From NCBI RefSeq assembly GCF_003050935.1, contig NZ_QAOX01000001.1, positions 806,001 to 870,000 on the forward strand: a stretch of DNA of 64,000 nucleotides. The letters are read 5' to 3'. Shown one piece after another: positions 1 to 64,000 of this stretch. A program made the translations under genes and the position numbers. The notes beneath the pieces were generated by a model that did no database searches, had not been told where the DNA came from, and saw only the letters and a list, made by a program, of their open reading frames with translations. This DNA comes from Luteibacter sp. OK325. GTDB taxonomy: Bacteria; Pseudomonadota; Gammaproteobacteria; Xanthomonadales; Rhodanobacteraceae. The first letter of the stretch is position 1. The number at the start of each line of letters is the position of its first letter.

Positions 1-1
1 C

Positions 2-1072
2 TCCGCTGCCGAGCGCATGCGCGGTCTCGAGCGATCCGCCGAACACGAACGTGCACGTGCCGAGGGCTATCGTCTGGCGGCCGGCCAGGCACCGGGCCGT
101 GTGCTTGCCGGCCGCAGTCCGGCCTTCCGGCGGCTGACCGATGACATCGCCACCGTCGCCGGCAGCGACCTGACGGTATTGATCCGGGGCGAGACGGGCG
201 TCGGCAAGGAGCTGGTCGCCCAGGCCATCCATTCGGCCTCGCCACGCGCCGACCGGCCGCTGATCGCCGTGAACTGTGCGGCCCTGCCCGAACACCTGGT
301 TGAGAGCGAACTGTTCGGCCATGTGCGTGGCTCCTTCTCCGGTGCCACGTCCGACCGGCGTGGCAAGTTCGAGCTGGCCGATCACGGCACACTGTTTCTC
401 GACGAGGTGGCCGACCTGTCGCTCGCGGCCCAGGCCACCCTCCTTCGCGTCATGCAGAGCGGCCAACTGCAGCGGGTCGGCTCCGATCGCGAGCACCGGG
501 TGAATGTGAGGATCGTCGCCGCCAGCAATCGCGACCTTGCTGACGAGGTGCGGGCGGGTCGTTGTCGCGCGGATTTCTACCATCGCATCAGCGTGTACCC
601 GCTGCGCGTGCCGGCCTTACGCGAACGTGGGAACGACGTGCTGTTGCTTGCCGGAACCTTCCTCGAAGAGAACCGGGGACGCCTCGGCCTAAGTGGATTA
701 CGTCTGGCCAGCGACGCGCAGGCGGCGCTACTGGGGTGGACGTGGCCGGGCAATGTGCGGGAGCTCGAACACACCATCGGCCGAAGCGCACTGAAGGCGC
801 TGTCGCGACAGGGGACCAGGGCCCGGGCGGTGACCTTGTCGGCTGCGGATCTCGATTTACCGGTGGTGCAGGCCGCAGCGCCCGGGCCGGTCGCATTCGC
901 GGAGGAAGCCAGGGGGCTTTCCCTGCGCGCCGATGTCGATCATTACGAGCGCTCCCTCATCGAGCGCAGCCTTAAACGACATGCCAATAACTGGGCCGCG
1001 GCGGCAAGGGAGCTGGGGATGGACCGGGCGAACCTGCGACGATCCGCGGCCCGCCTCGGCATCCCCAGGTAG
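2..1072 (+). CDS. norR: NorR-type sigma54-dependent activator (3' part)
   Basis: This is a bacterial enhancer binding protein that opens sigma54 promoters by ATP hydrolysis. The reading frame is open to the left edge, so the start and the N-terminal GAF sensor (which binds nitric oxide through iron in NorR) lie outside the window. The visible part has Walker A GETGVGKE, Walker B LFLDEVAD, the arginine-finger segment RADFYHR and WPGNVRELEH. It closes with a Fis-type helix-turn-helix (NWAAAARELGMDRANL) that resembles E. coli NorR, as does the AAA+ core. The sigma54-contact loop reads GSFSGA instead of GAFTGA. Thr to Ser in this loop is tolerated in other activators, so the protein is probably still functional. 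Its expected target, a nitric oxide detoxification gene, would be upstream and is not visible. It converges on galP with a 7-base gap. Confidence 0.85.
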   Translation, partial: SAAERMRGLERSAEHERARAEGYRLAAGQAPGRVLAGRSPAFRRLTDDIATVAGSDLTVLIRGETGVGKELVAQAIHSASPRADRPLIAVNCAALPEHLVESELFGHVRGSFSGATSDRRGKFELADHGTLFLDEVADLSLAAQATLLRVMQSGQLQRVGSDREHRVNVRIVAASNRDLADEVRAGRCRADFYHRISVYPLRVPALRERGNDVLLLAGTFLEENRGRLGLSGLRLASDAQAALLGWTWPGNVRELEHTIGRSALKALSRQGTRARAVTLSAADLDLPVVQAAAPGPVAFAEEARGLSLRADVDHYERSLIERSLKRHANNWAAAARELGMDRANLRRSAARLGIPR

Positions 1073-1079
1073 CACGTGC

Positions 1080-2474
1080 CTAGCGTCCGATCCTGCGCAG
1101 CGGCTTGCCACTCATCAGGTTGCTCTCGATCTGCTCCAGCGTGACGCCCTTCGTCTCCGGCACGAGCAGGAAAGTGATCACGATGAACACCGCGTTGAGT
1201 CCGCCGTAAAGCCAGAAGGTCTGCGCATTGCCGATGCCGCTGAGCAGACTGAGGAAGGTGACACCCACCACCCAATTGGTCGCCCAGTTGGTGAAGGTGG
1301 ATGCGGCGATACCGAAATCGCGCCCTTTCAACGGCTGCACTTCCGAGCACAACGTCCAGATCAGCGGGCCGGCCGACATGGCGAAGCCGACGATGAAGAG
1401 CAGCAGCATGCCGACGGTGAAGAACTGCTCACCGCGCGAATGGATACCGAGGCCCATCATCGTGCCGACGACGCCAAGGCCAATCGCCATGATGGTGAAA
1501 CCCGCATACAGGATGGGCTTGCGGCCCAGGCGATCGACCAGCCCGAAGGCAATGAGGGTGGCCAGTACATTGGTCAGGCCGACGGCGGCGGTAAACCACA
1601 TCTGCGCGTGCGTGTCGTAGCCCATGTCCTTGAAGATGCGCGGCGCGTAGTACATCACCACATTCATGCCGGTAAATTGCTGCATCGCCTGCAGCAGCAC
1701 GCCCAGTCCCACCGAACGACGGAAGTTGCCGTTCTGCGAGAACATGCTCCAGCCGTGCTGTTTCGTCTTCAACTGCTCATCGATGGCCGCGATTTCCTTC
1801 TTCACCACCGCCTCGTCGCCGCGCAGCTTCGCGAGCACCACCTGCGCGTCCTCGCGCCGGCCGCGCATCAGCAGCCAGCGCGGGCTGTCGGGAAGGAAGA
1901 AAAGGCCAATCAGGAACAGGACGCCGGGCGCGGCGATGATGCCAAGCATCCACCGCCAGTTGCCCGTCGAGCTGAATGCCGTGTCCGAGAGGAAGGCGAG
2001 CAGGATGCCGGTGGTGATCATCAACTGGTAAGTGGAGATCATCGCGCCACGAATCTTCTCCGGAGCGACTTCGGCGAGATACAACGGTGCGGTGAAGGTG
2101 GCCACGCCAATGGCGATGCCCAGCACGCAGCGTGCGACGATCAGGATGGCAGGGGACCCGGCGACCGCGCAGAACAGCGATCCGCCGATGAAAACCACAC
2201 CGGCGAAGATAAGCGAACGCTTGCGTCCCAGTGTGGCGGACATCCAGCCAGCAGCCAGCGCACCGACACACGCACCCAGCATCATGGAACTGACAATCCA
2301 CTCGACGACGCTGTCCGATACCTTGAAGTCGGACTGGATGAACTGGGTTGCCCCCGAGATCACGCCAATGTCCAGGCCGAACATGAGGCCAGCGAGCGCG
2401 GCGAGGATACACGTAGTGACGATAGCCGCCTTCGGGTGGGCAGTTTTTACTTGTTGTTCGACGACGGCATCCAT
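1080..2474 (-). CDS. galP: GalP/AraE-type sugar:proton symporter
   Basis: A 464-residue major facilitator of the sugar porter family, expected to have 12 membrane helices and import a monosaccharide (galactose, glucose, arabinose or xylose type) with a proton. It matches E. coli GalP almost end to end. Shared segments include FGLDIGVISGA, GRKRSLIFAG, LAEVAPEKIRGA, FLPDSPRWL, QQFTGMNVVMYYAP, LVDRLGRKP and the C-terminal VPETKGVTLE. The ATG at 2474 is preceded by AAGGA at a suitable distance. Substrate cannot be fixed from sequence. It stands alone on its strand, with a divergent HTH-GAF regulator 288 bases away that might share its control region. Confidence 0.9.
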   Translation of the reverse strand: MDAVVEQQVKTAHPKAAIVTTCILAALAGLMFGLDIGVISGATQFIQSDFKVSDSVVEWIVSSMMLGACVGALAAGWMSATLGRKRSLIFAGVVFIGGSLFCAVAGSPAILIVARCVLGIAIGVATFTAPLYLAEVAPEKIRGAMISTYQLMITTGILLAFLSDTAFSSTGNWRWMLGIIAAPGVLFLIGLFFLPDSPRWLLMRGRREDAQVVLAKLRGDEAVVKKEIAAIDEQLKTKQHGWSMFSQNGNFRRSVGLGVLLQAMQQFTGMNVVMYYAPRIFKDMGYDTHAQMWFTAAVGLTNVLATLIAFGLVDRLGRKPILYAGFTIMAIGLGVVGTMMGLGIHSRGEQFFTVGMLLLFIVGFAMSAGPLIWTLCSEVQPLKGRDFGIAASTFTNWATNWVVGVTFLSLLSGIGNAQTFWLYGGLNAVFIVITFLLVPETKGVTLEQIESNLMSGKPLRRIGR

Positions 2475-2762
2475 CGGATCGGTTCCTTCACGACAAAGTA
2501 GACGCCCGGCATTGAATGCCTCGACATGTATCCGACTCGTATGCGATGTGTCGCCAGAAAGTGAGTCCGCAAGAAAGTGCGCGGATTCGGCAAGGTCGAA
2601 CGGCTATCTGCGGCCATCCGGCCCGGATAGCTTGTAGCGTCATTACCGCGTCGCGATGCACGTTTTCCGACATTGCCCACCGAAAAACGCGAGCGTTGCC
2701 AAGCGTGACAAGCATTACCCTGTGTTAGCGTCAATACGTTAACCCTTACGCACGTTGCCGCC
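2475..2762. other. Divergent intergenic region between galP and HTH-GAF gene
   Basis: A 288-base gap that must hold the promoters of both flanking genes. I see no small gene in it. The only structure that stands out is the inverted repeat at 2724-2743, listed separately. No clear -35/-10 pair can be called by eye. Confidence 0.4.
2724..2743. promoter_or_regulatory. Candidate operator (inverted repeat)
   Basis: GTTAGCGT and ACGTTAAC are inverted around CAAT, with 7 of 8 positions matching. The repeat lies 20 bases before the TTG start at 2763 and about 250 bases upstream of galP. This is a size and shape typical of an operator for a LacI- or MerR-like dimer. The binding protein is unknown; the adjacent HTH-GAF protein is the obvious candidate. 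Confidence 0.35.
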
Positions 2763-3518
2763 TTGGTCATACATTCTGTTAGCTCCTTAAAAGACGATCC
2801 CACGCTCACCACGCGTGACGCCGCGCGCCTGCTTGGTATTTCCGTCAGCACCGCGCAGAAATGGATCGAAAGCGGTGCGCTCGAATCCTGGAAGACGCCC
2901 GGCGGTCATCGCCGCATGCGCCAGAGCGCGGTCATTGCCCTGCTCGAAGAGCGAACGGCCATGTCGGCCGACGCCCTTCAGTCGATGCCCCAGGAGCTGC
3001 GCGCCGAACGCGCGCCGCCTTACCCGGTGCCGCACGATGAGGGGGCACGGTTGCGCATGGTGGGTCGGACAGGCTTGCTCGACACGACCGCCGACCCCGC
3101 CTTCGATCGCATCACCTGGCTCGCGGGCCTGATCACCGGTACGCCGATATCCGTTATTTCGCTGCTTACGGCGAAGCGCGTGTGGTTCAAGTCGGCACTC
3201 GGAACTGATCTTACGGAGACGCCTCGCGAGCAGGCGTTCTGCAACCACGTCATCCTCGGCGAGGACATGATGATGGTGGAAGACGCGCGCGCAGACACAC
3301 GTTTCAGCGCGAACCCGCTGGTCACAGGGAGCCCGCACATTCGCTTCTACGCCGGTTGCCCCCTACGCGGTCCGGATGGCCATGCACTGGGCTCGCTATG
3401 CGTGATCGACCGCACGCCGCGCCGCCTGGACGCAGCGCAGAAAGAAGGTCTTCGCGCGCTGGCGGACATCGCCGAGGACGAGATTCGTCTGTACATGGCG
3501 GAGCACGGTCGCCGCTGA
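2763..3518 (+). CDS. HTH (MerR/excisionase-type) plus GAF domain regulator
   Basis: A 251-residue two-domain protein. Residues about 14-65 form a small winged-helix DNA-binding domain of the MerR/excisionase kind (TTRDAARLLGISVSTAQKWI, then SWKTPGGHRRM). Residues about 95-245 form a GAF domain of the type found next to diguanylate cyclases and kinases (ISVISLLTAKRVWFKS, FCNHVILGEDMMMVEDA, IRFYAGCPLR, GSLCVIDRTPR). It is probably a transcription factor controlled by a small ligand or redox signal. The start is a TTG with no clear ribosome binding site, and no good ATG lies between it and the HTH, so the N-terminus is uncertain. It converges on the VOC gene with a 2-base gap. Confidence 0.7.
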   Translation: MVIHSVSSLKDDPTLTTRDAARLLGISVSTAQKWIESGALESWKTPGGHRRMRQSAVIALLEERTAMSADALQSMPQELRAERAPPYPVPHDEGARLRMVGRTGLLDTTADPAFDRITWLAGLITGTPISVISLLTAKRVWFKSALGTDLTETPREQAFCNHVILGEDMMMVEDARADTRFSANPLVTGSPHIRFYAGCPLRGPDGHALGSLCVIDRTPRRLDAAQKEGLRALADIAEDEIRLYMAEHGRR

Positions 3519-3520
3519 AG

Positions 3521-3946
3521 TCAGCCCGGCTGCGGGGCCCACGGGTCGTAACTTCCGAAGTACCAGAGATGACCTTCAGGATCGCGGGCGGAGTAACCCG
3601 CGCCGCCGTATTCCTTTTCTTCGTAATCGTCCACGATGCGCGCGCCATGGGCCTTCGCGGTCTCGTAGTGCGCGCGTACATCGCTCACGATGACGCAGGG
3701 GCATTGCGTCTCCCGACCATTGACGTCGTCGGGTTGAACCATGTGCTGGCTAAAGGGCGTGTCGTCACGTACCGAACCCAGCATGATCATGCCGCCGCCC
3801 AAGGTGAGCTGCGCATGGTCGACGACGTGCTGGTGCTCCGCATTGACGTATACCGCCTGCTTTTCGAAGCCAAAGGCGGTGCAGAGGAAATCGATCGCCT
3901 CGAGGGCACTGCGATAGCGAAGACAGGGAATGATCGTGCTGTTCAT
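3521..3946 (-). CDS. VOC (glyoxalase/bleomycin resistance) family protein
   Basis: A 141-residue single VOC-fold protein of the PhnB/glyoxalase-like kind, with the repeated beta-alpha-beta pattern IPCLRYRSALEAIDFLCTAF and ending SARDPEGHLWYFGSYDPW. The frame extends 9 codons further upstream, but the ATG at 3946 is preceded by AGGAG, which fixes the start. Members bind a metal and act as glyoxalases, dioxygenases, isomerases or antibiotic-binding proteins; which applies here cannot be told. It lies downstream of pbpC on the same strand, 52 bases apart. Confidence 0.75.
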   Translation of the reverse strand: MNSTIIPCLRYRSALEAIDFLCTAFGFEKQAVYVNAEHQHVVDHAQLTLGGGMIMLGSVRDDTPFSQHMVQPDDVNGRETQCPCVIVSDVRAHYETAKAHGARIVDDYEEKEYGGAGYSARDPEGHLWYFGSYDPWAPQPG

Positions 3947-3998
3947 GGCGCGGCTCCTCGTCAGGAAGCCCATACATTACGCCATCCCGCGTCCGTTC

Positions 3999-6365
3999 TT
4001 ATTCGACGGCGCCGATGCTCAGGTCGCGCGAATCCGTGCGGCCGTGATCGTCCACGACGCGGATGAGAAAACGGCCCGTCCGCTCCGGTGCCCACATCAA
4101 CGGTTGGCCTGTGGCCACGCTGCCCAGGTAAGCGTCGTCGACGAACCAGTAGAGCGTGCGTGCGCCGGCGTCCGTCGTCGCCGAAAAGCCGATGCGTTCA
4201 TTGCCAAGGCGCGATACGCGGATCTGATAGGTGCTTCCCTTGAGCGGTGATGTGATCTTTGGGGGATCGCCCGCCAGCTGGCCGCCCCCCTGGCAATCCG
4301 GTAACGGCGGCGGAATGCGGCGTGCCATGCCCGCCTGGGCGAACACGCGAGCGAGATCGGACGGCCAGTATTCGTATACGTCGGTCCGCGTGCGTTCTGG
4401 GTCATACGGCGGGCAGGCGGGCTTCCCGGTGTCCGTGTCGACCACGATCGGCCGATGGATATTGCTCACGCGGATCGGCGACTTCCCGGGAATGAACCAG
4501 GTGCTGCCTATCTGCGGGCACCACGCGTTCGGAAGGTCGCCACTGGCCAGGCAGATCGGCACGCGACGAAGGTTGGGAGGATTGCGGCGAATCGGCTCCG
4601 CCAGTCCCGGACGCTCGGCGCGCAGGGAATCGGCGATGCGGAAGAACAAGGGCGCCGCGGCGTCCACGCCGACGAAAGCCGGATTACCGGTACCGTCGAA
4701 ATTGCCGATCCACACCACCAGGACATACGGCCCGAAGCTACCGGCTGTCCATGCGTCGCGGAAACTCCACGACGTACCGGTCTTCCAGTAAATGGGTAGC
4801 CGGGAAGTCTGGGCGGCCACCGCATCGTCCGGGCGCGGATTCTGCCGCAGCATGTCCATGACCATGAAGCTGGCTTCTTCACTGAGCATGCGCGTGCCCC
4901 GGGTACGCGGCTGGCTGGCAAGCGTGCGCAGCGGGCGGAGCTCGCCGCGATTGGCGAGCATGGCGTACAGTCCGCCCAGCTCCTGCATGGTGACTTCGCC
5001 ACCGCCGAGCACCAGCGCAAGCCCGTAATGCTTTTCACTGGCCATGCGCGAGATGCCGGCGTCGTGCAGGAACTGGTAGAGACTCGGATTGGCGAGCTTC
5101 GCGGCGATCTGCACGGCCGGGATGTTGCGACTACGCACAAGGGCCTGCGTCGCCGTCACCGGCCCGAGGAAGTGGCCGTCGAAGTTCTCCGGGGTGTACG
5201 GGCCGAAGGCCGATGGCACGTCGCGCAATACCGTTTCAGGATGGAGAAGGCCCTGATCGAAGCCGAGGCCGTAGATGAAGGGTTTCAGCGTCGACCCCGG
5301 CGAACGCTTCGCCTGCGTTCCGTTGACCTGCCCATAGATCGATGAATCGAAATAGTCGGCGGATCCGACCATCGCCTTGATCCCCATGTCGCGGGTGTCG
5401 ATCAGGATCGCGGCGGCATTGCGGATACCGCGGTCCCCACTGCGTTCGACGTACTGGCGAACCTGACGCTCCAGGCTGTGCTGGAGACCCAGGTCGAGCG
5501 TGGTCGTGACACGCATGTCGTCGCTACCGTCGAGCCGGCGCTCCGCAAGCACCTGCTCGACGAAGTGCGGCGCCTCGAACGGCAGGCGCGAAAGGGGGCG
5601 CAATCGCAGAGGAAGCTCGAACAACGGAGCGGCGCTCGCATCCGCGGGGTGCTTCGCGGCCCAGCGGGTAAAAAGACGGTCACGCGAGGCTTTGAGCGCC
5701 GTGTCGATCACGGCGCTGCCGTTGACGTTGCCGGGAAGTCCGCGTGAGGGGTCCTGCGGAATCACCGCCAGCGTCAGCGCTTCAGGAAGGCTGAGCCGTG
5801 CCGGCGCCTTGCCGAAGTAGGCGAGGCTGGCCGCGCCCACACCTTCCACGTTGCGCCCGTAGGGCGCGGCATTGAGGTAGGCCTCGAGAATATCGTGCTT
5901 GGAGTACTCCGCTTCCAGTTGCATCGCGCGCATCGCCTGCACAAGCTTGCCCCGGGGGCTGCGCGTGTCGAGATGCCAGATCAGCCGCGCCAGCTGCATC
6001 GTGATGGTGGAACCGCCTTGCGGACTGCCATGCCTGACGTAAGTCACCCAGGCCCCACGCACGAGGCCCCAGGCACTTACCCCGGGATGCCAGCGGAACC
6101 AGCGATCCTCGTGCAGCAGCACGCCATCGACAAGAGCGGGCGAGATGTCCTCGAGGGGAATCCAGAGGCGATAACGGTCATCGCTGGCGAGGGTAAGCCG
6201 CAGGAGACGGCCGTCGGCGTCGTAGACGGCTGTCGAGGAGGGAAACCACGCGCGTAACGGCGCGTGCGGCCAAAGGCGAATACCCACGGGCAACGCGGCA
6301 AGCAGCAGCAACGCCACGAGGGCGTTGTGCCATTTGATCCGGAAGAGGCGGTGAAGGAACTTCAT
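3999..6365 (-). CDS. pbpC: Penicillin-binding protein 1C
   Basis: A 788-residue bifunctional class A-like penicillin-binding protein. It has an N-terminal membrane anchor (about residues 14-32) and a GT51 glycosyltransferase domain with EDRWFRWHPG and GGSTITMQLAR. The transpeptidase domain has the active-site tetrad STLK, the SRN triad and KTGTSW. The C-terminal BiPBP domain spans roughly the last 90 residues. It polymerises and possibly crosslinks peptidoglycan on the periplasmic side. It follows the alpha-2-macroglobulin gene on the same strand, the same pairing as E. coli yfhM-pbpC, where the partner is thought to trap proteases that reach a breached envelope. The 118-base gap between them carries a REP palindrome. 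Confidence 0.95.
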   Translation of the reverse strand: MKFLHRLFRIKWHNALVALLLLAALPVGIRLWPHAPLRAWFPSSTAVYDADGRLLRLTLASDDRYRLWIPLEDISPALVDGVLLHEDRWFRWHPGVSAWGLVRGAWVTYVRHGSPQGGSTITMQLARLIWHLDTRSPRGKLVQAMRAMQLEAEYSKHDILEAYLNAAPYGRNVEGVGAASLAYFGKAPARLSLPEALTLAVIPQDPSRGLPGNVNGSAVIDTALKASRDRLFTRWAAKHPADASAAPLFELPLRLRPLSRLPFEAPHFVEQVLAERRLDGSDDMRVTTTLDLGLQHSLERQVRQYVERSGDRGIRNAAAILIDTRDMGIKAMVGSADYFDSSIYGQVNGTQAKRSPGSTLKPFIYGLGFDQGLLHPETVLRDVPSAFGPYTPENFDGHFLGPVTATQALVRSRNIPAVQIAAKLANPSLYQFLHDAGISRMASEKHYGLALVLGGGEVTMQELGGLYAMLANRGELRPLRTLASQPRTRGTRMLSEEASFMVMDMLRQNPRPDDAVAAQTSRLPIYWKTGTSWSFRDAWTAGSFGPYVLVVWIGNFDGTGNPAFVGVDAAAPLFFRIADSLRAERPGLAEPIRRNPPNLRRVPICLASGDLPNAWCPQIGSTWFIPGKSPIRVSNIHRPIVVDTDTGKPACPPYDPERTRTDVYEYWPSDLARVFAQAGMARRIPPPLPDCQGGGQLAGDPPKITSPLKGSTYQIRVSRLGNERIGFSATTDAGARTLYWFVDDAYLGSVATGQPLMWAPERTGRFLIRVVDDHGRTDSRDLSIGAVE

Positions 6366-6395
6366 CGGTGTTCTGCGGTATCGCGACGCCTTCGT

Positions 6396-6476
6396 GTAGG
6401 AGCCGATTCATCGGCGATTGGGTGCTGGCCCCATTCTGGCCCGCTGGCGCGGGATCGCCGATGAATCGGCTCCTAC
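6396..6476. repeat. REP/BIME palindrome, copy 1
   Basis: Two 23-base arms (6396-6418 and 6454-6476) are perfect reverse complements around a 35-base spacer. Each arm starts with the tetranucleotide GTAG followed by GAGCCGATTCATCGGCGAT, which itself folds (GCCGAT-TC-ATCGGC). GTAG-headed hairpins are the hallmark of REP elements mobilised by RAYT transposases in Stenotrophomonas and Pseudomonas. Sitting between yfhM and pbpC, it could also shield or attenuate the transcript. Confidence 0.85.
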
Positions 6477-6483
6477 ATGGTCG

Positions 6484-9400
6484 CTAAGGCTTGCGCTCCA
6501 CGGTCATGGCGCCGCCGCCGGGAGCGCGTGCCTGCACACTCCGGTCGTAAAGCGATTCGATCAGTGCCGGCGGAATGACGAACTTGCCGGCATTGGTCGC
6601 CTTGATCCGGTAGATGAACTCCTGCACGTCGGTACTTGCCGTACCGTAGACCACGACGCGGTCCTCGCGAACGTCCGCGTACTCGGGTTTCCAGGTCGAC
6701 TCCGGATTGCCGATGGGCGAACGCCAGGCAGGAGTGTTGTCGTCGGCGCCCTCGGCGGCTCCGCCGTCACCCTCACCATCCGCAGGAGCATCGACTTCAT
6801 CCGACGCACCAGACGAATCCGACGTGGACTCGTCAGAAGACGGAGTCGCTTCCGCGGCATCGGCCGGTGGGGCGGTATCGAGCACCGGCTCAAAGCCACC
6901 AGGCAGCAGGTCCACGATGGCGACGTTGTGCACGTCGTGGTCGGTGGTGGAACGAACCTTCACGTGCACATCGATCTCGTCTCCCGTGTTGACCGTACCG
7001 ATCGACTTGCCCTTGGTGTCCGTGTAAGTACGGACGATCTCGAGTCCGTCCTTGCGCGTATCGGCCGAAGGCTTCCGGTCGAAGCCGGTCTGTGCAACGC
7101 CATACCATGCCGTCGCATCGGCGTCGTTGACCAGACGCAGGCGCTGCGCGCCGGCGGCCCAATGGGCATCGACCAGCGAGCCCTTCACCGCGCCGATCGG
7201 GCTGACGGTACCGTTCGCTGCCACCGAGCCGATCGAGAGCTTGCTTACGTCACCGCCAGCCTGCGTGGCCCATGCGTCCAGCGCCATGATGATCATGCCG
7301 GAGGACAGCGTGTTGTAGTGACCCTTGCCGAGGGGGCGCACGAGGTTCTCGATCGTCTCCGGCGGCAAGGCCTTTGCCTGTTCCGGGAAGTGCTTTGCCA
7401 GCAGGTAGAGCACCGACGCGTCACGGATCGGCGTGTCGTAGTAGTCGCTGTAATCGTAGGTCTCATCAACCGGCTGGCGCGCGAGCAGCTTGCGCGGGCG
7501 CGCCATCAGGTCGTTGGCCAGCTTCTCCTGGTGTAGCAGCTGGTACGAGGCAGCCAGCCACGCCGCCGCGAGGTCGTCGTGCCACTGTTTCGGATAGACC
7601 TCTTCGAGACGACGCTGCAACGAGGCGAGGTCGTTCGTGGTGACGTTGCCCTGACGCGTGAGCAGATAGATCGCATAGGCACGCTCGCGCATTGCCACCA
7701 ACGTATCGCCGCCGTCATCGGCGGCGATCTGGCGCAGGGCGTTATCTGCCGAAGCCAGAAGGTCGGCGGGCACGGCCACGCCATGGTCGCCGGCCTCGAT
7801 GAGGTAGTGAACGGCGTAGTCGGTCGCGAAGACGTGCGTATCCGGCGTGGCCGTCCACAGGCCGAAACCACCCTGCCCGTTCTGGCGCGCACGCAGCACG
7901 TCGAACAAGGCCGCGACCGGATCGGCCGGCGGCGTGTCGTCACCGATCATCCGTGCCGGCTTGATGTCGCCGAACTCGGGACGCTTGCCAAGGATCAGGG
8001 CCGGCATCGCCGCGCTGATCACCTGCTCGGTGCAGTAGTGCGGGAAGTCGACAAGATAGGCCGCAAGCCCGCGCGCAAGCACGATCGGCACGGTCGAGAA
8101 CGAGGCATCGCGCTTGGCGTATTCGTCGTGCATGTCGCGCAGTGAGGTCACGTCACCCCGCCCATGGGCATCGACATGGCCGAAGGCGAGATCCGTACGC
8201 AACGGCGAGGCCGGTCGCACGGAAAGATCCACGCTCTGCTTCGCGGACTTGCCGTTGAATCCCGCGGTGAAGGTCATGTTGCCCGAGCCCAGCTTGTCCG
8301 TGGCACGGACCCGGAAGATCGCCACGCCTTCGCGCATCTCGCCGAGGCTGAGCGTCTTCGCCGCGTCTCCGACGATCTGCAGCTGCGGGCCGAGCTTGAG
8401 GTTCACCGCGACCGGCACTTCCTTGCCGCCCAGGCCGGTGAGGTTGTTCGCCACACCCACGCTGATCTCCGCTTCGTCGCCCGGTGCGAGCGTGGTCGGC
8501 ACATTGGGCGAGAGCACGAAGTCACCGCGCACCGTGGTCGCGCCCTCGAACGTGCCGATCTTCTCCGGCGAGACGCTGACCGCCATGACACGCAGCTTGC
8601 CGTTGAAGTAGTCGGGCACCTTGTAGGTCAGGTCGCGCGATCCATCGATGTCGACGATGCCGGACCAGTAGGCCACTGGCTTGTCGCGCTTGCGACGGAA
8701 CGGATTGAGCTGGCGACCGATGGCGCCGTCCGCATCACCACCCGGTGCCGCCATTGTCATCAGCTTCTGGAAGTCCGGAATGATCAGGTCGAGGATCTGC
8801 GAAGTGGATACTTCCAGCATGCGCTTGCGGAAGAAGTACTGCAGCGGATCGCCCAGCTTGTAGTGCGCGACCTGGAGGATGCCCTCGTCCACGGCGAAGA
8901 CCACTGCGCGCGTCGGCGTCGTGGAAGTCACGTGGAAGGTGACGGTATCGCCCGGTTTGACCAGCTGCGGCGACTCCACGGCGAGCACATTGCGCCGCGC
9001 ATCCATGTTGACCGAGAACGGCACCACGCCGAACGACAGCGGGCTCATGAAGATCTCGTCCGAGGACGGATCACGCACGTACTGCACGTTGATATAGCCG
9101 TTGCCTTCGAAGTCGGCAGGCACGGTGATGTGCTGGACCGTACTGGTCGACTCGGCGTGGAACCAGGCGTGGGCGTAGACCTTGTCGCGCTCGATGGTGA
9201 TCAGGCCGCTGCCCGCATACGGCGCGCGGATGGCGATGTCCACCGCCTCACCGGGTGCATAGTCTTTCTTCGACAGGGTGAGCTGCAGCTCGGCGTTGCG
9301 CTCGAGCGAGCGCGACACGTTGCCTTCGCCAGCCACCGACCAGGCGACGCGATTGACCTCCTTGCCTTCGGCATTCTTCAGTACAAGAGCGAAGTTGCCC

Positions 9401-12400
9401 GGCTTGTCGGTCGGCAACACGACATCGAGACCGGCCGCCGGGATGACCAGCGGCGTTTCAGACACCGTGGTCTCGCGAGCCTTGGACTCGTATTTGAAGA
9501 CGCCCGAATCCTGCTTGGTCAGCACGGAGACGAAACGCGTTTCGACGATGGCCTGCTTCAGGCCCTTCAGGTCGATACGCTTTGCCGATGGATCGATGGC
9601 GACGAGGTTGACCGCACGCTTTGCATCGCGGCTCACGTAGTCGAGGTTGTCGACGGCCTTGTAGCCGACGAGCCAGTCGTTCGACGACACCATGCCCTGT
9701 GTGGCCGCGGCGACGCTGCGTCCGCCTTCGGCCTCGTAGGCCTTGGCCAGGAAGTACAGTTGGTAGGTGGCGTCGGCGTATTTGGACAGATCCAGCGCAA
9801 ACTCCGCATGCCCCTTGTCGTCGGTTTTCGCGTCGGCGAGCTTCTCCTCGAAACCTTCCTTGGCGCGGCGCACGTCGTAGAAGTGATAGTCCTTGTAGCT
9901 GGGGAACGAGGGGAAGGCAGGGCGCAGGGTGAGTGAGCCCTCGACGCGTCGATCCGCCGCCGGTGTACCGAACAGGTTCTGCACGTCGACCAGTGCTTTG
10001 AGCTGCGCCGGCTTCACCCACCCTTCCGTCACGGCGGTGGAAAGCTTGGCGGAGACCTTCATGCGATCGGGCTGGAATTCCTTCACCTGTACCGTGGTGC
10101 TGCCTATCTGCGAGTACGGTTTACCGTCCTTGGCGATATACAGGTTCACCGTCCAGTTGCCGGTCGGCGAGGTTTCGGCCGTCGTATGGTCGAGCTCGGC
10201 GAAGCCGGCCGTATCCATTGATACGGTCTGCTGGCGCACGGTCGTGCCACGTGGGTCGACCACCTCGGCGATCAGTGGCATGCCAGCGACGCTGCGCGTC
10301 CAGCTGTTCGCGCGCACGATCATGCCGATGTGGAAGAGATCGCCGGGACGGTAGATGCCGCGATCGGAGAACAGGTAACCGGATAGCTGGCCCTGGCTGT
10401 GCGCGTTGGGCTCGCCGCCGATGTCGAAGCGGGAGAAGTCCAGCGTGCGGTCATACGAGGTCACGGGCAGGAAGGAGAGATCCTCCCCCTGGCGCACCAC
10501 GTACATGGCCGGGGTTTTCTCCTGCGTGAAGCCCTTGAGGTTGGCAAAGTGCGCACGTCCGTCAGCAGCGGTGTTCTGGGTGAATAGCGTGCTGCCATTC
10601 TTCGCGATCACCGTGACGGAGGCACCCGACACCGGCGACCCGGTGCGGATGGACTGGACGAAGATGTCCTGGCTGCCATCCATCGACTTCTTCGCGATCA
10701 CGCCCAGATCGGTGATCACGACGAGCCGCTCGTCCTTCGGCCAGTCGTACGGTGCGTGGCCGCCGTCGTCATCATCCTTTTCCGCTTCGGCCACCATGGC
10801 GTCGACGTCGGAGCCCGCGTCACTGGCCGCGGCTTCACGTGCGGCCTTGACCCGGCGCTCGCGCGCTTCCTGCTCGGCCTGCTGGTCGTAGCCCGAGAGC
10901 TTGAGCAGGAAGACACCCCGCTTGCCTGCCGCCAGGTATTGGCCAAGATCGAAGCCTTCGTAATGCGCCTTCCCCGGACCTTCGTCCGGGAAGGAGACGT
11001 TCTTCACGAAGCGGTCGACGATATGGTCCGGCGTGAAACCGTACATCTCGGGCTTGGTGTAAGTGCCGGAGTTGAGCGAAACCAGATGCTGTAACTGGTC
11101 AGGCAGCACCCGGCCGACCTCGACGTGCATGCCCGGCATGTTCCGGGAGACGACGGAAATTCGCTTGTCGCCGCTCAGCGAGAGCAGGGAGCCGTCCGCC
11201 ATGAAGCGAAGCAGGCGGGGGTAGCTGGGCACCGTGAGGATATCGACGCGCGGTTTGGCCATCACATAACCGCCGAACGAGGTCATCCCCTTGTCCACGC
11301 GCACGTAGATGCGCCGACCCGGTTCGGCGTGGTAACGGAAACTCTGCGCGGCCGACCAGTCGTTTTCGGTCGGCACCACTTCCGGTTTTAGCGGCGTGAA
11401 GGAGCGAAGATCGCTTTCACTGATTTCGCTGGCCGACCACGCGTGCTGCGTGTCTTTTGGAATGGCCCAGGCGTGGAGGTGCTTGGTCAACTCGGCATCG
11501 CTGACCGGGCCACCGAAGGTCATGACGACGACCTGCTCCGGCTCGAAGCGCGCGTTGTCGACCAGGGTAGGTGAGACTTCGTCGAGCGTGAGGCTGTACA
11601 GGCCGGGCACGCGCACCGCGGTCTCCAGCGCCTTCTCCGTGCCATCGCCACCACGGCTGCTGCGCACGCCGTCGTTGAGCTTGAGCCCTACCGAGCCATC
11701 ATCACGGGGGAGCTGGAGTGGCTGGGAATGCACGAACGCGTTGAGGTGGTGTTCGTCGTAGGTGACGCTGAACTTGAGCTCCGCGCCATGTTTTTCGTTG
11801 CGATTGCGCAGGTCGAGCGCGAGGTGCTTCTCCAGTTGGGCTGCGTCCACGGGGTAGTTGAAGCCCAGCTGGATGATGGTCTTCTTCTTGGTCGGGTCCT
11901 GCGGGTCCTGGTAGAACTCGCCATTGACCACGCGCGCCGTGAAGGGCGCCGTGGCGACGTCGAAGTGGTCATCCGCCAGGAGCACGTGAGGCGCAAAGAC
12001 TTTGGCCTTGTCGAAGCGAACCTCGATCTTCCGGCCCACCGGCCAGTCGGCCGCTGGAACGAACCGCAGCGTGCGATCGTTCTCCCAGGTCCATTGGCCC
12101 GCGAGTTTCGGGTCCATGGCGATGCCATCGGTAACCGGTTTGCCCAGCGACTCCAGCCTGGCGGCCGACGCGGAAAAGGTGACCGTGAGGGGATGGATGG
12201 TCACCGGCGCGTGGTCGTAGTCGCTGATGTCCGGCGCCGGCGCCTCGAAGGTGATCCGGTTCGGTTCCACCGGTTTCGGGCGGCTCTCCCACCAGTGCCA
12301 GCCGAACCAGCCGGCGGCCGCAAAGATGAGCACGCCGGCGATGGTGCCCGTGAACTTCAGGGGATGCTGGCGAGCGGCCCGCCCGGTCGCCGGCACCCAG

Positions 12401-12516
12401 GCGGGCGCGGACCAGGACATATTGCCGAAGACGGGGCGCAGGGCCGTGCTAAGCAGCCAGAGCAGGCCGCGCAGCAGGCGGACGGGTAACGATGCGATGA
12501 AACGAAGCAGATCCAT
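6484..12516 (-). CDS. yfhM: Large bacterial alpha-2-macroglobulin with thioester
   Basis: A 2010-residue periplasmic protease trap. The start at 12516 is chosen because GGAAGGG precedes that ATG; the open frame runs 20 codons further. A hydrophobic segment at about residues 55-74 should anchor it in the inner membrane; there is no lipobox, unlike E. coli YfhM. The thioester motif CTEQ (Cys about 1495, in FPHYCTEQV) is intact, so it should bind attacking proteases covalently. Repeated MG domains fill the N-terminal half, including an RGIYRPGD-type segment. It is longer than E. coli YfhM (about 1650 residues). An acidic Ser/Asp/Glu/Gly-rich stretch at about residues 1880-1930 interrupts the C-terminal region. 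It is the first gene of the pair with pbpC. Confidence 0.93.
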   Translation of the reverse strand: MDLLRFIASLPVRLLRGLLWLLSTALRPVFGNMSWSAPAWVPATGRAARQHPLKFTGTIAGVLIFAAAGWFGWHWWESRPKPVEPNRITFEAPAPDISDYDHAPVTIHPLTVTFSASAARLESLGKPVTDGIAMDPKLAGQWTWENDRTLRFVPAADWPVGRKIEVRFDKAKVFAPHVLLADDHFDVATAPFTARVVNGEFYQDPQDPTKKKTIIQLGFNYPVDAAQLEKHLALDLRNRNEKHGAELKFSVTYDEHHLNAFVHSQPLQLPRDDGSVGLKLNDGVRSSRGGDGTEKALETAVRVPGLYSLTLDEVSPTLVDNARFEPEQVVVMTFGGPVSDAELTKHLHAWAIPKDTQHAWSASEISESDLRSFTPLKPEVVPTENDWSAAQSFRYHAEPGRRIYVRVDKGMTSFGGYVMAKPRVDILTVPSYPRLLRFMADGSLLSLSGDKRISVVSRNMPGMHVEVGRVLPDQLQHLVSLNSGTYTKPEMYGFTPDHIVDRFVKNVSFPDEGPGKAHYEGFDLGQYLAAGKRGVFLLKLSGYDQQAEQEARERRVKAAREAAASDAGSDVDAMVAEAEKDDDDGGHAPYDWPKDERLVVITDLGVIAKKSMDGSQDIFVQSIRTGSPVSGASVTVIAKNGSTLFTQNTAADGRAHFANLKGFTQEKTPAMYVVRQGEDLSFLPVTSYDRTLDFSRFDIGGEPNAHSQGQLSGYLFSDRGIYRPGDLFHIGMIVRANSWTRSVAGMPLIAEVVDPRGTTVRQQTVSMDTAGFAELDHTTAETSPTGNWTVNLYIAKDGKPYSQIGSTTVQVKEFQPDRMKVSAKLSTAVTEGWVKPAQLKALVDVQNLFGTPAADRRVEGSLTLRPAFPSFPSYKDYHFYDVRRAKEGFEEKLADAKTDDKGHAEFALDLSKYADATYQLYFLAKAYEAEGGRSVAAATQGMVSSNDWLVGYKAVDNLDYVSRDAKRAVNLVAIDPSAKRIDLKGLKQAIVETRFVSVLTKQDSGVFKYESKARETTVSETPLVIPAAGLDVVLPTDKPGNFALVLKNAEGKEVNRVAWSVAGEGNVSRSLERNAELQLTLSKKDYAPGEAVDIAIRAPYAGSGLITIERDKVYAHAWFHAESTSTVQHITVPADFEGNGYINVQYVRDPSSDEIFMSPLSFGVVPFSVNMDARRNVLAVESPQLVKPGDTVTFHVTSTTPTRAVVFAVDEGILQVAHYKLGDPLQYFFRKRMLEVSTSQILDLIIPDFQKLMTMAAPGGDADGAIGRQLNPFRRKRDKPVAYWSGIVDIDGSRDLTYKVPDYFNGKLRVMAVSVSPEKIGTFEGATTVRGDFVLSPNVPTTLAPGDEAEISVGVANNLTGLGGKEVPVAVNLKLGPQLQIVGDAAKTLSLGEMREGVAIFRVRATDKLGSGNMTFTAGFNGKSAKQSVDLSVRPASPLRTDLAFGHVDAHGRGDVTSLRDMHDEYAKRDASFSTVPIVLARGLAAYLVDFPHYCTEQVISAAMPALILGKRPEFGDIKPARMIGDDTPPADPVAALFDVLRARQNGQGGFGLWTATPDTHVFATDYAVHYLIEAGDHGVAVPADLLASADNALRQIAADDGGDTLVAMRERAYAIYLLTRQGNVTTNDLASLQRRLEEVYPKQWHDDLAAAWLAASYQLLHQEKLANDLMARPRKLLARQPVDETYDYSDYYDTPIRDASVLYLLAKHFPEQAKALPPETIENLVRPLGKGHYNTLSSGMIIMALDAWATQAGGDVSKLSIGSVAANGTVSPIGAVKGSLVDAHWAAGAQRLRLVNDADATAWYGVAQTGFDRKPSADTRKDGLEIVRTYTDTKGKSIGTVNTGDEIDVHVKVRSTTDHDVHNVAIVDLLPGGFEPVLDTAPPADAAEATPSSDESTSDSSGASDEVDAPADGEGDGGAAEGADDNTPAWRSPIGNPESTWKPEYADVREDRVVVYGTASTDVQEFIYRIKATNAGKFVIPPALIESLYDRSVQARAPGGGAMTVERKP

Positions 12517-12877
12517 GTTCCCTTCCGATCCTTTGATTCGTATGACGGCGTGATGCCGTGCCTGCGAATACGTCAACGCCGGCCACGCGCCCAGGGCGGT
12601 GTTCCGGCAGCCTTCCTACGTATCCCCAAGGTGATGCTGCGCCCGACCCCTGTCGTGACAGCGTCCGGATTCTGACATAGCGCCGCCATGCTTCGGGAGA
12701 TTTCGGGGCGCTTGTGCGTGAAGCTGGTTTGCAATGCATTCGCAATAGAACAAATCGGAAATCACTTACGCATTTCACGTCACGTGATCGGTCTCACGCC
12801 TCCGCGCTCGAAGCGTTCAACGGACGCATCACTTGCGATATCGTTGGCCGGCACGGGGACGAGCGAAGGGGAAATGG
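12517..12877. other. Divergent intergenic region, yfhM / HWE kinase
   Basis: A 361-base stretch with no gene I can support. It must hold the yfhM promoter and that of the kinase gene. A short AT-richer segment around 12725-12770 (TTGCAATGCATTCGCAATAG) is the likeliest promoter-bearing part, but no element is clear enough to name. Confidence 0.4.
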
Positions 12878-13930
12878 ATGTACCACGAGGCCAAGAGTCC
12901 TTATGAACGAGCCCTCTCAGCCAGCGACCGCGAGTTTCGCGAACTGGCCGATTTTGCGCCCGTCATGATCTGGCGTTCCGGTATGGACCAGCTCTGCGAC
13001 TGGTTCAACTTACCCTGGCTAGCCTATACCGGGCGCCCGATGATCGACGAAGTCGGCAAGGGTTGGGCCGAAGGTGTCCACCCCGAGGATCTGCAACGCT
13101 GCCTGTCCACGTACGCGGGCGCCTTCCAGGCTCGCGAGCCCTTCTCGATGGAGTACCGACTCCGCCGCCATGACGGCATGTACCGCTGGCTACTCGATAA
13201 CGGCAAGCCTTTTTATCGCGACGATAGCTTCGCCGGCTATTGGGGTAGCTGCATCGATGTTACGGCTCATCGGGATGCGCAACAGGCGCAACGTATCCTG
13301 GTCAACGAACTGAGCCATCGGGTGAAGAATACGCTGGCCGTGGTCCAGGCCATGGCTACGCAGAGCTTCGACACCGACCGACCGGTCGCCGAATCGCTGG
13401 AAGCGTTCGAAAGTCGACTCCGGGCCCTCTCCGGTGCACATGACCTGCTGGTGACCCGTGCCTGGGAGGAGGTGGCGTTACGCGGCGTCCTGGAAACCAC
13501 CATCGCCCCCCACGATCCGGGCCACTCGCGCATCGCCATCGGCGGCCCCCCGCTCATGCTGGCGTCGGCCCCCTCGGTGGCAGTCGCCATGGCGGTGCAC
13601 GAGCTACTGACCAATGCCGCCAAATACGGGGCGCTGTCGACCTCGTCGGGAAGGGTGGACCTGTGCTGGCGGTTCGATGCCGCTTCGCAGCGGGCGCACA
13701 TGACCTGGAAGGAAACCGGCGGGCCACCCGTGGCGCCGCCTGCCCGTCGCGGTTTCGGTATCCGGTTCATCGAGCGGGTGCTGGCCAGCCAGGCCGGCGG
13801 CGTGGCGACGGTCGCCTTCGAGGCGGACGGCATGCGTTGCAGTTTTGAAACACCCGCGCGCTCGTGGGCACATCCCGCTGAAATATATTCGTACACCGAT
13901 GTCGATTCGCTGGGGGCACAATCGACGTAG
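12878..13930 (+). CDS. PAS-HWE family sensor histidine kinase
   Basis: A 350-residue soluble kinase. An N-terminal PAS domain of the PAS_3 type (about residues 25-135: WRSGMDQLCDWFNLPWLAYTG, VHPEDLQRC, YRLRRHDGMYRWLL) is followed by the HWE-type dimerisation and phosphoacceptor region (NELSHRVKNTLAVVQAMA). The ATPase domain has VHELLTNAAKYGALS (N box), WKETGGP (the WxE of the family) and GFGIRFIER. No receiver domain or partner regulator is nearby. The open frame begins at a TTG at 12833, but the ATG at 12878 with GAAGGGGAA before it is better. Its last codons carry the promoter of the following ECF42 operon. Confidence 0.85.
   Translation: MYHEAKSPYERALSASDREFRELADFAPVMIWRSGMDQLCDWFNLPWLAYTGRPMIDEVGKGWAEGVHPEDLQRCLSTYAGAFQAREPFSMEYRLRRHDGMYRWLLDNGKPFYRDDSFAGYWGSCIDVTAHRDAQQAQRILVNELSHRVKNTLAVVQAMATQSFDTDRPVAESLEAFESRLRALSGAHDLLVTRAWEEVALRGVLETTIAPHDPGHSRIAIGGPPLMLASAPSVAVAMAVHELLTNAAKYGALSTSSGRVDLCWRFDAASQRAHMTWKETGGPPVAPPARRGFGIRFIERVLASQAGGVATVAFEADGMRCSFETPARSWAHPAEIYSYTDVDSLGAQST
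13900..13926 (+). promoter_or_regulatory. ECF42-type promoter for the DGPF operon
   Basis: TGTCGA (13900-13905), a 17-base spacer, then CGAC (13923-13926). This fits the consensus I recall for ECF42 sigma factors (-35 TGTCGA, -10 CGA/TC). It lies inside the end of the kinase gene, with the start about 8 bases past the -10 and a leader of about 40 bases to the ATG at 13977. It implies positive autoregulation, because the ECF42 gene is in the operon downstream. Confidence 0.65.
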
Positions 13931-13976
13931 TCATGAAAGCCGGGGAGTGACCCGGCTATGGCAACGGAGAAGGCAC

Positions 13977-14408
13977 ATGCGTTTCATGGTGATCCTCAAG
14001 GCGACGAAGGCCTCTGAAGCTGGCGAAATGCCCAGCGAGGCCTTGATGACGGCGATGATCAGGTTCAACGAGGAACTGGTGAATGCAGGTGTGCTTCTCG
14101 CCGCCGACGGGTTGCGCCCGAGCAGCGACGGCGCACGTATCCGCTTCAACGGCGACCGGCGTGACGTCACCGATGGACCGTTCGCGGAAACCCGTGAACT
14201 GGTCGCCGGCTACTGGCTGATCCAGGTTCGCTCGCTCGACGAGGCCATCGAGTGGATGAAGCGCGCCCCGAATCCGATGGAAGGAGACACCTCGGAAATT
14301 GAGATTCGTCGCATGTTCGAGATGGACGATTTCGGCGAAGAATCGTTGACCCCCGAAGCCCGCGCAACGGTAGAACGCATGCACGCGGAAGTCGCTTCGA
14401 AGTCCTGA
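13977..14408 (+). CDS. DGPF (YCII-like) domain protein
   Basis: A 143-residue protein with a single DGPF/YCII-related domain: MRFMVILKATKASEAGE at the start, RRDVTDGPFAETRELVAG in the middle and a C-terminal helix. The family adopts a ferredoxin-like dimeric fold; no reaction is established, and the usual partner is an ECF42 sigma factor, present here three genes downstream. The ATG at 13977 follows GGAGAAGG; the frame is open further upstream but overlaps the kinase gene. It is the first gene of the operon. Confidence 0.85.
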   Translation: MRFMVILKATKASEAGEMPSEALMTAMIRFNEELVNAGVLLAADGLRPSSDGARIRFNGDRRDVTDGPFAETRELVAGYWLIQVRSLDEAIEWMKRAPNPMEGDTSEIEIRRMFEMDDFGEESLTPEARATVERMHAEVASKS

Positions 14409-14432
14409 CCCCTCCTCCAAAGGAACACCGCC

Positions 14433-14864
14433 ATGACCGTTACCCCTTACCTCAGTTTCAACGGCAACTGCGAGGAAGCCTTCGAGTTCTATGCGAAGGT
14501 GCTCGGCGCGAAGATCCTCATGATGGGCCGCTACAAGGAGATGCCGCCGCAACCCGGGCAGCCGGCCTTGCCGAAGGAATCTGAAGAAAAGATCATGCAT
14601 GCCCGGTTGCAGATTGGTAACCAGTGGTTGATGGCCTCGGACTGCCCACCCCATATGCCGTTCCCGGGCATGCACGGTGTCTCGATCGCCCTGGGCTTCG
14701 ATGAGGCCGCGGAAGCAGATCGCGTATTCGCCGCGTTGTCCGCGGGCGGCAGCGTTCATATGCCGATCGCCGAAACGTTCTGGGCCGAACGCTTCGGCAT
14801 GTTCACCGACAAGTTCGGCACCAGCTGGATGATCAACGGCGCCGAGAAGCGTCCCAACCCGTAA
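14433..14864 (+). CDS. PhnB-like VOC protein
   Basis: A 143-residue VOC-fold protein of the PhnB/3-demethylubiquinone-methyltransferase-like kind (VTPYLSFNGNCEEAFEFYAK, HARLQIGNQWLMASDCPP, ETFWAERFGMFTDKFGTSWM). AAAGGA precedes the ATG. It sits between the two DGPF genes and is probably co-transcribed. PhnB-like and DGPF proteins recur next to ECF42 factors. The substrate is unknown. Confidence 0.8.
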   Translation: MTVTPYLSFNGNCEEAFEFYAKVLGAKILMMGRYKEMPPQPGQPALPKESEEKIMHARLQIGNQWLMASDCPPHMPFPGMHGVSIALGFDEAAEADRVFAALSAGGSVHMPIAETFWAERFGMFTDKFGTSWMINGAEKRPNP

Positions 14865-14877
14865 CCGGAGGAAAGGC

Positions 14878-15648
14878 ATGCGCTTCCTGATCGTACGTAA
14901 GGCTGACACCGATAGCGAAGCCGGAGCGTCACCCAGCCGCGAGCTGGTCGATGCCATGGCCGAGCATCTCGATACGCTGGCGGCTGACGGGCGCTTCCTG
15001 GCCGGAGAGGGCCTCAAGCCCAGCCGCGACGGCGTCCGCATTCATTTCGCCGATGGTCGCCGGCCTGTCGTGGTGGATGGGCCCTTCGCCGAGACCAGGG
15101 AGCTGGTGGCGGGCTTCAGCATCATCGAGGCCGATTCGATGGAGCAGGCCGTCGCCTGGGTATCGGGCTGGCCGGCAGAGGACGCCCACGGCGCGGCCGA
15201 GGTCGAAGTACGGCCCATCGGTTGCCCGGGCGGGTTATCCGGCTTCGGTGACCCGGCCGAAGGCGACTCGGAGTTGCCGCGCTACATCGTGATGCTCAAG
15301 GCCAACGAGCGCAGCGAAACGGACTTCGATCCGGGTCCGGAAATCCTCGGCAAGATGATGGAAGCGAACAAGGCTGGTCACGAGGCCGGTTTCCTCATCG
15401 CCGGTTTCGGTCTGTCATCGAGCCGGCACGCGAAGCGGGTTCGTTTTGGCAAGGGCCGTGCCACCGTGTTCGACGGACCCTTCGCCGAGATAAAGGAAAT
15501 GGTCGCGGGATTCTGGGTACTGCGCGTGGCCTCGATCGACGAGGTCATTGCATGGACGCAGACCTATCCCTTCCCCGACGGCGAAGACGCCCGCCTGGAG
15601 ATCCGGCCGCTGTATGCCATGCGTGAGTTGCTCGCCACGCTCAGCTGA
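14878..15648 (+). CDS. Tandem double-DGPF (YCII-like) protein
   Basis: A 256-residue protein made of two DGPF domains, residues about 1-115 and 135-256. Each half carries the signature: VVVDGPFAETRELVAGFSII and VFDGPFAEIKEMVAGFWVL. The halves look like an internal duplication with a short linker, so one chain may form the dimer that single-domain relatives build from two. GGAGGAAAGG precedes the ATG. It is followed at 52 bases by the ECF42 gene. Confidence 0.82.
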   Translation: MRFLIVRKADTDSEAGASPSRELVDAMAEHLDTLAADGRFLAGEGLKPSRDGVRIHFADGRRPVVVDGPFAETRELVAGFSIIEADSMEQAVAWVSGWPAEDAHGAAEVEVRPIGCPGGLSGFGDPAEGDSELPRYIVMLKANERSETDFDPGPEILGKMMEANKAGHEAGFLIAGFGLSSSRHAKRVRFGKGRATVFDGPFAEIKEMVAGFWVLRVASIDEVIAWTQTYPFPDGEDARLEIRPLYAMRELLATLS

Positions 15649-15670
15649 TGCCGCAGCGCGCCTTGCCTCT

Positions 15671-15699
15671 CATCACGGCGGATGCTTTGATCCGCCGTG

Positions 15700-15702
<3 letters not shown>
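15671..15702 (+). promoter_or_regulatory. Hairpin overlapping the ECF42 start codon
   Basis: CATCACGGCGGAT (15671-15683), loop GCTTTG, and ATCCGCCGTGATG (15690-15702) form a perfect 13-bp stem. The 3' arm contains both candidate start codons (GTG 15697, ATG 15700). No ribosome binding site is visible outside it and no T-run follows. It may block initiation or act as a weak intra-operon terminator. Confidence 0.7.
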
Positions 15703-17506
<1,804 letters not shown>

Positions 17507-17507
17507 G

Positions 17508-17984
17508 TCAGTGCTTTACCTCGAAGTCGACATCCGCGCCATCAGGGAGATCGTCGAGCTGCTGCAGGATCGAACCGGTGAGTTCGAAGTGTTCCTTCGC
17601 AGGAACCGGGTTCAGGTTCTCCACCGTGTACTCGCCTTCGACGAAGATCGGCAACGTGACATAGCTGTAGCACTCGCCTTCCGCGCGTGTCTTGCCGGCT
17701 TCGAGCAACGCTTCGATGAGCCCCGGAAGGAGCCAGTCGTCAGCGGCTTCCTCGCGAAGCAGGTTGTTGAACTCCGGCACGTTGTCCGCGACGCGCTCGA
17801 CTTCGGCCGTGCCGGTGTTCAGCCAGAAGATGCCGCCGGCATCAGCTTCGAAGAACATGTCGCCCAGCGCCGTGAACAGCAGCGGGGTGAACGCGTCACC
17901 GATGAGCCAGTTCCAGGATTCGGCGAGCGCATCGATCGCTTCCTTGTCCGGCGTGCAGATGAGATCGTTCCAGGTGAGCGCCAT
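17508..17984 (-). CDS. Tdi1/DUF1851-like protein (possible orphan immunity protein)
   Basis: A 158-residue soluble acidic protein resembling the DUF1851/T6SS immunity Tdi1 C-terminal family: WNWLIGDAFTPLLFTALGDMFFEADAGGIFWLNTGTAEVERVADN, with conserved aromatic residues. In Agrobacterium, Tdi1 neutralises a type VI secreted DNase. No toxin or secretion gene is visible here, so this copy would be an orphan or have another role. The frame is open 17 codons further upstream, but the ATG at 17984 fits the family better. It converges on the VOC gene with one base between. Confidence 0.55.
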   Translation of the reverse strand: MALTWNDLICTPDKEAIDALAESWNWLIGDAFTPLLFTALGDMFFEADAGGIFWLNTGTAEVERVADNVPEFNNLLREEAADDWLLPGLIEALLEAGKTRAEGECYSYVTLPIFVEGEYTVENLNPVPAKEHFELTGSILQQLDDLPDGADVDFEVKH

Positions 17985-18053
17985 GGGGCTGGCCTTCGTA
18001 CGTATCGGGGGAGGGTCCGGGGATTTTAAGCCCATTCTCCCGGTCGGGTGGCC

Positions 18054-19190
18054 TCAGCGAACGAGGCCCGCGATGACGGCCTGGACAAAAGCGGTGCGTG
18101 CCCTGGCCTGCTCATCATTCGTGGCCACCGGCCACGCCGCCATCTGCACGATCACCAGATGGCGGGAGGGATCGACGTAAAGCAGTTGCCCGAAGATGCC
18201 GATGCCAGCGAAGGCACCGTTGTCGTACGTCCACCACTGGTAGCCGTAGCCGCGACCAGGCACGCCGATGTCTGCGTGCTTGTGCGTGGCGTCGGCAATC
18301 CAGCCATCCGCAAGGACAGGCCTTCCGTTCGCGATGCCGCCATCGAGCAGGAACTGACCCAGGCGCGCGTAATCTGCCAGTGTGGCCGAAACACCCGAGC
18401 CGCCAGCCTCTGTGCCGTCGATCTCGTCCTTCAGCCAGAGCGCATCGGAAGCCATGCCGTACGGCTTCCAGACCTTCTCGGAGAGATACGCGGCCAGCGT
18501 CTTACCGCTGGCGCGAGCGACGAGGATACCAATCAAATCGGTCTCGCCAGTCTTGTAGACCCAGCGCTCGCCGGGTACGAACTCGCGCGGTAGCACCGCC
18601 ATGTAGGACACCAGCAAGGGCACGCCGGGTTGGCGTGAGCCTTCGTACATCATCGCGACGTCGGATCGGGGATCGACGTAATCCTCGTTCCATCGGACGC
18701 CCGAGGTCATCGTCAACAGCTGACGCACGGTGACATCACGATACGCGCCGGCCGCAAGCTCCGGGATGTAACGCGTGACCTTGTCGTCGAGGCTGTGAAT
18801 GAAACCATCGCGCAGCGCCGCCCCGACCAGGGTCGAGGTGAACGACTTGGCCACGGAGAATGAGGTCCAGCGCGTATCGGGTGTCGCGCCAAGGCCGTAG
18901 CGCTCCAGACGCACGCGGCCATCCTGCACGACCATGATGCCGGCGACATGGTGTGCCGCCATATACGCATCGAGCGTGCTGCCATCAACAAAACGAGGCC
19001 GCACTGGCACGCCAGGGGGTAACGGGTGCGCGACCCCGTGCCGCACGACGTTACTGGCGTAATGCGTTTCCATGGTGCGGAATGCTGCTTCGCGCTGCGG
19101 TTGGTCCCAGAACAGGACGTCGGTACGTCGGGCGTGCGGCGTCGCGCAGGCGGCAAGGAGCATCGCGGCGACGAGGACGAGCCAACGCAC
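18054..19190 (-). CDS. Beta-lactamase-fold (class C-like) serine hydrolase lipoprotein
   Basis: A 378-residue exported lipoprotein. The GTG start at 19190 gives VRWLVLVAAMLLAACATPHA, a good signal peptide with lipobox LAAC; the open frame upstream belongs to another gene's DNA. The catalytic SxxK is SVAK in SFSVAKSFTSTL; Y-K-T-G-E-T-D supplies the tyrosine region, and YGYQWW is near the end. Such proteins are esterases, peptidases or D-amino acid hydrolases more often than true beta-lactamases. It starts 5 bases after the flippase-like gene stop, so the two are probably translated together at the end of the mod operon. Confidence 0.82.
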   Translation of the reverse strand: MRWLVLVAAMLLAACATPHARRTDVLFWDQPQREAAFRTMETHYASNVVRHGVAHPLPPGVPVRPRFVDGSTLDAYMAAHHVAGIMVVQDGRVRLERYGLGATPDTRWTSFSVAKSFTSTLVGAALRDGFIHSLDDKVTRYIPELAAGAYRDVTVRQLLTMTSGVRWNEDYVDPRSDVAMMYEGSRQPGVPLLVSYMAVLPREFVPGERWVYKTGETDLIGILVARASGKTLAAYLSEKVWKPYGMASDALWLKDEIDGTEAGGSGVSATLADYARLGQFLLDGGIANGRPVLADGWIADATHKHADIGVPGRGYGYQWWTYDNGAFAGIGIFGQLLYVDPSRHLVIVQMAAWPVATNDEQARARTAFVQAVIAGLVR

Positions 19191-19195
19191 GTGAT

Positions 19196-20173
19196 TCAAC
19201 CCGCATTCCTCGTACGCCGGCGCACCTCGTAGGCACCCAGGGCGATCGACGCCAGCACGAACGGGCCAAGGCCGTAGATCGCGCGGTACGCGAGGAGCGC
19301 GGCGAGAACCGGTGCACGCTGTTCCTGCGGGAACGCCGCAAGTGTGATCGCCTCGAACGCGCCGATACCGCCGGGAGTATTGCTGACGATGCCGGCGAGG
19401 ATCGCCCCCACGTAGATCGGCGCGAAGTCGAGGAAGCTCCCCGCGATGTCGGTCGGCAGGAGCAGGTACATGGCCGTGATCGCGCCGACCATCTCGATCA
19501 CACCGAGAACGATCTGCGCGCCGGCCGAACGGGCGGAGGGCACCGGCGTGGTGAACTTCCACATCTGCAGTTCGTCGTGCTTGCCGGCCAGCCAGCGCAA
19601 CAGGAGGACGAAGAGGATGATCAGCGACAAACCGAGCCACCGACCCCAGCCATGGGCGATGGCCGGCTCCAGCATTAAGGCGATGGCGGTGACGGCGGCA
19701 AAGCCCATGCCCACCGCGAAGCCGACCAGGCCGACCACGCGCGCAACGTCCGGAGCGCCGACGCCTTGCGTGGATAGCATGCGGTAACGCAACGCGGTCC
19801 CGGTAATCGCATGGAAGCCGAGTGCGTTGCAGATGGCGTGCGTGGTCACTCCGGAGAAGACCTTCATCCGCATCGTCACTTTGCCCGGCACAACGGTTTC
19901 CACGGCAAACACGTCATAAGCGGTGAGGCAGGCCCAGCTGACCAGGGTCGCCAGGATCGAGCCACCGACATGCCAGCGTGGAATCCGTTCGATCGCGGCA
20001 AGCACGTCGTGCCAGGCCATCCTTGCGATATAGCGATGCAACAGGAAGATCGCGCCACCGACGATGGCGGCGGTGAGCAGGTACTTGATGGCGTGGGTCG
20101 CGATGACCCTGCCGCCTTGTTTGTCATGCCCTGCCGTCACTACTGTCGCCTGTCTCGCCGGGTGGTCACTCAC
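19196..20173 (-). CDS. YbhN/MprF-N-like integral membrane protein
   Basis: A 325-residue polytopic membrane protein of the lysylphosphatidylglycerol synthase transmembrane family (UPF0104/YbhN), with about 8 helices and the signature SNTPGGIGAFEAI. It corresponds to the flippase half of MprF without the aminoacyl transferase half, so it may move a lipid but cannot make lysyl-PG. The start is GTG; 12 bases separate it from modC. Its place in a molybdate operon is unexpected and may reflect simple co-transcription. Confidence 0.8.
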   Translation of the reverse strand: MSDHPARQATVVTAGHDKQGGRVIATHAIKYLLTAAIVGGAIFLLHRYIARMAWHDVLAAIERIPRWHVGGSILATLVSWACLTAYDVFAVETVVPGKVTMRMKVFSGVTTHAICNALGFHAITGTALRYRMLSTQGVGAPDVARVVGLVGFAVGMGFAAVTAIALMLEPAIAHGWGRWLGLSLIILFVLLLRWLAGKHDELQMWKFTTPVPSARSAGAQIVLGVIEMVGAITAMYLLLPTDIAGSFLDFAPIYVGAILAGIVSNTPGGIGAFEAITLAAFPQEQRAPVLAALLAYRAIYGLGPFVLASIALGAYEVRRRTRNAG

Positions 20174-20185
20174 GAAAGGCGGGCA

Positions 20186-20878
20186 TCATCCCACGAGCGG
20201 GGGACGGTCGGGGGTGCCCACCACCCGGCCATCGCGGATCTCGAAGGTGTGGCCGTCGAGCGCCTCGACGTCGGCCGGGTCGTGGGTGATCACCATGAGC
20301 TGGAGGTCGAGGCGCGCCTGCAGTGCCATCAGTTCGCTGCGCATGCGGCCACGCAACGCGGGATCGAGCGCCGCGAACGGCTCGTCGAGAACGACGATGC
20401 GCGGCCCGGACACCAACGCCCGCGCCAGCGCCACGCGCTGCCTCTGTCCACCCGAAATGCGCGACGGGTAACTGTCGGCGACATTGCCCAACTCGAAGCT
20501 GTCGACCCACCGGCGCACGCGCTCGTCGTGTCGGCGCCGTCGAGGATTCAGCCAGCCACGGTCCAGGCCGAAGCCAATGTTCTGCGCCACGGTGAGGTGC
20601 GGGAACAGGGCGTAGTCCTGGTACACATAGGCCACTTCGCGCATTCGCGTGGGCAGGTCGATACGGGCCGCCGAATCGTAGAGAACGCGCCCATCGACGA
20701 GCACATGACCGGTATCCGGCGTGAGCAGGCCGGCCACGGCGCGAAGTGTCAGGCTCTTGCCCGAGCCCGACGGCCCGAACAGCACGACCCGTCGCTGTTG
20801 CGACACGATGGCCACATCGAGCTCGAAGTGACGATCGTCCGAGCGCAGTGTCTTGCGGATCGCGATATCCACGCTCAT
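20186..20878 (-). CDS. modC: Molybdate ABC transporter ATPase (short form)
   Basis: A 230-residue ABC ATPase with Walker A GPSGSGKS, Q-loop VYQDYALFPHLT, signature ISGGQRQR, Walker B IVVLDEPF and switch ITHD. It powers molybdate uptake by ModB. The protein ends soon after the ATPase fold (RDGRVVGTPDRPP) and so lacks the C-terminal Mop/TOBE domain that binds molybdate in E. coli ModC (about 350 residues). The ATG at 20878 overlaps the modB stop as ATGA; 12 extra upstream codons of open frame were rejected for this reason. Confidence 0.88.
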   Translation of the reverse strand: MSVDIAIRKTLRSDDRHFELDVAIVSQQRRVVLFGPSGSGKSLTLRAVAGLLTPDTGHVLVDGRVLYDSAARIDLPTRMREVAYVYQDYALFPHLTVAQNIGFGLDRGWLNPRRRRHDERVRRWVDSFELGNVADSYPSRISGGQRQRVALARALVSGPRIVVLDEPFAALDPALRGRMRSELMALQARLDLQLMVITHDPADVEALDGHTFEIRDGRVVGTPDRPPLVG

Positions 20879-21549
20879 GGGCGCGACCGCCGCAGGTGGT
20901 CCGGCGCCAGCCATCCGGCAAGCAGCAAGGCGATCACACAGGTTACCGAGGTCACGGCGACCATGATGCCAGCGGTGGTGTCGTCACCCGATTGCACGGC
21001 GGCATAGATCGCCACCGACAGCGTCTGCGTACGGCCCGGCAGGTTCCCGGCGATCATCAGGGTGGCACCGAATTCACCGAGCGCCCGCGCGAAGGCAAGC
21101 AGCGCGCCTGCCGTAATGCCGCGTGCGGCCAGGGGCAGGGAGACCCGGAAGAACACGGCGGCCTCGCGCAGCCCAAGCACGCGCGCGGCACTCTCCAACT
21201 GGGGGTCCACCGCTTCGAAGGCCGCCCGCGCGGCTTTCTGCACCAGGGGAAAAGCCACCAGGGTCGAGGCGATCACCGCTCCTTGCCAGGTAAACACCAG
21301 TTCGATGCCAAGCCGATCCAGCCATGCGCCGAAAACGCCGCGTCGGCCCAGAAGCACGAGCAGGTAATAACCCAGGACCGTCGGCGGCAGGACCAGCGGC
21401 AGGGTGAGGATCGAATCGACCACCTCACGCGCAGGTGAGCGCCAGCGCGACAACCCAAAGGCTACGGCCACACCCAACACGAGGTTGATGGCAGTCGCCC
21501 ACAGCGCGACCTTGAGGGTGAGCGCGAGCGGTACCCAGATCGCGCCCAC
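20875..21549 (-). CDS. modB: Molybdate ABC transporter permease
   Basis: A 224-residue inner membrane permease with about 5-6 helices and the coupling-helix EAA motif near VLGLREAAVFFRVSLPLAARGITAGALLAFARALGEFGAT, characteristic of ModB. The start is GTG, 6 bases after the modA stop. It forms the channel of the ModABC importer. Confidence 0.9.
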   Translation of the reverse strand: MGAIWVPLALTLKVALWATAINLVLGVAVAFGLSRWRSPAREVVDSILTLPLVLPPTVLGYYLLVLLGRRGVFGAWLDRLGIELVFTWQGAVIASTLVAFPLVQKAARAAFEAVDPQLESAARVLGLREAAVFFRVSLPLAARGITAGALLAFARALGEFGATLMIAGNLPGRTQTLSVAIYAAVQSGDDTTAGIMVAVTSVTCVIALLLAGWLAPDHLRRSRP

Positions 21550-21555
21550 GAGGCC

Positions 21556-22302
21556 TCAGGGTGCCTGGAAGCCGAACCCGGCCAGAATGCCGCGCCCCTG
21601 GGTCGACAGCACGAAGGTTTCGAAGGAAGCGGCTTCCTTCGCCTGCTTCGATCCGGCGACGACGGCGATCGGGTAGGTAATCGGCTTAGGCGTCGGCACC
21701 GTGGCGGCGATGTCGACCTTGTCCTTCATGATGGCCGCGTCCGTTGCGAAGACAAATCCGGCATCGACCTCACCACGTGCCACGTAGTCGAGGCTCTGCC
21801 GGACGTTCTGCGCCAGCACGCCCTTGGCTGAGACGGCGTCCCACAGGCCCTGCTGCTCGAGGGCCGCCTTGGTATATCGGCCCACCGGCACTGAGGCGGG
21901 GTCACCATAGGCCACGCGCTTCACGGTGTCGGCCTTGAGGTCGACCGGCGCGGTCACCTGCGTCTTGCTGCCTTTGGGCACGATCAGGACCAGGCGGTTG
22001 GTGGCGAAGTCCTGGCGAGTGGCGGGGTCGATCGCCTTCGCCGCCACGGCCTTGTCCATGGCGGTCTCATCCGCGGAGGCGAACACATCGGCCGGCGCGC
22101 CGCTGGCGATCTGGCGACGCAGGACGTCGGACGCGGCGAAATTGAGCACGACATGGGTGCCCGGATGCTTCGCCTCATAGGCTTTGCCGACGGCCTGGAA
22201 GGCGTCGGTCAGGCTGGAGGCTGCCGATACGACCAGGTCGGCGGCCGCAGCACCGCCCGAACCGACGAGGAGGATGAGCGCAACGAGCGGACGAAGGCGC
22301 AT
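21556..22302 (-). CDS. modA: Periplasmic molybdate-binding protein
   Basis: A 248-residue solute-binding protein: a signal peptide (MRLRPLVALILLVGSGGAAAA) then DLVVSAASSLTDAFQAVGKAY, NFAASDVLRRQIASGAPADVF and AYGDPASVPVGRY, all typical ModA segments. It delivers molybdate (or tungstate) to ModBC. The ATG at 22302 has AAGGA before it; the open frame extends 15 codons further without support. It is the first gene of a run modA-modB-modC-ybhN-like-hydrolase on the minus strand. No ModE site was recognised upstream. Confidence 0.92.
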   Translation of the reverse strand: MRLRPLVALILLVGSGGAAAADLVVSAASSLTDAFQAVGKAYEAKHPGTHVVLNFAASDVLRRQIASGAPADVFASADETAMDKAVAAKAIDPATRQDFATNRLVLIVPKGSKTQVTAPVDLKADTVKRVAYGDPASVPVGRYTKAALEQQGLWDAVSAKGVLAQNVRQSLDYVARGEVDAGFVFATDAAIMKDKVDIAATVPTPKPITYPIAVVAGSKQAKEAASFETFVLSTQGRGILAGFGFQAP

Positions 22303-22368
22303 GGGGTCGGTCCTTGGCGGAAGGTTTCGCAATATAGGTAGGCCCACGCCGCAGGGTCAACGATCCCC

Positions 22369-24471
22369 TTACCCTGCGGCGAGGACCACGAAGCTGCGCG
22401 GCGGCGCTATCAGCTTGCCGTCCTCGGCCGGCGTATCGACAGACAGGTCGAGGTCGGTGGAGAAGGCCACGGTCCATGCACCCTGCGGCAGCGTGAACTC
22501 CACCCCGCCGTCGAACGCGTTGACCAGGATAAGCACCGTCTGGTCGTTGCCGTGTTCGCGCACACCCGAGGCCTGGCTGCGTCCATCCAGGAGAATGCCG
22601 ATGGAGCGTGCCCGCGGGTCCTCCCAATGCTCCGGCTGCATCTCGCCACCGCCAGGATTGAGCCAGACGATATCGCGCACCTCGGCCACGTCGTCATAGC
22701 GGCCGTCGAGAAAGCGGCCGCGACGCAGGATAGGAAAGCGGTCACGGAGGGCGACCAGGTCGCGGACCGCGGTGGCCAGACCGCCCTGGGTAGGATCGTC
22801 GCTCCAGTCGATCCAGCTGATCTCGTTGTCCTGGCAGTAGGCATTGTTGTTGCCCTGCTGCGTGTTGCCGCGCTCGTCGCCGGCCAGCAGCATCGGCGTG
22901 CCCTGGGCGAGGAAGAGCGTGGCGAGCAGGTTGCGCGACTGTCGCTGGCGCATGGCACGAATGCCGGCGTCCTTCGTGTTGCCTTCGGCACCGTGGTTGA
23001 ACGAATGATTGTTGCTGGAGCCGTCCTGGTTATTCTCGCCGTTCGCCTCGTTGTGCTTGTCGTTGTAGCTGACCAGGTCGCGCAGCGTGAAGCCGTCGTG
23101 CGCGGTGATGAAATTGAGTGACGCGTACGGGCGGCGGCCGCGCTTGTCGAAGAGGTCCGCCGAGCCGGTGAAGCGCCGTGCGAACTCGGCCAGTTTGCCG
23201 CCCTCACCTTTCCAGAAAGCGCGCACGGTGTCGCGAAACTTGTCGTTCCATTCCACCCAGCCCGGCGGAAACTCGCCGACCTGATAGCCGCCGGGACCGC
23301 AATCCCAGGGCTCGGCAATCAGCTTCACCTGGTTGAGCACGGGATCCTGCGTACAGGAATCTAGGAAGCCGCCGTTCTCGTCGAACCCGTAGGGCTCGCG
23401 CCCGAGAATGGTGGCGAGGTCGAAGCGGAAGCCATCGACGTTCATTTCGGTCGCCCAGTAGCGCAGCGAATCGTTGACCATCTGCAGCACGCGCGCGTTG
23501 CTGAGGTTCACCGTGTTACCGGTGCCGGTGTCGTTGATGTAATACCGCTTGTCTTCGGCCAGGCGGTAATAGCTGGCGTTGTCGATGCCCTTGAACGAGA
23601 GCGTCGGACCCATCTCGTTACCTTCGGCCGTGTGGTTGTAGACCACGTCGAGGATCACTTCGAGCCCTGCCCGGTGGAATGCGGCGACCATGTCCTTGAA
23701 CTCGCGGGGATCGCCACCGGACATGTATCGCGTTTTCAGCGCGAAGAAGCCGATGCTGTTGTAGCCCCAGTAGTTGCGCAGGTTCTTCTCCTGCAGGTAG
23801 TGGTCGTCGAGATAGGCATGCACGGGAAGCAGCTCGACCGATGTCACGCCAAGCCCGCGGATGTAGTCGACGACCGCCGGCGTGGCCATGCCGGCAAAGG
23901 TGCCGCGCAGGCGTTCGGGAACGTCGGGGTGCCGCATGGTGAAGCCGCGTACATGCGTCTCGTAGATCGCCGTGCGGGTCCACGGGACCGATGGCTTGCC
24001 GTGCTCCACCCACTTGTAGGATGGATCGATCACCATCGCCTTGGGCATGAACGGGGCGCTGTCACGCTCGTCGAAACTCAGGTCGCCATCGGGATGGCCA
24101 ACCGTATAACCGTAGAGCTCGTCGGCCCAGGTCAGGTCGCCGACGATCTGTTTCGCGTAGGGATCGAGCAGGAGCTTGTTGGGGTTGAAGCGGTGGCCGT
24201 TTTCCGGCTCGTACGGTCCGTGGACACGGTAGCCATACAGCTGGCCGGGGCCCACGCCCGGGACATAGCCGTGCCAGACCTCGTCGGTATATTCGGGCAG
24301 GTCGATGCGCCCGGTTTCGATGCCGCCTTCGTCATAAAAGCACACTTCCACACGGGTGCCGTGTGCGGTGAACAGCGAGAAGTTCGTGCCCTTGCCGTCC
24401 CACGTGGCGCCGCGCGGAAAGGGGGAGCCTTCGCGCACAGGGGAGGCGGCATCGTAACGGGCATCAGGCAT
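22369..24471 (-). CDS. glgX: Glycogen debranching enzyme
   Basis: A 700-residue GH13 isoamylase-type enzyme that cleaves alpha-1,6 branches of glycogen or limit dextrin. An N-terminal CBM48 domain (SPFPRGATWDGKGTNFSLFT) precedes the catalytic barrel. The catalytic nucleophile is in VDGFRFDLATILGRE, the acid/base in KLIAEPWDCGPGGYQVG and the third carboxylate in TAHDGFTLRDLVSYN. The open frame continues 83 codons upstream, but family alignment starts near the ATG at 24471; its ribosome binding site is weak. It is separated from modA by 66 bases and divergent from the efflux operon. No other glycogen gene is in the window. Confidence 0.93.
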   Translation of the reverse strand: MPDARYDAASPVREGSPFPRGATWDGKGTNFSLFTAHGTRVEVCFYDEGGIETGRIDLPEYTDEVWHGYVPGVGPGQLYGYRVHGPYEPENGHRFNPNKLLLDPYAKQIVGDLTWADELYGYTVGHPDGDLSFDERDSAPFMPKAMVIDPSYKWVEHGKPSVPWTRTAIYETHVRGFTMRHPDVPERLRGTFAGMATPAVVDYIRGLGVTSVELLPVHAYLDDHYLQEKNLRNYWGYNSIGFFALKTRYMSGGDPREFKDMVAAFHRAGLEVILDVVYNHTAEGNEMGPTLSFKGIDNASYYRLAEDKRYYINDTGTGNTVNLSNARVLQMVNDSLRYWATEMNVDGFRFDLATILGREPYGFDENGGFLDSCTQDPVLNQVKLIAEPWDCGPGGYQVGEFPPGWVEWNDKFRDTVRAFWKGEGGKLAEFARRFTGSADLFDKRGRRPYASLNFITAHDGFTLRDLVSYNDKHNEANGENNQDGSSNNHSFNHGAEGNTKDAGIRAMRQRQSRNLLATLFLAQGTPMLLAGDERGNTQQGNNNAYCQDNEISWIDWSDDPTQGGLATAVRDLVALRDRFPILRRGRFLDGRYDDVAEVRDIVWLNPGGGEMQPEHWEDPRARSIGILLDGRSQASGVREHGNDQTVLILVNAFDGGVEFTLPQGAWTVAFSTDLDLSVDTPAEDGKLIAPPRSFVVLAAG

Positions 24472-24625
24472 GGAAGTAGTCTCGTGGCGGCTCGACAGCA
24501 TGGCCATCGGGGCGAAAGGAAAACGTGAGGACCGACCCGGATCGTGCCCGCTCCCGCACGATTCGCCAAGCAAGTTGACGGGGGCGGTGGCAGCGTGACG
24601 CCGTGTCCGTGGAGGAAAGGCAGGA

Positions 24626-25621
24626 ATGAAACACGCGTTGCGCATCATCGGAGGCCTGCTGGTGGTCGGCACGATCGTCATCGTGCTGTTCTTCTGGCTC
24701 GACCGCACCGAAACCACCACCGACGCCTATATCACCGGACGCCTTCATCCGATCGCCCCGCGGGTCACTGGCACCGTGGTCGCCCTGCACGTGGACGATA
24801 ACCAGCACGTCAAGGCGGGCGAGGTATTACTGGAACTGGACACCCGCGACTTCGATGTCAGGGTGGAACAGGCGCGTGCCGAGATCGACCGGGCCAAGGG
24901 GCAGGTGGCCAGCGCCGACGCCCAGATCGTCGAAGCCAACGCCTCGATCGTGGCCGCCCAGGCCAGCGTGGAGAAGACCGTCCTCGACCTGAAGCGCGCC
25001 AGCGAGCTGGTCAATGAAACGCCCCGCGGCGTTTCCCAACAGGAATACGACGCGGCCAAGGCAGCGTCCGACTCCGCGCGGGCGAACAAGGCGAGTGCGG
25101 ACGCACGCAAGGTCGCCGCGACGGCCGCGAGCGAGTCGGCCCGGGCGCAGGTGGCCACTGCCGAAGCCTCATTGCACGACGCCAACCTGGCCTACGGCTA
25201 TACCAAGGTACTGGCTCCGGTCAGCGGCTACGTCGGGCGGCGGTCGGTCGAGGTGGGCGCACGCGTCAACGCAGGCCAGACCCTGCTTTCGATCGTCTCC
25301 GACCAGGTGTGGGTCGTGGCCAACTTCAAGGAGACCCAGCTGCATGGCATGAAGCGGGGCACCGAAGCCCGGATGACCATCGACGCACTTCCGGACCTCA
25401 CCTTCATCGGTCATGTGGACAGCCTCTCGCCCGCCTCGGGCTCGCAGTTCGCACTACTGCCGCCGGACAACGCCACCGGCAACTTTACCAAGGTGGTCCA
25501 GCGCGTTCCGGTGAAGATCCTGTTCACCGACGATGACCTGCGCCGCTACCGGGAACGGCTGGCTCCCGGGCTATCGACCATCGTCAAGATCCGTGTGCCA
25601 GAAGACGGAACCGGGTTATGA
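24626..25621 (+). CDS. EmrA/HlyD-type membrane fusion protein, pump 1
   Basis: A 331-residue periplasmic adaptor with one N-terminal anchor helix (about 7-26), a biotinyl-lipoyl half motif (VAPRV-type TGTVVALHVDDNQHVKAGEVLLELD), an Ala-rich coiled-coil hairpin (about 75-185), the second lipoyl half (APVSGYVGRRSVEVG) and the FKETQLHGMKRG barrel region typical of EmrA. It bridges the inner-membrane transporter and the outer membrane channel. GGAGGAAAGG precedes the ATG. It is the first gene of a three-gene overlapping operon. Confidence 0.9.
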   Translation: MKHALRIIGGLLVVGTIVIVLFFWLDRTETTTDAYITGRLHPIAPRVTGTVVALHVDDNQHVKAGEVLLELDTRDFDVRVEQARAEIDRAKGQVASADAQIVEANASIVAAQASVEKTVLDLKRASELVNETPRGVSQQEYDAAKAASDSARANKASADARKVAATAASESARAQVATAEASLHDANLAYGYTKVLAPVSGYVGRRSVEVGARVNAGQTLLSIVSDQVWVVANFKETQLHGMKRGTEARMTIDALPDLTFIGHVDSLSPASGSQFALLPPDNATGNFTKVVQRVPVKILFTDDDLRRYRERLAPGLSTIVKIRVPEDGTGL

Positions 25622-27045
25622 CATCGCGGGCGCTCGTGCTGGCGTTACTCTCCACCTGCCTGGGCGGCTGCGTGCTGGGCCCCGATTACCAGCGGCCGGA
25701 TACCCCGGCGCCGCACGCCTGGAAACAGGCTCCGGCCGACACTGCGCCACTCCCGGACGCCTGGTGGAACCTGTTTGGCGACGACGAGCTTGGTCGGCAC
25801 GTGACCGCCACCCTCGCCGCCAACCAGGACCTTGCCGGGGCGCTGGCCCGCTTCGACCAGAGCCGGGCCTTGCTTGGTGTCGCGCGGGCGGATGAATTCC
25901 CGGACGTGTCGTTTGGACCCGGCTACTCGCGGGGCCGTACCTCCGGAACGGTCGCCAACCGGTTCCCGTACCTCGAGACCACGGTGTGGCAGGCACCTGT
26001 CGAAGTCGCCTATGAAGTGGATCTGTGGGGTCGCGTAAGGCGCAGCGTGGAGGCAGCGGGCGCCGAGATGCAGGGCAGTGCCGACGCGATTGCCGCGGTG
26101 CGCCTGAGCCTTGCCGCATCCACGGTGTCGACCTATCTGTCCTTGCGCAGCAGCGATCGCGAGATCGACATCCTTTCACGCACCGTCGGCCTGCGCGAGG
26201 ACGAACTCAGCCTTGCCGATCGACGAGCGCGCGCCGGCGTCGTGAGCGACCTGGACGTGCTGCGCGCCCGCGCCGAACTGAGCCAGACACGTGCCGACCT
26301 CGCCGACGCGCGTCGACGCCGTGACAACCTCGAGCACGCGCTCGCTGTTCTCGAAGCACGCAACGCGGCGGATTTCACCGTGGCGCCCGTCACGTGGACG
26401 CCCAACGTGCCCGACGTGCCTGCAGGCCTTCCTTCGACCTTGCTGGAGCGGCGCCCCGATGTCGCCAGCGACGAGCGCGCCCTGGCCGCCGCTAGCGCAC
26501 GAATTGGCGTGGCCAGGACAGCATTCTTTCCTTCGGTGAGTCTCACGGCGACGGGGGGACTGGCCAGCGGCCGGCTGGGCGATTTCACTAGCAGCGACAG
26601 CCAGATCTGGTCGATCGGTCCGGTCGTTAATCTGCCGATTTTCGAAGGCGGGCGCAATCGTTCACGCCTGGAAGCTGCGGAAGCCGCCTACCGCGGCGCG
26701 GAGGCCAAATGGCGCCAGACCGGCATCACTGCCTTTCGGGAAGTACAGGACGCACTGGCCGATACCACATGGTTGCGTGAGCGCGGCGCCGCACTGGATG
26801 CCACCGTCGATGCGTCAACGGCAGCGGCGAAGCTTTCCCGATCACGCTACGACCGCGGCCTGGCCGGCTATTTCGAGGTGGTGGATTCCGAACGCCAGGC
26901 GCTTGGCAGCCAGCGCGCCGTCGTCGAGAACGACCAGCAGCGACTTCTCGCCGCCGTCTCGCTGATCAAGGCCCTCGGCGGGGGCTGGAAGGAGGGCGAT
27001 GCGGTGCCACGCCAGCCCGACACCGCTGCGTCCGCCTCGCCATGA
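25618..27045 (+). CDS. Outer membrane efflux lipoprotein (NodT family), pump 1
   Basis: A 475-residue TolC/OprM-like channel. The N-terminus MTSRALVLALLSTCLGGCVL has lipobox LGGC, so it should be lipid-anchored in the outer membrane. Two OEP repeats follow, with GPDYQRPDTPAP, long coiled coils, LLERRPDVASDERALAAASARIGVA and RSRYDRGLAGYFEVVDSER. The ATG overlaps the adaptor stop as ATGA and its own stop overlaps the next start, so the three subunits are translationally coupled. Confidence 0.93.
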   Translation: MTSRALVLALLSTCLGGCVLGPDYQRPDTPAPHAWKQAPADTAPLPDAWWNLFGDDELGRHVTATLAANQDLAGALARFDQSRALLGVARADEFPDVSFGPGYSRGRTSGTVANRFPYLETTVWQAPVEVAYEVDLWGRVRRSVEAAGAEMQGSADAIAAVRLSLAASTVSTYLSLRSSDREIDILSRTVGLREDELSLADRRARAGVVSDLDVLRARAELSQTRADLADARRRRDNLEHALAVLEARNAADFTVAPVTWTPNVPDVPAGLPSTLLERRPDVASDERALAAASARIGVARTAFFPSVSLTATGGLASGRLGDFTSSDSQIWSIGPVVNLPIFEGGRNRSRLEAAEAAYRGAEAKWRQTGITAFREVQDALADTTWLRERGAALDATVDASTAAAKLSRSRYDRGLAGYFEVVDSERQALGSQRAVVENDQQRLLAAVSLIKALGGGWKEGDAVPRQPDTAASASP

Positions 27046-28679
27046 ACGCAACCGCTTCCACGGCAACCGCAGCGCCCGCGCCCCCGGCCAACCTCCCCTG
27101 GCTGGGCATCGTTGCCGTGCTGGTCGGTGCGCTGGCGACCACGCTGACCTCGCGACTCACGTCGATCGGCCTGGCCGATGTGCGCGGGGCCGTCAGCGCC
27201 GGCTTCGACGAAGGCGCGTGGATTCCCACCGCATTCACCGCCTCGCAGATGATGATCGGACCATTGTCGATCTTCCTCGGTCGCGCATTCACGCCACGCC
27301 GCGTGCTCCTGGTCGGGTGCGTCGTCTACGGCGTGGCGTTGTTCCTCATTCCCTTCGCGCCGGACCTGCGCGTGCTGCTCGTGCTGCAATGCCTGGCGGG
27401 GCTCGGGTCCGGCACGTTCATCCCGCTGACGGCCGCTTTCATCCTGACCGCGCTGCCGAAGAGCCTGTGGCCATGGGGCCTGGCCGCGTACGCGATGAAC
27501 ATCGTGCTCGGTCTCAACCTGGCCTCGACCCTCGAAGGCTGGTACGTGGAACACATCACCTGGGACTGGATTTTCTGGCAGAACACCGTCGTCGCCGTCC
27601 CTCTTTTCGTGCTCTATTGGTTCGGGCTACGACGACTGCCGATCGACCGCGACTACCTGCGCAACGGCGACTTCCGCGGCATGCTCATGGGCGCCGCAGG
27701 GTTCACGCTCATCTTCATCGCCCTGGACCAGGGCGATCGCCTTGACTGGTTTTCTTCCACGTTGATCGTCACCCTGCTCGCGCTGGGCGTCATATGCATG
27801 GGCTTGTTTCTTCTCCATGAATCGACGCTCGATACACCTAGCGTGGACTTCGGCCTGCTCGCGCGGCGAAATTTAATCCTGCTGATCGTGCTGGTGCTGG
27901 CGACACGTTTCATGGTTACCGCCAGTAACACGCTGGTCGCGAACTACCTGATCCAGGTGCGCGGCCTGCGTCCGGAAGAGGTCGGCAATGCGGCACTGTG
28001 GGTCGCGCTGCCTCAACTGGTCATCGCGCCGACCGTCGCCTGGCTGCTCAACCGCGTGGATGCGCGTTTCGCGATCGGCACGGGCTTCACCATCGCTGCC
28101 ACGGGCTTTCTTCTGGCCACCGGCATCACCTCCGAATGGACGGAATCGAACTTCAGTCTCGCCCTCCTCCTGCAGGCCATCGGCGAAACACTGGAACTCA
28201 CGGCCGTCATCTACTTCTTCGGCCACCATGTCGGGCCGGCCGATGGCATCACCTTCGGGGCGATCATCCAGACCGCACGCCTGTTCGGCGGGCAATTGGG
28301 AACATCGGTGCTGGTCACGTTCACGCGGAAAGCCGAACAGTTGCACTCGAACCTCATCGGCCAGCATGTCATCGCCGGGGAACCCTTGACCGACGCCCGG
28401 ATCGTCGCCTACACGCAGATTTTCGGCGCATCCACCCAGGGCACCGGAGCGCCCGCGGCGCGAGGGACCGGACTGCTGCTCAGCGCGGTGCGTGGCCAGG
28501 CCTACACCTTGTCGATCCTCGACGGCTTTCTCCTCGCCGCCACGGTCGGCACCGTCGCGGTCCTGCTGGTGCTGTGCCTGCGCGAGCCGCCCGTGCTCGT
28601 CAATCCCGTGGCCGTGCCGCCACTACCGCCACCGGAGGAACGTGACACCGTGTCGCACTCCGTTCACCCCGCTTCGTGA
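27042..28679 (+). CDS. EmrB-type DHA2 MFS multidrug transporter, pump 1
   Basis: A 545-residue drug:proton antiporter with 14 predicted helices, of the DHA2 family that works with EmrA-like adaptors. Segments: DEGAWIPTAFTASQMMIGPLSIFLGRAFTPRR, GLGSGTFIPLTAAF and WYVEHITWDWIFWQNTV. Export substrates are probably hydrophobic drugs or fatty or aromatic acids. No dedicated regulator gene is next to the operon. A hairpin at 28686-28705 follows the stop. Confidence 0.9.
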   Translation: MNATASTATAAPAPPANLPWLGIVAVLVGALATTLTSRLTSIGLADVRGAVSAGFDEGAWIPTAFTASQMMIGPLSIFLGRAFTPRRVLLVGCVVYGVALFLIPFAPDLRVLLVLQCLAGLGSGTFIPLTAAFILTALPKSLWPWGLAAYAMNIVLGLNLASTLEGWYVEHITWDWIFWQNTVVAVPLFVLYWFGLRRLPIDRDYLRNGDFRGMLMGAAGFTLIFIALDQGDRLDWFSSTLIVTLLALGVICMGLFLLHESTLDTPSVDFGLLARRNLILLIVLVLATRFMVTASNTLVANYLIQVRGLRPEEVGNAALWVALPQLVIAPTVAWLLNRVDARFAIGTGFTIAATGFLLATGITSEWTESNFSLALLLQAIGETLELTAVIYFFGHHVGPADGITFGAIIQTARLFGGQLGTSVLVTFTRKAEQLHSNLIGQHVIAGEPLTDARIVAYTQIFGASTQGTGAPAARGTGLLLSAVRGQAYTLSILDGFLLAATVGTVAVLLVLCLREPPVLVNPVAVPPLPPPEERDTVSHSVHPAS

Positions 28680-28685
28680 CATCAT

Positions 28686-28705
28686 CCCTGGACCCACGTC
28701 CAGGG
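28686..28705 (+). terminator. Hairpin after pump 1 operon
   Basis: CCCTGGAC, loop CCAC, GTCCAGGG form a perfect 8-bp stem 6 bases after the stop codon at 28679. There is no T-run, so it may be a weak or Rho-aided terminator, or a transcript-stabilising stem. The DUF2946 gene starts 23 bases later. Confidence 0.5.
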
Positions 28706-28728
28706 TATGAAACATAGGGGACGCCGAC

Positions 28729-29112
28729 GTGCGTCGTGGTCTGGCACGAAACCGCTGGTTGGGATGGATGGCGCTGGTCGCCGTCTGGCTCACCGTGCTG
28801 GCGCCGTCGGTCTCGCGGACCGTGTCGGCAGCTTTCGTGTTCCCGGACCTCGGTGCCTGGTGTGAAGGGGCGCCGGGCGAACACCACGGTGCCACGGCCA
28901 CCCACGATTCGGGTGCCATGGGAGATGGCGCTGCCTGCGGCTACTGCACGCTTTTCGCGCAGACGCCCGCGCTGGGTGCCGTTTTCTACATCGGCCATGC
29001 CCCGCCCTCTCCCGGCTACGTCCCCGCCGACCTTCCGGTCGCACGGGCGCATGTGCCAGTGGCCATCCTGCACGCCCCACCACGAGGTCCGCCGGTCGCC
29101 GCGCACGCCTGA
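28729..29112 (+). CDS. DUF2946 family small membrane/periplasmic protein
   Basis: A 127-residue protein with an N-terminal hydrophobic segment (about residues 12-36) and the DUF2946 hallmark CGYCTLFAQTP preceded by a His-rich stretch (GEHHGATATHDSG). The paired Cys and His residues suggest metal handling; members are commonly beside TonB-dependent copper receptors, as here. The GTG start at 28729 has AGGGGA before it. The function is inferred from context only. Confidence 0.7.
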   Translation: MRRGLARNRWLGWMALVAVWLTVLAPSVSRTVSAAFVFPDLGAWCEGAPGEHHGATATHDSGAMGDGAACGYCTLFAQTPALGAVFYIGHAPPSPGYVPADLPVARAHVPVAILHAPPRGPPVAAHA

Positions 29113-29158
29113 TCGCTTCCGATCCCGCCGTACGCCACCGACCCACGGACCTATCGCC

Positions 29159-31456
29159 ATGACCCTGTTCCCCACGGATGGACGCGCCCTTGCGCGCGCC
29201 GTCGCCTGCGCCATCGGCGCTACCTTCCTGCCTGTCCACGCCGCGGACGGCCCCGATGATCCGCAACGCGCGACCACGCTGCGCGAGGTGCGGGTATCGG
29301 CTGCGAGCCACGGGACGCCCGTGGACCCCGATCTGCCCTCCGCCGTCGAGACGATCACCGCCGCACAGCTCGACCATCTCAACGTGATCAATGCCGAGGA
29401 TGCGTTGAAGTACCTGCCCTCCTTCGGCATCCGCAAGCGTTTCACCGGCGACGAGAACGCGACCTTCTCCGTGCGCGGCACCAGTAACCAGCAGAGCGCG
29501 CGCGGGCTGGTCTACCTCGACGGCCTGCTGCTCTCCAACCTGCTCGGCAACAACTGGGCGAACCCGCCGCGCTGGTCGATGGCCTTCCCGCAGAACCTGT
29601 CGCGCGTCGACGTGATCTACGGCGCTTACTCGGCGCTCTACCCCGGCAACGCCATCGGCGCGACCGTGCTGATGACCACGCGCATGCCGGAGAAGCTCGA
29701 GGTCACCGGTGACGTGCAGGCGTTCACCCAACACGTACACACCTACGGTGTGGATCGCGACTACGGCGGCAGCCGGCAGACCGCGACCCTCGGTGACCGC
29801 GACGGTCGCTTCGCCTTCCTGATCGGGGTGTCCCATCTTCAGGCCAACGGTCAGCCGCTGGTCTACGCCACGCAGAATCGCTCTACCTTGCCGGGCACAC
29901 GAAATCCGGTCACCGGCGCCATCGGCGACTCGGGTGCCAGTGGCCTGCCGCGAGAAGTACTCGGCATCAACAGCGAGGGCCAGGAGGCGAGCAGCCAGGA
30001 CGAAGCGCACGCGCGCCTGACCTATGACATCACGCCCGAGCTCACTGCGGCGATCACTGCCGGCTACTGGAAGCAGGATCTATCGCACCGTACGGAATCC
30101 TTCCTGCGCGATGCGAACGGCCAGCCCGTGTTGTCGGGGCCGGTGACGATCGGCGGGCAGCAGTACACCGTGCCGGCCAACTTCTTTGCCCCGAGCACAC
30201 GGCAAAGCCGAAACTATCTGTACGGCGTGTCACTGGGAACCCATCGTGATAGCGGATGGAACATCGAAGGCGACGCGTCTTACTTCGACATGGACCGAAA
30301 CCGCGACCGTGTGGCCAATGCCGTGACCGACGATGGCACGGGATTACTCACCGCTGGCGACGGTAGCCGCTGGCGCACCTTCGACCTGCGCGCCAGCCAC
30401 ACTCCCGATAACATCGAACCCAACACGCACTCGGTAAGCTTCGGCTATCACTTCGACGGGTATGCGCTGGATAACGCCACTTACAATCTTGCCAACTGGC
30501 GTAACGGCGACGCGGGCGCGCTGACCAGCGCGAACGGCGGTAGCACGCAAACGCAGGCGGTCTATCTGCAGGACGCGTGGCAGCTGATCGAACGCTGGCG
30601 ACTGACCGTGGGCGCGCGCTATGAGCAATGGCGTGCATTCGACGGGTCGCGTTCCACGTCGACGGCCACGGTCGCTTACCCCGAGCGAAAGGAATCGCAT
30701 ACCTCGCCCAAGGCCTCGCTGGCCTATGACGCCAGTGATACCGTGACTGTTCGCCTGTCCGCTGCGCGGGCCTACCGCTTTCCGACGGTGAACGAGCTGT
30801 TCCAGGGTACGTTCAACGGCATCGCACTGATCAACAACGATCCCAACCTGAAGCCTGAGAACGACCTTTCGCGTGAGTTGTCCACGGAGTGGTACCGACC
30901 CAACGGCGTGGCGCGATTCACGGTCTACCGCAGCGATACACGCAATACGCTGTTCAGCCAGACCGACACCACGGTGTTTCCAAATGTCACCAGCGTGCAG
31001 AACGTCGGCCTCGTGCGCACGCGCGGCGCCGAAGCCAGCTACGACGGCAGTGGCGTCTGGTGGTCGACATTCGACCTGAGCGCCAACGCGGCCTATACGC
31101 AGGCGACAACGGTGAGCAATGCGCGAAATCCGGCATCCGAAGGCAAGCAGTTCTATCGGATTCCGCGCTGGCGCGCGAACCTGGTCGGCACGTACCACGC
31201 CAGCGAGCATGTCGCCATGACCCTCGCCGGGCGCTATTCCGGTCGTCAGTACAACACCCTCGATCACAGCGACGTTCATCCGGATACGTTCGGTGGCGCG
31301 AGCGCGTTCCTCACCTTCGATGCCAAACTCACGTGGAAGGTGAGCGAGCACGTGGAGCTAGGCGCCGGCGTCGACAACCTCACGAATCGTCGCTACTACG
31401 TGTATTACCCCTACCCTTCGCGAAGCTACCTGGTGGAGGCGAAGTTCCGGCTCTGA
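29159..31456 (+). CDS. TonB-dependent outer membrane receptor
   Basis: A 765-residue receptor: signal peptide to about residue 23 (VHAADG), TonB box TLREVRVSA, plug domain (AVETITAAQLDHLNVINAEDALKYLP in part, then FSVRGTSNQQSARGLVYLDG, VIYGAYSALYPGNAIGA), and a 22-strand barrel ending in the canonical aromatic YLVEAKFRL. The longer open frame reaching 28736 reads through the DUF2946 gene and is not used; the ATG at 29159 gives a proper signal peptide. The neighbouring DUF2946 gene suggests copper or another metal complex as ligand, but a siderophore is possible. Its 3' end overlaps the convergent lanKC gene by 31 bases. Confidence 0.88.
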   Translation: MTLFPTDGRALARAVACAIGATFLPVHAADGPDDPQRATTLREVRVSAASHGTPVDPDLPSAVETITAAQLDHLNVINAEDALKYLPSFGIRKRFTGDENATFSVRGTSNQQSARGLVYLDGLLLSNLLGNNWANPPRWSMAFPQNLSRVDVIYGAYSALYPGNAIGATVLMTTRMPEKLEVTGDVQAFTQHVHTYGVDRDYGGSRQTATLGDRDGRFAFLIGVSHLQANGQPLVYATQNRSTLPGTRNPVTGAIGDSGASGLPREVLGINSEGQEASSQDEAHARLTYDITPELTAAITAGYWKQDLSHRTESFLRDANGQPVLSGPVTIGGQQYTVPANFFAPSTRQSRNYLYGVSLGTHRDSGWNIEGDASYFDMDRNRDRVANAVTDDGTGLLTAGDGSRWRTFDLRASHTPDNIEPNTHSVSFGYHFDGYALDNATYNLANWRNGDAGALTSANGGSTQTQAVYLQDAWQLIERWRLTVGARYEQWRAFDGSRSTSTATVAYPERKESHTSPKASLAYDASDTVTVRLSAARAYRFPTVNELFQGTFNGIALINNDPNLKPENDLSRELSTEWYRPNGVARFTVYRSDTRNTLFSQTDTTVFPNVTSVQNVGLVRTRGAEASYDGSGVWWSTFDLSANAAYTQATTVSNARNPASEGKQFYRIPRWRANLVGTYHASEHVAMTLAGRYSGRQYNTLDHSDVHPDTFGGASAFLTFDAKLTWKVSEHVELGAGVDNLTNRRYYVYYPYPSRSYLVEAKFRL

Positions 31457-34116
31457 CGTACCGGTGCCGGCAGGTGTTCGTCCAGCATGAAGGCGGCCGG
31501 AGCCCCGTGCTGCAATCGGTCGAAGAACGAGGCGACGCCCGCCCCTCCCGTGGCCAGATCGCAACTGATGCGCAGCAGTTCGGTGCCCGGTACGGCGAGC
31601 CCTCCATCGCGCCGGATGAGGAAGGGCTCGATGCCGTGTGCGGCGTGATGCGCCGCATCGCGATAGAACCTGCCGCGCTCAGGGACAAACTGCGCGAGGT
31701 CGAGAAGGGTCTCGCCGATGCCGGCCAGACCATCGAACAGGCCCGGGCTGACCGCGTGCCGGCGTAGCAGGTCGCCCTCGCTGGCGAGCAGCACGTCCCG
31801 ATAATGCGGGTCGCCGGTGCAGGCGAGGAACCGGGCGACAACGGCGAGGATGCCAGCCGTGCCTTGACAGAGGTACGGAACCCACGTGGAAGAGCCAATG
31901 AACATCGGCCACGTCGGGGCGCCATCGGCGTTCTTTCGCCGCTGCGCGAGGTCGAAGGCGAGGCCACCTGTGGCTCCGCGCAGGAAACGTTCGTCACCCA
32001 CGGCGACGTGCAGATGAAGAAGGAAAAGAGCGATGCCTGCGGCGCCGTAGGCGAGGCCCACGGGCTGTTGTATACCGTCAGGCCATCGCAGGCTGCCATC
32101 GTCTTCCTTGATCGCGACAGACAGCAAAGCGTCCCCCGCCTGCCCCGCCGCCGTGAGAAAGTGCTCGTCGGCGGTTTCATGCCAGGCCTTGATACGAGCC
32201 AGGCCCCAGCCCGCGATGCCCTCGTGCAGGCCCGGACAAGAACGAATCGTGTTCGCGGAAAATTCGCCGCGCAGCAGATCGGTCGCGCGGGTCGTCTCGC
32301 CGGCCTCGAAGAGCACCCACGCGATTCCCGCGTCGCCCGACATGAGGCTGACCCCGCGTCGGTGGCCCGCATCGACGCCGGCGAGCAGGTAATCGTGCAG
32401 TCCTTCGGGCGGCTCCCTCTGGCTACGCAGGTACGCATGCAGGACGCCGGCCGCCCCATGAGCCACACCCCAGGGATGGCTTTCGAAGACCTCGGGGGCG
32501 GCGGGCACGAACCGGTCCGGTCGGGCACGTTCGGCCTGCGCGGTCACATAGGCGAACAGCGCATCCGCTTGAGCGGGTGGGTGGGGGACCGCGTCGTTAT
32601 GATGAGGCACCGACATGGCGCCTGTCTGCACGCACGCCAGGGAGCCACGTAAGGTCACCATCACCGACGTCGGCAGGGGTCGTTTCCAGGGGTTCGGATC
32701 CAGCAGCCGAGCGATGGCCTCGACGACGGCGGGCGGATAACCCATGTCGTCACTCATCCATCGGGCGAAGCGCAACGCGACATCGCGGTCCAGAGGCAGC
32801 ATCGCGTTGACCGGGATCATCGCGGCAAGCAGGTTGGCCCCGAAGGCGTAGACGTCTTCGCTTTCCGCCTCTGCGTGGTCCCGGGGCGCCGGGCTCCCTG
32901 AAGCGAAGCCCGGCGTGCTAAGCAGCAATGGGGCGTCGAGCCGCTGCTCGACGGCAGCTTCCAGGTCGATCAGGCGCACTTCACCGTTGGCGTCCACGAT
33001 GATGTTGTGAAATGAGAGGTCGCCCAGCGATATGCCGACGGCATGCACCTTCGCGATCGCATCGGCGAGGCGGCTGAATACCGCGACGACATCGGCAAGG
33101 AAGCGCGCCACGTCATCTCGCGTCGCCTGCGTCTTCAGCCAGGGATAGCGCTTGCCGAGCCAGATTCGCAGGGTGTCGCCACGCAGGTATTCCTCGACCA
33201 GGAAGCTGTGTTCCCATTCTTCGAAGTACGCGATCGGCTGGGGTGCGACGCGCAGGGCAGCGAGGCAACGCAGCAGACGGAATTCCTTGCGCAGGCTCTC
33301 CTTTGCCGTCTGCCGATCGCCAATGAACGGCCTGGCTTCCTTGATGACAACACGCTGGCCCTCGTCGAGATCGTCAGCGAGATACACGCCGCCCGCGGCG
33401 GAGAAAGCCAGTGCTTTGTAAACACGGTAGCGACCGGCTCCCAGCAGGACGGAGGACGCCGGAGCCGCGGGAGCTGCCGTTCCGAAGGGATCGCGCAACC
33501 AGTCGGGAAGGCGGAATCGCGGCGACCGGTCATCCTCTTCGACGTCGTCGTCCGGCCGTCTCAACAGCCATTCAACACGCCCGCCCGCCGAGATACGAGA
33601 GTCCGACACGATGCCGCCGTAGCGGTAGTGGAGTACGCGAGAATCCGCGTAACGACGATCGGTAAGCACATACGGGCCGACGTAGCCGGACAACGCTGCG
33701 TGGAGGTTCGCAATGACCTGACGAAAATCGTCGACATTTCGCGGATATACCGTGATGAACTTGCCCGAGCCACCTCGGGGCCACCGCTTGCCGTTGATGG
33801 CGCCGAGCATCCTGTGGTCGGCGGCGAACTTGAACGCCGTGCCGGATGTGCCGAGTGTGGCGGCGGTGATGGACAACACGATATGCGCGGTGGAGGCGAT
33901 CGAGGATATGTGAATCTTCCAACCCTGCATCGGCAGCACGGTGTCCGGTGCCTGGCAGTGCACCCAGATTCCGGACCGTTCGATCGTCCAGTGTGCCGCC
34001 AGCGCTCGCCGTACCGGAACGATGAAGTCGTCCTCGAGCACGGGGCGACTGGCATAGGGTTCAAAGAACTCCCGATCGACCGCGGTGTACTGCCATAGCT
34101 GGGCCCTTCGTTCCAT
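31426..34116 (-). CDS. lanKC: Class III lanthipeptide synthetase (lyase-kinase-LanC)
   Basis: An 896-residue three-domain enzyme that phosphorylates Ser/Thr of a precursor, eliminates the phosphate and adds Cys to form (methyl)lanthionine or labionin rings. Lyase domain, residues about 1-190: GWKIH with Lys67/His69, SGKFITVYP, GPYVLTDRRY, YRYGGI. Kinase domain, about 225-490: VVIKEARP (Lys259), GDLSFHN (Asp366, Asn371), IDLE (Asp384). LanC-like toroid, about 545-870, has seven GxxG repeats such as VAHGAAG, LAYGAAG, LCQGTAG and LFDGLAG. Of the Zn ligands of classical LanC only Cys750 remains; the CHG motif is LFDG, as in class III and not class IV enzymes. A start at 34116 is preferred over the ATG at 34134 or TTG at 34146. 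It is the last gene of the locus, 82 bases after the peptide gene. Confidence 0.93.
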   Translation of the reverse strand: MERRAQLWQYTAVDREFFEPYASRPVLEDDFIVPVRRALAAHWTIERSGIWVHCQAPDTVLPMQGWKIHISSIASTAHIVLSITAATLGTSGTAFKFAADHRMLGAINGKRWPRGGSGKFITVYPRNVDDFRQVIANLHAALSGYVGPYVLTDRRYADSRVLHYRYGGIVSDSRISAGGRVEWLLRRPDDDVEEDDRSPRFRLPDWLRDPFGTAAPAAPASSVLLGAGRYRVYKALAFSAAGGVYLADDLDEGQRVVIKEARPFIGDRQTAKESLRKEFRLLRCLAALRVAPQPIAYFEEWEHSFLVEEYLRGDTLRIWLGKRYPWLKTQATRDDVARFLADVVAVFSRLADAIAKVHAVGISLGDLSFHNIIVDANGEVRLIDLEAAVEQRLDAPLLLSTPGFASGSPAPRDHAEAESEDVYAFGANLLAAMIPVNAMLPLDRDVALRFARWMSDDMGYPPAVVEAIARLLDPNPWKRPLPTSVMVTLRGSLACVQTGAMSVPHHNDAVPHPPAQADALFAYVTAQAERARPDRFVPAAPEVFESHPWGVAHGAAGVLHAYLRSQREPPEGLHDYLLAGVDAGHRRGVSLMSGDAGIAWVLFEAGETTRATDLLRGEFSANTIRSCPGLHEGIAGWGLARIKAWHETADEHFLTAAGQAGDALLSVAIKEDDGSLRWPDGIQQPVGLAYGAAGIALFLLHLHVAVGDERFLRGATGGLAFDLAQRRKNADGAPTWPMFIGSSTWVPYLCQGTAGILAVVARFLACTGDPHYRDVLLASEGDLLRRHAVSPGLFDGLAGIGETLLDLAQFVPERGRFYRDAAHHAAHGIEPFLIRRDGGLAVPGTELLRISCDLATGGAGVASFFDRLQHGAPAAFMLDEHLPAPVRQSRNFASTR

Positions 34117-34150
34117 AACGTCCCGTCTCTCCATGTTCGGGTGCAAACCA

Positions 34151-34184
34151 GCACACGAGGCGACCCGGACGTCACCTCGTGTGC
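34151..34184 (-). promoter_or_regulatory. Hairpin between peptide gene and synthetase gene
   Basis: GCACACGAGG (34151-34160) pairs perfectly with CCTCGTGTGC (34175-34184). The loop also pairs, giving a stem of about 14 bp including one G-U, with loop GTCCGG. No T-run follows. It lies in the 82-base gap after the peptide stop, where a partial terminator or processing site would give more peptide mRNA than enzyme mRNA. Confidence 0.7.
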
Positions 34185-34198
34185 CGTTCTACTGCTTT

Positions 34199-34330
34199 CT
34201 AGCCTGCGAATCCGTCCATCTGATGTTTCAAGCAACAATGCATACTGGCGGTCGATCCGCACTGACCGGTGTTGCCGCGATCCCAGGCCGGGTCGGTCGG
34301 CAGGTTCTGCAGGTCGAGTATGTTCGGCAT
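34199..34330 (-). CDS. lanA: Class III lanthipeptide precursor peptide
   Basis: A 43-residue ORF. It begins MPNILDLQNLPTDPAW, matching the class III leader rule of a hydrophobic-Leu-Asp/Glu-Leu-Gln box (ILDLQ at 4-8); labyrinthopeptin precursors, from memory, begin MASILELQ. The C-terminal part contains Thr21, Cys24, Ser26, Thr27, Ser29, Cys32 and Cys33, with the run GSTASMHCC and the tail LKHQMDGFAG. Ser26-x2-Ser29-x3-Cys33 is the spacing used for a labionin ring. The ATG at 34330 has an almost perfect ribosome binding site, AAGGAGG, at 34335-34341 (minus strand). The next gene downstream is the cognate synthetase. The frame was derived by hand from the reverse complement; cleavage site and ring pattern are unknown. 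Confidence 0.88.
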   Translation of the reverse strand: MPNILDLQNLPTDPAWDRGNTGQCGSTASMHCCLKHQMDGFAG

Positions 34331-34406
34331 GGCTCCTCCTTTGATTGAGCGATGAGACGCACTGCGCATAAAGCGCGGGGTGCGATCCGAATCTAGGGTG
34401 CGTCTA

Positions 34407-34463
34407 TGTCGCGAGACAGTGTCGCGATGGGATCGGGAGGGTACGGTCGGGTGTATGTCGCGA
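34407..34463. promoter_or_regulatory. Three direct TGTCGCGA repeats upstream of lanA
   Basis: TGTCGCGA occurs at 34407-34414, 34420-34427 and 34456-34463, in the 137-base gap between the kinase gene and the peptide gene. Starts are 13 and 36 bases apart. The first copy extends to the palindrome TGTC-GCGA-GACA (34407-34418). They are the likely operators of the NtrC-like regulator encoded in the same locus. Promoter boxes could not be assigned. Confidence 0.6.
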
Positions 34464-34467
34464 CTTT

Positions 34468-35886
34468 CTACCCGGCATGACCGGTTTCGGTCGCTTTTGC
34501 TGTCCGGAATCGGACAGTGTCGTCCGCACCCGGACGCATGGGCAAGCGCACGGTGGCCACCGCACCTCTTCCATCGCAGCGCGCCGCCAGCTCTACCGTT
34601 CCGGCATGCGCTTCGACAATGAGGCGCGTCAGCGTCAAGCCAATACCCGAGCCTTCCGGTTTGGTGGTGAAGAAGGGAACGAAGATACCGTCGCTCGGCG
34701 GCAACCCGATACCGTCATCCTCGATCGTCACACGCACATGATCGCCCTCGGTGCCCCAATCGACACGGACGCCACCGTCCGTGCCCAGGGTTGCTTCGAC
34801 CGCGTTTCGCAATAGATTGATGAAGGCCTGGCCGAGCTGGTCCTCGTCGCCGTCGAGCGTGATCGGCTCACCACCGTTTATATCGATCGGCTTGCGTTGC
34901 TCAAGCAGCGCGAAGCGCCGCAGGGCGACGTCCAGGCGGAACGGATGCCGTTGTAGCGGAGGCAGCCGCGCGAGCCGGCCGTAACCGGAGAGAAAGCGTG
35001 TCAGCGAGTGCGCGCGCCGGCCGATCACCTCCAGGCCGAGACGAAGTTCTTCGTCGAGCGTGGTCCGATCCTGTGCGTCGAGCAGGGCCGACAGGCTACC
35101 GGCTAGCGAGCCTATGGGGGCGAGCGAGTTGTTCAGCTCGTGGCTCAGCACACGTATCAGGCGTTGCCACGCACGGCGCTCCTCCTCGCTCAGCGCGGCG
35201 CTCAGATCGTGAAGGATCACCATCGTGTGCTCTCGCCCTTCGCTGTACCAGACTGCCCGGCGCACAGCCCATCGACCATTCGCCGAAGAGAACCGATGTG
35301 TGAGGATGGCGCCATCCGCAGCGCCCAGGGGCTCCGCCAGGCCCAGTGACGTTACGTCTCGTCCGACCACGGCGGCGCGTTCCGCGCCGATCAGGCGGCG
35401 GGCAGCCGAATTGATAAATGTCAGGTGGCCTTTCTCGTCGACCACGAAGACAGCGCTGTGCAGCGCGACCAGGGTCTTGCCCAGGAACCGGGACGTCTCC
35501 GTACGTTTGCGCCTCCCACCACGCAGATCGTCGGTCAACAGGTTCATGTCAGCGATCAGCCCCTGCAGCGGGTCGCGTCCGGGACGGACCCGTCCACGCA
35601 TGCTGTAGTCGCCTTCGCGGATAGCGAACAGGAGGTCGAGAACGGTACCGAGTGTGGTCACCAGGCGGCTGCCACCTATCCATCCGACGAGAAGACTCAG
35701 GCAGAACCCGGCACCGAAGATGCTCCCTCGCGCGCCCACCGAAAGACCATCGAGGAAGACCACGAGCGTGCCACCTGCGACAAGCGGGGTCGCGAAAATC
35801 CCTGCCCACAGTGCAGCGTCGATGCGCAGCGTCACGGAACGGTCGCGCACCGTCGTCGTCTCACGGGGGTGCTGACGAAAGGTCAT
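34468..35886 (-). CDS. Intramembrane-type sensor histidine kinase (NtrY-like)
   Basis: A 472-residue kinase with two membrane helices (about 24-45 and 54-72) separated by a loop of only about 8 residues, so it has no periplasmic sensor domain. A HAMP-like linker (LLFAIREGDYSMRGRV) and a PAS domain (VFVVDEKGHLTFINSAARRLIGAERAAVVGR) precede the H box LIRVLSHELNNSLAPIGS, N box NLLRNAVEATLG, DDGIGLP and TTKPEGSGIGLTLTRLI. The ATG at 35886 starts 10 bases after the regulator stop with GAGGGGG before it; 34 upstream codons of open frame overlap that gene and were dropped. Very short loops are typical of kinases that sense through an ABC transporter, and one is encoded in this operon. Confidence 0.88.
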   Translation of the reverse strand: MTFRQHPRETTTVRDRSVTLRIDAALWAGIFATPLVAGGTLVVFLDGLSVGARGSIFGAGFCLSLLVGWIGGSRLVTTLGTVLDLLFAIREGDYSMRGRVRPGRDPLQGLIADMNLLTDDLRGGRRKRTETSRFLGKTLVALHSAVFVVDEKGHLTFINSAARRLIGAERAAVVGRDVTSLGLAEPLGAADGAILTHRFSSANGRWAVRRAVWYSEGREHTMVILHDLSAALSEEERRAWQRLIRVLSHELNNSLAPIGSLAGSLSALLDAQDRTTLDEELRLGLEVIGRRAHSLTRFLSGYGRLARLPPLQRHPFRLDVALRRFALLEQRKPIDINGGEPITLDGDEDQLGQAFINLLRNAVEATLGTDGGVRVDWGTEGDHVRVTIEDDGIGLPPSDGIFVPFFTTKPEGSGIGLTLTRLIVEAHAGTVELAARCDGRGAVATVRLPMRPGADDTVRFRTAKATETGHAG

Positions 35887-35896
35887 GCCCGCCCCC

Positions 35897-37273
35897 TCAC
35901 TCGACGGGTTCGAAGCCGTAGCGGACGCGGTGTTTGTCGAGCCGGCGATACAACGACTGCCTTGAGATGCCGAGCGCATCGGCGGCACGCTGCAGATTGT
36001 GGTCGTTTCGATCCAGGGCGTTCCGTATGAGCATTTCTTCCGCTTCCGGTAGTGTGAGCCGGTCCAGCAGGAGCGGGGCGTCCGCGGCCCGGCACAGGTT
36101 CAGGCCGTCCACGTCGATCTCATCCCGTTCGGCCAGCAGGACCGCACGCTCCACCGCATGTTCCAACTCGCGGACGTTGCCCGGCCACTCGTAGGCACGC
36201 ATCGCCCGCTCGGCGGAGGAGGCCAGGAACATGCTGCCGCGGCCGCGGCGACGGCATTCGCGCAGCATGAAGTGACGCGCAAGCGGAACGATATCCTCCG
36301 CCCGCTCGCGCAAGGCGGGCAAGCGTATCTGCATGGCATTCAGGCGATAGAGAAGATCCCGCCGGAACCGGTCGGCGCGAACCGCGGCATCCATGTCTGC
36401 ATTGGTCACCGAAATAACGCGGACATTGACCCGGTGCGTGCATGTCGAGCCGGACCGCTCCAGCTCACCTTCTTCAAGCACACGCAGCAGCTTGACCTGA
36501 TGGGGGATGGGAATATTGCCAATCTCCTCCAGGATCAGGCTTCCGCCTTGCGCCAGCTCGAAGCGACCCGGGCGTGGTCGTGGTTCGTTGTCGCCGAACA
36601 TCTCGTCAACGAAGCGCGATTCGGGGAGGCTACCCATGTCCACCCGGATGACCGGCCCTTCGGCGCGGGATGACATGGCGTGGATCTCGCGCGCCAGCAA
36701 GGACTTTCCGGTTCCGTTCTCACCCAGGATGAGGACGTTCCCGTCACCGGCCGCAAGACGCGATGCCAGCTTCATCACCTCTCGCATCGCAGACGATTCC
36801 GAGGTGCGCAGCACGTCGTTCATGTCCCTGCCTAGTGCGTTCTCTGCGCGAAGACGCCGATTTTCTTCGCGGATATCGCGCAATCCGATCTGGCTGCGCA
36901 CCGTATGCAGGATGCGCTCGTTGCTCCAGGGTTTCTCGATGAAATCCGCCGCGCCCAGTCGCATGGCACGTACGGCCAGTTCGACGTTCCCCCAGCCAGT
37001 CATCGCCACCAGCGGAAGGTCGGGTAGCTCTTCGCGCAGGCGCGCGATGAGCTCGAGCCCTTCGTGGCCGGAGGTGGTGTCCGCGGTGTAGTTGAGGTCG
37101 AGTACCGCGCAGGAGAACTCGACGCGCGATACCGCGTCGAGGGCCGCACCTGGCGACGCAACCTGCACCGACGGGATGTTCGCGGACTTGAAAAGAAGGC
37201 GCAGCGAAACGAGAACATCGGCATGGTCATCGACGATGAGCACGGGGAGGGCGAAGGCAGGACGCTGGGTCAT
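35897..37273 (-). CDS. NtrC-like response regulator lacking the GAFTGA loop
   Basis: A 458-residue response regulator with receiver (about 10-125; phosphoacceptor Asp59 in VLDLN, Asp15/Asp16, Thr92, Lys114), AAA+ domain (about 160-395; Walker A GENGTGK at 184-190) and Fis-type HTH at the C-terminus (NLQRAADALGISRQSLYRRL). Where the sigma54-contact loop GAFTGA should be, the sequence goes straight from DEMFGDNE to PRPRPGRFE, so the loop is deleted. Walker B reads LILEEIGN where FLDEIGD is usual. It therefore probably regulates sigma70-type promoters, as R. capsulatus NtrC does. Its ATG overlaps the permease stop (ATGA). The likely target is the peptide promoter with TGTCGCGA repeats. Confidence 0.88.
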   Translation of the reverse strand: MTQRPAFALPVLIVDDHADVLVSLRLLFKSANIPSVQVASPGAALDAVSRVEFSCAVLDLNYTADTTSGHEGLELIARLREELPDLPLVAMTGWGNVELAVRAMRLGAADFIEKPWSNERILHTVRSQIGLRDIREENRRLRAENALGRDMNDVLRTSESSAMREVMKLASRLAAGDGNVLILGENGTGKSLLAREIHAMSSRAEGPVIRVDMGSLPESRFVDEMFGDNEPRPRPGRFELAQGGSLILEEIGNIPIPHQVKLLRVLEEGELERSGSTCTHRVNVRVISVTNADMDAAVRADRFRRDLLYRLNAMQIRLPALRERAEDIVPLARHFMLRECRRRGRGSMFLASSAERAMRAYEWPGNVRELEHAVERAVLLAERDEIDVDGLNLCRAADAPLLLDRLTLPEAEEMLIRNALDRNDHNLQRAADALGISRQSLYRRLDKHRVRYGFEPVE

Positions 37274-39672
37274 GAATGGGTTCCCTCGTTGCGCAGGATC
37301 GAGGCGGGTCGCACGACGGCAGCACGCAACGACGGCAACGCCACCGCCGTCAGAGCCGCGACCATCACCAGCAGGGCGACCGCGGCGACCACGCCGACAT
37401 CGATCGACCCGGTCTCGACCGCCGGATGCGCGAGGTTGCGTTCGAGAATAATGGCGGCAACCAGGCCGAGTGCGATACCGGGCATGGCCATGCCGAGGCC
37501 GCGTGACAGGAGACGGCCGAGCTGGTCCATGGGCGTCGCGCCGAGCGCGTCGCGCAGGGCGATGTCACGAAGGCCGCTGGTCACCTCCAGTGACTGGACC
37601 GCGTACAGGCCAATGCATGCGAGCGCGAGTGCCATGCCGGCGAACACTGCGGCGAGCGCCGCATTGCGCCGCGTCTGTGCGGTCGCCTGGCGGGCGAGCT
37701 GCCGGAACGACTGCCGGTGCCCCGTTGCAAGGCCAGGAGCGGCTCGCCGGACGAGCTTCTGTAGATCCTGCGCAGCGACGGCCTCCTGGCCAGACCCGCG
37801 AACGATGACGAACGTCGGTGCGAAGCGCCGGACGAACGCGTAGACATCGGTGTCCACCTGGGAGAAAGGCAGGAACACCGCTGGCAGCACGGCCTGTTCC
37901 GCACCTGCGAGCCGCGTGTCCGCCACCACGCCCACGATGCGCATGGGTCGGTTCTCGCCATGCGGCGAAGCAGGTGTCACCCAGCCGCCTATGCCGCGAC
38001 TATCGACGCGATCGAGATAGGCCTGGTTGACCACCGCAACCGGTGGCGTCGTCGCAAGATCGCCAGCTCCGATGGGACGACCGGCAATGAGGTTGATTCC
38101 CATGGACTCCATGGCCCCTGGCGAGATCAATCCGTATTGCAGGTACGACACCTTACCGTTCGGCAGACGGAAGGGCATGAAGAAGCCGCGGCTGACAGGC
38201 AGCCAGGTGGACAGCCCCGCCGAGTCGACCCCCGGCTCACTCATCGCCTCGACGCGGATGATGTCGGTAGCGCGGCGCACGTCGTCGATCTGCGGAAACT
38301 GATTGGCATCCGGATTGATTTCGACAAAACTCGCACCAGTCTGCTCAAAGCCCAGGGATATCCGCATCACTCGCCACATATGGCTTGAGGTGGCCACTCC
38401 AAACACCAACAGCAGGGTTGCGATTGTCGTCTGCACCAGCACAAGCAGGCGACGCGCGCGCTGCGCCAGGCCGACCAGCGATGTCTTACCCGACGCAAAC
38501 TGCATGCGCAGTAGCTGATCCGGTCTCGCACGCAACGACCCGAGCATGGTCGACATCGCGGCGACAGTGACGGAGGCGAGTGCGGCGGCCGCGCAGGCGC
38601 GCCAGTGCAGATCGATCGGTAGCGCCGAGAGGAGCCATGACTCCGGCACGACAGGACGAACGGCGATGACGAGGGTGCGGGCAATCGGCAGCCCGATGAC
38701 TAGGGCGCCGATGCTGATCGCGACGACATCCAAGATCGGCAGAAGTCTTGGGCGCCAACCCAGCCCACCGAAGGCTATTGTCAGGCAGGTTTCCTGAGTG
38801 CGCTGCAACGCCCGGGTGAGCATGAGGTTGGATAGATTCATGCCGGCGATGGCCAGGACAAGCAATGAACAGCCAAAGAAGATGAGCACCACAGGCCTTG
38901 CGTTGCTGGTCAGCACAACGTCGAGCGGAGTCGTGCCGTACATCGGGACACAAAGGCACCCCGGACGCTGCGGCAGATTGCTGGCCAGGAGCGTTGCCCT
39001 TATCTGGCGAGTCACGCTATCGCCCGAAACCCCGGGAGCCAGTCGTGCGACAGCGATCAGGTTCGCGGCGCTGTCACGAGACATGTTTGCCGCGGAGAGC
39101 GGTATCAGGAGGTCGATGTCGGCCAGGAGCCGGTAGTCCGACGGCAGCACCCCGCGTACGATCATCGCCGTACCATTGACCCCGACAGGACGCCCCACCA
39201 CGTGCGGGTCGGCGCCGAACCCATCACGCCACAACGCGTGAGACAGCATGATTCCGCGTTCGAACGCGATCGAGGGATCCTCCGGAAGCACCGACGGTAC
39301 GCCCAGCGTCGGCAGGAAACCCGCGTCGACACGCTGGGCGCGTGCAAGCCTGACGCGTTCGCCGAAACGAAGGTTCACCGATTCCGGCACCTGGGCGGCA
39401 CCATGTGAGGTCGCGCCTGGCGGAAGGCCGATGGCGTCGTAGAACATCGGCGATGCCGCGCGACTGGCAGGGTCGCGATCTTCCTCGCCGTACATGACGA
39501 TCCTGGCGTGATGGACGAACGGTGGCGTCCTTAACAGGGATTCGACCATGGTGAGGGCGCTGGTGAAGGCGGCCAGGCCAATCCCGAGCGTCAACGAGGC
39601 AAGTGGAAGGAAGCATCTCGGACGCCAGAGGGCGCGCCATGCCCGCGGCAGCCCGTCGACCGGCGACCTCAC
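37270..39672 (-). CDS. FtsX/MacB-type ABC transporter permease (duplicated form)
   Basis: An 800-residue permease with two FtsX units. The first has an N-terminal helix (about 20-42), a MacB-like periplasmic domain and three helices around 260-365. The second has a helix at about 408-428 (LLVLVQTTIATLLLVFGV), another periplasmic domain, and three C-terminal helices ending LPSLRAAVVRPASILRNEGTHS. This ADOP-like layout belongs to export or mechanotransmission systems, not to solute uptake. Its GTG start overlaps the ATPase stop (GTGA). In this locus it is the only candidate exporter or immunity transporter for the lanthipeptide. Confidence 0.87.
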   Translation of the reverse strand: MRSPVDGLPRAWRALWRPRCFLPLASLTLGIGLAAFTSALTMVESLLRTPPFVHHARIVMYGEEDRDPASRAASPMFYDAIGLPPGATSHGAAQVPESVNLRFGERVRLARAQRVDAGFLPTLGVPSVLPEDPSIAFERGIMLSHALWRDGFGADPHVVGRPVGVNGTAMIVRGVLPSDYRLLADIDLLIPLSAANMSRDSAANLIAVARLAPGVSGDSVTRQIRATLLASNLPQRPGCLCVPMYGTTPLDVVLTSNARPVVLIFFGCSLLVLAIAGMNLSNLMLTRALQRTQETCLTIAFGGLGWRPRLLPILDVVAISIGALVIGLPIARTLVIAVRPVVPESWLLSALPIDLHWRACAAAALASVTVAAMSTMLGSLRARPDQLLRMQFASGKTSLVGLAQRARRLLVLVQTTIATLLLVFGVATSSHMWRVMRISLGFEQTGASFVEINPDANQFPQIDDVRRATDIIRVEAMSEPGVDSAGLSTWLPVSRGFFMPFRLPNGKVSYLQYGLISPGAMESMGINLIAGRPIGAGDLATTPPVAVVNQAYLDRVDSRGIGGWVTPASPHGENRPMRIVGVVADTRLAGAEQAVLPAVFLPFSQVDTDVYAFVRRFAPTFVIVRGSGQEAVAAQDLQKLVRRAAPGLATGHRQSFRQLARQATAQTRRNAALAAVFAGMALALACIGLYAVQSLEVTSGLRDIALRDALGATPMDQLGRLLSRGLGMAMPGIALGLVAAIILERNLAHPAVETGSIDVGVVAAVALLVMVAALTAVALPSLRAAVVRPASILRNEGTHS

Positions 39673-40442
39673 GGAAACGACTCCGTGCTTCGACGTTCGT
39701 CCAGACCCGCCTCGGCTTCGCGCTGGCGCTGGCGGTACGTCGTTTCGTCGATGATGCAGCCGTCGAGCAGCCGGATGGTGCGGTCGGCCACACTGCTGAA
39801 CCGCTCATCATGGGTGACCATGCAGATCGTCCGACCCGACGCGTGCAGGCGACTGAGAAGGGCCATCACCGTCTCGCCGTTGCGCAGGTCGAGATTGCCC
39901 GTTGGCTCGTCGGCAAGCAGGATGGACGGCTCGCCGGCGAGCGCCCGGGCGACAGCCACGCGCTGCTGCTGCCCTCCGGAAAGCTGATCGGGATAGTGGC
40001 GCGTGCGGTGTGCCATGCCGACATCGGCCAACGCGCTGGCTGCACGATCCGCACGCTCGCGGCGACTCATGCCATCGCGGAACGACAGCGGCAATTCGAC
40101 ATTCTCAATAACCGTCATGTCGCCGATCAGGTTGAAAGCCTGGAAGACGAAACCGATGTGCTGGTTTCGCAGGCGTGCCCGGGCGCGTCTGCCCAGGCCG
40201 GACATCGACTGTCCCAGAAAGCGAAATGTCCCGTAGGTCGGTATGTCGAGCACGCCCATCAGGGACAGCAGCGTGGTTTTCCCGCAACCGGACGGCCCGG
40301 CGATCGAGACAAACTCGCCCCGACGAATATCGAGGTGGATGTCGCTGAGGACATGGACTTCCATCGCCCCTATGTCGAACACCTTGCCGATGCCGCGCAT
40401 CTCGATCACCGCGGGAACGAGAGCCGATTGCACCGTCACCAC
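39669..40442 (-). CDS. MacB/LolD-type ABC transporter ATPase
   Basis: About 257 residues with Walker A GPSGCGKTT, Q-loop FVFQAFNLIGDMT, signature LSGGQQQR, Walker B ILLADEPT and VTHDERF. It powers the adjacent permease. There is no C39 peptidase domain, so it cannot remove a lanthipeptide leader. The start is uncertain: the frame opens at TTG 40547, but GTG codons at 40442, 40439 and 40433, just after GGTGAGG, fit family alignments better. It is the first gene of the operon ATPase-permease-regulator-kinase. Confidence 0.85.
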   Translation of the reverse strand: MVTVQSALVPAVIEMRGIGKVFDIGAMEVHVLSDIHLDIRRGEFVSIAGPSGCGKTTLLSLMGVLDIPTYGTFRFLGQSMSGLGRRARARLRNQHIGFVFQAFNLIGDMTVIENVELPLSFRDGMSRRERADRAASALADVGMAHRTRHYPDQLSGGQQQRVAVARALAGEPSILLADEPTGNLDLRNGETVMALLSRLHASGRTICMVTHDERFSSVADRTIRLLDGCIIDETTYRQRQREAEAGLDERRSTESFP

Positions 40443-40753
40443 CTCACCGCTTTGACCCCCGTCGATCGATTGTGACGTGCCGCTAAAGCCAGGGTGAATC
40501 GCGGCGCGATCATTTGCCGGAAACGCTTTGCGATCGGAGCTTTCCAATCAATATTTTCCGGCAACTACGTTACGACTTACGTTAAGCGTTCGGCTGCGGA
40601 GTAGCCGGGCGGCGGCGGCCATTGACCCAACCACGGGATTTACCCGAGTGGGAGGCGGCCGCGGACGGTTGCTCCGGCCATGACGAACGCTTTGCGCCCC
40701 AACGCCGTAATCGTTTACGTGTAACGCTATTTACATGCCCACTTGGAGCGCCG
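40443..40753. other. Divergent intergenic region, ABC operon / bglX
   Basis: About 311 bases without a supported gene. TACGTTA occurs twice as a direct repeat 12 bases apart (40566-40572, 40578-40584), possibly a binding site for the ABC operon promoter. Nearer bglX, CGTTTACGTGTAACG around 40710-40727 is an imperfect palindrome of LacI-operator shape. No TGTCGCGA copy is present, so this promoter need not share the lanA control. Confidence 0.4.
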
Positions 40754-42997
40754 ATGCCGGTATCCTTGCTCGCTTACGGCGCCGAGATGCGTGCCGACAG
40801 TCTCCAGGCCAAGACCACCATGATCCGTGACCCCCGCATCGAAGACCTGATCGCCCGCATGACCGTCGAAGAGAAGGTCGGCCAGCTGGGTGTATTCGCC
40901 GATGCCGTGCGCCCGTTCGCACCCGATATCAATCCCGAGACCAACGCGCGCGGCGCCACCGAGGTGCTCGAGCAGGTGCGCGCGGGACGCGTAGGCGCGC
41001 TGTTCAACGGCGTGGGCGCCGTGGAAGGTCGCGAGGCCCAGCGTGTCGCCGTGGAAGAGAGCCGCTTGGGCATTCCGCTGCTGCTTGGCGCCGATGTGAT
41101 CCACGGCATGCGCACCGTGTTTCCCATTCCACTTGGCGAGGCGTCGACCTTCGAGCCGGACCTCGCCGAGCGAACGGCACGCGCGACCGCGATCGAAGCC
41201 ACCGCCGCGGGCATCCACTGGACCTACGCGCCGGCCGTCGACATCGCCCGCGACCAGCGATGGGGGCGCGTGGCCGAGGGTGCGGGTGAAGACGTGGTGC
41301 TGGGGTCGGCTTTCGCCGCGGCGCGTGTGCGCGGCTTCCAGGGCACCGACCTCACGGCCGATGACTCGCTGCTCGCGACGCCCAAACACTTCGCGGCCTA
41401 CGGCGCCGTGGCCGGGGGTATGGAATACAACTCGGTGGACATCGCACCACAGACGCTGCGTGACGTTCACCTGCCGCCCTTCAAGGCGGCACTCGATGCA
41501 GGCGCGCTCACCTTCATGAGTGCCTTCAACGATATCAACGGCGTGCCGGCGTCGGCGAACCGCGAGCTCATGACCGACATCCTGCGAGGTGAATGGGGAT
41601 TCGAAGGCTTCGTCGTTTCCGACTACACCGCCGACATGGAACTCATCGCCCACGGCTTTGCCGACGACGAGCGCGATGCCTCACGGCTGGCCTTCCTCGC
41701 CGGCGTGGACATGAGCATGCAGAGCGGATTCTATGCCGCCCACCTGCCCGACCTCGTCGAGAAGGGTGACGTGCCCATGGACGTGCTGGACGAAGGCGTG
41801 CGCCGCGTCCTCAACGTGAAGAACGCGATCGGACTGCTGGACAATCCGTACCGCTCGCTCGATCCCGCCGTGGAGGCGGACACCTCGAAGAACGCCGGGC
41901 ACGCCGTGCTGGCTCGCGACGGTTCACGACGTTCCATCGTCATGCTGAAGAACGACGGCGTCCTGCCGCTGCGCAAGCGGGGCCAGAAGATCGCTTTGAT
42001 CGGACCGTTCGGCGCGGACGTCGACAATCTCGAAGGTTGCTGGACGCTTTTCGGCGACAAGACGCGCCACGTGAATATCGAAACGGGCCTGCGTGATGCG
42101 CTGGACGGGAACGCCGCGCTCGAAGTCGTCGCCGGCAGCGGTATCGAAGAGCCGACCGATGGGGGCATCGAAGCTGCCGTTGCCGCGGCACGACGCGCCG
42201 ACGTGGTGCTGCTCGCCATCGGTGAGCCGCAGGTGTATTCCGGCGAAGCGCAATCGCGCACGCAGATCATCGTGCCGCCCGCTCAGCAGGCCCTGGCCGA
42301 GGCCGTGGCGGCCACGGGCACGCCGTTCGTCGTCCTGCTGAAGAACGGCCGCGCGCTCGCCCTCACCGGTGCGGTGCGCGACGCCAACGCCATCCTCGTC
42401 ACCTGGTTCCTCGGCAGCCAGACCGGCCCCGCCATCGCCGACGTCGTCTTCGGCGACTACAACCCGGCCGGACGCTTGCCCGTCAGTTTTCCGCAGGACG
42501 CTGGCCAACAGCCTTATTACTACAACCATCTGCGCACGGGCCGCCCGGAACTCGCCGATCAACCGCCCGCGTTCAAGTCGCGCTATCGCGAGATCCCCTT
42601 CGACGCGTTGTACCCCTTCGGCCACGGTCTCAGCTACACCACGTTCGCCTATACGACGCCGGAGGTGAAGGCTCAGGTGGGCTGGAACGACACCATCATG
42701 ATCCGTGCCACGGTCACCAACACGGGTGGCATCGCGGGCGAAGAAGTCGTGCAGCTGTACATTCACGACCGCGTCGCCAGTCGCGTGCGACCGGTCCGCG
42801 AGCTCAAGGCCTTCCGCAAGATCCTCCTCGCGCCCGGCGCGTCCGAGGAAGTGTCCTTCGAGCTGGTCCGCGAGGACCTCGCCTTCACGCATCGCGATGG
42901 CAAGACGTTCGAAGCCGAGCCGGGTGACTTCCAGGTCTGGATCGCCGGATCGTCCGCGCAGGGTGAGGCGGCGACCTTCGTACTCGGGAAGCCGTGA
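40754..42997 (+). CDS. bglX: GH3 beta-glucosidase (BglX-like)
   Basis: A 747-residue GH3 enzyme that releases terminal beta-glucose from oligosaccharides. It has the (beta/alpha)8 domain with nucleophile Asp in GFVVSDYTADMELI, KHFAAYGAV and LLLGADVIHGMRTVFPIP. The alpha/beta sandwich (VMLKNDGVLPLRKRG, QSRTQIIVPPAQQALAEA) and the C-terminal fibronectin III-like domain (NTGGIAGEEVVQLYIHD) follow. The usual BglX signal peptide is absent. Starts at 40754 (GGAG 5 bases before) or later at MRADSLQ or MIRDPRIEDL are possible. The following dehydrogenase gene begins 3 bases after the stop. Confidence 0.9.
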   Translation: MPVSLLAYGAEMRADSLQAKTTMIRDPRIEDLIARMTVEEKVGQLGVFADAVRPFAPDINPETNARGATEVLEQVRAGRVGALFNGVGAVEGREAQRVAVEESRLGIPLLLGADVIHGMRTVFPIPLGEASTFEPDLAERTARATAIEATAAGIHWTYAPAVDIARDQRWGRVAEGAGEDVVLGSAFAAARVRGFQGTDLTADDSLLATPKHFAAYGAVAGGMEYNSVDIAPQTLRDVHLPPFKAALDAGALTFMSAFNDINGVPASANRELMTDILRGEWGFEGFVVSDYTADMELIAHGFADDERDASRLAFLAGVDMSMQSGFYAAHLPDLVEKGDVPMDVLDEGVRRVLNVKNAIGLLDNPYRSLDPAVEADTSKNAGHAVLARDGSRRSIVMLKNDGVLPLRKRGQKIALIGPFGADVDNLEGCWTLFGDKTRHVNIETGLRDALDGNAALEVVAGSGIEEPTDGGIEAAVAAARRADVVLLAIGEPQVYSGEAQSRTQIIVPPAQQALAEAVAATGTPFVVLLKNGRALALTGAVRDANAILVTWFLGSQTGPAIADVVFGDYNPAGRLPVSFPQDAGQQPYYYNHLRTGRPELADQPPAFKSRYREIPFDALYPFGHGLSYTTFAYTTPEVKAQVGWNDTIMIRATVTNTGGIAGEEVVQLYIHDRVASRVRPVRELKAFRKILLAPGASEEVSFELVREDLAFTHRDGKTFEAEPGDFQVWIAGSSAQGEAATFVLGKP

Positions 42998-43000
42998 GCC

Positions 43001-43777
43001 ATGCATGACCTGACGGGCAAAGTCGCTCTCGTCACCGGTGCGGCAAGCGGCATTGGCCGGGCGATTGCCGAGGCCTATGCGCAAGCTGGCGCGCGCGTGG
43101 TCGTCGCCGACATCGCAGCCGACAAGGCAAACGATGCCGCAGCGGCGATGGGCCACGGCGCGGTTGCCCTCGCCATGGACGTGACCGACGAAGCCCAGGT
43201 GGACGAAGGCTTCGCGCACGTCGAGCGCGAACTGGGTCCGGTCGATATCCTCGTCAGTAACGCGGGCGTGCAGATCATTTCGCCGCTGGTGGATTTTCCG
43301 TTCGCGGACTGGAAGCGCATGCTCGCCATCCACATGGACGGCGCGTTCCTGACTTCCCGGGCCGCCATGCGCCAGATGGTCACGTCCAGGCGCGGTGGCT
43401 CGATCATCCTGATGGGCTCGGCGCATTCGCACGTCGCCTCGAAGTTCAAGGCGCCTTACGTGGCGGCGAAACACGGGCTGCTCGGCCTTGCGCGGGTCAT
43501 CGCGAAAGAAGGCGCGAAGGACAACATCCGCTCCAACGTCATCTGTCCGGGTTTCGTGCGCACGCCGCTGGTAGAGAAGCAGATTCCCGAACAGGCGCGT
43601 GAGCTCGGCATCAGCGAGAAAGACGTAGTTCGCAACGTGATGCTGCGCGACACCGTTGATGGTGAATTCACCACGCTTGGCGATATCGCCGACACCGCAC
43701 TCTTCCTCGCCGGCTTCGAATCGAATGCACTCACCGGGCAATCGCTCGTCGTGACACACGGCTGGCATATCCAGTAG
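43001..43777 (+). CDS. bdhA: 3-hydroxybutyrate dehydrogenase
   Basis: A 258-residue short-chain dehydrogenase that interconverts 3-hydroxybutyrate and acetoacetate with NAD. Cofactor motif [11 protein letters not shown] at SNAGVQ, catalytic Ser in [10 protein letters not shown] and YVAAK. The segment HVICPG-like [21 protein letters not shown] and the C-terminus VVTHGWHIQ are characteristic of this enzyme and not of general SDRs. It starts 3 bases after bglX, so both are probably one transcript although their pathways are unrelated. Confidence 0.9.
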
Positions 43778-43919
43778 CAAGCCATCCTGCCGGGCACAAG
43801 CCGGGAGATCCTTACAGCCGACCCGACGAAACGCCAGGGTCGCAGCGTCGCACACCGATATGGCCGGCGGTTCCCGCCGCGTAGTTTCGTGGTCCCCTCG
43901 TGCACGAGAACCACCAAGC

Positions 43920-45587
43920 ATGCCTGTCTCCCGTCGCCCGCTTGTCGCCCTGGCCGCGCTTGCCTGCCTGCCCGCCGTTTGCGGCGCCACGTCGAATCTC
44001 CCCATCGTCTGGAACACGTGCCCCGAATCGTGGGTGGGGAGGGCGTCCGGCGTACTCGGTGCCCGCCTGCAATGCGGCCGCATGAGAGCGCCGCTCGACC
44101 ACGTCGCCCCCGACGGGCGCACGATCGACGTCGGCGTCATCCGCATTCGCGCCGCCGAGACGACGCAGCGCGAAGGCGCCGTCTTCTTCCACGTAGGCGG
44201 ACCAGGGGAACATCCGGGCAAACTGCTTCGGTCGATGGGCGAAGGCTGGTCGCGCATGAGCCTCGACGATCCGGATGAGGGCGACAAACGCCGGCTCGCG
44301 GACCGCTACGATCTCGTCGCCGTGATACCACGCGGTCTTGTGGGCAGCGGGGCCTATCGCTGCGAGGGCGATCAGCCACTACCGCATGCCTTCCTTCCCA
44401 CCCATCCGGACGATGCCAACTGGCAACTGGTCGTCGAGGAAGCCCAGGCCACGGTGAATGCGTGTACAGCACCGCCGCAGGCCCGCTACGTCAATACTGA
44501 ACAGCACGCCCATGACATGGACATGGTTCGTCGCGTCCTCGGAGACGAACGGCTCCATTTCTATGGCATCTCCTACGGCGGAATGGTCGGCGCGTGGTAC
44601 GCCTCCATCTATCCGACGCACACCGGTCGCCTGCTGCTGGATTCACCCATGGATTTCATCCACGGGTATCGCTCGGCCGCGCTTCTGGCATTGGTTGCAC
44701 GGCAGCGCGCCTTCACGGAGAACGTCGTCGCGCCTTTGCTACGCGATCCGGCCCGCTACGGACTGGGCGAAAGCGCTGACACTGTCGCCACCGCCATCGA
44801 CGACCTTCCTGCGCGCGCACGCGAAGCGTGGGCGAGGCAACTGGACTCTCCGGCCCGACTTGCGGCCGCCCTGCGATTAGCGGGATGGCTGGATAGCGAT
44901 AACCCGCCGACGCTGGAATCCATGACACGGTTCATCGACCGCGCAACGTTCAGTAGCGACCAGGGGCTGGATCGACGCCTGCGCCTTGAGGCCGGCCAGC
45001 TGGCCAGGAGGCTGTACGCCGTGTCGTCCGCGGACTCTCCGGGTGAGCCCGAGGGCGACTTCGTGCGCATCGCCATGGGCTGCAACGACGTGCCGTGGCC
45101 GAGGAGCGAAGCCGAGATCCGCGAATCCTCGCGGCGCTACGCCGGACGATTCCTTGGCTTCATCGGCGACGAAACGCTCGAAGAGCTCACCTGCTCGCGC
45201 TGGGGTGGCCCGACAGCCCGACAGCCGGATCTCACGGCACTGGGACGTGCATCACCGTTCCTGCTTATCCAGTCCGAAATGGATACATCAACACCGCTGA
45301 CGGGTGCCAGCCACATCCTGGATGCCTTCACCAACGCGCGCATGCTTCTGGTTCGCGGCTCGAGCCTGCATGGCGTGTTCAACTTCACGACGTCTTCTTG
45401 CATCGAGCGGACAGCAGCGCGTTACCTCTTGACCGGCGCGCTGCCCGTGACACGTTCGCGCGCGTTCGCCTGCGACGAGTTCTTTGCCAATCCTCTGGAC
45501 GCCCTACCCGGCCGCACGCCGCCGGCTGCCGTCGAACCCTCGCCGATGGACGGCCCCCTCGCACCAGTAGGTCACGAGGAGTTCTGA
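43920..45587 (+). CDS. TAP-like secreted alpha/beta hydrolase 1
   Basis: A 555-residue exported S33-type hydrolase related to Streptomyces tripeptidyl aminopeptidase. Signal peptide MPVSRRPLVALAALACLPAVCGA. Oxyanion segment HVGGPGEHP; nucleophile GISYGG; acid in QSEMDTSTPL; His in SSLHGVFNF, within a TAP C-terminal domain. The DPRG motif of the family reads IPRG here. The ATG at 43920 is chosen because the ATG at 43860 would bury the signal peptide. A small hairpin (43889-43914) precedes the start. It is the first of four tandem paralogs. Confidence 0.85.
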   Translation: MPVSRRPLVALAALACLPAVCGATSNLPIVWNTCPESWVGRASGVLGARLQCGRMRAPLDHVAPDGRTIDVGVIRIRAAETTQREGAVFFHVGGPGEHPGKLLRSMGEGWSRMSLDDPDEGDKRRLADRYDLVAVIPRGLVGSGAYRCEGDQPLPHAFLPTHPDDANWQLVVEEAQATVNACTAPPQARYVNTEQHAHDMDMVRRVLGDERLHFYGISYGGMVGAWYASIYPTHTGRLLLDSPMDFIHGYRSAALLALVARQRAFTENVVAPLLRDPARYGLGESADTVATAIDDLPARAREAWARQLDSPARLAAALRLAGWLDSDNPPTLESMTRFIDRATFSSDQGLDRRLRLEAGQLARRLYAVSSADSPGEPEGDFVRIAMGCNDVPWPRSEAEIRESSRRYAGRFLGFIGDETLEELTCSRWGGPTARQPDLTALGRASPFLLIQSEMDTSTPLTGASHILDAFTNARMLLVRGSSLHGVFNFTTSSCIERTAARYLLTGALPVTRSRAFACDEFFANPLDALPGRTPPAAVEPSPMDGPLAPVGHEEF

Positions 45588-45697
45588 AGAGTCCGGCTTC
45601 ATCTGAGGGTGGCGGCCCACAACCATCCACGGCGTGCGCCGCTCCCTCCAGTGGCCACGTCTTCCTACCGTAACGATCCCCCCAAAGGAGCGTCACG

Positions 45698-47401
45698 ATG
45701 AAGAAACGAGCCACCTTCGCCACAGGGGCGATGCTGCTATGGCACGGCGCGTCTGTCGCCCAGGATGACCCTGGCTGGCGCCTTCCCGAGCTCCGTCCCG
45801 CGACGATCCAATGGGCGGCATGCTCGTCGTCCCTCGTACGGCAAGGCGCCTTCCGATTGGGCGAACGACTGCGCTGCGGCACGATGGCCGTGCCGCTCGA
45901 CCATCACCATCCAGAGGCGGGAAGCATCGACGTCGCCCTCATCCGAGTGGCGGCCAGAGACCCTGCGAAACGGCAGGGCGCAATCTTCTTCAACCCCGGC
46001 GGGCCGGGCGAAACACCGATGGATTACCTCCCATCGCTGGCCCAGTACTGGGACGACGCCTACGCCGACCACCCGGTGCACGGCACGAAGAAACAGCTCG
46101 CCGAGCAGTTCGACCTGGTCGGCGTGGTTCCCCGCGGCCTTGCCGGCGGAACGCCGTTTGCATGCACTTCCGAAGCCGAAGCGACCGACTACAACGACAT
46201 CGTCGCCGACCCTTCCCCGGCGAACGTGCAGGCCATGGAACGCTACATGCGTGCGACGGCGGCTGCCTGTCGCGCGAATCCCATGCATCGTTTCATCAAC
46301 ACCGAGCAGACAGCCTACGACATGGAAGCCGCGCGTCGCTCCCTCGGCGAACCACGACTGCACTACCTGGGATATTCCTACGGCGCGTGGCTGGGTAGCT
46401 GGTATGCCGCAGCGTTTCCCGCACACGTCGGGCGCATGGTGCTCGACTCCGGCATGGACTGGACGGCCGATTGGGACACGAATGTCACCCGTAACAAGGA
46501 GGCCTCGCAGGCTCGATTCGATCGCCTCGTCGGCGAGCCTGCTGCGAATCATCCTGATCGCTACGGGCTGGGCGCGGATGTCGCCGCGGTCGTCGCCAGA
46601 ATCGATGGACTGACCTTTCCGGTGCGACACGCCTGGGGCGGTCTCTGGAAAACTCCCGAGAATCTGCTGGGTGCGCTGACCGTGTCGGACTGGCTGCGCG
46701 CCGACCCCGATATGAGCCTCGAGACACTAATCGCACGCATGCTCAGACATCGATTCCATACGGAGGACACGATCGACACGGCAATACGCGACGAGGCCAT
46801 ACTCTCTTCCTGGCGCCTGTTTCCCGCGACCCACCAGCCCGAGCCGTTTCGGTTCGACGCACTCGATTCCGTGTTCGCGGCCGTGATGTGCAATGACACC
46901 CCGTACACCGGCGACACCGCCCATCATCAGTCCAGAATCGCGAGGCTCGTCCGGACCCTTCCCGCAACGAACGGGCGCGGGCTGCAATATCACTGCGTGT
47001 ACTGGGGTGGCGCGCAGGCGATACGTCCACCGCTGAGCCGGATCGGCGCCGCGGGCGACATCCTCATGGTCCATGCCGCGCTGGATCCGGTCACGCCGCT
47101 ACGCAGCGCCACTGCCGTGCTCGAGCGAACCTCGATGACGCACCTCCTCATCGCCGACGGCATCGATGAACATGGCATCTTCGGTTTCACCGACTCCGCG
47201 TGCGTCGAAGACACCGTCGGACGCTACCTGCTCACCGGCATACTGCCGGCCGGACGCGAATACCGTTGCGCTGCCACCCAGGCAGCCCATGGCGGACCTG
47301 GACACGGATTCACGCGCCCGGGCGTGGCGGGGACGTTGCGCTCGGAGCTTTCGGGCATGCGCAATGCCTCCTTTGCCCGCCAGTTGGGGGGCCGTCCATG
47401 A
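45698..47401 (+). CDS. TAP-like secreted alpha/beta hydrolase 2
   Basis: A 567-residue paralog with signal peptide MKKRATFATGAMLLWHGASVA, oxyanion NPGGPGETP, nucleophile GYSYGA, acid AALDPVTPL and His in DEHGIFGF, so a complete catalytic set. VVPRGLAGGT replaces the usual DPRG. AAAGGAG precedes the ATG. Its stop overlaps the start of the third copy (ATGA), so copies 2 and 3 are translationally coupled. It is expected to cleave N-terminal di- or tripeptides or small amides in the periplasm. Confidence 0.87.
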   Translation: MKKRATFATGAMLLWHGASVAQDDPGWRLPELRPATIQWAACSSSLVRQGAFRLGERLRCGTMAVPLDHHHPEAGSIDVALIRVAARDPAKRQGAIFFNPGGPGETPMDYLPSLAQYWDDAYADHPVHGTKKQLAEQFDLVGVVPRGLAGGTPFACTSEAEATDYNDIVADPSPANVQAMERYMRATAAACRANPMHRFINTEQTAYDMEAARRSLGEPRLHYLGYSYGAWLGSWYAAAFPAHVGRMVLDSGMDWTADWDTNVTRNKEASQARFDRLVGEPAANHPDRYGLGADVAAVVARIDGLTFPVRHAWGGLWKTPENLLGALTVSDWLRADPDMSLETLIARMLRHRFHTEDTIDTAIRDEAILSSWRLFPATHQPEPFRFDALDSVFAAVMCNDTPYTGDTAHHQSRIARLVRTLPATNGRGLQYHCVYWGGAQAIRPPLSRIGAAGDILMVHAALDPVTPLRSATAVLERTSMTHLLIADGIDEHGIFGFTDSACVEDTVGRYLLTGILPAGREYRCAATQAAHGGPGHGFTRPGVAGTLRSELSGMRNASFARQLGGRP

Positions 47402-49086
47402 ACCCATCCCTCGTACGTCGGAGGCATGCGCGCGCGTGCCTTTTCGCGTTCTTTGCCATGCCTTGCTGTGGTTTCGCCACGGTCCTTTCTGTGGACGCTG
47501 CCGTGTCGACGATTTCCTGGCGTACGTGCACGCCCGAACTTGTGGATGCGAGCTGGATAGCCGAGCTGGGAAAACGACTGGAATGCGGCACCATGTCCGC
47601 CCTGCTGGACGCGGACGCGCCTGGCCTTGGGTCACTCACGGTCGGCCTCGTGCGATTCAAGGCCGGGGACCCCGCCCAGCGCCAGGGTACGATCTTCTTC
47701 AACTTCGGCGGCCCTGGCGGCAATCCGCTGGATTTCCTCCCGGGCACCGGATACTTATGGTCGACCCGCTCTCTCGACCATCCGCTCGACGGCGATAAAC
47801 GACGACTCGCCGACCGCTACGATCTGGTCGCCGTCATTCCTCGTGGGCTGCGCGGTGGAACGCGGTTCGCCTGTCGCTCGGAGCAGGCAAGCGACGGACA
47901 CGACCCCACTGTCGACCTCGCCGACTGGAACTGGGATGGCTTCGTCAAGGACGCCAAGGCCTACGCTGCCGGTTGCGCCCTGGACCCGTTGCATCCCCAC
48001 GTGGGTACGTTGCAGCACGTTCGCGACATGGAACAGGCACGACTCGCCCTGCACGAACCGGTTCTGAATTTTGTCGGCATCTCGTACGGGACATGGGTCG
48101 GTGCGTTCTATGCGGCCGCCCATCCCACCAAGGCGGGTCGCATCGTGCTGGACTCGGTCATGAACTATGCCGGCACGTTCGAGGGCCAGGTGGCGAGGGA
48201 GCCTTATGAGCGCCAGGCGTTCTTTACGCAGGCCGCGTTGCTACCTGCCCTCGCCGCACCGGCGAAGTACGGAATCGGTACGAATGCGGATGAGGTCCTG
48301 GCTCGTCTCCGCGACATGCCCCATCGGGCACGGGAAGCCTGGGCTTCGGCTATCGACACTCCCGCGCAACTCGTTGCCGCACTGACCATGGCCGATTGGG
48401 TCCGCATTGACGGGGAGGGTAAGCGCGACCGTCTTCTCGCACGGATCGAGGGCCACGCCTTCAGCACCGACACTGTCGTCGACGGTGCCATCCGCGCCGC
48501 CGCGATCGACTTCACCGCGTCGATGGAGGGAGGCCGGGTACCCGATCCTGTAACAGCCCGCCTCGTCGATTTCTCTGTCTACGATGCCGTCGTGTGCGGT
48601 GATACACCGTGGCGAAGTGATGCGAAATCCCTGCGCGCCATGGCTAACCACATCGCCGCCCGTTACCCGGCCGCGAGCGGCGATGCGGTCACGATCGGCC
48701 TCACATGCGTGAACTGGCCGACGGGACCCCGGTGGCGTCCGCCCATGACTGAACTCGCCAAGGCGCCGCCGATGCTCCTGATCCAGGCCGAGTTCGACCC
48801 CGCGACACCACTGAGGGGAGCGTTTCGGGCGTTCAGCGCTTCGACCAATACCTACATGGTCGTGGCCCGTGACATGAAAGGTCACGGCGTGTTCGGTATG
48901 TCGGCGACCCCGTGTGTCGAACGAGCCGTCGGCCGCTTCCTGCTTGACGGTGAGTTGCCGGAGCAACGCCTGTCCGGATGCGACTTCGTGCCGGCTTCCC
49001 CTTCGCGCTACGCCCGTGATGCAAAGGGCACGCGGGGCGAGGGCGCTGTCCGCGATGAGCTTGCACGGCGCCTTCGCGAAAGCTGA
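47398..49086 (+). CDS. TAP-like secreted alpha/beta hydrolase 3
   Basis: A 562-residue paralog with an N-terminal hydrophobic segment (about residues 10-32) as signal. Oxyanion NFGGPGGNP, nucleophile GISYGT, acid QAEFDPATPL, His KGHGVFGM: all present. The longer open frame to 47200 lies inside the second copy and is ignored; the ATG at 47398 overlaps that gene's stop. The stop codon at 49084 is itself part of TGATG. Confidence 0.87.
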   Translation: MNPSLVRRRHARACLFAFFAMPCCGFATVLSVDAAVSTISWRTCTPELVDASWIAELGKRLECGTMSALLDADAPGLGSLTVGLVRFKAGDPAQRQGTIFFNFGGPGGNPLDFLPGTGYLWSTRSLDHPLDGDKRRLADRYDLVAVIPRGLRGGTRFACRSEQASDGHDPTVDLADWNWDGFVKDAKAYAAGCALDPLHPHVGTLQHVRDMEQARLALHEPVLNFVGISYGTWVGAFYAAAHPTKAGRIVLDSVMNYAGTFEGQVAREPYERQAFFTQAALLPALAAPAKYGIGTNADEVLARLRDMPHRAREAWASAIDTPAQLVAALTMADWVRIDGEGKRDRLLARIEGHAFSTDTVVDGAIRAAAIDFTASMEGGRVPDPVTARLVDFSVYDAVVCGDTPWRSDAKSLRAMANHIAARYPAASGDAVTIGLTCVNWPTGPRWRPPMTELAKAPPMLLIQAEFDPATPLRGAFRAFSASTNTYMVVARDMKGHGVFGMSATPCVERAVGRFLLDGELPEQRLSGCDFVPASPSRYARDAKGTRGEGAVRDELARRLRES

Positions 49087-49163
49087 TGGATGTCACGCAA
49101 ACAACCGAACGCGCAGCCGATCGTTGGCTGCGCTCCCCGAAACACACTCGCCATGGAATGCCG

Positions 49164-50735
49164 ATGAAACCGATCTCACTCACGTTCCTCGCCGCTGCTC
49201 TCGTCGCGGCTTTGCCCGCCTCGGCGGAATCCGTTGCCCCGCTCCGTTGGACCGGCTGCGCCGCGTCGAACACGTCGCCGGGCGACACAACCGCGCGTAC
49301 CGAATGCGCCAGCCTCGTCGTACCGCGTGACTATGCCAATCCGAACGCCGGCACCCTCAACCTCGACGTCGTGCGAGTCATCGCCACCGGCGAGCGTGGC
49401 GAGCGTCACGACGGCGCCTTGCTGCTGGAACCCGACGAGTTCGATGCGTCCATTGAGCGATCCGTGCCGGCCATGGCGGCAACGTGGCTAAATGGCGGCG
49501 GTAGCTGGCACAACGTCGCGCGCCGCCTCGATCTCGTGGGCCTGGCAGAGCGTCGCATGGACGATGCCGGCGGTCGCGACTGCCTGTCGGCGACCGCGCG
49601 ACTGCCACGGCACGCATCGCTCGGTACCGATGCTTCCTTCACGAACTTCATGGTTGCGGAAGACCTCGCCCGGGCTATAGCCACGGCATGCCAGAACGAT
49701 CCGACGCATGCACACATCGGCATGCGCCCGCGCGTCGAGGATATGGAGAGGCTGCGCGAAGCACTCGGGCAGCCGAAGCTGCATCTGCTTGGCGTCGGTC
49801 GTGGTGGCTGGGTTGCAACCCGTTATGCGGAGCGCTACCCGCAGAACGTGGGTCGCATGGTGCTCGATAGCAGTTGGGATGCCGACGGATCCATCGCTGA
49901 GGCAGTAGAGGCGCGTGTCGACGAGCGCGGGCGCACCATCCGTCGAGCCGTTTCTGCACTCGTCGCGGAGCCTGATCGCTTTGCCTGGGGCACCGACGCG
50001 GCCGTCATCAATCAACGGTTGGGAAAGCTACCTTCGTCGGTGTACGCCACCTGGATCCGAAGCATTCGCTCGGCGGATGACTTGTCGGCCGCGCTTGCCA
50101 TGGCTCGCCTGCTGGAACGTGACGCCGCCATGTCGACACAAGGCCTGCGCGACTCGCTGCCGACGATCCAACTGGCGACCCACCACAGCGATGATCGCGC
50201 CGTTCGGGCCGCAGCGAATCGATTGCTGCAGGCACTCGAGGCCGATCGGACCGGCGACCCGTATGGATTCGGCCCGCGCGCCCTCGGCCTGGCCCCCGCG
50301 CTGGTCGCCACCGCCTTCGCGGCGCGCTGTAACGACGGTGCCTGGGGTACGACGCATGCGCATTGGCGCGAGCGCACGCGTGAACTGCATGCCTCGTGGC
50401 CGGCGGGCGTGGGTAACGAGACCTTTCAGGGCATGGTCTGCAGTGAGTGGCCGGGAGCCTTCGGGCACACGTCGGTGCCCGTACTCGATCACGCACCACG
50501 CTTTCTCATGCTGCATGCCGAGTTCGACGATGAGGCGCCGTTTCGCAACGCGGCAATGATGCTACAGGGGCACGGCAATGCGAGCATGGTGGTCGCCCGC
50601 GGGCTGCATTCGCATGGCGTCATCACGCGAACCGACCGTCCATGCCTTTCCGAGGCGGCGGGTCGGTTTCTCGCCGACGGCAACCTTCCCGCCGCCAAAC
50701 TGACCAACTGCAGGCTACCCATACCTACGCCGTGA
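49164..50735 (+). CDS. TAP-like hydrolase 4, predicted pseudoenzyme
   Basis: A 523-residue paralog with signal peptide MKPISLTFLAAALVAALPASA. At the nucleophile elbow the other copies have G-x-S-Y-G, but this one has GVGRGG, so the serine is glycine. The oxyanion GGPG is replaced by EPDEFD and the PRG motif by AERRMDD. The acid (AEFDDEAPF) and His (HSHGVITR) remain. The frame is open throughout and Cys pairs are kept, so the fold is probably preserved without hydrolysis: a binding or regulatory role. GGAA precedes the ATG at 49164; an alternative is ATG 49086 in TGATG overlap with copy 3. Confidence 0.82.
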   Translation: MKPISLTFLAAALVAALPASAESVAPLRWTGCAASNTSPGDTTARTECASLVVPRDYANPNAGTLNLDVVRVIATGERGERHDGALLLEPDEFDASIERSVPAMAATWLNGGGSWHNVARRLDLVGLAERRMDDAGGRDCLSATARLPRHASLGTDASFTNFMVAEDLARAIATACQNDPTHAHIGMRPRVEDMERLREALGQPKLHLLGVGRGGWVATRYAERYPQNVGRMVLDSSWDADGSIAEAVEARVDERGRTIRRAVSALVAEPDRFAWGTDAAVINQRLGKLPSSVYATWIRSIRSADDLSAALAMARLLERDAAMSTQGLRDSLPTIQLATHHSDDRAVRAAANRLLQALEADRTGDPYGFGPRALGLAPALVATAFAARCNDGAWGTTHAHWRERTRELHASWPAGVGNETFQGMVCSEWPGAFGHTSVPVLDHAPRFLMLHAEFDDEAPFRNAAMMLQGHGNASMVVARGLHSHGVITRTDRPCLSEAAGRFLADGNLPAAKLTNCRLPIPTP

Positions 50736-50744
50736 TAGACGTTA

Positions 50745-50770
50745 AAAGGGGGCGCCAAGGCGCCCCCTTT
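50745..50770. terminator. Strong bidirectional terminator
   Basis: AAAGGGGGCGCC (50745-50756) and GGCGCCCCCTTT (50759-50770) form a perfect 12-bp GC-rich stem flanked by A and T runs. It lies between the end of the hydrolase array and the end of convergent glnA, so it can serve both transcripts. Confidence 0.9.
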
Positions 50771-50795
50771 CTCCTCACCCCGCGTTGGATCGCGA

Positions 50796-52208
50796 TCAGA
50801 TCGCGTAGTACATCTGGAACTCGAGCGGGTGCGTGCTGGCGCGGTAGCGAGTGACTTCCTGCATCTTCAGCGCGATGTAGCCGTCGATGAAGTCGTCGGT
50901 GAACACGCCGCCGGCCTTCAGGAACTCGCGATCCTTGTCGAGGGCGACAAGCGCTTCGTCGAGGCTGGCGCAGACCTGCGGGATGTTCTTCTCTTCTTCC
51001 GGCGGCAGGTCGTAGAGATCCTTGTCGGCCGGTGCACCCGGGTCGATCTTGTTCAGGATGCCGTCCAGGCCGGCCATCATCAGCACGGTGAAGGTCAGGT
51101 AGCCCGACTGCATCGGATCCGGAAAACGGATTTCGATGCGACGGCCCTTCGGGCTCGACACGTACGGGATACGGCAGGAAGCCGAGCGGTTACGCGCCGA
51201 ATAGGCAAGCATCACCGGCGCTTCGAAGCCCGGGACCAGGCGCTTGTAGCTGTTGGTCGTGGAGTTGGCGAAAGCGTTGATGGCACGGGCGTGCTTGAAG
51301 ATGCCGCCGATGTACCACAGCGCCGTCTGCGACAGGCCACCGTAGAGGTCGCCGGCGAACAGGTTCTCGCCATTCTTCGACAGCGACTGATGCACGTGCA
51401 TGCCCGAGCCGTTGTCGCCGACGATCGGCTTCGGCATGAAGGTCACCGTCTTGCCAGCCTGGTGGGCGACGTTCTTGATGACGTACTTCATCGTCATCAG
51501 TTCGTCGGCCTTCTTCACCAGCGTGTTGAAGCGCGTACCAATTTCGCACTGGCCCGCGTTGGCGACTTCATGGTGGTGTACTTCGACCACCTGACCGAGC
51601 GACTCGAGCACCTTGCACATATCGGCGCGCAGGTCGCCCAGGCTGTCCACCGGCGCAACCGGGAAGTAACCACCCTTCACACCCGGACGGTGGCCGGTGT
51701 TGGTGCCGTCGTACTTGTAGCGCGACGACCAGGCAGCTTCTTCGGAGCCGATCTCGTAGAACACGCGGCCCATGTCGTTCTGCCAGCGGACCGAGTCGAA
51801 GATGAAGAACTCGGGCTCCGGGCCGAAGAAGGCGGTGTCGGCGATGCCGGTCGACTTCAGGTAGGCCTCGGCGCGCTTGGCGATCGAGCGCGGGTCACGG
51901 CCGTAAGCCTGCATGGTGCTCGGCTCGAGCACGTCGCAATGCAGGATCAACTGCTTGTGGGCGCTGAACGGATCGAGGTGGGCGGTTTCCGGATCCGGCA
52001 TGAGCACCATGTCGGACTCGTTGATGCCCTTCCAGCCGGCGATCGACGAACCGTCGAACATCTTGCCGTCTTCGAAGGTGCTCTCGTCGATGGCGTGAGC
52101 GGGAAACGTCGTGTGATGGTGCTTGCCGAGGATGTCGGCGAAGCGAAAATCAACAAACTCGATTTCTTCGTCCTGGATCAGGTTCAGCACTTTCGAAGCG
52201 GCGGACAT
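50796..52208 (-). CDS. glnA: Glutamine synthetase, type I
   Basis: A 470-residue ATP-dependent enzyme making glutamine from glutamate and ammonia; forms a dodecamer. Typical segments: [81 protein letters not shown] and the adenylylation tyrosine in DLYDLPPEE, so it should be controlled by GlnE. The ATG at 52208 follows GAGG; a 10-codon extension in frame is not needed. Transcription from a sigma54 promoter with an NtrC site is visible upstream. Confidence 0.97.
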
Positions 52209-52240
52209 AAAAACCTCGGGTAGGTGGGCGGAGTCCATTT

Positions 52241-52256
52241 AGCAAGCGCCATGCCA
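52241..52256 (-). promoter_or_regulatory. sigma54 promoter of glnA
   Basis: On the minus strand TGGCATGGCGCTTGCT matches TGGCAC-N5-TTGCW, with GG and GC separated by exactly 10 bases. It would start transcription about 20-25 bases before the glnA ATG. Confidence 0.88.
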
Positions 52257-52330
52257 GCAGCTCCGCCATCGACGGGGCGGCCAGGACCAAGCTTTCGCAT
52301 CATAGAACGGGTTTACGACAGGTGTGCAAA

Positions 52331-52347
52331 TGCACCAAAGTGGTGCA
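52331..52347. promoter_or_regulatory. NtrC binding site upstream of glnA
   Basis: TGCACCAAAGTGGTGCA is a perfect palindrome matching the NtrC enhancer consensus TGCACY-N5-RGTGCA. It lies about 100 bases upstream of the predicted start. A half-site TGCACCA follows at 52361-52367. Expression should rise under nitrogen limitation. Confidence 0.9.
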
Positions 52348-52453
52348 TTTACTACCCCGTTGCACCAGTGTCCGGCCCGTGAGTCGCGACGGTGGCCCGT
52401 CCCACGGAGGATGGATATGATCCAGCCATCGCGCCGCCGACAGGGATGGGGAC

Positions 52454-54010
52454 ATGGCAGGACAAGGGGCTCGCATCGTAGTCATCGTTGCCGTTGGTTT
52501 GGCTGCCATCGGCGGGGCACTGGCTGTACGGGAAACGCGAACGCGCGAAGCAGTCGTCCCCATGGCGGTGACAAGACCGGCGCTGCCGTTCCGAAGTTTC
52601 ATGGCCCGGGTCATCGAGACGTCGAGAATCGCCGATCCACTGCAACGCTGTCTCAGGATGCCCGACCCGCCCGATTCGCACTGGCACGCTGAGGGCGTCG
52701 CTGCTTACTGCCGGTATAGGTATCGACCGACCATGACGTTGACGGAGTTCCGTCAACTGGTCGCCGACGGCAAAGCAGCGGAAGTCGACCGCGTCATGGG
52801 GGATTATCAACATACCCAGTCCGAAGACCCGACGGATCAGTCACGGCTTGACGGTGCGTTCTACCGGATGGGATTGACGGAATTCACGCCGGAAACCCGC
52901 CGGGCCGTTGACGCTTGGAAGAAGCAACGTCCACAAAGCGCATTCGCAGTAGCTGCCAGCGGCTTTCAGTACCACAGCGCCGCCTGGGTAGCGCGTGGCG
53001 AGGATGCAGCCAGCGACACGCCGGAAGAAAAATGGGTCGCCATGCGGAAGCTCGCCGCTCTCGCCCGCGCGGAGCTGGATCGCGCGGCGAATATGCAGCC
53101 GACGATCCCTCTCGTGTCTGCCGACAGGTTCAGCCTGGGTATTCTGACTGGCGACGAAACATACGCCGAAGAAGCCCTGGCGAGTGGCCGTATCGCTTCG
53201 CCAGGCGCCATGTCACCTCGCCTGATCCAGTCGTCCATGAGCGGGAGTAACTGGGGCGCTGGCGCTCCGGCCCTTCTGAGCCAGGCAAACGACGCTGCGG
53301 CAATCGCGAATCGCTTTCCGCTTCTCTGGGTTGTCGTCGGGCGGGCGAGAATGAAGGCGGCGACAGACCCGTCCATTCGGAACCGTGCAAAGACGGACTT
53401 CCTGGCCGCCGCCGTGGAGGTTGCGACGGCCGTGGATCTCGGTGCGTTGGCTAACCGGGCTTACCGCGACGGGGAGTTTTCCCAGGCGTTGATCCTTGCC
53501 GTCGAAGCCTGGCGCTTCGACGACGGCGAACCAAACGCGCTCTATGTCATCGGATTCGCATCACAGCACGCGCGCTACGAGGACTGGGCTCGAACGACGC
53601 TCAAGAACGCCGCGCGCAACCATCCGGATGCCATAGAGGTCGCCCGAAATGCAGGCGTGGCCCTGCTGGCACTAAAGGAGTCCGCAGAGGCGGAACGGCT
53701 GCTGTCGTACGCTATCCAGCGCAATCCCGACGATGTGTGGACGCTGACCCAGTTGGGCTTCCTCTACTTGAACTCCGCACATCGGTACGACAGGGCCAAG
53801 ACGATCGCGTCGTCGCTCATCCGGCTTGATGACGACAACCCCGACGGTTACGCGCTCCGCACGTTTGCGCAGATCGAGACCGACGACCCGGAGCGCTACA
53901 CGTCGATCCACGCTTTCCTGGATCGCTTCGAGCAGCGCGATGGCGAGCAGTATGCGTCGGACAGCATGCGGCAGTACCTGGGTGAACATCCTGAGCCCTT
54001 GAAGCGCTAA
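52454..54010 (+). CDS. Membrane-anchored TPR-like protein (possibly DUF4034)
   Basis: A 518-residue protein with an N-terminal hydrophobic segment (residues about 7-26, signal anchor) and a helical body. The middle (FRQLVADGKAAEVDRVMGDYQ, FTPETRRAVDAWKKQRPQSAFA, SAAWVARGEDA) resembles DUF4034-type proteins. The C-terminal half has TPR-like helices (HPDAIEVARNAGVALLALKE, NPDDVWTLTQLGFLYLNSAHRYDRA). GATGGGGAC precedes the ATG. No enzymatic motif is seen; a scaffold role is likely. It diverges from glnA but the NtrC site faces glnA. Confidence 0.6.
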   Translation: MAGQGARIVVIVAVGLAAIGGALAVRETRTREAVVPMAVTRPALPFRSFMARVIETSRIADPLQRCLRMPDPPDSHWHAEGVAAYCRYRYRPTMTLTEFRQLVADGKAAEVDRVMGDYQHTQSEDPTDQSRLDGAFYRMGLTEFTPETRRAVDAWKKQRPQSAFAVAASGFQYHSAAWVARGEDAASDTPEEKWVAMRKLAALARAELDRAANMQPTIPLVSADRFSLGILTGDETYAEEALASGRIASPGAMSPRLIQSSMSGSNWGAGAPALLSQANDAAAIANRFPLLWVVVGRARMKAATDPSIRNRAKTDFLAAAVEVATAVDLGALANRAYRDGEFSQALILAVEAWRFDDGEPNALYVIGFASQHARYEDWARTTLKNAARNHPDAIEVARNAGVALLALKESAEAERLLSYAIQRNPDDVWTLTQLGFLYLNSAHRYDRAKTIASSLIRLDDDNPDGYALRTFAQIETDDPERYTSIHAFLDRFEQRDGEQYASDSMRQYLGEHPEPLKR

Positions 54011-54032
54011 GGGGAACGCCGGTTGCGCCTGA

Positions 54033-54725
54033 CTAGCGATGGCTGGACACCGAAGCGACGAAGTCTGCAACGAGTCGGCTGCAATCGACGGGTGACGCTT
54101 GAAGTAGTGCATGCGGCCCTACGACATCGACAATCCGCGCGGATGGCACGACATGCCTTATCCACTGGGCAGCGGATCGCGGAACGAGAAGGTCGTCGGT
54201 CGCTCGCAGGCACAGCACCGGCACTTCGATACCCGAGAGGTCCATCGAGCCGTCGGCAGACAACACGGATCGCAGACGCCCCCGTAGGGTTGCCGACCTC
54301 ATGCTGCCGACGGAATCGACAAACTGCTGCCGAAGTGCCGCGTCATGCCTCCTGCCAAGAAGCGCTGATGCCACTATTCGCGCGGTACTTCGAGAGACGT
54401 GAACCATCCCGGCCAAGGGCAAGAGGTGGCGCGCGATAGGTCGCGGATTTCGCAGGAAGGTCGAGCAGAGAACAAGACCTACGAGGCCGTCGGGACGTTC
54501 TGCGGCCAGGCTCGCCGCAATGGGTCCGGAAAAGGATTCGCCCAGCAGCACGAACTCGCCATGAGGCAACCTCTGGCGGACCCAGGCGGTGAGTTCCCGA
54601 TAATCGGTTGCACCGGCCGGATAAGCGAGCGAGCGCGTCGGGATGCGGTCATTCAGGGCAGCAACGAAGGGACCGAAAAGCGCCGCCGTGCCGTCCATCC
54701 CCGGTAGTAGGATCAGTTCAGGCAT
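54033..54725 (-). CDS. Small alpha/beta hydrolase
   Basis: A 230-residue cytoplasmic hydrolase: LILLPGMDGTAALFGPF (oxyanion loop), nucleophile GESFSG, acid in RATDDLLVP and His in GPHALLQASP, a complete triad. Substrate unknown. The ATG at 54725 lies inside the end of the preceding membrane protein gene, overlapping it by 8 bases, so translation is coupled. The frame is open 56 codons further upstream, inside the other gene, without support. Confidence 0.8.
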   Translation of the reverse strand: MPELILLPGMDGTAALFGPFVAALNDRIPTRSLAYPAGATDYRELTAWVRQRLPHGEFVLLGESFSGPIAASLAAERPDGLVGLVLCSTFLRNPRPIARHLLPLAGMVHVSRSTARIVASALLGRRHDAALRQQFVDSVGSMRSATLRGRLRSVLSADGSMDLSGIEVPVLCLRATDDLLVPRSAAQWIRHVVPSARIVDVVGPHALLQASPVDCSRLVADFVASVSSHR

Positions 54726-55536
54726 GCAGCGCGATGCCGGGTCCGACGGCGAAGACAAAGAGCGCCGCAACGAGGACAGCACCGCCGACCCACGTCCATG
54801 AGAATCCCCAGGGCACCTCACCAGCCGCTTCGGCCGCGGCGGGTTCCAGCAAAGCCGGTACGAATACCATCCCGAACATGCAGCCGAAGCCACCGCTGAC
54901 CCCGACCAGAAGAACGAGATTCGGTATCGGGTTCATCGCGGCACCGGCAACGAGCAGCAAACCACCAGCGACGTAGCCCGGCCAGGTGAGACGTGGGATG
55001 ACCTTACGGCGCACACCGCCGGCATCGAGCCAGCGGGCCAACGATGCCGAAGCAACGCGAAGGGCCAGGTAATAGCCGGCCGCACCCAACACAGCCAGCC
55101 CGGTGCGCCAGAGCAGGTGGGGTTGCCATCCGGCGATCACGGCAGCCATGTCGCCGAAGTCGAGGATGCCCGAGTACATCGGGTAGCCGGTGCCATTGAG
55201 TAGGTTCACCGTCGCGAACAGCCACATGAAGAAGGTCCCTGTCCCGACCGTTGTGCGGCGGCGAAACCAGGCCATTGCGAGCACGCCCAGCACTAAGTTC
55301 ATCAGCGGACCCGCCAGCGCGACCAGGCGGCTGGCACCCTTCGAACTCAGCGCCACCGTGGTCAGCGAGACCGGGGTCACGTCGTCCACGAACAACGTGG
55401 CCACACCGTGTCCCAGTACTTCATGGCACATGTCCATGGCGGCATAGGCGACGATGGCGATGGCCGCTGTCGTTGCGCCCCGCCCCAACACACTTCCCCG
55501 GCTAGAGCGCCCGGCCGTTCCCGTCACAGTATCCAT
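54718..55536 (-). CDS. Polytopic membrane protein with HEVLGHG motif
   Basis: A 272-residue protein with about 7 membrane helices. The first is followed by MDMCHEVLGHGVATLF, which resembles the zinc motif of M50 site-2 proteases but is spaced H-E-x-x-x-H. An NPIPN segment near residue 206 (AAMNPIPNLVLLVG) recalls the NPDG-type second motif. It could be a divergent intramembrane metalloprotease or an inactive relative. The ATG at 55536 follows AGGGGA; the frame is open 12 codons further. It forms a two-gene unit with the hydrolase. Confidence 0.6.
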   Translation of the reverse strand: MDTVTGTAGRSSRGSVLGRGATTAAIAIVAYAAMDMCHEVLGHGVATLFVDDVTPVSLTTVALSSKGASRLVALAGPLMNLVLGVLAMAWFRRRTTVGTGTFFMWLFATVNLLNGTGYPMYSGILDFGDMAAVIAGWQPHLLWRTGLAVLGAAGYYLALRVASASLARWLDAGGVRRKVIPRLTWPGYVAGGLLLVAGAAMNPIPNLVLLVGVSGGFGCMFGMVFVPALLEPAAAEAAGEVPWGFSWTWVGGAVLVAALFVFAVGPGIALHA

Positions 55537-55697
55537 CCCTGTCCCCTGAGGTTCCAACCGATTCTGTCGCATCGCCCCGCGGCCGCCTAGAGAGAGGTTT
55601 TGCCTGAAACCTACATCGATTACCCTGCCGGTTCCCCGTGGTCGAGCTCTCCCCCTCAGGTGCTCGCGCCTGCCACCCCGCCATCGCGAACGACTCC

Positions 55698-57401
55698 ATG
55701 ACTAAGAAAACCGACAACAACACGCCGGACGCCGGCCGCCGACGCCTGCTCGGCGGCATAGCCACCACCGGCGCCGTACTGGCACTAGGCGGCGTGGCCG
55801 AGGTCGCTGCCGGCGAATCGAAAGGACTTGCGCCGCCGCCCGGCGGCGAGGAGCTCGATGCACTGCTCGAAAAGCGCATCCAGCACGTCGTCGTGATCTA
55901 TGCGGAAAATCGCAGCTTCAATAACCTGTTCGCCGAGTTTCCCGGTTTGCAGCAACCGCTGGGCGCCGTGCCGCCGGAGCGCTACCTGCAGCGCGACCGC
56001 GACGGCAAACCGCTGGTCACCCTGCCACCGGTATGGGGCGGCCTGGTGCCGCACCAGCAGGTGGTCGACCATAAGCCGTACAAGGTGGGCGAGCAGGACA
56101 TCACCGGCGTTCCGAACGCGCCATGGGCGCTGCACACGGGAGACGGCACGCCGTTGCCGCACGGCGTGGTCACCCGCGATCTCGTGCACTCGTTCTACAA
56201 CAACCAGCTGCAGATCAACGGTGGCAGGAACGATGGCTTCGTCGCCTGGGGCGACAGCGGTGCGATGACCATGGGCCACTACGCGGCGGCGCCGGTACAC
56301 CTGCGCCTGTGGCGTCTCGCCGAGCAGTACACCCTGTGCGACAACTTCTTCATGGGTGCCTTCGGTGGCTCGTTCCTCAACCATCAATACCTCGTGGCCG
56401 CGCAGCCGCCGTTCTATCCGGACGCCGACAAGAGTCCCTCGCAGTTCGGTATCGCGGTGACCGAGAGCGGTGATGCGCTCGACTATCGCCTGAAGATGGC
56501 GGAAGAGTCGCCAGCCAGCGCCATGCAGGGCAAGCCGAAGTTTGCCCACCACAGCCAGCTAACGCCCGACTTCTTCGCCGTCAACACCATCGGCCCGCCC
56601 TATTCGCCCGGCTTCAACGTCGACCCGAGGAACCCCTTGCTGGCCGACGCGACGAGCGCCAATACGCTCGTCCCGCAGAAGCACAAGCACATCGGCGACG
56701 TACTCTCCGCCAAGGGTGTGGACTGGGCCTGGTATGGCGGTGGCTTTCAGGCCGCGCTCGAGGGCAAGGGGGACGGCGACGCCGATGAGAAGCATTTCCC
56801 GCAGACGCCGAACTTCCAGCCGCATCACCAGCCGCTCAATTACTTCGTGACCCTCGCGCCAGGCACGGACGCACGCAAGCGGCACCTTCGCGACGGTGGC
56901 CTAGGCGAAACCGCAAAGACCAATCTTTTCCTGGCCGATGTCGTTGCGGGCAAGCTGCCACCGGTGTCGTTCTACAAGCCGCAAGGCGACCTCAACATGC
57001 ACGCCGGCTACTCGGACGTGGAGGCCGGCGACCGCCACATTGCAGGCGTGGTGCATGCGTTGCGCACGAGCCCGCAGTGGAAAGACATGCTGGTCATCGT
57101 CACGTTCGACGAAAACGGCGGCTGGTGGGACCACGTCGCGCCGCCGAAGGGCGATCGTTGGGGTCCCGGCACACGCATTCCGGCGCTGGTGATCTCGCCG
57201 TATGCAAAGCGCGGGCATGTGGAGCATACGATCTACGATACCGGATCGATTGCGCGCTTCCTTACGCGACGGTTCAAGCTGGAGAAACTGCCCGGGTTGA
57301 AGATGCGTGAGGATGCGATGGTGGCGGCAGGTGGGGCTGCGCCGGGGGATCTGACCGAAGCGTTGGATTTTTCGACGGCCGGCCAGGCTGATCGCCGCTG
57401 A
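55698..57401 (+). CDS. Tat-exported phosphoesterase (acid phosphatase/phospholipase C family)
   Basis: A 567-residue enzyme of the AcpA/PlcC phosphoesterase superfamily. A Tat-like signal (RRRLLGGIATTGAVLALGG) is followed by HVVVIYAENRSFNNLF (metal and nucleophile region), GAFGGSFLNHQYLVA, HAGYSDVEAGDRHI and VTFDENGGWWDHVAPP, the conserved metal-binding segments. It should release phosphate from phosphomonoesters or phospholipids in the periplasm. The start at ATG 55698 keeps the Tat signal near the N-terminus. The last codons and stop lie inside REP copy 2. Confidence 0.88.
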   Translation: MTKKTDNNTPDAGRRRLLGGIATTGAVLALGGVAEVAAGESKGLAPPPGGEELDALLEKRIQHVVVIYAENRSFNNLFAEFPGLQQPLGAVPPERYLQRDRDGKPLVTLPPVWGGLVPHQQVVDHKPYKVGEQDITGVPNAPWALHTGDGTPLPHGVVTRDLVHSFYNNQLQINGGRNDGFVAWGDSGAMTMGHYAAAPVHLRLWRLAEQYTLCDNFFMGAFGGSFLNHQYLVAAQPPFYPDADKSPSQFGIAVTESGDALDYRLKMAEESPASAMQGKPKFAHHSQLTPDFFAVNTIGPPYSPGFNVDPRNPLLADATSANTLVPQKHKHIGDVLSAKGVDWAWYGGGFQAALEGKGDGDADEKHFPQTPNFQPHHQPLNYFVTLAPGTDARKRHLRDGGLGETAKTNLFLADVVAGKLPPVSFYKPQGDLNMHAGYSDVEAGDRHIAGVVHALRTSPQWKDMLVIVTFDENGGWWDHVAPPKGDRWGPGTRIPALVISPYAKRGHVEHTIYDTGSIARFLTRRFKLEKLPGLKMREDAMVAAGGAAPGDLTEALDFSTAGQADRR

Positions 57402-57473
57402 AGCGGCTCCTACACAAGACCTGCGCAAGCGGCCGACCTTGTCGCTTTGTGCAGGAGCCGATTCATCGGCGAT
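57391..57473. repeat. REP/BIME palindrome, copy 2
   Basis: Left arm 57391-57413 and right arm 57451-57473 are inverted relatives of copy 1 at 6396-6476. The left arm hairpin is GCCGCT-TC-AGCGGC and the right GCCGAT-TC-ATCGGC, a compensated base-pair change that preserves the fold. The right arm head is GCAG, not GTAG. The left arm overlaps the phosphoesterase stop codon. Confidence 0.8.
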
Positions 57474-57489
57474 ATCCCGTCCCCTCAAC

Positions 57490-59040
57490 TCAATGCCCCG
57501 CCGTACCACCCGACACAAACGGCGGTTTCGCGAACCACACCGCGACCATCGCCAATACGAAGATCAGGGCAAACCCCCAGAAGACATCGTTAACCGCCAG
57601 TGTCGCCGCCTGCATGTCGACGATACGGTTCAACGCGGCGTTGGCTGTCGTACCCTGCACGCCCAGGGCCTGGAAGCGATCCAGGTATTCGGTGGTGGCG
57701 CGGCTTCCGGCACTCACGCTTTCCGACAGCACCGCGTGGTGATACGTCGTTCGGTGCGAGTACATCGTCGTGCTCACCGCTGTCGCGATACTGCCTGCCA
57801 GCGTTCGGAAAAAGTTGGACAGGCCCGACGCGCTGGCGACCTCCTCGTCCGGCATCCCCGACAGGATGATCTGGTTTACCGGGACGAAGAACAGAGCGAT
57901 GCCCGCGCCCATGCACAGTCGCGGTATGGCCATCTCGCTGTACGGCGCATTTGTACTCAGCGTGGACATGTAGAACGATGCGGTGGCGAACACGGCGAAA
58001 CCCACCGTGTTCAACAGGCGCAGATCGAACTTGCTCTGGAACGCACCGACGAGCGGTGACAGGACGATCGCAAGAATGCCTATGGGTGCAACGACGAAGC
58101 CCGCCCAGGTCGCCGTGTAACCCAGGACCTCCTGCACCCACATAGGCATGACCACCGTTCCGCCGAAGAACGCGAACATGCCGAGCGAAAGACAAAGTAC
58201 GCCGACGAAGAAGTTACGTCTTCCCAGCAGCCGGAGCTCGACCACCGGGTGTTTGTGCATCAATTCCCACGCGACCAGGAAGGTCAGGCAGATCAGCGAA
58301 ACGATGGCCAGCACGGTGATGGTCTTCGAAGTAAACCAGTCGTCATCGTTGCCGTTGTCGAGCATGAACTGCAGGCACCCGATACCTACCGCCAACAGGA
58401 ACAGGCCGATCGCGTCGATCGGCGCTTTGACCACCTTCGATTCGCGGTCGCGCAGCAGCGCGTATGTCACAACGACGGCGAAGATGCCGACCGGTATGTT
58501 GATGAAGAAGATCCACGACCAATGATAATTGTCCGTTATCCAGCCACCCAGGATCGGCCCGAACACCGGAGCGACCACGACTGTCATCGCCCACAGCGCC
58601 AGCGCGATCGGACGCCTGGCCACGGGATAGTTGTTGAGTAGCAGGGTCTGCGACAGCGGCACCATCGGGCCCGAGACGGCTCCCTGTAACAGCCGGAAAA
58701 CGATCAGCATGGGCATGCTCTGCGAAAAGCCGCACAGCGCCGAGAACACGACGAACAGCATGACCGAGGTCATGAAGGTTCGTACCTCTCCGAAGCGACG
58801 CGCGACCCAGCCGGTTAACGGCTGCATGACGGCGCTGGCCATCGAATACGCACTGATCGCCATCGTGCCTTCGTTGCTGCTCACGCCAACGTTGCCGGCG
58901 ATGGTCCGCACCGACACATTGACGATGGAGATGTCGAGCACCTCCATGAACGTGGCCAGCGCGACACCGGCGGTGAGCAGCACCAGTGCGCCGCCGGCCA
59001 GCGGTGCCTTCGACGCCCCGTTGCCGGCCTGCCCGGGCAT
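57490..59040 (-). CDS. EmrB-type DHA2 MFS multidrug transporter, pump 2
   Basis: A 516-residue 14-helix transporter close to EmrB: FMEVLDISIVNVSVRTIAGN, MQPLTGWVARRFGEVR, GAVSGPMVPLSQTLLL, GPILGGWITDNYHWSWIFFINIPVG. It exports hydrophobic compounds with its adaptor, encoded 3 bases upstream. It is the last gene of an operon outer membrane factor-adaptor-transporter. It is not a close copy of pump 1. Confidence 0.92.
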   Translation of the reverse strand: MPGQAGNGASKAPLAGGALVLLTAGVALATFMEVLDISIVNVSVRTIAGNVGVSSNEGTMAISAYSMASAVMQPLTGWVARRFGEVRTFMTSVMLFVVFSALCGFSQSMPMLIVFRLLQGAVSGPMVPLSQTLLLNNYPVARRPIALALWAMTVVVAPVFGPILGGWITDNYHWSWIFFINIPVGIFAVVVTYALLRDRESKVVKAPIDAIGLFLLAVGIGCLQFMLDNGNDDDWFTSKTITVLAIVSLICLTFLVAWELMHKHPVVELRLLGRRNFFVGVLCLSLGMFAFFGGTVVMPMWVQEVLGYTATWAGFVVAPIGILAIVLSPLVGAFQSKFDLRLLNTVGFAVFATASFYMSTLSTNAPYSEMAIPRLCMGAGIALFFVPVNQIILSGMPDEEVASASGLSNFFRTLAGSIATAVSTTMYSHRTTYHHAVLSESVSAGSRATTEYLDRFQALGVQGTTANAALNRIVDMQAATLAVNDVFWGFALIFVLAMVAVWFAKPPFVSGGTAGH

Positions 59041-59043
59041 CGA

Positions 59044-60432
59044 TCAGCCCCCGCGCTTCGCCGACACCGGCTTCGGTGTCGTGTCCACGGTGTTCGCGCG
59101 GATGATCTCCTCGGCATGCTGGTCGGCCTCGCCCATCTCCTGCTCATAGACGTTGGTGCTTGCCAGCGGCTTGCTGCGCACCGTATCCGAAAGCACACGA
59201 CCATCCCGATCGTGCGTATCCACATTGACATCGGTCGACAGGCCGATGCGAAGCGGATGCTTTCTGAGGTCCTCTGCGTCGATCGCCACTCGCACCGGAA
59301 GACGCTGCACGACCTTGATCCAGTTGCCGGTAGCGTTCTCCGCGGGAAGCAGCGAGAACGCGCTGCCGGTACCCGCGTTCAGTCCGACAACCTTGCCGTG
59401 GTACGCCACGTCGGAGTACATGTCCGTAGTGATCTTCACCGGTTGGCCGATGCGGATGTGCTCGAGTTGTGTCTCCTTGAAGTTCGCATCTACCCACAGG
59501 TCGGACAGAGGCACGACGGTGAGGAGGTCCTGACCCGGCTGAATCCGCTGGCCGACCTGTACCTGACGACGCGCCGCATACCCTTCGATCGGCGAAACGA
59601 TGGCGTTGCGACCGTTGTTAACCCATGCGTTACGGAACTGCGATCGGGCCTGGATCACGGCTGGATAGTTCTCGACCGTGGTGCCGTCGACCTGCGCATG
59701 CGCTGCGGCGGCTTCTCGCTGGGCGGCATCCAGCGCAGCTTTGGCCTGCTCCATCTGCCGCTTGCCGGCATCCACTTCTTCGGCGGAGACGGCGCGACGT
59801 TCGAGCAGCGGGTGGCGGCGATTGTAGTCGTCACGCGCCTGCTCGTACTGGGCCCGGCGTTGCGGGATTGCCGCGTCGGCCTGGTTGGCTTGCTGCATCT
59901 TCGCCTGCGCCTCGCGTACGGCCTGGGCCAGTTGCCCCTCCGCATTCATGAGGCTCACGCGTGCGTCGACGGGATCGAGTTTGATCAGCACCTGGCCCTG
60001 GTGCACGCGCTCGGTCTCCTCAACACCGACCTCGATTACCGTGCCGGCGATACGCGACGAAATGGTCACCATGTCGCCCTTGACGTAGGCATCGTCGGTC
60101 GTCTCGCGTTGCGAGAAGACGAAGATGTAAAGCAGTAGCCAGGTGACGCCTGCGAGGATGAAGACGGCGGCAATAACGGAAAGGACGATGATCTTCTTGC
60201 GTTTGGCCTTGGGGTCTTCCTTCTCCTTGTCCTTATCGTCCTTGTCCTTATCGTTCTCGCCGTCTTTCCTGTCCTCGTCCTTCTTCTCCTCGTCGTTGCC
60301 GTCATCGCCCTCGCGCTCACCGCGCGGCGATTCGTCACCGTACTTGTGCAGGTACTTGTAGCGATACTTGAAAGGCAGCGGCGCGGCACCGGCTTCGCCT
60401 TCGTCGCGCGGCTCGTCGTTTTCGGGGGTCAT
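59044..60432 (-). CDS. EmrA-type membrane fusion protein with charged N-terminal tail, pump 2
   Basis: A 462-residue adaptor. Residues about 1-78 are a cytoplasmic tail extremely rich in Asp, Glu and Lys (for example DKDKDDKDKEKEDPKAKRKK) before the anchor helix (about 80-105). Then come the standard parts: AYVKGDMVTISSRIAGTV, HQGQVLIKLDPVDARV, the coiled coil with VSAEEVDAG, SPIEGYAARRQVQVG and FKETQLEHIRIGQ. EmrA of E. coli has only a short N-terminus. The ATG overlaps the outer membrane factor stop (ATGA). Confidence 0.9.
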   Translation of the reverse strand: MTPENDEPRDEGEAGAAPLPFKYRYKYLHKYGDESPRGEREGDDGNDEEKKDEDRKDGENDKDKDDKDKEKEDPKAKRKKIIVLSVIAAVFILAGVTWLLLYIFVFSQRETTDDAYVKGDMVTISSRIAGTVIEVGVEETERVHQGQVLIKLDPVDARVSLMNAEGQLAQAVREAQAKMQQANQADAAIPQRRAQYEQARDDYNRRHPLLERRAVSAEEVDAGKRQMEQAKAALDAAQREAAAAHAQVDGTTVENYPAVIQARSQFRNAWVNNGRNAIVSPIEGYAARRQVQVGQRIQPGQDLLTVVPLSDLWVDANFKETQLEHIRIGQPVKITTDMYSDVAYHGKVVGLNAGTGSAFSLLPAENATGNWIKVVQRLPVRVAIDAEDLRKHPLRIGLSTDVNVDTHDRDGRVLSDTVRSKPLASTNVYEQEMGEADQHAEEIIRANTVDTTPKPVSAKRGG

Positions 60433-61946
60433 CGCGGGGACTCCTTGCCGGCTTCGCCTGCCGGAAGAGCGGGCACGTCGTCGGCGTGATAGCCGCCGCC
60501 GAGCGCGTGGATGAGGGACAGGTTCGCCGAGAGAAGCTGGCTGGTGAGTTGCAGGCGCGCATCGCGCTGCTGGTCGAGCTGCATGTCGGCGTTGAGCCAG
60601 GTGCGATCGTCGATCAGGCCTTTCGATCGCCGGTCTGCGGCCTTGGTCCGCTGCGCCGCGCTGGCCTCGTATTGCCGGTCTACCTGCACGCGCTGGTCGC
60701 CGAGCATCTGCAAGGTGGTAACGCCCTGGGCGATCTCTCCGGCGGCCTGCACCACGGCACCGTCGTACTGCGCCACGGCACTGTCCAGCTGGGCCTGCGC
60801 ACTCTCGAACTGGGCTCGCAACCGGCCGCCGCTGAAGATCGGCAGCTGGATGGACGGACCGATATTGCCAAGCGTGAGGTCGGTGCGCGTACCGGAACCG
60901 AGATCGGGATACGTGCGCAGGAAGGCGCCCAGGGCGATCAGGCTCACATCGGGGTAGTAGGCCTTGCGCGCCTGGTCGATGTTCTTCGAGGAGGCCTCGA
61001 TCTGCCAGCGCGCGGCGGTGATGTCAGGCCGGCGCGCCAGCAGGCCCAGCCGCGCATCGGCCGGCAGGCTCGTGTCGGGCGTGGGCAACGGCGACGGCAC
61101 GAGAGTACCCAGGTCTTTCGGCGACACGCCCGCCAGCGCGGCCAGCTGGACAAGATCGAGGCTGGCGGCGCCCTCGAGCTGGGCCACGGAACGACGCTGC
61201 TGCGCGAGCTGACCGTCGGCCTGGTCGAGCGACGTCGGATCGTCCAGACCGCCGTGGACACGCAGCTGCACCAGCTCACGATACTGCGAAGAGCTTTCCG
61301 CGACATGCCTTGCGACCAGCAGCCGCGCCTGCTGCGCCTGCCATTCGTAATAGGTGTTGACCACGTTGTACTGCAGCGAGGTCGCGGCCGAGGCGCGCTC
61401 GGCTTCGGCGGCACGGGCCTGACCCACGGCGGCGGACACGGCGTCCTTCTGCTTACCCCACAGGTCGAGATCCCATGTTGCCAGCGCACCAGCCGCGCCA
61501 CTGTTGCTCCAGCTGCTGCCGGGGTTGAGCTGGAACCTTTGCGCGCTGCCCGTAGCGCCCGGCACGTTGCCTTTCACTGCCACGTCGCTGTAACCATGGT
61601 TACCGCTGAGCAGTCCGCGCACCTGGGGATTCAGGTCGGCCCGCGCAGAGTCGACCGCGCGCATGGCGGCGCGATAGCGCGCCTCGGCCTGCTCCATATC
61701 GGGCGAGCCGCGCATGGCGATGTCGACGATATGGTCGAGTTGTGCATCCCCGTAACGTTTCCACCACTCAGGCTGCGGCCAGCCCGCCTGCGTCGTGCGC
61801 AGCCCAGCGACCGGCACTTCCTCGCGGGGCGCGAAGGCGGGCGGCCGCACCGCCGGAGCACAGGCGGAAACGCACAGGACCGCGCCGAGAACGGCAATAC
61901 GGGCACCATCGCATCGACGACGGAACCGGCTGGATGAAGACGCCAT
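60429..61946 (-). CDS. Outer membrane efflux lipoprotein (NodT family), pump 2
   Basis: A 505-residue OprM/TolC-like channel with lipobox in GAVLCVSACAP, two OEP repeats (YGDAQLDHIVDIAMRGSPDMEQAEARYRA in pieces, LLARRPDITAARWQIEASSKNIDQA) and the coiled-coil tunnel helices. First gene of the second EmrAB operon and divergent from uppP, 122 bases apart. No regulator gene is adjacent. Confidence 0.92.
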   Translation of the reverse strand: MASSSSRFRRRCDGARIAVLGAVLCVSACAPAVRPPAFAPREEVPVAGLRTTQAGWPQPEWWKRYGDAQLDHIVDIAMRGSPDMEQAEARYRAAMRAVDSARADLNPQVRGLLSGNHGYSDVAVKGNVPGATGSAQRFQLNPGSSWSNSGAAGALATWDLDLWGKQKDAVSAAVGQARAAEAERASAATSLQYNVVNTYYEWQAQQARLLVARHVAESSSQYRELVQLRVHGGLDDPTSLDQADGQLAQQRRSVAQLEGAASLDLVQLAALAGVSPKDLGTLVPSPLPTPDTSLPADARLGLLARRPDITAARWQIEASSKNIDQARKAYYPDVSLIALGAFLRTYPDLGSGTRTDLTLGNIGPSIQLPIFSGGRLRAQFESAQAQLDSAVAQYDGAVVQAAGEIAQGVTTLQMLGDQRVQVDRQYEASAAQRTKAADRRSKGLIDDRTWLNADMQLDQQRDARLQLTSQLLSANLSLIHALGGGYHADDVPALPAGEAGKESPR

Positions 61947-62068
61947 GGCATTCCACGTAAAGCTGCTTGCGACATCGAAAAATATCAGTGCACCGCGTGC
62001 GCACCGCGTGATGGCGGTCGACAGCGGCTAAGCTATGCGCCGTCCTCCCCGTCCGGAACACTCCCCAC

Positions 62069-62863
62069 GTGAACGACCTGATCAGCGCCATCCTCCTGGG
62101 CATCGTCGAAGGAATCACCGAATTCCTGCCCGTCTCCAGTACCGGTCACCTGCTCATCGCCGAGCGCTGGCTCGGCGCACGTTCCGACCTGTTCAACGTG
62201 GCGATCCAGGCCGGTGCGATCCTCGCCGTGACGTTCATCTACTGGCGCACCTTGTGGAGCATGGCCAGGAACTGGCGCCGCCCGGAAACCCGCGATTACG
62301 TGATGAAGCTGGCCGTGGCGTTCCTGATCACCGCAGCGCTGGGACTGGTGGTGACCAAGCTCGGCTTCAAGCTGCCAGAGACAGTGACTCCGATTGCCTG
62401 GGCGCTGATCGCCGGCGGCATCTGGATGATCGTGGCGGAGAAGGTCGCGATGAACCGGCCCGACGAGGTCGCGATCAGCTGGCGCGTGGCGATTCTGGTC
62501 GGCCTGGCGCAAATTATTGCGGGCGTCTTTCCCGGTACTTCGCGTTCCGCGGCAACCATCTTCGTTGCCATGCTCGCGGGCACCAGCAACCGAGCGGCTG
62601 CCACCGAGTTCGCTTTCCTGGTCGGCATTCCGACGATGTATGCGGCGACGGGCTACGAATTGCTGAAGACCTTCAAGCACGGCGGTGCCGCCGGTGAAGA
62701 CTGGACCGGTCTCGGCGTCGCATTCGTCGTCTCCACCATCGTCGCCTTCGTCGCGGTGAAGTGGCTGCTTGGTTACATCCGCTCGCACAAGTTCACTGTG
62801 TTCGCGGTGTACCGCATCGTGCTCGGTATCGCGTTGTTGCTCCTGCTCCCAGCGGGCGGTTGA
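62069..62863 (+). CDS. uppP: Undecaprenyl-diphosphatase
   Basis: A 264-residue membrane enzyme (BacA/UppP) that dephosphorylates undecaprenyl diphosphate to recycle the peptidoglycan lipid carrier; extra copies give bacitracin resistance. Catalytic motifs EGITEFLPVSSTGHL and PGTSRSAAT are intact. The GTG start at 62069 fits the family. A regulator gene starts 15 bases after its stop. Confidence 0.96.
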   Translation: MNDLISAILLGIVEGITEFLPVSSTGHLLIAERWLGARSDLFNVAIQAGAILAVTFIYWRTLWSMARNWRRPETRDYVMKLAVAFLITAALGLVVTKLGFKLPETVTPIAWALIAGGIWMIVAEKVAMNRPDEVAISWRVAILVGLAQIIAGVFPGTSRSAATIFVAMLAGTSNRAAATEFAFLVGIPTMYAATGYELLKTFKHGGAAGEDWTGLGVAFVVSTIVAFVAVKWLLGYIRSHKFTVFAVYRIVLGIALLLLLPAGG

Positions 62864-62878
62864 GTCGCCGGCCCGCCC

Positions 62879-64000
62879 ATGACCACTCGTTACCGGCTGC
62901 TCGATCTCACGGTCGACCTGGCACGCCAGAGGGTGGAGCGCGGTGACGTCACGCTCGACATCGCCGGGCTCAGTTTCCAGCTACTGGCCTGCCTGATCGA
63001 ACGCGGCGATCGCGTCGTTGGTTTCGATGAACTGATGGAGGCTGTCTGGGCGCCCGCCGTCGTGAACGAAGAAACCGTGACCCAGCGCGTCCGCCTGTTA
63101 CGCCAGGCACTGGGTGACGACGCGCGCCAGCCACGTTACATCCGCACGGTACGCGGGCGCGGATACCAGCTGGGTGCGCTGCCCGAGCGACTCGCAGGAG
63201 AAGCCCCGCGGCGACGGCATTCCGTCTGGCCGGCGCTCGCCGCAGTCGGCGTACTGGCCGCCGTAGCACTCGGCGCGGGGTTCCTCGCTCATGAGCAGAA
63301 GCCGGTACTCACCGCGCAGCAGGAACTGCTCCAGCGCGCTCACTGGTACGCCGCCATGGGTCAGCGTGAGAACAACGAACGAGCCCTGGCCCTCTATGAC
63401 CGCGCCTTGCACGAAGCACCCGACGATGCCGATGCGCTGACCGGTGCGAGCCGCACGCGGTCGGCGCGCACCTGTCTCTACAACGCCGGTGCGGACGATG
63501 CGCGCGATGCGCTGCGCCTGGCTAGCCGCGCCGTAACTTTGCGTCCCGAGCTGGCGGACGCATGGTCCGCGCTCGGCTATGCGCGCGATTGCCTTGGCGA
63601 CATCTCCGGGGCGATCGCCGGCTACGAACATGCCGTGCGACTGGATCCCACCGACGATGCCAGCCGCTCGTCCGCCGCTTACCTGTATCAGGAACAAGGC
63701 CGCCTGGCGGATGCCCTGCGGGCCAATCTCGATATGCACGGCGATCCGGCGCGCGTGCGTTTTCGTGACGTGCAGGTCGCACGCGAGTACGAACTGCTCG
63801 GCTTCGATGCGGCGGCTGAAGTGCGCTTTCGACACGTGTTCGAATTGTCGCCCGACAACGTCTTCTCCAACCTGGCGTGGCCTGGCTTCCTTTTCGCCCG
63901 CGGACGTTTCGACGAAGCACGCGCCGCGCTGGCTGAGGCACGGGAGCGCGGCACACCTCGCGCCGAGCTCGCACAGCTCGAGGGTGAACTCGCCCTGCGC
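62879..64000 (+). CDS. ToxR/CadC-like winged-helix regulator with TPRs (5' part)
   Basis: An open frame of 374 codons that runs off the right edge. Residues about 1-100 form an OmpR-type winged helix (LSFQLLACLIERGDRVVGFDELMEAVW, ETVTQRVRLLRQALGDD, YIRTVRGRGYQL). A hydrophobic helix at about 116-137 makes it a membrane-bound regulator of the CadC/ToxR kind. TPR-like repeats fill the rest (NNERALALYDRALHEAPDDADAL, ELADAWSALGYARDCLGDISGAI), expected in the periplasm. ATG 62879 follows a weak ribosome binding site; the signal and targets are unknown. The C-terminus is missing. Confidence 0.85.
   Translation, partial: MTTRYRLLDLTVDLARQRVERGDVTLDIAGLSFQLLACLIERGDRVVGFDELMEAVWAPAVVNEETVTQRVRLLRQALGDDARQPRYIRTVRGRGYQLGALPERLAGEAPRRRHSVWPALAAVGVLAAVALGAGFLAHEQKPVLTAQQELLQRAHWYAAMGQRENNERALALYDRALHEAPDDADALTGASRTRSARTCLYNAGADDARDALRLASRAVTLRPELADAWSALGYARDCLGDISGAIAGYEHAVRLDPTDDASRSSAAYLYQEQGRLADALRANLDMHGDPARVRFRDVQVAREYELLGFDAAAEVRFRHVFELSPDNVFSNLAWPGFLFARGRFDEARAALAEARERGTPRAELAQLEGELALR

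Follow-up and report, generated by a model that had tools for sequence, protein, structure and literature searches.

A predicted class III lanthipeptide precursor in a conserved gene cassette of Luteibacter

A short gene, lanA, in a 64,000-nucleotide stretch of DNA from Luteibacter sp. OK325 (the whole of which is called the window here) in all likelihood codes for a labyrinthopeptin-like, ring-bearing peptide, and the adjoining gene for the enzyme that makes it. The assignment of lanA as a class III lanthipeptide precursor is solid at the level of peptide class, judged from sequence. Importantly, the gene is part of a set whose order (ATPase, permease, response regulator, histidine kinase, lanA and the synthetase gene LanKC) was the same in the window and in all 20 relatives that we fetched. 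We consider it probable that this cassette works as a class III lanthipeptide system complete in itself, whose own pump serves for Bce-like sensing.

The precursor and its synthetase

The lanA frame (34199..34330, minus strand) translates as MPNILDLQNLPTDPAWDRGNTGQCGSTASMHCCLKHQMDGFAG followed by a stop codon. Residues 4–8 form the leader box ILDLQ, Ser26, Ser29 and Cys33 are the predicted ring residues, and there are two extra cysteines, Cys24 and Cys32. The Shine-Dalgarno sequence AAGGAGG occupies 34335..34341 (minus strand), and AAAGGAGG stands upstream of the ATG with a short spacer between. Translation thus bore out a preliminary description of this DNA in its 43-residue minus-strand frame with AAGGAGG and an ILDLQ box, and in its placement of Thr21, Cys24, Ser26, Thr27, Ser29, Cys32 and Cys33; the peptide does not end in STASMHCC, as had been thought, since ten more residues, LKHQMDGFAG, come after. 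The gene that was said to follow directly and to encode a lyase-kinase-LanC protein lies 82 bp away (31426..34116, minus strand), and RamC_N (lyase), Pkinase and LANC_like domains were all found in its product.

This 896-residue protein, LanKC, scored 701 bits against the class III LanKC model NF038151 (cut-off 575) and remained below the cut-off of the class IV LanL model NF038150 (552 versus 650 bits), and its best sequence matches in the PDB were class III LanKC enzymes. The eight lyase residues named for ThurKC (PMC10604976) were identical in the window enzyme (8/8) and conserved in 20 of 20 genus enzymes in our alignment, with ThurKC residues mapped by a chain offset of 3, at which all 11 letters fit. 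In the LanC-like domain, Cys750, Phe794 and Asp795 occupy the zinc-ligand sites of NisC, instead of Cys-Cys-His, and Phe-Asp at two of these sites is also the arrangement in ThurKC. Among the 20 genus enzymes, the first site was cysteine in the window enzyme only (Cys750; codon at 31867–31869) and arginine in 15, the second was Phe794 in 15, and the third was Asp795 in 13 and glutamate in the other seven. With the lyase residues kept and the zinc-ligand set absent, LanKC is by its sequence a metal-independent enzyme of the class III type.

Conserved core and predicted rings

Our search covered 23 genomes of the genus. LanKC turned up in 21, above the cut-off in 20 and in two pieces in G012, and was absent from G011 and G016. 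Luteibacter sp. dw_328 matched the window at 77% over LanKC, and a scan of genome contigs gave only two related loci. Conservation in synthetase-bearing relatives had been named beforehand as the test by which the preliminary description could fail, and it held. First, all 21 loci (the window plus the 20 fetched) have a precursor frame of 40–45 codons, 40–168 bp upstream of LanKC. Second, the core motif [ST]-x2-S-x3-C is present in 20 of 21 precursors, the exception being L076 with S-x2-S-x2-C. Third, 19 of 21 carry the L-x-L-Q leader box, from which L076 and L080 diverge. Our first ORF filter missed six loci, four with leader boxes that have no acidic residue and two with divergent leaders, and a three-frame reading recovered them. 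Finally, Leu5, Leu7, Gln8, Ser29, Cys33 and Asp39, the last in the tail after STASMHCC, were invariant in an alignment of 19 precursors (L091 included; L076 and L080 left out as divergent).

The retention of [ST]-x2-S-x3-C in 20 of 21 precursors makes the labionin spacing the conserved core, and Ser26/Ser29/Cys33 fits the S-x2-S-x(2-5)-C pattern by which class III cores are recognized. The Ser26-x2-Ser29-x3-Cys33 triad had been singled out correctly, as the motif recurs in these loci and Cys33, not Cys32, is invariant; Cys24 and Cys32 were seen in no precursor but the window's (1/21), and neither of the two nearest relatives has them, so that the suggested part of up to three cysteines in the product stays tentative. 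Labyrinthopeptin A2 contains STGSLFACC, and the likeness that had been drawn to it is off by one residue at the double cysteine.

LanKC would bind the ILDLQ leader of LanA, phosphorylate and then eliminate the Ser/Thr residues of the core, and, through its metal-independent cyclase domain, link Cys33 to dehydrated Ser29 and/or Ser26. The ring predicted for the product, a labionin or else just one lanthionine, would span Ser26-x2-Ser29-x3-Cys33, and Cys24 and Cys32 of the window species would be free or joined as a disulfide. A plain lanthionine from Ser26 or Ser29 to Cys33, with the other serine present as dehydroalanine or unmodified, is a real possibility that we rate somewhat short of probable, and it would leave precursor and enzyme the same. 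Class III peptides with the spacing S-x2-S-x3-C differ in what they form, some a labionin and others a lanthionine (PMC7268733, PMC11251773), and the two nearest relatives have threonine at the first motif position, a residue less to be expected there if a labionin forms. A single lanthionine would require just one of the two serines, however, whereas the first position is serine in 18 of the 20 motif-bearing precursors and the second serine is invariant in the 19 aligned.

Positions 28 and 34 (window numbering) may bear on a further bond. The 12 precursors with Cys28 have Ser34 (ten) or Cys34 (two), and eight of the nine without Cys28 have Leu, Ile or Phe at 34; L080, which stops before 34, was scored as being without Ser or Cys there, and position 34 of L076 was placed by its last cysteine. 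The window precursor has Ala28 and Leu34, with Cys24 and Cys32 instead. On a LanKC tree of 20 rows, which leaves out the truncated L091, the two traits each change four times and split the rows identically. When four changes of each trait were placed by branch length in a simulation, the two sets of branches coincided completely in 13 of 200,000 draws (6.5e-5), a value that becomes ~0.01 once ~100 (about 91–136) possible pairs are allowed for; this multiplication was made because the pair was first noticed by eye. A sign test on independent pairs gave p 0.125, four pairs being too few to reach significance. No other pair among 14 core columns had the same split in 18 rows (L091, L076 and L080 omitted), a set on which 28 and 34 change three times each. 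Outside the genus the rule fails in L087, where the cysteine is third in STCSYAGC and glycine comes after the last cysteine.

That residues 28 and 34 change together suggests a second, interlocked crosslink, missing in the window's species. On the simple reading the two residues would be bonded, by a thioether where 34 is serine and by a disulfide where it is cysteine. A 28-34 bond interlocked with 26-29-33 would have an unusual topology, and we know of no class III peptide that combines a labionin with such a bridge. We regard as doubtful the fullest version of this scheme, in which most precursors would carry both the 26/29/33 labionin and a Cys28-to-34 bridge (to dehydrated Ser34 in ten species, to Cys34 in two) and the peptide would also induce its own genes through Bce-like flux sensing in a Gram-negative form.

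The cassette and its regulation

The remaining cassette genes, all on the minus strand, encode a sensor histidine kinase (34468..35886), an NtrC-family response regulator without a GAFTGA loop (35897..37273), a fast-evolving ABC permease of the ADOP type (MacB_PCD/FtsX; 37270..39672) and a MacB/LolD-like ABC transporter ATP-binding protein (39669..40430). Neither these regulatory and transport genes nor the operator figured in the preliminary description. Profile searches found no peptidase-bearing exporter, adaptor or leader protease among the cassette genes. Across the genus genomes the response regulator and LanKC were present or absent together, and the best regulator matches in G011 and G016 had only 42–43% identity, compared to 70% for the G012 orthologue. 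In G011 the genes that flank the cassette lie ~1.1 kb apart with the cassette missing, which is an empty site; the G016 stretch (L101) contains the flanking TonB-dependent receptor gene and not the other flanking gene, so that the empty site is established for G011 only. This receptor (28736..31456 in the window) was considered as part of the cassette and rejected: it is kept in cassette-less G011 and G016 and lies ~320 kb from LanKC in G020, which places it outside the system. Beyond the receptor, plus-strand HlyD-type, outer-membrane-factor and MFS genes occupy 24626–28679, as they do in 12 of the 20 relatives' loci, the remainder of which may end too early or differ.

The cassette genes diverge to different extents. 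Mean pairwise identity was lowest for the permease (0.39) and lanA (0.40), higher for the kinase (0.58), LanKC (0.60), the response regulator (0.68) and the ATPase (0.70), and reached 0.81 for the receptor. When regulator distances were controlled for in partial Mantel tests, a kind of test that is liberal, lanA distances tracked those of LanKC (r 0.53) and the permease (r 0.35; both p about 0.001), tracked those of the kinase weakly (r 0.19, p 0.04) and did not track those of the ATPase (r 0.02); L069, which is near-identical to L072, and L091 were omitted. The permeases were cut to their last 800 residues for the distance and divergence comparisons. Periplasmic domains as the fast part of the permease were not upheld, as identity was even over membrane and outer parts (mean 0.37–0.45), and no peptide-binding domain is singled out by divergence spread in this way. 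By hydropathy, the five permeases examined have about 8 helices (8–10 peaks).

The ATPase-permease pair would export the product or clear it from the membrane. Crude hydropathy gave the kinase two main membrane helices joined by a very short loop, their hydropathy windows lying 6–13 residues apart in 20 of 21 kinases, and no periplasmic sensor domain; the L071 kinase shows one helix owing to the chosen start, and several kinases have weaker peaks past the second helix (residues 73–89 and 134–150 of the window kinase). BceS, the reader of BceAB, is also without an outer domain (PMC10314905), and on the strength of this likeness we propose the pump and the kinase as a sensing pair, in which the kinase would read the state of the pump as BceS reads BceAB.

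The GAFTGA motif was absent from all 21 regulators (the window plus 20 relatives), which separates them from NtrC proper, a sigma-54 activator. A sigma-54 promoter for lanA was set aside because the regulator has no GAFTGA. Some GAFTGA-less regulators act on sigma-70 promoters, for example in Rhodobacter and Caulobacter (PMC10274813). In the window species the proximal palindrome of a putative lanA operator, TGTCCGATTCCGGACA (34501..34516), falls within the 3'-terminal part of the kinase gene, and a distal palindrome, GTCCGGGTGCGGAC (34522..34535), is centred 20 bp from it; GACCGAAACCGGTC (34479..34492) is a weaker, palindrome-like third candidate. At least one GTCC-N6-GGAC palindrome precedes lanA in 21 of 21 loci and two do so in 17, with centres 20 bp apart in 16 and 19 bp in one; the other four loci have a single perfect palindrome.

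Genome-wide searches support a single strict site. The strict tandem palindrome occurs exactly once in 17 of the 23 genus genomes, and by coordinates all 17 sites are ~0.2 kb before lanA; it is absent from G011 and G016, which lack the cassette, and from G010, G014, G018 and G022, which have it. Read backwards as a control, the strict motif gave no match in the 23 genomes. A looser operator pattern recovered all 17 strict sites plus eight scattered matches, those in G014 and G018 lying elsewhere than lanA, against 24 matches for its own backwards control, so that only the strict motif supports one site per genome.

A -10-like element, TAGATT, is present at 34390..34395 (minus strand), and no convincing -35 box was seen by eye in the window. 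The base preceding TAGATT is 111–113 bp from the centre of the proximal palindrome in 16 of 21 loci, a count of TAGATT alone that leaves uncounted the eye-picked variants in the other five, and its distance from the ATG varies. A steady spacing to the palindrome with a varying distance to the ATG points to an operator-to-promoter geometry. The NtrC-type regulator would bind the tandem palindromes and activate, rather than repress, a sigma-70-type lanA promoter from ~110 bp upstream. Transport and flux sensing, like the biological role of the peptide, we infer.

The two-component system and ABC pump might instead be a general antimicrobial-peptide defence module that merely neighbours lanA, senses foreign peptides and has the lanthipeptide as one output. 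Bce-type modules do answer foreign antimicrobial peptides (PMC10314905), and architecture alone cannot separate self from foreign ligands. We nevertheless think such a module unlikely, because the strict operator motif stands solely before lanA in the 23 genomes searched and because the regulator and LanKC come and go together.

Relation to known systems and occurrence

The cassette shares with the labyrinthopeptin, SapB/AmfS and ThurA systems the L-x-L-Q box, the S-x2-S-x3-C core, the lyase-kinase-cyclase order and Phe-Asp in place of two zinc ligands. It differs from them in being gammaproteobacterial, in having one ring triad in a 40–45-residue precursor with a conserved Asp in its C-terminal tail, in the 28/34 pair, from which a second crosslink may be suspected for 12 of the 21 precursors, and in having its own NtrC-type two-component system and MacB-type pump. 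With the Bce modules (BceAB-BceS-BceR) it shares an FtsX-type permease, an ATPase, a kinase and a regulator, all adjacent, and the kinase, going by crude hydropathy, may likewise have no outer sensor domain. A Bce-type module is defined by a ten-helix BceB-type permease together with a kinase and a regulator of the BceS/BceR families. In Luteibacter the permease belongs to the duplicated ADOP type, with about 8 helices predicted from hydropathy, the two-component pair belongs to the NtrB/NtrC kind, and what is controlled is a gene for a lanthipeptide precursor. The cassette may thus work like a Bce module and is not one by family. NtrC sites of R. capsulatus lie far upstream of the promoter, and the NtrC proteins of R. 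capsulatus and Caulobacter resemble the Luteibacter regulator in being AAA+ proteins without the sigma-54 loop that have such distant sites; the Luteibacter regulator differs in that 17 of the 23 genomes have a single strict target site each.

Class III clusters have been seen in this genus before: Table 1 of PMC11165876 gives an antiSMASH class III call for four of five strains of Luteibacter mycovicinus. The type of locus was thus already on record in Luteibacter. Precursor, core motif, regulation and product are not described in the available text of that report, and we found no description of a Luteibacter class III precursor or product in the accessible portions of the open-access literature. 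In Lysobacter, eight class III clusters with three precursors are on record (PMC11451712). Isolated class III peptides came from actinobacteria only as of 2020 (PMC7268733), and the firmicute peptide ThurA was obtained later by reconstitution (PMC10604976). LanKC is rare in Gammaproteobacteria, by our sample of 369 genomes, in which the only match at E <= 1e-100 was the window's own. A single genus that keeps the system in 21 of 23 genomes offers a range of naturally varied cores that share one ring triad, and so gives a direct way to test labionin formation, the part played by the second cysteine and lanthipeptide self-sensing in a Gram-negative organism, with G011 and G016 as natural gene-minus controls.

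The coding status of lanA was assessed in several ways. First, the peptide fell under the cut-off of each of the three curated models that match it: NF033212 (SapB/AmfS; 22.8 versus 25 bits), NF038154 (lanthi_III_a; 17.3 versus 22 bits) and Pfam RamS (19.3 versus 24.3 bits). Second, dN/dS was below 1 in all eight computed pairs (0.17–0.52), one of nine having been left out for unequal length and one partial value of 0 reflecting saturation; for the window against its two nearest relatives it was 0.20–0.45, with synonymous sites near saturation in places. Third, when the 500 bp that precede LanKC were simulated 20,000 times with a first-order Markov model, 16 of the copies contained a 30–80-codon frame with an L-x-L-Q-like box and [ST]xxSxxxC. 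Finally, a precursor profile run against 233 genomes of the family gave a single match, adjacent to LanKC, in each of 19 genus genomes and a weak match in G112, of another genus; it missed the divergent precursors of G004 and G014. That lanA is a chance frame and the true substrate lies elsewhere, a reading favoured by the curated scores, is extremely improbable in view of the dN/dS values, the Markov rate, the placement of the profile matches and the homologous or similarly built frames in 21 of 21 loci.

We also inspected five LanKC genes outside the orthologous set. Three of them, L086, L087 and L090, one from each of three other genera, neighbour an ABC exporter and two distinct MacB/FtsX-type permeases (the LanKC frame of L087 is interrupted), which indicates that the link between a class III synthetase and MacB/FtsX permeases recurs in the family. 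The single downstream gene examined in L089 encodes an ABC exporter, and no such transporter was found among the genes examined around LanKC in L088. Diverse precursor-like frames lie upstream of LanKC in L086, L087 and L090. L088 (G008:C1:2268487-2287611) contains a second, distant LanKC that begins at ~8974, is 32% identical to the window's and sits beside mnmE and yidC; it has its own precursor-like frame ending in SIASSTSTANDGGC, and a similar frame occurs in L089. Elsewhere in the window, a bacterial alpha-2-macroglobulin (2030-residue frame) adjoins a penicillin-binding protein with a BiPBP_C domain at 3999–12576, and TAP-like alpha/beta hydrolase domains are encoded by four plus-strand frames in a row at 43860–50735.
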